A stretch of DNA of 22,751 bases from a virus. Shown here one piece after another: positions 1 to 22,751 of the stretch. Where the stretch lies: positions 1 to 22,751 of IMG/VR virus record IMGVR_UViG_3300023215_002059; one strand, given 5' to 3'. Position numbers and translations under genes: made by a program. Position 1 is the first letter of the stretch. Each line of letters starts with the position of its first letter. The notes under the pieces were generated by a model. That model was not told the DNA's origin. It was given only the letters and a program-made list of their open reading frames with translations, and searched no databases.

Positions 1-1571
1 ATTTGGTTCATTTGCTGCTGTTGATAGGCGGCATCTTGAGCTTCTTGCTCCAGCTTTTGTTTCATTAATTTTATTTCCCCCTCACTCATATCATAGTACT
101 CTTTGTATATGTAATCTTTTGGAAATAATTGAGTTGCAGTGACTCCTTGAATAATTTGTAGTCTAGCTTGATCAATCTCTAATCTACGCTTCGTGTATCT
201 ATCGGAAGGATCAGGTAGTCGAATACGAAGAGCATTAATTAAAGTGATAGGATAACTTTTTAATGCCAAGTGTCTTTTTGCTACAGTCTCCAACCCTACT
301 TCAAACATCTGCTGTACTCGCCCTACTGCTCTTGCAAATTTAACATCTAACTCAGATAAATTTGCTTTTCTTTCAGGAGCTTTATCTTTTTGATCTACAA
401 TATAATCCTTAGGAACTTTTAAAGCCGCTAAAAGCTTATCCCTAAAGTAGGATACATCTGTAACTTCGCCAAGGTTAGTTGCTCCCGGCAGCGTTTCAAT
501 TCTTGTTCCTTGGTTTCCTTTAATGGGTACAAAGTAGTCCTCGTCGGCAGCTAGTGGGTTATATCTATTATCAATGCCATTACCACGGAAATACTTTTCT
601 TTCTTAAATTTCTCTTTTACCCGCTCTACAAAAAGTTCAGCTTTGCTAGAAGGCAAGTTTCCTACATCAATATAAAAAATTCGTCTTTCAGGAGCCCGTG
701 CTAATCGGTAAATAAGCATGGCATCCTCCATCATCCGTAAGGATCTAAAAACTTGTACCCCGTAAGCTGCTATCGACTTCCCGTAAGGGTAAAATTTAGG
801 ATCCGAGGTAAATAGCCTAAAGTGAATTATTTGGTTTCTATCTAATTCAATATAATTAGAACTTTTGATCCCCATTCCACCATCTGGAGGAGGGTTAGAA
901 GGGTCTAAAGAGTTCTTGTCAGGGATCTGCTGTAAGAAGGTTTTTAAGTATCCATAATCATTCTCTACTCTAATAATATAATTAGGGTTAAGTATTTTAA
1001 TTTTTTGAATACCTGCTAAAGGATTATTTATATCTAGAATAAGCTCCATAAAGCAATCCCCAAACTTTACCATATTTCTAACAATATCGTAATACACTCT
1101 ATCTAACTGAATATTTTCAAAGAGCTTTTCTACCTCTTGGACAACTTCAGGGTTATTAGATTGAATAGTCCATCTACGATGCTGTGTATCTTTTTGCGTA
1201 GAATCATCTGAATAAATATCAAATGCCGCCCCACATTCAGAGTACTCATCCATTCGTTCGTACTCCTGATACCTATTTCTTCTAGACCTTTCAATCTCGG
1301 AAAATACTGGGGTTGCTCTGTTTACGGTAAAGGCTAGGCCTGTATCTCCCGAGGTAACATCCGAGCTATTTACTTTAGTGTCTCCTCCTTGATCTGGAGA
1401 TTCGAAGTCATTAATTTTTTTGGCTACTTCTTTTTGAGCGGGAGAAGCAAAGAATCGCGCAAACCATCGTCCGATTGCTCCCCTAGGATAGAAATAAGGT
1501 CCCGCTGTGGAAAAATTACCCTGCCATGTGGTTTCGTCTTCGGTTATTTGTTTCTTTACTTCATCAGCCAT
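1..1571 (-). CDS. Portal vertex protein, T4 gp20-like (3' end beyond window)
   Basis: Forms the dodecameric portal ring at one capsid vertex, through which the terminase pumps DNA and to which the tail is joined. I translated this minus-strand frame by hand; it stays open from the ATG at 1571 to the window edge, about 523 codons, already close to the full length of T4 gp20 (524 aa). The diagnostic block RLARAPERRIFYIDVGNLP is nearly identical to the T4 gp20 signature. It is followed by a VKEKFKKEKYF segment and by IETLPGATNLGEVTDVSYFR, as in gp20. The visible C-terminal part is Gln/Glu-rich (QQQQMNQ). The start lies inside the terminase gene, whose last 16 bases it overlaps, so the two are probably translationally coupled. 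The Shine-Dalgarno is weak (AGAAGATTT). Identification is very secure; only the exact C-terminus is unseen. Confidence 0.95.
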   Translation of the reverse strand, partial: MADEVKKQITEDETTWQGNFSTAGPYFYPRGAIGRWFARFFASPAQKEVAKKINDFESPDQGGDTKVNSSDVTSGDTGLAFTVNRATPVFSEIERSRRNRYQEYERMDEYSECGAAFDIYSDDSTQKDTQHRRWTIQSNNPEVVQEVEKLFENIQLDRVYYDIVRNMVKFGDCFMELILDINNPLAGIQKIKILNPNYIIRVENDYGYLKTFLQQIPDKNSLDPSNPPPDGGMGIKSSNYIELDRNQIIHFRLFTSDPKFYPYGKSIAAYGVQVFRSLRMMEDAMLIYRLARAPERRIFYIDVGNLPSSKAELFVERVKEKFKKEKYFRGNGIDNRYNPLAADEDYFVPIKGNQGTRIETLPGATNLGEVTDVSYFRDKLLAALKVPKDYIVDQKDKAPERKANLSELDVKFARAVGRVQQMFEVGLETVAKRHLALKSYPITLINALRIRLPDPSDRYTKRRLEIDQARLQIIQGVTATQLFPKDYIYKEYYDMSEGEIKLMKQKLEQEAQDAAYQQQQMNQ

Positions 1572-3097
1572 GTTAAATCTTCTACTTTTGGTCCCCCATG
1601 TGAGATTACGGGCATATTATTTTTAATAGGATACATATTCTCTTGTTTAAACGCAGACTCATTTTTAATTTCAAGGAAAGACCCCTCTCTAGTATCCTTC
1701 ATAATATGATTCGCTAGGCTTAAACTCATTATTAAATCGTCGTGTCTTCCCCTGTCGGCTGTTATCTTCCCAGCAGCGGTTATTACAAAAGTATTTAGTT
1801 CATTTAAAGTACGTTCTGAGTTAATTTTTAATACATTCGTTCGTATCGCTTCCTCTAATTCAGATAAAATAACGTCTCTGTTTTTAGCGGTTATCTGAAA
1901 CCCGGCAAGCCCCTTCTCATCATGCCATAAATTCTCGTACTCTAATTTATTATAGAGCAAATCTACCACATGATTTCCGATAGTATTTCGCTCTACGACC
2001 ATATTAGCTAGATTATAGTAAATACCTTCCTTGTTTAGTATTGCGGAGAACTCATCGACGGTGGTTTTATTGCTATAGAATTCGGCTACTACCTCTCCGT
2101 TGTATAAATTTACTACTTGAAATGCGGAGTAATCTCTATCTCGTCCTAAAGCAGTATCTACTCCAATGATATACTCATAGTAGGGTTCAGGATCTTTCCA
2201 CACGCGCATTCTATTATTATATTTAATATAATAATCAGAAGATACATTTTCGGCCAAGTGAGAAAGAATAATACCATCAACAAAAGTATCTCCTGTACCC
2301 AAAAACTCACATTCATATTCTTGAAGCCATTGTTTTCTAGGCATATTTGCCTTAGTAATTTTTTCCCACTCATCAACATTAAGTGAGGGGGTTCGATTTA
2401 TCATTTCCTCATAAAGATGTTCGTATCCAGTGTTTCTATGATACTCAGGGTGGGTTTTCCATTTAATATCAATAGCAGTAAATGCGTTAGCGTGTTCTAC
2501 TGCTTTCATATAAGTTTCAAAAAACCAGTTACCTACTCCATTTACAGTGGACAAGATAAACGCACGGCCCCCCGTAGAAATAATTGGGTAAACTGCAGCC
2601 CAGATGGTATCAATAGATTCAATAAAGGCTGCCTCATCAACAATTAGAAAAGATCCAGCTAATGACCGTCCTGATTGTTTTCCTGAGGGACGAGATTTAA
2701 TAATTGATCTATTTTTTAATTTTAGGGTATGCTTATTATCCTCAGAAATTCCAGGTTGTAAGAACTTAGGTAATTCTTCATACATAACTTTAATTCTATC
2801 CAACACTTCAGTTGCTTCTGTATCACCTTTTGAAAGAATAACTATAGCTTGGTGTTTGTGAAAAATAGCCAGCCACAAAGAGTAGGCCGAAGCAATCGTT
2901 GTACATCCTGCCTGTCTAAATTTTCGGAGGATATTAAATCTATTTTTTTGAAGTTCTCCAACAATCATCTCCTGAAATGGGTATAATCTAAAGGGGACCA
3001 ACCCTCGTACAGGATGTGTAACGTGTACATAATTACACATAAAGTATTGCGGGTCTTTTTTACATTTTTTAAATTCTTCTAATATATTATTTTCCAT
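1556..3097 (-). CDS. Terminase large subunit, T4 gp17-like (ATPase-nuclease)
   Basis: Packaging motor that translocates genomic DNA into the prohead and cuts concatemers. The 513 aa show both expected domains. In the N-terminal ATPase there is a variant Walker A (RKFRQAGCTT, residues 58-67), as in many T4-like terminases, and a Walker B with catalytic Glu (FLIVDE, 150-155); the coupling motif is likely STVNG (183-187). In the C-terminal RNase H-like nuclease the acidic residues are D314 (GVDTALGRD), E369 (VVERN) and the HDD at 452-454, in the same order as the three catalytic acids of T4 gp17. An AAGGA Shine-Dalgarno lies about 10 bases before the ATG, inside the oppositely oriented glycosyltransferase gene. 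The 3' end overlaps the portal start. The small terminase subunit is not in the window. Confidence 0.97.
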   Translation of the reverse strand: MENNILEEFKKCKKDPQYFMCNYVHVTHPVRGLVPFRLYPFQEMIVGELQKNRFNILRKFRQAGCTTIASAYSLWLAIFHKHQAIVILSKGDTEATEVLDRIKVMYEELPKFLQPGISEDNKHTLKLKNRSIIKSRPSGKQSGRSLAGSFLIVDEAAFIESIDTIWAAVYPIISTGGRAFILSTVNGVGNWFFETYMKAVEHANAFTAIDIKWKTHPEYHRNTGYEHLYEEMINRTPSLNVDEWEKITKANMPRKQWLQEYECEFLGTGDTFVDGIILSHLAENVSSDYYIKYNNRMRVWKDPEPYYEYIIGVDTALGRDRDYSAFQVVNLYNGEVVAEFYSNKTTVDEFSAILNKEGIYYNLANMVVERNTIGNHVVDLLYNKLEYENLWHDEKGLAGFQITAKNRDVILSELEEAIRTNVLKINSERTLNELNTFVITAAGKITADRGRHDDLIMSLSLANHIMKDTREGSFLEIKNESAFKQENMYPIKNNMPVISHGGPKVEDLTWLMK

Positions 3098-3788
3098 GAA
3101 TATTTATTCCTTAACTTGCACCCGAGATGATACTCCTACTAAAACTACTGCTGCTCTATTAGAGTACTTTAAACGATGCAATATTGAGTCAAAACTTTTA
3201 ATAAATAAAGGTTCTATTTTTTCTGCCTACTCCGAGGGAGTTGAAAATCTAAATGCTAATTTAGATGATATCATCATTTTCTGCCATGATGATATTGAAA
3301 TTCTTACAGAGCCTATTGTATTTACTACTCTTCTCAAAGAAAAACTCACAAAAGAAGAAACAGGTTTCGTTGGCGTGGCTGGAACTAGGATGTTTTCACA
3401 AAGCGCGGTATGGTGGGACTTAAAATTATGGCAGCAGGGAGCGCATAGCGGGTTTGCCTTCCATGGAGATGATGTAACCACTATGGATTCCTCATTTTAC
3501 GGCAAATTTGGACAAGTTGTTGTAATGGATGGCATTTTCTTAGCAGCATCAGTAAAAACTTTACGCCAGATTCAGCTAACTAAACCTAAAACCTTTGAAG
3601 GAGACTGGGATTTTTATGATATCTTCTATACATTTCAAACTTATCTTAAAAAACTTAAAAATTACACTCTTCCCATCCAGATACGCCACGAATCGAGAGG
3701 AGAACTTACTGGAAGAGATTCTTGGCACAAAAACAGGGCTGCATTTTTAGCTCTATTCAATAAACATTTACCTGCCACAGCAGTATAA
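3096..3788 (+). CDS. GT2-like glycosyltransferase (GT-A fold, Glyco_tranf_2_5/StrF-like)
   Basis: Predicted nucleotide-sugar glycosyltransferase of 230 aa. Visible features: N-terminal beta strand (MNIYSLTCTR), a hydrophobic strand ending in the acidic metal-binding triplet HDD (residues 64-66, the DxD equivalent), the GFVGVAGTR turn (90-98), a VVVMDGIFLA strand (141-150) and a C-terminal IRHESRG...W segment typical of the family. The substrate is unknown. Phage enzymes of this kind may modify virion proteins, host surface glycans or phage DNA, and nothing here decides which. Its ATG shares bases 3096-3097 with the terminase ATG on the other strand, so its promoter must lie inside the terminase gene or its transcript must come from further upstream. 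No Shine-Dalgarno is visible upstream (A/T-rich). It ends at a strong hairpin terminator. Confidence 0.8.
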   Translation: MNIYSLTCTRDDTPTKTTAALLEYFKRCNIESKLLINKGSIFSAYSEGVENLNANLDDIIIFCHDDIEILTEPIVFTTLLKEKLTKEETGFVGVAGTRMFSQSAVWWDLKLWQQGAHSGFAFHGDDVTTMDSSFYGKFGQVVVMDGIFLAASVKTLRQIQLTKPKTFEGDWDFYDIFYTFQTYLKKLKNYTLPIQIRHESRGELTGRDSWHKNRAAFLALFNKHLPATAV

Positions 3789-3789
3789 A

Positions 3790-3822
3790 ATAAGCTGGTT
3801 GCTGTAATAACAACCAGCTTAT
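3790..3822. terminator. Bidirectional intrinsic terminator between convergent genes
   Basis: A perfect 12-bp inverted repeat (3790-3801 with 3811-3822) encloses a 9-base loop. It is followed by an A/T-rich tract on the plus strand and by ATTTTATA on the minus strand. It lies between the stop codons of the convergent glycosyltransferase and hsp20 genes, so it should terminate both transcripts. Confidence 0.85.
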
Positions 3823-3846
3823 ATATTTAAGGAGTTAGGTTTAAAC

Positions 3847-4341
3847 TTACTTTTTTTCAATCTCTTCTTCAGCTTCTTCTTCAAGTACTTCAGAAGGAAC
3901 AACAGCTTCCGAAGGAAGTTTAATTTCAAATATTTGCGCTTCTGCTGCTCTTGGAATTCTTATTGTTAAGAGCCCCTGAGTAAAATCAATATCAGTTTCT
4001 TTCAAATCAAAAACCTCATCAATATTGAGAGAGAAATCCACATCTTTTTTACTGATGCCCTGGTGTACAAATTTTACACCTTCTTCCTTCTCTCCATTAG
4101 CTGCAACGCGCAATATATTTTTACTTGCGCTTACTTTAAGGCTCTCTTTTGCATAACCTGCGAGAGCAAATCTTAAATACAAGTTATTGCCTTCATTATC
4201 AATCCAGCAATCAGTGTGGGGGTAGTTTGGGAGAAGCGACAATTGCTTCTTAGGTTGAATCACCATACTATCCCAATCGTTTAGAACCGTATCAAAGTGG
4301 CTCCAAATAGACTCAAAATTAGTCCAATAAAAATTTCCCAT
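3847..4341 (-). CDS. Small heat shock protein, Hsp20/alpha-crystallin family
   Basis: ATP-independent holdase chaperone. Hsp20 homologues are frequent in marine T4-like phages, where a role in virion morphogenesis or stress protection is presumed. The alpha-crystallin domain is recognisable: DCWIDNEGNNLYLRFALAGY, then the SLKVSASKNILRVAANG strand pair and the LLTIRIPR strand. The short N-terminal arm is Trp/Phe-rich and the tail is very acidic (EEEAEEEIEKK). A frame-consistent upstream ATG exists at 4365, but the start at 4341 (MGNFYW) is preferred because AAGGAGA lies 7 bases before it; the protein is then 164 aa. The gene is monocistronic between a terminator and a divergent region. Its leader contains mutually exclusive hairpins (see the separate entry). 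Confidence 0.9.
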   Translation of the reverse strand: MGNFYWTNFESIWSHFDTVLNDWDSMVIQPKKQLSLLPNYPHTDCWIDNEGNNLYLRFALAGYAKESLKVSASKNILRVAANGEKEEGVKFVHQGISKKDVDFSLNIDEVFDLKETDIDFTQGLLTIRIPRAAEAQIFEIKLPSEAVVPSEVLEEEAEEEIEKK

Positions 4342-4348
4342 AATATGT

Positions 4349-4397
4349 CTCCTTTCTTTCGACAAGGGGGGAAGGAGTCCTATACCAGCAACTCCTT
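4349..4397 (-). promoter_or_regulatory. hsp20 leader with switchable Shine-Dalgarno hairpins (candidate RNA thermometer)
   Basis: Read on the minus strand, AAGGAGT (4397-4391) can pair over 7 bp with ACTCCTT (4378-4372), leaving the real Shine-Dalgarno AAGGAG (4354-4349) free. The same CTCCTT (4377-4372) can instead pair over 6 bp with that Shine-Dalgarno across a 17-base loop. The two helices cannot coexist. A TATAAT on the minus strand (4408-4403) is a possible -10 just upstream, but its -35 is poor. Hsp20 genes are a known class of RNA-thermometer targets (ROSE, fourU). The assignment here is inference from pairing alone. Confidence 0.45.
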
Positions 4398-4476
4398 TTT
4401 CTATTATAGATAGTTATTTAAACAAAAGAATGCTAACTTTTCCTATTTTTTTTCTATATACTATGGAGGGTAATTT

Positions 4477-5037
4477 ATGAATTTTGGAACAGTGTACACC
4501 GTAGAATCTTTAGGAGGGAGCCCTAAAGAAGCTGAAGGACAACAATATACCGAGTATCAGTGTTATCAAATAAAAAAATGTGAGATATTAGTTTATATTA
4601 AAAAAGACCCCCTTACTTCCGAAACAAATTTTTTCGCTGTAGGCGAAGCTTCTCTTGATTGCTGTTGTCTTAATATAGATTTTCTATGGCCTGTGGACCC
4701 CAATGGTAATGGTTACACCGATAATCCCATGGATGCAGAAGGGGGAATTACAGAAGGAAGTGTAGAGGAGGGAAGATTTCGGTTCTTTGCATCTTTCTCT
4801 GAAGTGTGTTGCGAACCATGTGCTTGGGTCACGATAGAGTATCCTGGAGCCCTGCCATCAATACAATATAACGCTGCCTGTAAATGCGAAAAAGAAGATG
4901 GTGCCGCGAGCCAAGTACCTTTTAGGGTTAGCGGAACCTACGTTGCGGGCACCGGGGCGGGTTCAACCGATGCTGCGCTGAAGTCGGCTTGTGACCGAGC
5001 AGGTTATGAATTAGGGTTCTGTAAGGGCTGTGGGTGA
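4477..5037 (+). CDS. Cys-rich virion-type protein with M-x-FG N-terminal tag
   Basis: This 186-aa protein has no recognised family, but it is a distant relative of the Cys-rich proteins at 13669, 14377 and 17141. It starts MNFGTVYTVESLGG and then has a CYQIKKCEILVYIKK strand, corresponding to CYYKVKMEG and CYYRLKLTG in the paralogues. Cys-rich clusters follow (DCCCLNIDF, EVCCEPCAW), and it ends FCKGCG. There is no signal peptide. A strong Shine-Dalgarno (GGAGG, about 8 bases upstream) decides the start. It is the only member of the family on the plus strand. The last 45 codons are Gly/Ala/Thr-rich and visibly more G+C-rich than the rest, as if a different 3' end had been attached. The role is unknown; a structural or decoration protein is the best guess. 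Confidence 0.7.
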   Translation: MNFGTVYTVESLGGSPKEAEGQQYTEYQCYQIKKCEILVYIKKDPLTSETNFFAVGEASLDCCCLNIDFLWPVDPNGNGYTDNPMDAEGGITEGSVEEGRFRFFASFSEVCCEPCAWVTIEYPGALPSIQYNAACKCEKEDGAASQVPFRVSGTYVAGTGAGSTDAALKSACDRAGYELGFCKGCG

Positions 5038-5054
5038 ACTATTGGAACATAAAA

Positions 5055-5081
5055 AACTCCCCCTAAAAAATAGGAGGAGTT
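5055..5081 (-). terminator. Terminator of the minus-strand late operon
   Basis: The inverted repeat 5055-5065 / 5071-5081 gives 10 pairs with one C-A mismatch and a five-base A loop. On the minus strand the hairpin is followed by a T-run (TTTTTT, partly within the stem), the form of an intrinsic terminator. It sits between the ends of the plus-strand gene 4477-5037 and the minus-strand operon. On the plus strand no T-run follows, so it is mainly a minus-strand signal. Confidence 0.75.
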
Positions 5082-5159
5082 CTGCGAAGTTCCAAGCACG
5101 AAAAGCGTACCGCTACTTCAAACTTGATCTATGGGTTCCAACCTATTCCTAATTAGTAA

Positions 5160-5423
5160 TCACCTTTTCAAGAATCCCCTACCGTGATATTTAGTAGAAG
5201 GTTTCCTCGCAGTAATTGTCCGTCTTGCTCCTCTTCCAGTTACCCCTTCAGGGTCCTTCCAAGATCTGTTTTCTGCTGAGGTTTTCTTAGCTTGCATTGC
5301 CCTAGGATCGTGAAAACCTCTAAGTTTCATTCCTGACTTTGTTTTTTGTTTGGAAAACTGATGGCCTTTACCTGTCCTTTCTGCCTCTACCAAACTCTCA
5401 TAAATTTTATCTTGCCAATTCAT
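5160..5423 (-). CDS. Small basic phage protein, N-terminus related to 12187 gene
   Basis: Hypothetical 87-aa protein, strongly basic (about a quarter Lys/Arg), ending GRGFLKR. The N-terminal helix MNWQDKIYESLVEAE matches the start of the small basic protein encoded at 12187-12444 (MNPYEKLYDLLIEEA), so both probably carry the same short targeting or docking helix. The body is different in the two. Its ATG overlaps the TGA of the small gene just upstream (ATGA), which suggests translational coupling. It is the last gene of the operon before the terminator. No enzymatic motif is seen. Nucleic-acid binding or packaging into the head is possible from the charge, but this is inference. Confidence 0.7.
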   Translation of the reverse strand: MNWQDKIYESLVEAERTGKGHQFSKQKTKSGMKLRGFHDPRAMQAKKTSAENRSWKDPEGVTGRGARRTITARKPSTKYHGRGFLKR

Positions 5424-5551
5424 ATTAATTTTTTTCCATGTTTTCGTTTGCTCTCTCGAACAAATAAACGCTTGATTTGCTTTTTAAGAAAGTTAACCTT
5501 CTCAAAGTATCTAGGGTCTTTGTTTTTATATCCCTTATTCTTTCTTTTCAA
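5420..5551 (-). CDS. Very small basic protein (43 aa, TTG start)
   Basis: A short minus-strand frame reads LKRKNKGYKNKDPRYF and ends KRKHGKKLI; it is extremely Lys/Arg-rich. There is no ATG: the frame opens at TTG (5551), directly after an in-frame stop, with AGAGGGG about 8 bases upstream as a Shine-Dalgarno. The stop codon overlaps the next ATG as ATGA, the arrangement of coupled phage genes, and this is the main support for it being real. The function is unknown. It could be a DNA- or RNA-binding peptide. If not translated, this is simply a 212-base gap. Confidence 0.5.
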   Translation of the reverse strand: MKRKNKGYKNKDPRYFEKVNFLKKQIKRLFVRESKRKHGKKLI

Positions 5552-5598
5552 TGCTTAAGCCCCTCTAACTAGAGAGATAAGCCCCCTTTCAGCAGTGC

Positions 5599-5613
5599 GC
5601 TACCCTAGGTAGC
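5599..5613. repeat. Small hairpin downstream of the PAAR gene
   Basis: GCTACC and GGTAGC pair perfectly around a 3-base loop in the gap 5552-5635. A T-rich tract follows on the plus strand only, so as a terminator it would point against the operon. On the minus strand it is an inter-cistronic hairpin that may protect the upstream mRNA from 3' decay. Confidence 0.4.
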
Positions 5614-5635
5614 ATATATCTTTTTAAGTTCATAA

Positions 5636-6472
5636 CTATGTAACCCGTAGGCAACTAATAGCAACTACTGGGGATGAATTATCATAATCTATAGGCTCCA
5701 CAACTTGGAGTAAAATATCAACGGCTAATATATAGTACCTATTTTTAAGCACGGGAATAATCGAAAACGGGTTTCCTAATTCTATGCTCCAAGTATCAGA
5801 ACTAGATTGATCAGGGGCAAGATTATTAATAATTCTAGTTTCAATAGGTACAATGTTAGGAAAGGTAAGAGGAGTTTCTTCCGTAATAGTAATAAAGGAG
5901 GGTAATGGCGATAAAGGAGGATAATCCACTTCAAGCCCTAAAACCTCATATAAACCAATTTTAAATGGCCCTGTATGCGATACCCCCTGATTTTGAATAG
6001 AGTAATTGAACACTGTAGGCCCAGGCCACGCAATTAGAGGTGAAGGTACATAGAAAATATATTGATTTGGAGGTACGGCAGGAATAGCGGGAAGCTGCAC
6101 AGTAAATCCAGTAACTACAAGTTGAGGTAATATAGGCTGTCCAGGGCTTGCACCACTTCCAAGAGATCCAGCGGGAGGATAAATCCCCCCGGTAAAAACA
6201 TCAGAACTTCCTGTGGTAAATGCAGCACAATGAGTAGGGGGGAGAGGACAGGGGGGGTGCGCCGTTATAGCATCTCCAGCTACAGATACGGGCTGATCTT
6301 CACAATTTACATACGCACTTCCAGGACCTGTAATTTGTCCTCCTGTAACCGTAGTATTTACTCGAATCTTCGATACTCCCCCATCGTTTACAAATACTGT
6401 AGTACTCCCAAACATAGGATCTAAGCAGGTAGCTAAAGAGGTGGGAGAGGAATTAGTTACCCCATAAGACAT
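5636..6472 (-). CDS. PAAR-like spike-tip protein with C-terminal CARDB-like domain
   Basis: This 278-aa protein appears to have two domains. Residues about 20-96 resemble a PAAR tip: repeated short strands of the form TVFVNDGGVSKI, SAYVNCEDQPVSVAGD and SSDVFTGG, with the pattern GD-x4-HPPCP...HC giving candidate metal ligands H72, C75, H81 and C82. PAAR proteins cap the central spike of contractile tails (T4 gp5.4, T6SS). Residues about 125-275 have the beta pattern of CARDB adhesion modules: YSIQNQGVSHTGPFKIGLYEV early and YYILAVDILLQVVE...DYDNSS at the end, matching the usual N-x-G and D-x-E-x-N-N hallmarks. It starts MSYG, a possible variant of the M-x-FG tag. The start is 3 bases after the upstream stop, with AAGAGA as a weak Shine-Dalgarno. 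Confidence 0.65.
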   Translation of the reverse strand: MSYGVTNSSPTSLATCLDPMFGSTTVFVNDGGVSKIRVNTTVTGGQITGPGSAYVNCEDQPVSVAGDAITAHPPCPLPPTHCAAFTTGSSDVFTGGIYPPAGSLGSGASPGQPILPQLVVTGFTVQLPAIPAVPPNQYIFYVPSPLIAWPGPTVFNYSIQNQGVSHTGPFKIGLYEVLGLEVDYPPLSPLPSFITITEETPLTFPNIVPIETRIINNLAPDQSSSDTWSIELGNPFSIIPVLKNRYYILAVDILLQVVEPIDYDNSSPVVAISCLRVT

Positions 6473-6475
6473 AAA

Positions 6476-6682
6476 TTATCTCTTAGCTCCTAAATCTTTA
6501 TCAGGATCCCCGTAGACCTCAACCCACAGGGAGTCCAAGGAGGTCGGGGTATTTCCTGTTATCTGCTCATATGCCACATCAGGAATTAAAGGACCTTTAT
6601 AAATAACCTTCGGTGCGTGTTTATCAGGATCAGTAAAAGTCCCTTCTGGTTTATTTTTTCTTTTATTGTCCTCAATAAACAT
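6476..6682 (-). CDS. Small hydrophilic protein of unknown function
   Basis: Hypothetical 68-aa protein rich in Lys, Asp and Pro, without signal peptide, membrane segment or Cys. Its ATG overlaps the stop of the lectin-like gene upstream (TAATG), and the next gene begins 3 bases after its own stop, so it sits in a coupled trio between an adhesin and the spike tip. Such a position would suit a chaperone or connector for one of its neighbours. No family was recognised. Confidence 0.65.
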   Translation of the reverse strand: MFIEDNKRKNKPEGTFTDPDKHAPKVIYKGPLIPDVAYEQITGNTPTSLDSLWVEVYGDPDKDLGAKR

Positions 6683-8241
6683 TATCCTAACCCCTTATTA
6701 TATTTAGCTTTTAGAGTATTAAAAAGAATCCTTTTATCCGAAGTATTAAGAACCCCTTCAAGCATTAATATCTCAAAAATATAGCCTTTAAATCCGTGAC
6801 CATATTTACCATCTGTTCCAGCAGGCTCACTTGTAAGTGCAACAGCAGGTAATCCTCCAAGGTAGAGAACTTTCTTATACCACAAAGTTTTGTTTTTCAT
6901 AGCGGGATAACTATGCGGGTATTTCATTAGGTCAAAGTAATGAGCAGGAATTTGGGGATTTGTTCTCGCTTCAGGGGATACACAAATTTCTTTGTTAGTG
7001 TAAACAGGTTTAAGCATTTGCTCTTCTCCTGATCCAAAACCAGGACACCCTTGAGGAGGGTCGTTCGCTGCTCTAGGTAACCAGTCCTTACTAATACCGT
7101 AAACATTTACAGTAGGGCCATCATACGCCTGTAGAAGCTCAGGCCAATTAGTAGGAAGATCCGAATGAGAAGGCCCTGTTATATCTTCGTTTACAAACTC
7201 TAATAAAATAGCTTGGAGTCCTGTCTTTGGAGTTGATTGCTGATCAGGCCAGTAATTGGGGAATCCCCAAATTGAATAACTTGGAACATTTAAAAAACCT
7301 CCATCAGAGCCGCCGCGTTTCGCTTCAATATATCCAATATTGTTTTCTTCCCTAGTAGGAATATAAGGTGAAGGCCACTGAATTCCTGATCCACGGCAAA
7401 CATGCCATCCTTGAGGTCCAAACTTCATCATAGTAGTAGGCCCTCCTCCATTCCCCCAAGTCTGCGGATTGGAAGGAAGATTATTTGGTGTCCCTGCAGC
7501 GTACCAGAATTCAATACCATCGTCTTCAGGACCATTCCAACCGTGTTCTCCCGAAGGAATATCAGGTTGTGCCCCTCCATTAGGACACCAAGGAGACCAT
7601 GGATTATTCGAGCAAAATGTCCAAAAATCCTTTCCGTATGGAGGCCAATTTAATTGAGGGTGTCTACCATAAAGAAGAGCACTATAAGGGCTCACACCTT
7701 GAGAATAGTTATAATGATAGCCATTTCTCATAGACGTATCAGCCGATACTACAAAAAGGAAGGAGGCTCCTGCTCTGCTTCCAGGCCCTGCATAAGATTT
7801 ATCTTGGTATAAAGTTCCACAAGTTGCAAATAAGGGGCCGTCTGACAGATCATACTTAGTAATGACTTCCGCACCTTCAATGCCAAGATATTCTTTTCCA
7901 GTAAAGGATAAAGCTTTGAAAGGTTGTCCTTCAATAATGATCTCAACAAGTCTAGGTGCAGCCTCGTCCCCATAGTAAGTCGAACCAGGGTGTACTACAG
8001 CATCACCTACCCCCCCTCCGTAAGCGTTACTCCATCTTACAACCCTATCATTAATTTGAGCAGGACCCCCTGTAACATCATAAAGATTATGTTCATGACC
8101 TGGGCCAGTTAATTCCCAATCACACCTAAAATGATACCAAGGTAACCCAAACCAAGATTTTTCTGTTAAATCAAGTGGGTACTGTTTGGGAACTCCGACA
8201 TAAGGATGGGGGGTATCACTCCAATTTTGTGGTGCGGCCAT
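6682..8241 (-). CDS. Tail adhesin with LamG/concanavalin A-like lectin fold
   Basis: This 519-aa virion protein is likely to bind a glycan or other host receptor. The N-terminal part has INDRVVRWSNAYGGG, then PRLVEIIIEGQPFKALSF and the strand FTGKEYLGI (residues 113-121). The C-terminus reads GYIFEILMLEGVL, then TSDKRILFNTLKAKYN. These are the first and last elements of phage and bacterial jelly-roll (LamG_3-like) domains, where the final strand is followed by a helix of the type DxxRxxxxxYLxxKY. The long middle, rich in Trp, Pro and Gly (WCPNGG, HGWNGPEDDG), looks like inserted loops. No transmembrane segment or signal is present. The start has AAGG about 10 bases upstream. It stands next to the spike-tip gene, which supports a tail-tip location. 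Confidence 0.65.
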   Translation of the reverse strand: MAAPQNWSDTPHPYVGVPKQYPLDLTEKSWFGLPWYHFRCDWELTGPGHEHNLYDVTGGPAQINDRVVRWSNAYGGGVGDAVVHPGSTYYGDEAAPRLVEIIIEGQPFKALSFTGKEYLGIEGAEVITKYDLSDGPLFATCGTLYQDKSYAGPGSRAGASFLFVVSADTSMRNGYHYNYSQGVSPYSALLYGRHPQLNWPPYGKDFWTFCSNNPWSPWCPNGGAQPDIPSGEHGWNGPEDDGIEFWYAAGTPNNLPSNPQTWGNGGGPTTMMKFGPQGWHVCRGSGIQWPSPYIPTREENNIGYIEAKRGGSDGGFLNVPSYSIWGFPNYWPDQQSTPKTGLQAILLEFVNEDITGPSHSDLPTNWPELLQAYDGPTVNVYGISKDWLPRAANDPPQGCPGFGSGEEQMLKPVYTNKEICVSPEARTNPQIPAHYFDLMKYPHSYPAMKNKTLWYKKVLYLGGLPAVALTSEPAGTDGKYGHGFKGYIFEILMLEGVLNTSDKRILFNTLKAKYNKGLG

Positions 8242-8257
8242 ATAAATGCACCTTACA

Positions 8258-9136
8258 TTAACAACAACTATTTAAGCGTGTTGATTCGTTGATCCAACCT
8301 TTTCTCCAATCATCTATGCACTCATCACCAGTTTGGCGAGGAGGTGGGCACAGCCAATTCCAGGAATCGAACCCGCCAGTCTGCGAACCACCAAAGATTG
8401 CCCACTGCCCCATGTGGAAATTGTACATCTCATGCAAAGCTGTTATAGGTCCAACACTTCCTTGGTCAACAAAAAGCGGGTTAGATTCAAGTAACTCAAA
8501 AATATCTAACCAGTCAGTAAATTTACTTCCTGCACATACTTTTGTTCCATCACCAATAGGCAAGCAGGCAGGAGCATTAAAAATGGTGGAATCTGCTATT
8601 TCTCCTAAAGGAACCCCCGCGAAGCTGCCGTTTGTATAAATTGACGGACTTCTTGGTGAATAATATTTATCCCCACAGTAGTTATTAGGATTAGGAGGAA
8701 TCCAATCCGCCCCCGAACAAGCAAGACCCCGGCAAGGACCGACATGATAAGTATGGGTTAATTTTATTGAACCTTTATAGTATTGAGCCTCCTGAAGACC
8801 CCCTCGTACACCTACCATAATAATACTGGAGTCTCCCTCTCCACTAGATGAAAAACTATCTTCTCCATTAAGATTTTCCTTTTGAGGATCTTCGTAACAA
8901 TCTTGTTCGGAGCAAAACTTCAGATAAAGGTTCCAACCCCCGGAGCAATAACCATTTATACAAATCATATGTGCCGAAAGAACTGATTGTAGTTGTTCAT
9001 GGGCAAAACATCCAGTAGTGAACAGGGCTCCTGACCCAGGTTGATCCGCGTCTCTTGTCCACCATTTCTGTGGAATTAATACCGAGAAAGGCATTGTGTT
9101 TGTATTTCTACCTAGTGTTCTAGTTAATCGAGCCAT
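8258..9136 (-). CDS. Cys/Trp-rich virion-type protein
   Basis: This 292-aa protein of unknown family begins MARLTRTLGRNTN, has many Cys in pairs (ICINGYCSGG, KFCSEQDCYED, NSCC at the end) and several Trp. No signal peptide or enzyme motif is visible. A clear AAGGA Shine-Dalgarno precedes the ATG. The 151 bases upstream (9137-9287) hold no convincing gene but contain a minus-strand ACTATAAAAGAG that could be a T4-late-type promoter core. Its position between adhesin and large paralogues implies a structural role. The Cys content fits the general disulfide-rich character of this operon. Confidence 0.6.
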   Translation of the reverse strand: MARLTRTLGRNTNTMPFSVLIPQKWWTRDADQPGSGALFTTGCFAHEQLQSVLSAHMICINGYCSGGWNLYLKFCSEQDCYEDPQKENLNGEDSFSSSGEGDSSIIMVGVRGGLQEAQYYKGSIKLTHTYHVGPCRGLACSGADWIPPNPNNYCGDKYYSPRSPSIYTNGSFAGVPLGEIADSTIFNAPACLPIGDGTKVCAGSKFTDWLDIFELLESNPLFVDQGSVGPITALHEMYNFHMGQWAIFGGSQTGGFDSWNWLCPPPRQTGDECIDDWRKGWINESTRLNSCC

Positions 9137-9287
9137 ATTTATTTTTCCTTAAGATAATAGAGAGAGGTATTCTCTAAGTATATTTAGTGCTGTTTCCTTA
9201 ATTATTTAGATAATAATTACTGTTTCTCTTTTATAGTAACTATTAATATCCTTCCGAGACACCTGGGACATTACCTCATGGTGGAGG

Positions 9288-10742
9288 CTAATACGGGCCT
9301 AGAAGAGCTTTATCAGTAGCGATAGATTGCCCTTTCCATTGTCTAGCAAAGTCTGCTAGGATTTGATCTATATTAGCATCAGTTAAACTCATGTCTCCAC
9401 AAAATATGTCTGTGTCTAATGCTATGGGTACGGGAAATCCTCCTATCCATCCCGATGTGGCATCTTGTAATGCCTTTTGAAGTTCAAGTTTTATTTGGTG
9501 TAGTCCTTGGGAAACATCATTTTGCCTATTCCCCTCAAAAATATCAGCACCAAAACCAGGATACCGTGCATAACCTGGACCTTCTGAAGCCACCAAAGGA
9601 TTTGTGGCTGCAGTACTTCCATACCCCTCAGTGAAGTGCGGCAGATCAATTGGACGCTCCGCGTCCGAGGGATAAGCCCGCCCACTGTACCAGTAAGGAT
9701 CATTAAAAACTAAATAACCATTCCGTCTAGTATCAGAATCCTGATCACTCAGCCAACGCCCCATCCCCATAGTTCCAGTAATATTTATAGGAACCAGAAG
9801 TTTCATTTGTTTATCCATACATATATTGCCTGCAGCGGTTGTTGTTGTACCGTCAGGGGCAGCACACTCAAAACATATCTTCGGTCCACAAGTTTTAAAA
9901 TATCCAAGCTTAAGATCAAAATTATGATTGAAGGTGCCTGTCATCCCTAAAAGACCCCTCCAATTGTCCCACAAATTTACTTTTTCCCAGGATACACCTC
10001 TTTTGATAAACGGACGCCCATACGAATGATAGACAACCATTCTTGTCTTATCCCACCACAAGCGTCCAGGGCCTTGGAAATTCAGCCTGAACCAGTCCTC
10101 CCATGGTATCTGCCCTATTGGAGGGATGACGGGCTCTGGATCGGGCCAGTGCTGAGTGGTTACACCTAGAGGCCTTCGAAGCATCTTGTAGACCTTTATC
10201 TTTTCAAAGGGGTAAGTATACCTAGTAAATGGTTTTCCGAAGACCTTACTAACAAAGAAAGGACCCAGCCTTGCAGAGGATCCTCCTATAAAGGGGACAA
10301 GCTCGGGCGGATCGGCTCCCATTGACACAGACGTATATTCTTGATCCATTACAGAGGTACAGCCTTGTCCTGCTGCTACCATGGCTTCCGCAGCCTCTTT
10401 CGGCATACATGTTCGCTTACTCTTTCCAGTTATATCAATCTCCCCGAAGATCCCAAAGCTAACCACGTCACCAGCCCCACTATGCCCCCAATTGACTGTT
10501 TGCTCAATTGATAACGAAATTATAAGCATAAGCTCTGAAGCGGTTTCAACACATAACCATGGTCCTGGGATTGTTGGAGGGCCTGAAACGGGTGGAGGGG
10601 TGGATGCTTCGGTAGGAGGACCTGAAACGGGTGGAGGGCCAGATGCATAGGTGCCTGGGCCTGAAGGCTCAAATGGGCGTTTAGCAACTGTTTGTTGGTG
10701 AGGACTTCCTGTAGTAGTAGTAGTTACGTCTCCAAAGCTCAT
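9288..10742 (-). CDS. Large virion-type protein A (tandem paralogue pair), tagged and proline-rich
   Basis: This 484-aa protein starts with the operon tag MSFGDVTTTTTG, followed by VAKRPFEPSG and a proline-rich linker built from a repeated 13-residue unit (PPPVSGPPTEA / PPPVSGPPTIPG). The core then aligns end to end with the next gene upstream: PGPWLCVETASELMLIISLS near the beginning, ENRQ/DRQNDVSQGLHQIKL and LTDANIDQILADFARQWK near the end. No known domain was recognised. Mixed beta strands with scattered Cys suggest an exterior virion protein. An upstream TATATAAATT runs directly into the ATG; no purine-rich Shine-Dalgarno is close, although GGGAG lies 10-14 bases upstream. The tag and linker appear to have been added to, or lost from, only one of the two paralogues. 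Confidence 0.7.
   Translation of the reverse strand: MSFGDVTTTTTGSPHQQTVAKRPFEPSGPGTYASGPPPVSGPPTEASTPPPVSGPPTIPGPWLCVETASELMLIISLSIEQTVNWGHSGAGDVVSFGIFGEIDITGKSKRTCMPKEAAEAMVAAGQGCTSVMDQEYTSVSMGADPPELVPFIGGSSARLGPFFVSKVFGKPFTRYTYPFEKIKVYKMLRRPLGVTTQHWPDPEPVIPPIGQIPWEDWFRLNFQGPGRLWWDKTRMVVYHSYGRPFIKRGVSWEKVNLWDNWRGLLGMTGTFNHNFDLKLGYFKTCGPKICFECAAPDGTTTTAAGNICMDKQMKLLVPINITGTMGMGRWLSDQDSDTRRNGYLVFNDPYWYSGRAYPSDAERPIDLPHFTEGYGSTAATNPLVASEGPGYARYPGFGADIFEGNRQNDVSQGLHQIKLELQKALQDATSGWIGGFPVPIALDTDIFCGDMSLTDANIDQILADFARQWKGQSIATDKALLGPY
10576..10639. repeat. Two 25-base direct repeats, 39-base period, in coding DNA
   Basis: The blocks 10576-10600 and 10615-10639 differ at only two or so positions and encode the repeated proline-rich linker of the tagged paralogue. 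A period of 39 bases keeps the frame (13 residues), so linker length could change by slippage without a frameshift. Confidence 0.8.
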
Positions 10743-10762
10743 AATTTATATACTCCCTATAG

Positions 10763-12025
10763 TCATGGGTAGAAACCCCTGATGACTGGGGCATTCCCCC
10801 CCCCTATTGGAGGGGGTTCTTGGTTGAAAATATCATTAGCGATAGATTGCTCTTTCCATTGTTTAGCAAAGTCCGCCAGGATTTGATTTATATTAGCATC
10901 AGTTAAATTCAGACCCCCACAAAATATGTCGGGGTTTTCACTGGGTAGACCACCTTCGAATGTGGTGACTGCATTTTGCAATAGCTCTTTAAGTCTAAGT
11001 TTTATTTGGTGTAGTCCTTGGGAAACATCATTTTGCCTGTCCCCCTCAAAAATATCTTGACCAAAACCAGGATACCGTGCATAAGCAGGACCTTCTGAAG
11101 TCAGCACAGGAGATGTGAATTCGGAAGGACCTCCAACAAACCTAACATAGCTATCGATCAAATTCCACCCTTCTGCCCACTTCTTGGTTTGGGGTACAGG
11201 ATAAGTCCTATCAATGTACCAGTAATAATCATTAAAAACTAAATAACCATTCCGTCTAGTTTCCGAATCCTGATCGCGCATCCAAGCGTCTAAAGGCATA
11301 GTTCCAGTAATCTCTATAGGAGCCCTAAGGGTAAGAATTCTATTTCTACAGTTAGGACTCCAGGAGTGTGCTATATCTGGTGGGGTTGGACAATCATAAC
11401 ATTTCTTTGGCCCACAATTTTTAATATACTCAATATCAAGATTAAACATATGATGGAAGTTACCTACCCCCGATGAAAAATCGGGCCAATCGTGCCACAA
11501 ATTTACTTTTTTCCAGGATACCTCACTTTCTAGAAACAGAGGAGAGGGACGAATAACTTTAAGCGGCTTGGGAGGATCAGCAGAACCAGGAAGAGCAATA
11601 GAACCAGGAATATCCATCGGGGCGTGGGTAGGCCTAGCTGTATACATACCTATAGTAGGTATTCCCAAACTCTTCCATCTATTAAAGGTCTTAGGGGCAG
11701 ACTTAGTAAATAAACGACCCGCCATTACAAATCCCCCTGCAGCCTCGTCAAAGAGCATGGGGGGATTTCCTCCCATTGATAGAGCCGTATATTTTTGATT
11801 CATTTGAGCGGCACAGCCCTCGTCTAGGTTGAGCTGCAGGGTTTCTGCTGAATAGTGCGGGATGCATCGTCTCCTACTTATTCCATCAATACTAATACCC
11901 CCCAATATCCTAAAGCTAACCGTAGTCATCTGAGTGATTGTTTGCTCAATTGATAACGAAATCGTAAGCATAAGCTCTGAAGAAAGTTCAATACATACAT
12001 AGGGGCCAGGGAGTACATTTACCAT
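10763..12025 (-). CDS. Large virion-type protein B (tandem paralogue pair), untagged
   Basis: This 420-aa paralogue of the 9288-10742 product lies 20 bases from it. Shared blocks include PGPYVCIELSSELMLTISLS at the N-terminus, QDSETRRNGYLVFNDYYW, ARYPGFGQDIFEG and LTDANINQILADFAKQWK. It lacks both the FG tag and the proline linker: translation starts directly at MVNVLPGP, and an in-frame TAA lies just upstream, so no longer N-terminus is possible. The two proteins differ most in the middle (Cys-containing loops), as expected for duplicated surface proteins diverging under selection. No known domain was recognised; they may form a hetero-oligomer or alternative fibre subunits. Confidence 0.7.
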   Translation of the reverse strand: MVNVLPGPYVCIELSSELMLTISLSIEQTITQMTTVSFRILGGISIDGISRRRCIPHYSAETLQLNLDEGCAAQMNQKYTALSMGGNPPMLFDEAAGGFVMAGRLFTKSAPKTFNRWKSLGIPTIGMYTARPTHAPMDIPGSIALPGSADPPKPLKVIRPSPLFLESEVSWKKVNLWHDWPDFSSGVGNFHHMFNLDIEYIKNCGPKKCYDCPTPPDIAHSWSPNCRNRILTLRAPIEITGTMPLDAWMRDQDSETRRNGYLVFNDYYWYIDRTYPVPQTKKWAEGWNLIDSYVRFVGGPSEFTSPVLTSEGPAYARYPGFGQDIFEGDRQNDVSQGLHQIKLRLKELLQNAVTTFEGGLPSENPDIFCGGLNLTDANINQILADFAKQWKEQSIANDIFNQEPPPIGGGNAPVIRGFYP

Positions 12026-12061
12026 AATTTATTCTTTCAACTGAAAGAGCTATTTCCCCCC

Positions 12062-12184
12062 TCACCCGCCTCCAGGTCTTCGTATTGGGCGAGAAGTAGT
12101 ATTTCTTATTTTAGGTAAGGCAGCCCGTACTATAGAAGCAGCAGAGCCAAATTTATTTTTTATATTCATATTTCCAAAACCCAT
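12062..12184 (-). CDS. Tiny tagged basic protein (40 aa)
   Basis: A short frame translated by hand begins MGFGNMNIKNKFGSAASI and ends RPIRRPGGG, then TGA. It carries the M-x-FG start of its neighbours followed by a basic, possibly helical stretch and a Gly tail. The ATG is 2 bases after the stop of the upstream gene, with AAGGA about 9 bases before it, inside that gene's end. Perfect packing into the operon, a Shine-Dalgarno and the shared tag make it a credible gene. It would be a nearly minimal version of the tag, useful for asking what the tag binds. Confidence 0.6.
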   Translation of the reverse strand: MGFGNMNIKNKFGSAASIVRAALPKIRNTTSRPIRRPGGG

Positions 12185-12186
12185 AA

Positions 12187-12444
12187 TTACTTATCCTTAT
12201 ATTTCTTTTTGAGCTTCCCCTTTACCCCAGGCTTATAATGAGGCTTGTCTCCTTTATTTTTCATTGACCACATTAAAGCAAAGATGTTCATCTTCTTAGG
12301 AATATCGCCCCGAGCTTGAGCCTTTTTCATTGCTTCGGCTGTTCCCCCTACTTTAACTCCTTTAGATTTGTCAGCTTTTGTATGTCCCCAATAAGGAGGA
12401 GCTTCCTCAATCAATAAGTCGTATAGTTTTTCATAAGGGTTCAT
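12187..12444 (-). CDS. Small Lys-rich phage protein
   Basis: This 85-aa protein starts MNPYEKLYDLLIEEA, like the start of the 5160-5423 product, followed by APPYWGHTKADKSKG and a Lys-rich tail (GKLKKKYKDK). The N-terminal amphipathic helix is the only part conserved between the two. Proteins of this size with an aromatic/acidic N-terminal helix and a basic body are common in marine T4-like phages, but their roles are unknown. The start codon follows TTAATATG with no clear Shine-Dalgarno. Nucleic-acid or capsid-interior binding is possible from the charge only. Confidence 0.65.
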   Translation of the reverse strand: MNPYEKLYDLLIEEAPPYWGHTKADKSKGVKVGGTAEAMKKAQARGDIPKKMNIFALMWSMKNKGDKPHYKPGVKGKLKKKYKDK

Positions 12445-12469
12445 ATTAATATATAGGAATCTAAATTAT

Positions 12470-13135
12470 TTATTCTAAAATATATCTAACTCTTAGATTA
12501 ACTGAGTTATGGTCTAAAAACTGCATTACCCATAGGTCCTCAGGACAATCAAATAAAAACCTAGTACGCCCCTCAACCCTTACAGTAAATCCTGGTTTTC
12601 TAGGCCCGTTTATCCAATCTAATGCAGCAGCCAAAGTAAGGGTATCACGACTGAAGTGCTTTTTAAATGATTTAGGGCTCGTAAATCCACTGCACCCAAG
12701 TCCATCTATAGTCCCATCAAAGGTACACCACATCGTATGAGAGCCTCCCCCTTCGGTAAAATAATTTACTCCTAAAAGTCTGTCTATAAAAGGACCTTCA
12801 TCTATGTAGAATTTAACTTGATGGTTTACTCTATCCCAAGTTGTAGGCCAGCCTGATAAATTAGGTCCTACATTTTCAAATTTTATTTGATGTGTGGTAT
12901 TGTGAATAATATAAAATTCAATACCTCTTATAGTACCATTAGGATAATAATAGTAAGGAAGCGTTATTTCTTCATACCACGCAGTAGTAAAGTGAGGAGA
13001 AGAATTTGGTACAGGCCAGTATTGGGTAGGTTCTATATGATATTCAAACCAAACATCATTTGCAGGTGGGGCAAGAGAATTTCCACCTGATGTAAGCAGA
13101 AAGGGTAGCAGTAAAAATGCTAAAAATCTTTTCAT
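12470..13135 (-). CDS. Secreted or envelope protein with signal peptide
   Basis: This 221-aa protein has a classical Sec signal peptide (MKRFLAFLLLPFLLTSGG, cleavage perhaps after residue 18-20), followed by a beta-rich domain with aromatic strands (WFEYHIEPTQYW, LPYYYYPNGTIRGIEFYII) and two or three Cys. Its ATG overlaps the stop of the lipoprotein gene upstream (ATGA), so the two are coupled and both are exported. No family was recognised. A partner of the lipoprotein in envelope disruption or superinfection exclusion is a reasonable inference from the pairing; a host-surface binding role is equally possible. Confidence 0.65.
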   Translation of the reverse strand: MKRFLAFLLLPFLLTSGGNSLAPPANDVWFEYHIEPTQYWPVPNSSPHFTTAWYEEITLPYYYYPNGTIRGIEFYIIHNTTHQIKFENVGPNLSGWPTTWDRVNHQVKFYIDEGPFIDRLLGVNYFTEGGGSHTMWCTFDGTIDGLGCSGFTSPKSFKKHFSRDTLTLAAALDWINGPRKPGFTVRVEGRTRFLFDCPEDLWVMQFLDHNSVNLRVRYILE

Positions 13136-13638
13136 TCTACCGAGGGAGGATCAGTAGAACTAGTCGAACTACCTCCTCCAAATACTCCTTTAAGTTTAGC
13201 CGCCCCTAATCCTATCAAAGTTAAAAGAGTTAGCATAGACCCATAAAATCCAGCCCCAAATCTATAAGATCTAGAACCAGTTTCAGGATCTACATCAACT
13301 GAAATGATGGAACCCTCTGGCTCTTTATAAGTATCATATGCATAGTTTTCTCTAATTTTTCTAACGGATACATCTTTATCACCAAAACTAGGAAGTCTCC
13401 AAACAAACCAAGCAGAGGTTATATTTCCATCTATATCTCCACCTTCTTCCCATCTCATATCAGATACAGGACTTCTTCCATGGTCATTAGGAATTATCAT
13501 ACCCTGTCCTCTGCCGTGATAACTTCCATTAAGGAAAGAATTTCCTATACCAAACTCATCTGGCATAATGATATCTGCAAAGTTATCCGCAGTTGCACAA
13601 GATGTTAATAATAGCGATACTAGTATAAACTTTCTCAA
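13132..13638 (-). CDS. Lipoprotein with C-terminal transmembrane segment (u-spanin-like layout)
   Basis: This 168-aa protein has a lipoprotein signal (MRKFILVSLLLTSC, lipobox LTSC with the modified Cys at 14), an extracytoplasmic region of about 115 residues and one hydrophobic segment near 129-148 (GAGFYGSMLTLLTLIGLGAA), then a short Ser/Gly-rich tail. Outer-membrane lipid anchor plus C-terminal membrane helix in one chain is the layout of unimolecular spanins, such as phage T1 gp11, which fuse inner and outer membranes at lysis. The start is TTG at 13638, after an in-frame TAA. It implies a Gram-negative-type envelope if correct. Its place inside the virion operon is unusual for a spanin, so a virion or exclusion lipoprotein remains possible. 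Confidence 0.6.
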   Translation of the reverse strand: MRKFILVSLLLTSCATADNFADIIMPDEFGIGNSFLNGSYHGRGQGMIIPNDHGRSPVSDMRWEEGGDIDGNITSAWFVWRLPSFGDKDVSVRKIRENYAYDTYKEPEGSIISVDVDPETGSRSYRFGAGFYGSMLTLLTLIGLGAAKLKGVFGGGSSTSSTDPPSVE

Positions 13639-13668
13639 AGTTTACCCCCATTATTATATAGTCTTACC

Positions 13669-14376
13669 TTATTTCAAAATAGGACATTTAATATTTTTAT
13701 CCCAATACTGTCCTAAAGCCCCCATTAGCCTATTCTCACACTTGAAGGAATCTGCTTCTCCACCATACCAAAAATCAAGACTAGAAGAAAAAGATCCGCC
13801 AGGTGACCTGCAACTGCCAGCATCTCCTCCGAATGGACCTAGTTTAATTTCATTAATAGTAGTAAACTTAGTTCCCTCACAATCATACGGATCTAAACAG
13901 ATGTCTAATTGATAGGCTGCACACCACGTAAATTTATACACCCGAGGAAATGTTTCTGGTGGATCCTCTATATTTAAAAACTGATCACCCAAAAATATAC
14001 CAGCATCATCTGCGTATTCATTGCAATTTATAGTACCTTCTGGTACACATCTACAAGTCTCAAGAACTTTTATATTCTGTAATACGAATGAACATGATAA
14101 ACCTGTACCTGTTATAGCGATATCAGTAGGCAAAAGAAAAGGATATACCGCAACTGTGCCCGTAGGAACCTGTACACAAGTTTCCTCGAAATACCCTTCC
14201 ATTTTTACCTTATAATAGCAGTATTTTCTATCTTCTCTATTATAAGGAGTTCCATTTCCTGAGGTTGTGCCTCCATTTCCAGATGCTGTGGTTGTAGGAC
14301 CATTGGGGCGTTTAGCAACTGTTTCTCCAAACGTTTGGTGACCTCCTGTAGTAGTAGTTACGTCTCCAAAAACCAT
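13669..14376 (-). CDS. Cys-rich tagged virion-type protein (family member 2)
   Basis: This 235-aa protein has the tag MVFGDVTTTTGG, then FGETVAKRPNGPTT, a Gly/Thr/Ser linker and a Cys-rich domain. It aligns with the 17141 product: CYYKVKMEGYFEETC against CYYRLKLTGKMQEEC, LSCSFVLQNIKV against LSCSFSLTNLTL, a later CENRL, and the ends KCPILK against QCPPISI. At least ten Cys lie in comparable positions. No signal peptide is present, so disulfides would form only after lysis, or the Cys bind metal. The gene starts immediately after the TAG of the upstream tagged gene. The first 70 bases are nearly identical to the first 70 of gene 9288-10742, pointing to recent exchange of the tag region. Confidence 0.7.
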   Translation of the reverse strand: MVFGDVTTTTGGHQTFGETVAKRPNGPTTTASGNGGTTSGNGTPYNREDRKYCYYKVKMEGYFEETCVQVPTGTVAVYPFLLPTDIAITGTGLSCSFVLQNIKVLETCRCVPEGTINCNEYADDAGIFLGDQFLNIEDPPETFPRVYKFTWCAAYQLDICLDPYDCEGTKFTTINEIKLGPFGGDAGSCRSPGGSFSSSLDFWYGGEADSFKCENRLMGALGQYWDKNIKCPILK

Positions 14377-15024
14377 CTAATTACAATCAATCGTTAAATC
14401 ACAATCTTCTACATCATCGGGCGTAAAGCTTAGGAACAGTTGTAGGAGGGCTCTACTACAATCGTTCGATGGATGGTCAAGCATGGACGAGGGCTCAGAT
14501 GAACAAAAATCACCATCCTGATTCCCACCTGTAGGCGGCTCCGTCCATCCCCCCGCGTCTATCATGGTTCGAGTACTAAAAGAGCAAGAAGCACTATCCG
14601 TACACTTATCCGATTCACGACTAGTTGATCCACCCCCATACCCACCAAATGAAGACTCATCCAAAACAGTACAAGGCTCATATAATTTTGTACACTTGAA
14701 AATAATTTCAAACTCTCGTTTTATTCCACCCTTGGATCCATCATCTCCAGGCTCATATGTTATTTCGGGCCATGGGAAGGAGCCACACCCCTCGGGAGGG
14801 TCGCTTCCTGGTTCACACACACATTCCGCAAAGAACTCACCATCTACATATAACCAAGCATCGGAATTTCTATTTTGCACTCCATTAGTGGAACCATATA
14901 GCTTCACTTGAAAGTATGTTCCTCTTACTCCCTCAATTTTCCAGCAAGTCGAGTCTTCTGGGGGTGGTGTAGATCTAGTCTCTCCAAACTGTCCACCTGT
15001 AGTTGTTGTTCCAAATACGCTCAT
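14377..15024 (-). CDS. Cys-rich tagged virion-type protein (family member 3)
   Basis: This 215-aa protein begins MSVFGTTTTGGQFGETR; an ATG seven codons further upstream exists but the start at 15024 restores the tag shared with the neighbours and directly follows the TATAATTAT start motif. The body is Cys-rich with Gly/Pro/Ser linkers: CWKIEGVRGTYFQVKLYG (first strand, as in the paralogues), FFAECVCEPG, then FKCTKLYEPC and an acidic, Cys-containing end (DDVEDCDLTIDCN). It is a divergent member of the same family. The protein is acidic overall and has no signal peptide. Probably a virion surface protein, by context. Confidence 0.65.
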   Translation of the reverse strand: MSVFGTTTTGGQFGETRSTPPPEDSTCWKIEGVRGTYFQVKLYGSTNGVQNRNSDAWLYVDGEFFAECVCEPGSDPPEGCGSFPWPEITYEPGDDGSKGGIKREFEIIFKCTKLYEPCTVLDESSFGGYGGGSTSRESDKCTDSASCSFSTRTMIDAGGWTEPPTGGNQDGDFCSSEPSSMLDHPSNDCSRALLQLFLSFTPDDVEDCDLTIDCN

Positions 15025-15058
15025 ATAATTATATAGGAGCCCCATTATTCAAAATAGG
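15022..15058 (-). repeat. Inter-cistronic junction repeat, copy 1
   Basis: On the minus strand this block ends CTATATAATTATATG, where the ATG is the start of gene 14377-15024. It matches 17633-17669 at about 31 of 37 positions. Read as codons, the upstream half spells PILNNGAPI-stop, resembling the C-terminal KCPILK of the Cys-rich family, so it may be the relic 3' end of a lost paralogue. It could also act as a late promoter, since TATAAT is intact. Confidence 0.6.
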
Positions 15059-15069
15059 AAATGTAATAA

Positions 15070-17136
15070 TTAATTTCCTATGGTTGGTGCCTTTATTTCT
15101 ACAACTATAGAGGAGGGTCCTTGCCCAGAATATGCTTGTGGGTCATTCTGATCCCAGTGCGCTGGAGGGTTATTTCCCTCATTTTCTATAATTCTTATCT
15201 GTAGTCTGGGCCACTGGACAATGCCCGTAGTGGTGGAGTTCGGGCTCCCATCCTCTGCCATGTAAGCGAGTAGGGTTTGGTTAGGTTCATCGTTTGGTCC
15301 TCTCACATCTGCTGCATCATATTTGTATAACGATAATGCCCCAACACCTCCACCACCATGGTCAACCATAGGACCCCAATCTATGATCATAGCACCATTC
15401 TGGTATCCTCCCTCGTCCCAGTGGAGGATATCTGGACCCCCAAAGATATTCCAATTCGATTTCGGACTATACCAAGCCACCCTTCTATAACTAATGAATA
15501 AGTCGTGATCAGCCAAACAATACGGATCCGACCCACAATGCTCCAAACTTAGAGGTCTTTTTATCTTTATCAAATATGGAATATGCCCTTCTCCTGTTGA
15601 GATCGCAGGTGTGCCGCCAGACCCGCTGTGTATGATCTGGAGCGTATCACCGCTCAAAGCCGTTATCGGCGTACTGCCGCGTATTACGAGCACCCACTCC
15701 ACCAAGGGAGAACTTTGCACCACTCCGTAGGCCGACACTTGCACAACCTCGGTCGCCCCCTCCGAGTTGGTGAGTCTTGCGTAGACACCCGCTGGGATAT
15801 CGAGCCCCTCAAAGATTGATACGTCCGCTACGACCCAAATGGTCTCAAACGTGTTAATGTTCGCTAAAAGAGTCGTGCTAGGACCACCGCCTGCCGTGCC
15901 TGCGACCGTTTGTAATGTTGGTTGGTTGTGGTTATCTTCTTTTACCGTTGTTGGAGTATCATGTGCATACAATCTAATAGTATGAGTTTCTCCTACAGAG
16001 GGATCAAGACTTATGACAGCACTATCTGGCAACCATATTCCGTCAACCCCCTGGGAGTGCACCCCTCTAAGATACTTTGTTGAGGCAGTTGGATGCATCT
16101 CAAACACATTATAAGGGTTATTACATCCCCCTCCCAGGGCCATAAGACATAAGTTATCCACCCCCCCATAATTGACATCTGTATCGTTACCGTCATCGCA
16201 AGGAGGCCTAGGCCCATGCAGTCCAAAATCAAAAGGACACCATGTGTTCGCTAACTCAGGTTTATTAGTATGGCCCCAATTAAGAGTATGCATAATCTCA
16301 TGTAGCATAACCCTTTTTACTCTTCCATTTTTTATTAATTCTATACTATCTTCATGGATGTAGCCTCCAGGATCGTTGAGGAGTTCGTGTGCGCCGTGAC
16401 ATGAAGATTGAGTAATCGGGTAGTTCCAACCCACCATCCCATCGGTCCATGTCCAGTTGTTAGTAGCATACTGTCCACGACCTGCGAGAGGGTGGACCTG
16501 TCCAGGAGGTTGTGAGGCCCCCCAATATGCCGAGCTATTCGGGTTACCTCTTGGACACCCTAAAATTAAAGTCGCTTTTATATCACACTCAGGACACATC
16601 TCATTCATAGCTAATTCCGCCACAGTTCTACACCCCCAGCCTACCTGCCACCAATTCGGGCCTTGGAGCAACCAATCACCGTTACATGGGGACATCCAGC
16701 CGTTTTCATCTAGTTCAATATTAGGAACGCATGGAAGATCATTTACAAATCCACCGAGGGGAGTCTCGAAAATCATTACCTGACCACCATTTGGCCCAAC
16801 TAGTTTCGTATTTCCATCGGAAAAATTATATATAGCTTCTTCTAAATCATTAGTTAATGCTTCTCTAATTTCTGTTTCAGTCCAATTCCCCCTCCCCCCT
16901 TCATAAAACTGAGGATAAAAAATACCAATTATAGTTTTCATTTCCCCAACAGTTGTTGATAAACTGGATTGGTTTCCAGTATTATCATCCAGCCAATTCT
17001 CTGCATTAATCAGTTCATCACCAGTTAAGATACACGCTACTCCTGGTGGGTACTTTATGGTATTAGGGTCATACCATCCTGCCATGCGCCCCCATGGTTG
17101 GGGGCCTAATTGTTTTGTTACTTTTCCGAATGTCAT
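15070..17136 (-). CDS. Virion-associated metzincin-type zinc protease, M11 gametolysin-like
   Basis: This 688-aa protein carries the tag MTFGKVTKQLGP. The zinc site HEIMHTLNWGH (residues 279-289) fits the metzincin consensus HExxHxxGxxH except Asn for Gly, with ligands H279, H283, H289 and catalytic E280. A plausible Met-turn, NLCLMALGGG, follows with M332, 43 residues after the third His. The next segment, MHPTASTKYLRGV, resembles the post-Met-turn region of M11 gametolysins, which digest glycoprotein cell walls. Residues about 395-520 look like an inserted beta domain encoded by noticeably G+C-richer DNA. No signal peptide: it is probably carried in the particle and could cut a host S-layer, capsule protein or a phage precursor. 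The ATG follows the TATAATTAT motif, 4 bases after the upstream stop. Confidence 0.75.
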   Translation of the reverse strand: MTFGKVTKQLGPQPWGRMAGWYDPNTIKYPPGVACILTGDELINAENWLDDNTGNQSSLSTTVGEMKTIIGIFYPQFYEGGRGNWTETEIREALTNDLEEAIYNFSDGNTKLVGPNGGQVMIFETPLGGFVNDLPCVPNIELDENGWMSPCNGDWLLQGPNWWQVGWGCRTVAELAMNEMCPECDIKATLILGCPRGNPNSSAYWGASQPPGQVHPLAGRGQYATNNWTWTDGMVGWNYPITQSSCHGAHELLNDPGGYIHEDSIELIKNGRVKRVMLHEIMHTLNWGHTNKPELANTWCPFDFGLHGPRPPCDDGNDTDVNYGGVDNLCLMALGGGCNNPYNVFEMHPTASTKYLRGVHSQGVDGIWLPDSAVISLDPSVGETHTIRLYAHDTPTTVKEDNHNQPTLQTVAGTAGGGPSTTLLANINTFETIWVVADVSIFEGLDIPAGVYARLTNSEGATEVVQVSAYGVVQSSPLVEWVLVIRGSTPITALSGDTLQIIHSGSGGTPAISTGEGHIPYLIKIKRPLSLEHCGSDPYCLADHDLFISYRRVAWYSPKSNWNIFGGPDILHWDEGGYQNGAMIIDWGPMVDHGGGGVGALSLYKYDAADVRGPNDEPNQTLLAYMAEDGSPNSTTTGIVQWPRLQIRIIENEGNNPPAHWDQNDPQAYSGQGPSSIVVEIKAPTIGN

Positions 17137-17140
17137 ATAA

Positions 17141-17635
17141 TTATATAGATATAGGGGGACACTGCATTAAACCTAAACCTTGCCAGTGGCTTTCTACCCC
17201 GGATAAAAGCCTGTTTTCACATCCTTGGTTAGCTAAACTAAGGCCAACACTACATGATCCATCAGTAGGTCCAGTCTTAAAAGCACCCATGCGTTCCTTT
17301 TTATACCCAACACACTTTTCAGTACAAGGACCAACTTGAAAAACTACGCACACAGTAAACCTATGAGATTGACCTGGAAGAGTAGTACTAATATTAGCTT
17401 TACCATCTTCGGAAGCTCCTAACCCACAAGTCATGGGTGAACACTTACATTCCTGTTCGAGAGTAAGATTAGTAAGGGAAAAACTACAAGAAAGAGGCCC
17501 TGACCCGTCTTCACCAGTTGCATAACATTCTTCCTGCATTTTCCCCGTTAACTTAAGCCGGTAATAGCAGGGTTCATATTCAGTTATAGGGGTTCCAAAG
17601 TCCTTATAACGGGCTAAAATATTTCCAAACTCCAT
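17141..17635 (-). CDS. Cys-rich virion-type protein (family member 4), first gene of the late operon
   Basis: This 164-aa protein is the most compact member of the Cys-rich family and probably shows its core: tag MEFGNILARYKDFG, then CYYRLKLTGKMQEEC, LSCSFSLTNLTLEQECKC, a strand HRFTVCVVFQV with a CTEKC pair, GSCSVG and CENRLLSG, ending QCPPISI. It lacks the Thr-rich part of the tag and the linker seen in its paralogue at 13669. The start codon is preceded by CTATATAATTGT and no Shine-Dalgarno. As the promoter-proximal gene of the minus-strand cluster it should be strongly expressed, consistent with a virion component. Confidence 0.7.
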   Translation of the reverse strand: MEFGNILARYKDFGTPITEYEPCYYRLKLTGKMQEECYATGEDGSGPLSCSFSLTNLTLEQECKCSPMTCGLGASEDGKANISTTLPGQSHRFTVCVVFQVGPCTEKCVGYKKERMGAFKTGPTDGSCSVGLSLANQGCENRLLSGVESHWQGLGLMQCPPISI

Positions 17636-17669
17636 ACAATTATATAGGAGTCCTACTATTCAGAATAGG
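17633..17669 (-). repeat. Inter-cistronic junction repeat, copy 2
   Basis: This is the second copy of the block at 15022-15058, here in front of the first late gene. On the minus strand it ends CTATATAATTGTATG and its codons read PILNSRTPI-stop. It shows that the module is not tied to a particular upstream gene. Either a promoter/start signal or a relic of a duplicated paralogue explains its conservation. Confidence 0.6.
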
Positions 17670-17923
17670 TTAGGAGTCCCAACTTTTTTTTTGTTTTTTT
17701 TAGGAGTCCCTTTTATATGAGATAGATGTTCCATATACGGTTCGGGGGCGAAATGAGGAATCCTACCGTGGGACGAAGTTTTCTGCCAAACATTGCAATT
17801 GGGCAAAATAGTCGTGTCTAGGCGGCTTGCAAATATTCTTCTAGGAACACCCATTGCTAGGATGACCCAATATAAATCATGGAATTCACCTTCGGTTGGT
17901 CGAGTTTTGCCCCTTATAGGTAT
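17636..17923. promoter_or_regulatory. Divergent control region between late (minus) and early (plus) arms
   Basis: There is no secure gene in these 288 bases. Three copies of TAGGAGTCC (near 17644, 17670 and 17700) surround a long T-tract interrupted by one G; on the minus strand these read GGACTCCTA ahead of the first late gene. TAGGATGACCCAA at 17858-17870 recurs exactly at 18608-18620. A minus-strand frame of 64 codons (17660-17854, starting MGVPRRIFASRL, ending KKVGTPNLF) has no Shine-Dalgarno and no known relatives; I treat it as doubtful. Base composition changes across this region, from A+T-rich to visibly G+C-richer. It is the natural place for early and late promoters that fire outward. 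Confidence 0.5.
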
Positions 17924-17926
17924 ATG
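17882..17926 (+). repeat. Leader repeat type 2, copy 1 (before the lysozyme-like gene)
   Basis: A 45-base block beginning GAATTCACCTTCG and ending TTTTGCCCCTTATAGGTATATG is repeated at 21005-21049 with only about five differences clustered in the middle. In both places it ends at the ATG of a plus-strand gene. TATAGG is 3 bases before the ATG and could be part of a -10. It can be read through in frame (EFTF...SFAPYRYM), but the central differences change amino acids, so it is probably a DNA or RNA signal. Confidence 0.7.
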
Positions 17927-18373
17927 AACACCCTCCTCCTCCTATGTGTCCTCGCTCAGTCCCCCCATGATGCCATACTAGCCAAGGATGGCAAGGCGTG
18001 TGCTGCTCAGTTTGATGATGCTATCGTGGTCAACATACGCCCCGCGCTACGCACCAAGCTCACCCCCATAGTGGCAGCCATACGCTACGCTGAGAATGGT
18101 AGGGCTGGGCGTGAGTATGGTATACTGCACAAGCGTTGCCCTAACACCTACCGCTCACAGGCTGGGTGGTGTGCTGCTACTGTGCAAAAGAATTATGATC
18201 GCTGGGTGAAGGGTGGGCGCAAGGGTGAGTACCTTGTGTTCCTCGCAAAGCGGTACTGCCCTATTGGTGCGGACAATGACCCTAACGGGTTGAATCATAA
18301 CTGGCTAGGTAATGTGAGAAAACTCAGAAAACGCTTTACATCCCCCTCCCAACCTGTTACGCTACAAGCATGA
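17924..18373 (+). CDS. Exported lysozyme/transglycosylase-like protein, putative endolysin
   Basis: This 149-aa protein has a short hydrophobic N-terminus (MNTLLLLCVLAQ) that may be a signal or signal-arrest sequence. The domain reads IVAAIRYAENGRAGREYGIL (E57 as likely catalytic Glu), QAGWCAATVQKNYDRW, FLAKRYCPIGADNDPNGLN and HNWLGNVRKL. The Glu-Asn-Gly motif and the DNDPxGLNxNW ending are features I associate with small lysozyme-like proteins in planctomycete/verrucomicrobial genomes and phages; this is recognition by eye. A start 15 codons upstream (17879) is in frame, but it would translate the leader repeat that also precedes an unrelated gene, so 17924 is chosen. It overlaps the next, two-helix membrane gene by 4 bases, a typical endolysin-holin pairing. 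Confidence 0.6.
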   Translation: MNTLLLLCVLAQSPHDAILAKDGKACAAQFDDAIVVNIRPALRTKLTPIVAAIRYAENGRAGREYGILHKRCPNTYRSQAGWCAATVQKNYDRWVKGGRKGEYLVFLAKRYCPIGADNDPNGLNHNWLGNVRKLRKRFTSPSQPVTLQA

Positions 18374-18588
18374 ACGACAACGCTTATACCTTCTGCGAGG
18401 CTTGCGGACAGTCTACACTCTCCCCGCATATGCTCTACCTCTTTGGGTTCCTTGCATGGCTCCTGCTCGGAGCCTTCGCCATGTGGCTCCTCTCTCGTCG
18501 CAAGTGGATTGGCGAAGTCACGGCTTGGCTGCTAATCCTCTACCCCACGGCCCGCTTCTTGATCGAGGAATTCCGCGACATTCACTAG
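18370..18588 (+). CDS. Two-helix membrane protein resembling the C-terminus of Lgt; holin candidate
   Basis: This 72-aa protein has a CxxC pair (FCEACGQS, C9 and C12) and two hydrophobic helices (about 21-44 and 48-64), ending RFLIEEFRDIH. The sequence from SPHMLYLFGFLAWLL through GEVTAWLLILYPTARFLIEEFR follows the C-terminal pattern of prolipoprotein diacylglyceryl transferase (HPSQLYE, then G-x-V...LI-x-YG-x-x-RF-x-x-E-F-x-R), but only the last two helices are present, so it cannot be an active transferase. It overlaps the lysozyme-like gene by ATGA. Size, topology and position fit a holin or an inhibitor of host lipoprotein maturation. Both are inference. Confidence 0.6.
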   Translation: MNDNAYTFCEACGQSTLSPHMLYLFGFLAWLLLGAFAMWLLSRRKWIGEVTAWLLILYPTARFLIEEFRDIH

Positions 18589-18632
18589 CCACGAAAAGTC
18601 TGAAGAATAGGATGACCCAAAACGGGGGGCGG

Positions 18633-18683
18633 CCCGAAGGTCCGTAAGTCTTGGAGCCGCAAGAGGTTAGGAGCACAAATAAA
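18633..18683 (+). repeat. Start-linked dispersed element, copy C
   Basis: The core CCCGAAGGTCCGTAAGTC (18633-18650) is followed by a less conserved A-rich block. It aligns without gaps to 19751, 20949 and 22155. It starts 98 bases before the ATG at 18731 and is preceded by a G-run hairpin-prone tract and by TAGGATGACCCAA (18608-18620). The whole gap 18589-18730 between genes is made of this element plus the promoter. Confidence 0.65.
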
Positions 18684-18695
18684 CAAAGAATGTGC

Positions 18696-18724
18696 TTGCA
18701 TGGGGTGTGTGGTGTTGGTATAAT
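18696..18724 (+). promoter_or_regulatory. Leaderless-type sigma70 promoter for the zinc-ribbon gene
   Basis: TTGCAT (18696-18701), 17-base spacer, TATAAT (18719-18724), then AGGGGC and the ATG at 18731. Transcription would begin at or next to the start codon. Confidence 0.8.
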
Positions 18725-18730
18725 AGGGGC

Positions 18731-18853
18731 ATGAGCGATACGACATACACCAGATGCGACCAATGCGATTGGCGCGTCCTCTCCTCTCACGCTATCCAAA
18801 TCGGTAGCACTCCCTTCTACCTCTGCCCTGCCTGCTACTTCTCCCCCCGCTAA
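18731..18853 (+). CDS. Tiny zinc-ribbon protein (40 aa)
   Basis: A short frame translated by hand starts MSDTTYTRCDQCDWRVLSSH and ends FYLCPACYFSPR. Two CxxC knuckles (C9/C12 and C32/C35) 19 residues apart form a treble-clef or zinc-ribbon-like site, and little else is present. The ATG lies exactly 6 bases downstream of a strong -10, so the mRNA is predicted to be leaderless. It is followed after 1 base by the next ATG, so both genes share this promoter. Such mini zinc proteins in phage early regions often act on host transcription or translation; no specific target can be named. Confidence 0.7.
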   Translation: MSDTTYTRCDQCDWRVLSSHAIQIGSTPFYLCPACYFSPR

Positions 18854-18854
18854 C

Positions 18855-19085
18855 ATGAACAATCGCCACCTCATCATCTCCCAAGGTGCCCCCACTCTTG
18901 ACGATGGACAATGTGCTGTCCGTGTCGTGGAGGACGGCGAGACTATCCACTTCAACGGTCGCGTGAACTATGGTCTCCCCATCACTAACATCATGGAGGA
19001 GTGGGACTGCTACGAGCTTCGCTACACCAATGGTGCCCGTGAGAAGTTTCTCGGGAAATCTCTTGACCCTAGCCTCCTCACTTGA
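18855..19085 (+). CDS. Small early protein of unknown function (76 aa)
   Basis: This protein (MNNRHLIISQGAPTLDDGQ at the start, FLGKSLDPSLLT at the end) looks like a small beta-rich globular domain with several acidic residues and one Cys; it has no signal or membrane segment. It begins 1 base after the zinc-ribbon stop with no Shine-Dalgarno, consistent with reinitiation. Its last codons contain the -35 of the next gene's promoter. A 147-codon minus-strand frame overlaps it but lacks promoter and start support and is rejected. Confidence 0.6.
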   Translation: MNNRHLIISQGAPTLDDGQCAVRVVEDGETIHFNGRVNYGLPITNIMEEWDCYELRYTNGAREKFLGKSLDPSLLT

Positions 19086-19091
19086 TATAAT
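19063..19091 (+). promoter_or_regulatory. Leaderless-type sigma70 promoter inside the preceding gene's end
   Basis: TTGACC (19063-19068), 17-base spacer, TATAAT (19086-19091), AGACAC, then ATG at 19098. The -35 lies within the coding sequence of 18855-19085, and the -10 begins right after its stop codon. Confidence 0.85.
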
Positions 19092-19097
19092 AGACAC

Positions 19098-19310
19098 ATG
19101 ATCAAGCACAGCATGGAATGGAACGAGATTCTCGGAGACATGATCGAAGACACCCAGGAGCAGCAAGCCATCCTTGAGGCCGTAGCAGACAAGCAAGAGC
19201 TTACCAGTCAGGATCACGATGACTGGTATCAGCAACTCCTTGACGAGGCCAAGGCTCAGGATGAGCGCGAGATCTGGTCAAACTTCTGGAACGACAAAGA
19301 CAATGAATAA
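19098..19310 (+). CDS. Acidic helical early protein (70 aa)
   Basis: Strongly acidic and predicted almost wholly helical: MEWNEILGDMIEDTQEQQ, then LEAVADKQEL and LLDEAKAQDEREIWSNFW. The charge and Trp content resemble small phage proteins that bind host enzymes or mimic DNA, but no family is recognised. Predicted leaderless start (ATG 6 bases after TATAAT). It overlaps the next small membrane gene by 8 bases. Confidence 0.65.
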   Translation: MIKHSMEWNEILGDMIEDTQEQQAILEAVADKQELTSQDHDDWYQQLLDEAKAQDEREIWSNFWNDKDNE

Positions 19311-19413
19311 CTCCCCCTCAGACACCGCGCATACTGTTGCGCTCTACCTCTTCCTCACACTCGGGACCGTTTGGGTCTGCTTCGCCTTCTACACTCTCGC
19401 GCACCTCTCATGA
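19303..19413 (+). CDS. Single-pass membrane peptide (36 aa)
   Basis: A short frame starting MNNSPSDTAHTVALYLFL and ending FYTLAHLS is one hydrophobic helix (about residues 11-32, with Trp, Cys and aromatic residues) with short polar ends. It overlaps the preceding gene by 8 bases and the following DUF2958 gene by 4 (ATGA), so it is embedded in a coupled set. Tiny membrane peptides of this type in phages can act as pinholins, antiholins or superinfection-exclusion proteins; nothing in the sequence selects among these. Confidence 0.6.
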   Translation: MNNSPSDTAHTVALYLFLTLGTVWVCFAFYTLAHLS

Positions 19414-19724
19414 AACTACTCACAGACGAAATCAAAGCAATCCTTCCCTCTCTCTACTCAACCGAAGATATCAAGTGCGAGGATAAAGTCTTTGTCTGCA
19501 AATTCTTCAACCCCATGGGGGACTGGACATGGCTCGTCGCAGAAGGTGAAGAGCAAGAGGATGGGGACTGGCTGTTCATGGGTTTGGTTCACGGTTTCGA
19601 GAGCGAGTGGGGGTATTTCTCCCTCTCTGAGCTTGAGGCTGTCGATGTTGGGTTCGGTCTTGGGATCGAGCGGGATATCTCCTTTGGCTATCCTGGGCTT
19701 CACCCCGAGTGGGCGACGATGTAA
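19410..19724 (+). CDS. DUF2958 family protein
   Basis: This 104-aa protein matches DUF2958 along its length: MKLLTDEIKAILPSLYSTE at the start, VFVCKFFNPMGDWTWLVAEG in the middle (the KFF-x-P-x-x-x-WTW signature), then LFMGLVHGFESEWGYFSLSELE and GLGIERDISF. The family is common on plasmids, conjugative elements and phages, often beside anti-restriction or DNA-metabolism genes; its biochemical role is not established. An upstream in-frame ATG at 19371 is rejected because the ATGA overlap with the membrane peptide and the conserved MKLLT start both favour 19410. Confidence 0.85.
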   Translation: MKLLTDEIKAILPSLYSTEDIKCEDKVFVCKFFNPMGDWTWLVAEGEEQEDGDWLFMGLVHGFESEWGYFSLSELEAVDVGFGLGIERDISFGYPGLHPEWATM

Positions 19725-19750
19725 AATAGGAATGCCCAAAGGGGCCGCGC

Positions 19751-19801
19751 CGCGAACGCCCATAACTGCTGGAACCACAAGCACTTACAACCGAAATAAA
19801 A
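19751..19801 (+). repeat. Start-linked dispersed element, copy A
   Basis: The core CGCGAACGCCCATAACTG (19751-19768) is followed by GCACTTACAACCGAAA. It is the copy closest to 22155 and starts 108 bases before the ATG at 19859, ten more than in the other copies. The A-rich tract after it (GAAATAAAAAGAAAAG) lies just upstream of the -35 and could serve as an UP element. Confidence 0.65.
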
Positions 19802-19824
19802 AGAAAAGAAATCCTTGCTCCCAC

Positions 19825-19852
19825 TTGATCCACGCCCACAATATGGTATAAT
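19825..19852 (+). promoter_or_regulatory. Leaderless-type sigma70 promoter for the coiled-coil gene
   Basis: TTGATC (19825-19830), 16-base spacer, TATAAT (19847-19852), ACCTCC, then ATG at 19859. An A-rich tract upstream may act as an UP element. Confidence 0.8.
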
Positions 19853-19858
19853 ACCTCC

Positions 19859-20254
19859 ATGGAAAAATCTACAAGAACACGGAGGACTCCCGAGCAACTG
19901 ATCGCAGATGCTCAGTCCAGGCTGGACAAGCTCCAAGCCAAGGCTGCTGAATCCGAGGCAGCCACTAACCCGCTTCTCGCTCCTCTCCTCGCGGAGATCA
20001 AGGAAGTCGAGAAGGCCGAGCTTATGGCTCGTAAAGGATTCTCAAAGGGTCCTCAGAATTTCGAGGCTCGCATCGCCAAGGCCCAAGCACGGATCGTGAA
20101 GGTTCAGGGTCAGATAGACGAGGCCGAAGAGGTCATCTCAACAGCCAAGGCTCGCAAGGCAGAGCTTCGCGCTTCCCTTGCTCAATTCACTTGGGCCATC
20201 GCAAATGGCGATGAAGTTACGAAAGAAACTGTTTCTTCCGCACTTTACGCTTGA
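19859..20254 (+). CDS. Coiled-coil protein (131 aa)
   Basis: Ala/Glu/Lys-rich sequence with heptad character in two stretches: about residues 10-55 (EQLIADAQSRLDKLQAKAAE) and 68-115 (ARIAKAQARIVKVQGQIDE), separated by a short Gly/Pro turn (GFSKGPQNF). This suggests an antiparallel helical hairpin or a dimeric coiled coil. There is no DNA-binding motif or signal. Predicted leaderless start from its own promoter. The -35 of the next promoter lies at its stop codon, keeping the array compact. Role unknown; histone-like or scaffolding roles are conceivable. Confidence 0.7.
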   Translation: MEKSTRTRRTPEQLIADAQSRLDKLQAKAAESEAATNPLLAPLLAEIKEVEKAELMARKGFSKGPQNFEARIAKAQARIVKVQGQIDEAEEVISTAKARKAELRASLAQFTWAIANGDEVTKETVSSALYA

Positions 20255-20279
20255 TTTTCATGGGGGACTATGTTATAAT
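20251..20279 (+). promoter_or_regulatory. Sigma70 promoter with short leader
   Basis: TTGATT (20251-20256), 17-base spacer, TATAAT (20274-20279). Unlike the leaderless promoters, the ATG is 37 bases downstream and has a Shine-Dalgarno (AAAGGAAACA), so this mRNA has a leader of about 30 bases. It may also drive the structured RNA region that follows. Confidence 0.8.
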
Positions 20280-20315
20280 GGTTCCTCATCATTCACCCCC
20301 TTACCAAAGGAAACA

Positions 20316-20534
20316 ATGCTAAACGGCATTACCCAAATCGTGCGTTCCAACCAGAACGCGGTCATGGTCCGAGTCGGCAGTAACAGCACCGCTGTCTACA
20401 CCATCTTCGATCTCTCCACCCGTAGCAACAGCTACACAGGCTCCCTCTCTGGTGCCAAGTCCTCTTGGAACCGCAACTACCGCAACTCGCGGCAATTCGT
20501 TGCTAAAGGCAACCACAGGTATCTTACCGCATAA
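20316..20534 (+). CDS. Small basic beta-rich protein (72 aa)
   Basis: Sequence begins MLNGITQIVRSNQNAVMVRV and ends KGNHRYLTA; it is Ser/Asn/Arg-rich with alternating hydrophobics that suggest a small beta barrel, and it has a basic C-terminal half. AGGA is 5 bases before the ATG and a perfect-spacing promoter precedes it. A minus-strand frame of similar length overlaps but has no promoter or Shine-Dalgarno support. No family recognised; RNA or DNA binding is a guess from charge. The gene is followed directly by a long structured RNA region, and the two may be co-transcribed. Confidence 0.6.
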   Translation: MLNGITQIVRSNQNAVMVRVGSNSTAVYTIFDLSTRSNSYTGSLSGAKSSWNRNYRNSRQFVAKGNHRYLTA

Positions 20535-20845
20535 CAGGTGAGACTCGTCTGAGCGAGTATAAACAACATTAGGCTCAGAGCGTCCCATCCTCCCAAGTGA
20601 TAACCAGTTACTGGTCTATGAGAAGCTAGGGGGATGGGGGTTGGAAATTCGGAGAGGCAACAGGTGGCAATCTGTTGCGGGTCGCATAATAAGAGTTTTA
20701 TTGCTCTCTAGTGCAGCGTAACCAAAACCCAGAGCGGAATCCCGTGAGGTATGGAGCGTGTTGCGACATAACTAGTAATATGGTAGCTTGCAGGTAATAC
20801 ATTTAGTCCTGCTCCTTTCTCTCCGTCTTTCCTCTTTGATAATTT
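20535..20845 (+). ncRNA. Candidate structured non-coding RNA with multiple helices
   Basis: No gene fits in 20535-21046. The first 300 bases hold a series of inverted repeats: ACTCG/CGAGT (20543-20547 / 20554-20558), whose loop can pair with CTCAG (20574-20578) to form a pseudoknot; a 10-bp stem 20584-20593 / 20629-20638 with one G-U, enclosing ACCAG/CTGGT (20603-20615); GCAACAG/CTGTTGC (20657-20663 / 20672-20678); GTCGCA/TGCGAC (20681-20686 / 20762-20767), enclosing AATAA/TTATT; and GCAGG/CCTGC (20790-20794 / 20808-20812) followed by a pyrimidine-rich tract. I recognise no tRNA, tmRNA, RNase P or known phage RNA motif. Strand is assumed from the neighbouring genes. Confidence 0.5.
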
Positions 20846-20917
20846 GGTGGGGAGCAGTTCAAGAGTACCCGTTCGCCTTTAGCGAAGAGGTCCTAGGATT
20901 GAACTGATCTCCCCACC
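20846..20917 (+). ncRNA. Long near-perfect 72-base hairpin
   Basis: GGTGGGGAG (20846-20854) pairs with CTCCCCACC (20909-20917); CAGTTCAA (20855-20862) continues with TTGAACTG (20899-20906) across a 2-base AT bulge. Further in, AGTACC/GGTCCT pair with one mismatch, and TTCGC/GCGAA (20872-20876 / 20882-20886) close a 5-base loop. Although it is tRNA-sized with a 7-9 bp outer stem, it lacks D- and T-arms and a CCA end. Only TTTCT follows, so it is a poor terminator. It could be an sRNA, an RNase III substrate or the 3' domain of the preceding RNA. Confidence 0.6.
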
Positions 20918-20948
20918 TTTCTATTGCAAATTCGTGATTTCGGGGCGG

Positions 20949-20999
20949 CGCGAACCTCCCTAAGTTGGGGCGTGATAGGCACTTGAGGATGAAAACAAA
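20949..20999 (+). repeat. Start-linked dispersed element, copy D
   Basis: The core CGCGAACCTCCCTAAGTT (20949-20966) is followed by GGCACTTGAGGATGAAAAC. It starts 98 bases before the ATG at 21047, as in copies B and C, although the promoter type here is different (leader repeat type 2). This separates the element from the leaderless promoter and suggests an independent function. Confidence 0.6.
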
Positions 21000-21004
21000 T
21001 AGCA

Positions 21005-21049
21005 GAATTCACCTTCGTTTTGCTGAGTTTTGCCCCTTATAGGTATATG
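21005..21049 (+). repeat. Leader repeat type 2, copy 2
   Basis: This matches 17882-17926 (GAATTCACCTTCG at the left end, TTTTGCCCCTTATAGGTATATG at the right end), again ending at a start codon. The gene products downstream of the two copies are unrelated, so the block is a shared expression signal and not a shared coding sequence. Confidence 0.7.
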
Positions 21050-21289
21050 AGACAACAAGAAGATCCGACAGACATCACCATCGCACAAGAGCTAACCATC
21101 TCTAAGCTATTCACAGCAGCGCATGAGGCTAGGGGCTTCGACTGGGATTTCAACCATGAGGCACACCATCGCACCCTCTACAATGAAGAGGTGATAATGG
21201 TCCTCAACCAGCTAGAAAAGATCTGGACTGACCAAACTCAAGATGAGATCGCCCTAACCCTAGGCGCGTACATAGGTTGCGTCATCTAG
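21047..21289 (+). CDS. Small acidic early protein (80 aa)
   Basis: Begins MRQQEDPTDITIAQELT and continues as mostly helical sequence with a His-rich turn (DFNHEAHHRTLYNEE) and a hydrophobic end (LTLGAYIGCVI). The start at 21047 is chosen over the upstream in-frame ATG at 21020 because the latter would translate the leader repeat. No family is recognised. The His cluster could bind metal. It stands alone between the structured RNA region and the next promoter. Confidence 0.6.
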   Translation: MRQQEDPTDITIAQELTISKLFTAAHEARGFDWDFNHEAHHRTLYNEEVIMVLNQLEKIWTDQTQDEIALTLGAYIGCVI

Positions 21290-21305
21290 AAATAAGGTTT
21301 TTCCC

Positions 21306-21334
21306 TTGCAACCCCCTCTCCAACCTGATACAAT
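21306..21334 (+). promoter_or_regulatory. Leaderless-type sigma70 promoter
   Basis: TTGCAA (21306-21311), 17-base spacer, TACAAT (21329-21334), AGACGC, then ATG at 21341. The discriminator AGACGC differs by one base from AGACAC of the 19098 promoter. Confidence 0.8.
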
Positions 21335-21340
21335 AGACGC

Positions 21341-21586
21341 ATGAACAAGAACGAGATCAAGTACATCGAAGACCATGAGCCCAACCCGCAAGAGTTGGAT
21401 AATCGTCTTATCACTCTCGCAACAGACCAAGAGGGAACCTTTGGCGACATGAGCCAATTCTACCCCTTCGTCCTTGGCTGGCTGATGGCAGCACATCACA
21501 AAGAAATGGCCGAAGCTGCCCGTGCATGGCTTGGCATTCACTTCCGCGACAAACTAGAAGAATTCGATTCTCTCCACAAAGGATAA
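21341..21586 (+). CDS. Small early protein of unknown function (81 aa)
   Basis: Starts MNKNEIKYIEDHEPNPQELD and includes a helical region FVLGWLMAAHHKEMAEAARA. It is acidic, without Cys clusters, signal or clear membrane helix. Predicted leaderless start; followed after 3 bases by the next gene, which has its own AAGGA Shine-Dalgarno located inside this gene's last codons. First gene of a three-gene operon (21341-22115). No family recognised. Confidence 0.65.
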   Translation: MNKNEIKYIEDHEPNPQELDNRLITLATDQEGTFGDMSQFYPFVLGWLMAAHHKEMAEAARAWLGIHFRDKLEEFDSLHKG

Positions 21587-21589
21587 GAC

Positions 21590-21793
21590 ATGGACAAAAT
21601 ATTTCTCGAAATGAAGCTCTCTGAGTTTCAACGCATCTGCCAAAAGCTAGGCATCGACATTGACCTGCATCATCTTCTCATTCTAGATATGTTCTGGGAT
21701 GGGCATAGTGCTACTGAAGTAGAAGAGGCTATTGAAGTGCTAGACCTAGACAACGAATTCAATCACCTAAACGAGTGGCCTTATGTCTCCTAA
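21590..21793 (+). CDS. Small acidic helical protein (67 aa)
   Basis: Sequence MDKIFLEMKLSEFQRICQKLG followed by IDIDLHHLLILDMFWDG and a UBA-like or helix-bundle pattern (HSATEVEEAIEVLDLDNEF). The segment DGHSATEVEEAIEVL is reminiscent of short helix-turn-helix bundles, but no family can be named. AAGGA 7 bases upstream supports the start. It overlaps the next gene by 11 bases. Confidence 0.65.
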   Translation: MDKIFLEMKLSEFQRICQKLGIDIDLHHLLILDMFWDGHSATEVEEAIEVLDLDNEFNHLNEWPYVS

Positions 21794-22115
21794 AAACGAA
21801 ACCTTTATCATTCCCTGCCATCCTCCCGTCTGCGAGGATATGAAAAACTTCAATATCGAAGATGAGCCGATGAGGGGTGAGCTTGGAGAAATCTCTGAAT
21901 GGGCTGCTCGTATGGCTCTCCGAGATTATCCCGTGGGCTCTGAGCAAGTAATCGCTGAGGTTACGGAACGCGCTTTCAATATTCAATTCCAACTAATCCT
22001 TTCTTCCATGGTCGATAAGGGTCTGGTCGATATGGAATGGTGTGAGGAGCATGGTGAGATAGTGTATGGTCTGACCCCTGGTGGAAAGGCGTTAGGGTCT
22101 CAATTGTTCAAATAA
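21783..22115 (+). CDS. Winged-helix-like small protein (110 aa)
   Basis: The C-terminal half reads FQLILSSMVDKGLVDMEW, then HGEIVYGLTPGGKALGSQL. This is the recognition-helix, wing and YxLTxxGxxL pattern of winged-helix proteins (PadR/MarR-type ends). The N-terminal half has EWAARMALRDYPVGSEQVIAEV, which may form the preceding helices. It is a candidate regulator of the early array, though a DNA-free adaptor role is possible. The ATG at 21783 overlaps the upstream gene; a later Met (MKNFNIED) could be an alternative start. It is the last gene before the next dispersed element. Confidence 0.6.
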   Translation: MSPKNETFIIPCHPPVCEDMKNFNIEDEPMRGELGEISEWAARMALRDYPVGSEQVIAEVTERAFNIQFQLILSSMVDKGLVDMEWCEEHGEIVYGLTPGGKALGSQLFK

Positions 22116-22154
22116 CCCCCCGAGGTCGGCCCCTATTGGCCGATTGGGCCGCGC

Positions 22155-22205
22155 CGCGAGGCTCCGTAACTTAGGGAACGACAATCACTTACAACAGAAA
22201 ATAGT
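22155..22205 (+). repeat. Start-linked dispersed element, copy B
   Basis: The core CGCGAGGCTCCGTAACTT (22155-22172) is followed by CACTTACAACAGAAAA. It starts 98 bases before the ATG at 22253. It is preceded by GGGCCGCGCCG as in copy A, and by an inverted CGGCCC/GGGCCG pair (near 22126-22152) that could form a hairpin at the 3' end of the upstream operon. Confidence 0.65.
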
Positions 22206-22217
22206 CCAAAATAGTTC

Positions 22218-22246
22218 TTGACCCCCACCCCACAACATGATACAAT
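22218..22246 (+). promoter_or_regulatory. Leaderless-type sigma70 promoter for the acidic zinc protein
   Basis: TTGACC (22218-22223), 17-base spacer, TACAAT (22241-22246), AGCGCC, then ATG at 22253. Confidence 0.85.
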
Positions 22247-22252
22247 AGCGCC

Positions 22253-22600
22253 ATGGAACCTACAAACAAAAGCAACCCTATCGAAGCTATGCTCACCTCC
22301 GTCTTTGGTGTGGATCGCGTCAAGACTATCACCGAATCCTTCTGCGTGTCCTGCGACTCCGAGAACAACAATGCAGCTTCCTTCCGTGATGATTTGTCGC
22401 GCAAGGAATACGCAATCTCTGGTATGTGCCAGTCCTGCCAAGATGATATCTTCGGTGTGGGTGATCCTGACGATGATGAGTGGTCCGATGATGAGCCCCC
22501 CGAGATGTCCGATGTGGAGGCTGACGCGGATACGCTCGCCTCTGCTGGCATGGGGACGGATGAGGACTACGGGTATTCTGGAGATCTTGACCATTTCTAG
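22253..22600 (+). CDS. Zinc-finger phage protein with acidic tail (115 aa)
   Basis: The zinc module is FCVSC (C31, C34) then SFRDDLSRKEYAISGMCQSCQ (C59, C62). The FRD-x-LS-R-x-EY-x-ISG-x-CQ-x-CQ pattern is one I recognise from many small phage proteins, especially in actinobacteriophages, whose function is unknown. It is followed by a very acidic tail (DPDDDEWSDDEPPEMSDVE) that could mimic DNA or bind a basic host protein. Predicted leaderless start. An overlapping 153-codon minus-strand frame is a shadow. Confidence 0.8.
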   Translation: MEPTNKSNPIEAMLTSVFGVDRVKTITESFCVSCDSENNNAASFRDDLSRKEYAISGMCQSCQDDIFGVGDPDDDEWSDDEPPEMSDVEADADTLASAGMGTDEDYGYSGDLDHF

Positions 22601-22610
22601 CGGTTTCCGC

Positions 22611-22639
22611 TTGCAATACAGCCTGACCTATGCTATAAT
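22611..22639 (+). promoter_or_regulatory. Sigma70 promoter with long structured leader
   Basis: TTGCAA (22611-22616), 17-base spacer, TATAAT (22634-22639). Transcription should start near 22646, giving a leader of about 60 bases before the ATG at 22706. Confidence 0.85.
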
Positions 22640-22645
22640 AGGTCT

Positions 22646-22705
22646 CACGGATCGGGGACCGTGTTTGATTCCCCACCTCGTTTCTCTCTAGCTAGAGGTT
22701 ACACC
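22646..22705 (+). promoter_or_regulatory. 5' leader with H-type pseudoknot and Shine-Dalgarno hairpin
   Basis: CACGG (22646-22650) pairs with CCGTG (22659-22663); GGGGA in its loop (22654-22658) can pair with TCCCC (22670-22674), giving an H-type pseudoknot with loops of 3, 0 and 6 bases. Downstream, the palindrome CTCTAGCTAGAG (22686-22697) covers the Shine-Dalgarno AGAGG (22694-22698), and CCTC (22676-22679), next to the pseudoknot, could compete for it. The arrangement is riboswitch-like; no known class is recognised. Confidence 0.5.
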
Positions 22706-22751
22706 ATGCACTCTTTCGAGTACAACACCCGAGAGGCTCTGATTCAGGGAC
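22706..22751 (+). CDS. Start of a gene running off the right edge
   Basis: Only 15 codons are visible (MHSFEYNTREALIQG). The start is supported by AGAGG 7 bases upstream and by the promoter at 22611-22639. Too short to identify. Confidence 0.6.
   Translation, partial: MHSFEYNTREALIQG

Follow-up and report, generated by a model that had tools for sequence, protein, structure and literature searches.

A short M-x-F-G start shared by diverse proteins of uncultured, mostly marine T4-like phages: a possible docking peptide

The stretch of DNA analysed here, hereafter the window, is a virus record of 22,751 bases with a terminase of the T4 type. Seven of its genes begin with M-x(1-2)-F-G, called here the FG label, and others carry a different conserved start, called here the second label. 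The features discussed below are collected in Table 1; genes are named by their lower coordinate, and related records by L or G and a number.

Table 1. Features of the window, with coordinates and strand.
Feature	Coordinates	Strand	Remarks
Large terminase subunit (T4 type)	1556..3097	-	Pfam PF03237/PF17289; query for finding relatives
FG-labelled Cys-rich protein, 186 aa, MNFGTVYTV	4477..5037	+	strand opposite to other labelled genes
Second label MNWQDKIYESLVE, basic protein, 87 aa	5160..5423	-	
PAAR-repeat protein, MSYG start	5636..6472	-	Pfam PF05488 E 3.5e-4 (below curated cutoff); PHROG 281
Unlabelled protein, 519 aa	6682..8241	-	LamG/ConA-like by eye
FG-labelled protein, 484 aa, MSFGDVTTTTTG	9288..10742	-	paralogue 10763 lacks its label and linker
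Unlabelled 9288 paralogue, body without label	10763..12025	-	43% local identity
FG-labelled basic peptide, 40 aa, MGFGNMNIK	12062..12184	-	packed tightly between neighbours
Second label MNPYEKLYDLLIE, basic protein, 85 aa	12187..12444	-	
FG-labelled Cys-rich protein, 235 aa, MVFGDVTTTTGG	13669..14376	-	17141 paralogue; N-terminal module in common with 9288
FG-labelled Cys-rich protein, 215 aa, MSVFGTTTTGG	14377..15024	-	start set at 15024, not 15045
FG-labelled zinc metallopeptidase-like protein, 688 aa, MTFGKVTKQ, HEIMHTLNWGH (HExxH)	15070..17136	-	
FG-labelled protein, 164 aa, MEFGNILAR, Cys 7%	17141..17635	-	

The window terminase reaches 31-35% identity with phage records at best, among the matches listed. 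A scan of IMG/VR with it returns 79 related loci at 62-91% identity, same genome excepted, and a scan from the endolysin side adds further loci, many of them from other phage kinds. The IMG/VR loci L004-L006 represent the same genome and provide no independent evidence. The phage group is uncultured, mostly marine and T4-like; the collections searched gave no cultured member. The longest relative, the 130.6-kb contig G007, is also present in a single-cell assembly titled Prochlorococcus sp. AG-409-P03, which suggests a cyanobacterial host for it. GC content goes up after 17.9 kb of the window; a chimeric contig was considered and rejected, because homologues of the right-hand genes adjoin the same cluster in L013 and L030.

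All seven shared starts noticed in the original prediction are borne out by gene calling on both strands. With the window's own FG frequency, a simple binomial gives a probability of about 1.5e-9 for at least 6 of 20 genes having FG at residue 3; this calculation treats the genes as independent, and since the products of 13669 and 17141 are paralogous, with 28% local identity, the seven labelled genes represent six independent bodies. Apart from that pair, the bodies show no detectable similarity to one another, in line with their earlier description as unrelated. Most labelled bodies have no Pfam or PHROG family, and the structure models made, of 17141 and 6682, are weak or unusable. The AF2 model of 17141 (mean pLDDT 57) has a beta-rich body and a C-terminal helix, with residues 1-17 below pLDDT 50, so that the label is modelled at low confidence, as for a flexible tail; Foldseek returns no match to the model at E <= 0.001. 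The 15070 protein has homologues in L018 and L127 and four in G003 (hhalign 97%), and is without a Pfam match or a PDB sequence match; from its sequence, we call the family metallopeptidase-like only. Proteins 9288, 13669 and 15070, with three cargo proteins of relatives, have no known relatives in 50,697 phage records, and scanning viral contigs with the 9288/10763 alignment and with the metallopeptidases of the window and G003 retrieves only the same genomes. No homologue of the 12062 peptide was found.

Related phages were searched for the same tag, the check put forward with the original prediction, and about 19 further FG-labelled proteins are found in nine records. The carriers are L007/L008, L015, L042/L044, L051, L055, L080, L084, L127 and G007, with the pattern M-x(0-3)-[FY]-G; L042 and L044 share an identical labelled protein, and L007 and L008 near-identical ones. 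Among these proteins are an ortholog of 4477 (L007 165-707), in which MGFGTKYT is kept at 26% identity, and one metallopeptidase of the 15070 family. Several relatives have few or no labelled proteins. Variants include in-frame insertions (MSVFG, MAGFG, MPNFG) and one Y-G form, and because the core of the label is four residues with variation, some of the listed members could be chance. Starts with V, I or L before the Gly, seen in G003 and L018, would be further variants, if counted. In the eight residues that follow the label, proteins of one phage resemble each other more than they resemble those of other phages (permutation p 0.009, with eight pairs left out that were judged related by body or source); the list itself was picked by the motif, and with these exclusions the result is supporting rather than decisive. 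The MSYG start of the PAAR-repeat protein had been suggested as a further copy. Its homologues begin instead with MRGIERHG, MVGITTTN, MSIQNMPR and MLLVARG, and this start is probably not the label.

Several comparisons separate the label from the body behind it. The large paralogue mentioned in the original prediction does exist (10763), but it lacks the label and linker, about 56 residues, with which 9288 begins. Conversely, 13669 and 9288 are alike only over residues 1-36 (hhalign 79%, first 34-36 residues). When the 21 body groups were compared as profiles, only the metallopeptidases (15070, L018, L127 and G003; 97%) and the starts of 13669 and 9288 (79%) were joined; the remaining cross-family matches stay below 20%, several of them N-terminal only. 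The unlabelled 6682 protein, with no Pfam match and an AF2 model that is unusable (mean pLDDT 32), has labelled homologues in L044 (MAFGQIPPTRTRSFGS) and G007 (MFGTTATGGSFFGS), and the one in G003 begins with MVGKTG. These comparisons show that gain and loss of the label do not follow the body. Another N-terminus that recurs in the cluster, PVSGVSGxG, was rejected as a label; it belongs to one body family.

The Gly codon of the label is GGA in 22 of 26 cases, and a DNA-level element (TTTGGA) was considered in place of a peptide. In other genes, 57% of the Gly codons at positions 2-8 are GGA as well; a residual p of 0.003-0.009 remains, and the candidate was rejected as mostly a general early-codon bias. 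The in-frame insertions and the Y-G variant suggest that the label acts at the amino-acid level rather than at the DNA level. A promoter-like motif abuts the ATG; it is common to genes of both labels, and thus does not explain the FG label. This motif also bears on the start of 14377: the in-frame ATG at 15045, upstream of the one at 15024, sits in the promoter-like repeat, and L013 has the same upstream ATG followed by a start that fits the consensus of the second label. The ATG after TATATAATTAT is therefore likely to be the start in both the window gene and the L013 gene.

The label could instead be a relic of gene-start exchange, in which a start cassette, made up of a promoter-like motif and the first codons, has spread by recombination among late genes without any docking role. 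We regard this as unlikely. Such exchange would fit the approximately 37 bases upstream of the ATG that the genes starting at 15024 and 17635 have in common along with the label, as well as the general preference for GGA in early codons. It would also fit the patchy 60-base likeness, with in-frame indels, at the beginning of 9288 and 13669; however, these two genes (starting at 10742 and 14376) have the label and not the upstream sequence in common. In addition, the label is kept in the diverged L007 ortholog of 4477, and the upstream motif also precedes the second label (MNSYEK in L127) or M-V-G-K (L013); the motif is thus not tied to the label.

The second label has the consensus MN[WST][YQ][ED][RK]IYxxLxE and occurs on 64 distinct small basic proteins in the same genomes. 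The proteins were picked by residues 1-7; outside this picking pattern, Y8 is present in 47/64, L11 in 50/64 and E13 in 49/64. Their K/R content is 16-32%, with almost no Cys. The T4 internal proteins IPII and IPIII start with MKTYQEFIAEA, and MKTFKEFT is also found as a T4 internal protein start; in IPIII, targeting involves residues 4 and 7, and processing residues 8 and 10 (PMC9026906). Judged by eye, the second label resembles the T4 capsid targeting sequence in its length, its residues 4 and 7, and its Glu cleavage-type site within a conserved N-terminus. It is present in phages of the appropriate kind, as G003 encodes a gp23-type capsid protein (PF07068, E 6.6e-75) and an S77, T4-type prohead protease (PF03420, E 5.1e-23). 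Based on the conserved consensus, the T4 internal-protein starts, the roles of the IPIII residues, and the capsid protein and protease of G003, we read the second label as a putative T4-type capsid-targeting sequence with a candidate cleavage site. The capsid protein and prohead protease genes, seen in G003, lie outside the window, which is a genome fragment.

T4-type prohead proteases cut after Glu within a short motif. No [LIVM]xE is found between residues 6 and 30 in 22 of 25 FG-labelled proteins, in contrast to the frequent L11 and E13 of the second label. For lack of an LxE site, a T4-type cleaved propeptide was rejected for the FG label, and the earlier suggestion of a possibly cleaved propeptide is not supported. 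The cargo also differs. Most FG-labelled proteins contain 4-7% Cys, against a background of 1.2%, and 5-13% K/R; Cys is 0-2% in the metallopeptidases, 9288 and the 6682 family. Thus, rather than small basic proteins of the internal type, with the 40-aa peptide 12062 as the exception, the FG label is carried by mostly Cys-rich, Gly/Pro-rich proteins and metallopeptidases, the opposite of the second-label cargo. The 12062 peptide itself resembles the second-label cargo class.

These differences weigh against the idea that the FG label is a second, uncleaved signal for targeting to the head interior, and that its carriers enter the host together with the ejected DNA. In its favour, labelled and capsid-targeting-like genes occupy one gene cluster, and a role in the host is conceivable for the metallopeptidases and the 40-aa basic peptide, but labelled proteins that are mostly Cys-rich, non-basic and without LxE are unlike the internal-type class of the same genomes, and we find this explanation quite improbable. 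Least probable of all is that the labelled proteins are not in the virion and have their role in or outside the lysing cell, their shared start resulting from expression or another interaction; an extracellular place would suit Cys-rich proteins and metallopeptidases, and signal-peptide-like and lipobox-like genes occur in the same cluster (12470-13638), but by eye the FG-labelled N-termini lack a signal peptide, and homologues are found among structural genes in G003.

The original prediction proposed a docking or sorting signal to one virion site. The short start common to diverse cargo does exist, is found again in relatives and is modular. A docking or sorting signal therefore explains it best, with the docking itself being something that we infer. 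In our estimate, there is an even chance that the FG label is a short, uncleaved docking peptide for exchangeable proteins on the virion exterior. The M-x-F-G peptide would attach folded, exchangeable, mostly Cys-rich or enzyme-like proteins to the particle, at one kind of exterior site that may be the tail/baseplate network or the head surface. The second label would send small basic proteins inside the head, so that each of two cargo classes in the phage would have its own address label. We infer that the labelled proteins are in the virion and on its outside, that the label rather than the body attaches them, and that one dock serves all; the exterior location is proposed mainly because the cargo is Cys-rich and non-basic and has no head-protease site. 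More tentatively, M-x-F-G could be a general uncleaved address that brings many chemically unlike proteins to a single place on the outside of a T4-like virion, beside the head-interior label, in which case new cargo could be recruited by gaining the label alone.

The docking peptide proposed here is closest to the branched receptor-binding-protein systems of phages K1-5, SP6 and G7C and of the Klebsiella KP32, KP34, Menlow and phiK64-1 groups, where a short N-terminal peptide, down to seven residues, is thought to attach second receptor-binding proteins to an anchor, and where the docking peptides differ between phage groups (PMC6872550). Both have a very short N-terminal peptide on diverse proteins; in the branched systems these are receptor-binding or enzyme proteins (PMC6872550), and the FG label is found on seven mostly unrelated proteins in the window and on more in relatives. 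The branched systems carry mainly depolymerase tailspikes and in several groups use a T4 gp10-like dock (PMC6872550), whereas the FG cargo is Cys-rich and metallopeptidase-like, with up to seven proteins on one contig, and a scan of tail proteins of G003 and G007 gave no member of the T4 gp10-like family. In T4, the internal proteins IPI, IPII and IPIII are described as having a short conserved N-terminal capsid targeting sequence and being otherwise diverse (PMC9026906, PMC3012670). The FG label shares this arrangement of a short conserved N-terminus on diverse proteins, but differs in having no LxE site and a Cys-rich, non-basic cargo. Should the label dock on the head surface, the outcome could be exterior display like that of T4 Hoc and Soc, dispensable proteins on the head exterior; the likeness is by description only, and the part of the source that treats them describes no common four-residue N-terminal label (PMC3012670).

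Should the FG label serve for docking, the exterior virion cargo of uncultured, mostly marine phages could be predicted from sequence by a simple rule, for proteins that match no known family. The capsid-targeting-like label would then provide a second rule, for head-packaged proteins that are delivered to the host. In one relative, L011, nine second-label genes lie in a row.

A second N-terminal label, of the T4 capsid-targeting type, is carried by 64 distinct small basic proteins in the window and its relatives. Besides the related locus with consecutive genes of this kind (L011), such proteins can be found in the loci L013, L015, L030, L066, L111 and L127.

In some genes with this label, the M-x-F-G (FG) start or an M-V-G-K start, CTATATAATTRT lies immediately 5' of the ATG; because it touches the start codon, the 5' leader would be nearly absent if this putative promoter is indeed one. 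In genes on the right-hand side of the window, the ATG is the end point of a 39-base, sigma-70 promoter-like repeat (family D4), and thus the sequence suggests leaderless or near-leaderless messages.

Coordinates of features in the window and related loci
Feature	Locus	Position	Strand	Remark
Second-label gene	window	5160-5423	-
Second-label gene	window	12187-12444	-
Second-label genes	L011	25-4240		nine consecutive
CTATATAATTRT	window	upstream of 17635, 17136, 15024
CTATATAATTRT	L127			two genes
CTATATAATTRT	L013
39-base repeat	window	18334-18372, 19062-19100, 21305-21343, 22217-22255
Signal-peptide-like start	window	12470-13135	-	cargo cluster
Signal-peptide-like start	window	13132-13638	-	cargo cluster; lipobox-like LLTSC
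Hsp20-family protein	window	3847-4365	-	near terminase
Sulfatase domain	L119	1275-4442	-	1055-aa protein, G003 tail module; PF00884, E 9.8e-23

The letters CATG (window 3095-3098) provide both start codons of the terminase and a divergent glycosyltransferase-like gene, and the same 2-base overlap is present in relatives (L007 2083/2084, L015 9975/9976, L030 8356/8357). Close homologues of the Hsp20-family protein also lie near the terminase in relatives. A 130.6-kb relative (L179, QCKN01000003.1) is contained in a Prochlorococcus single-cell assembly, which hints at the host.
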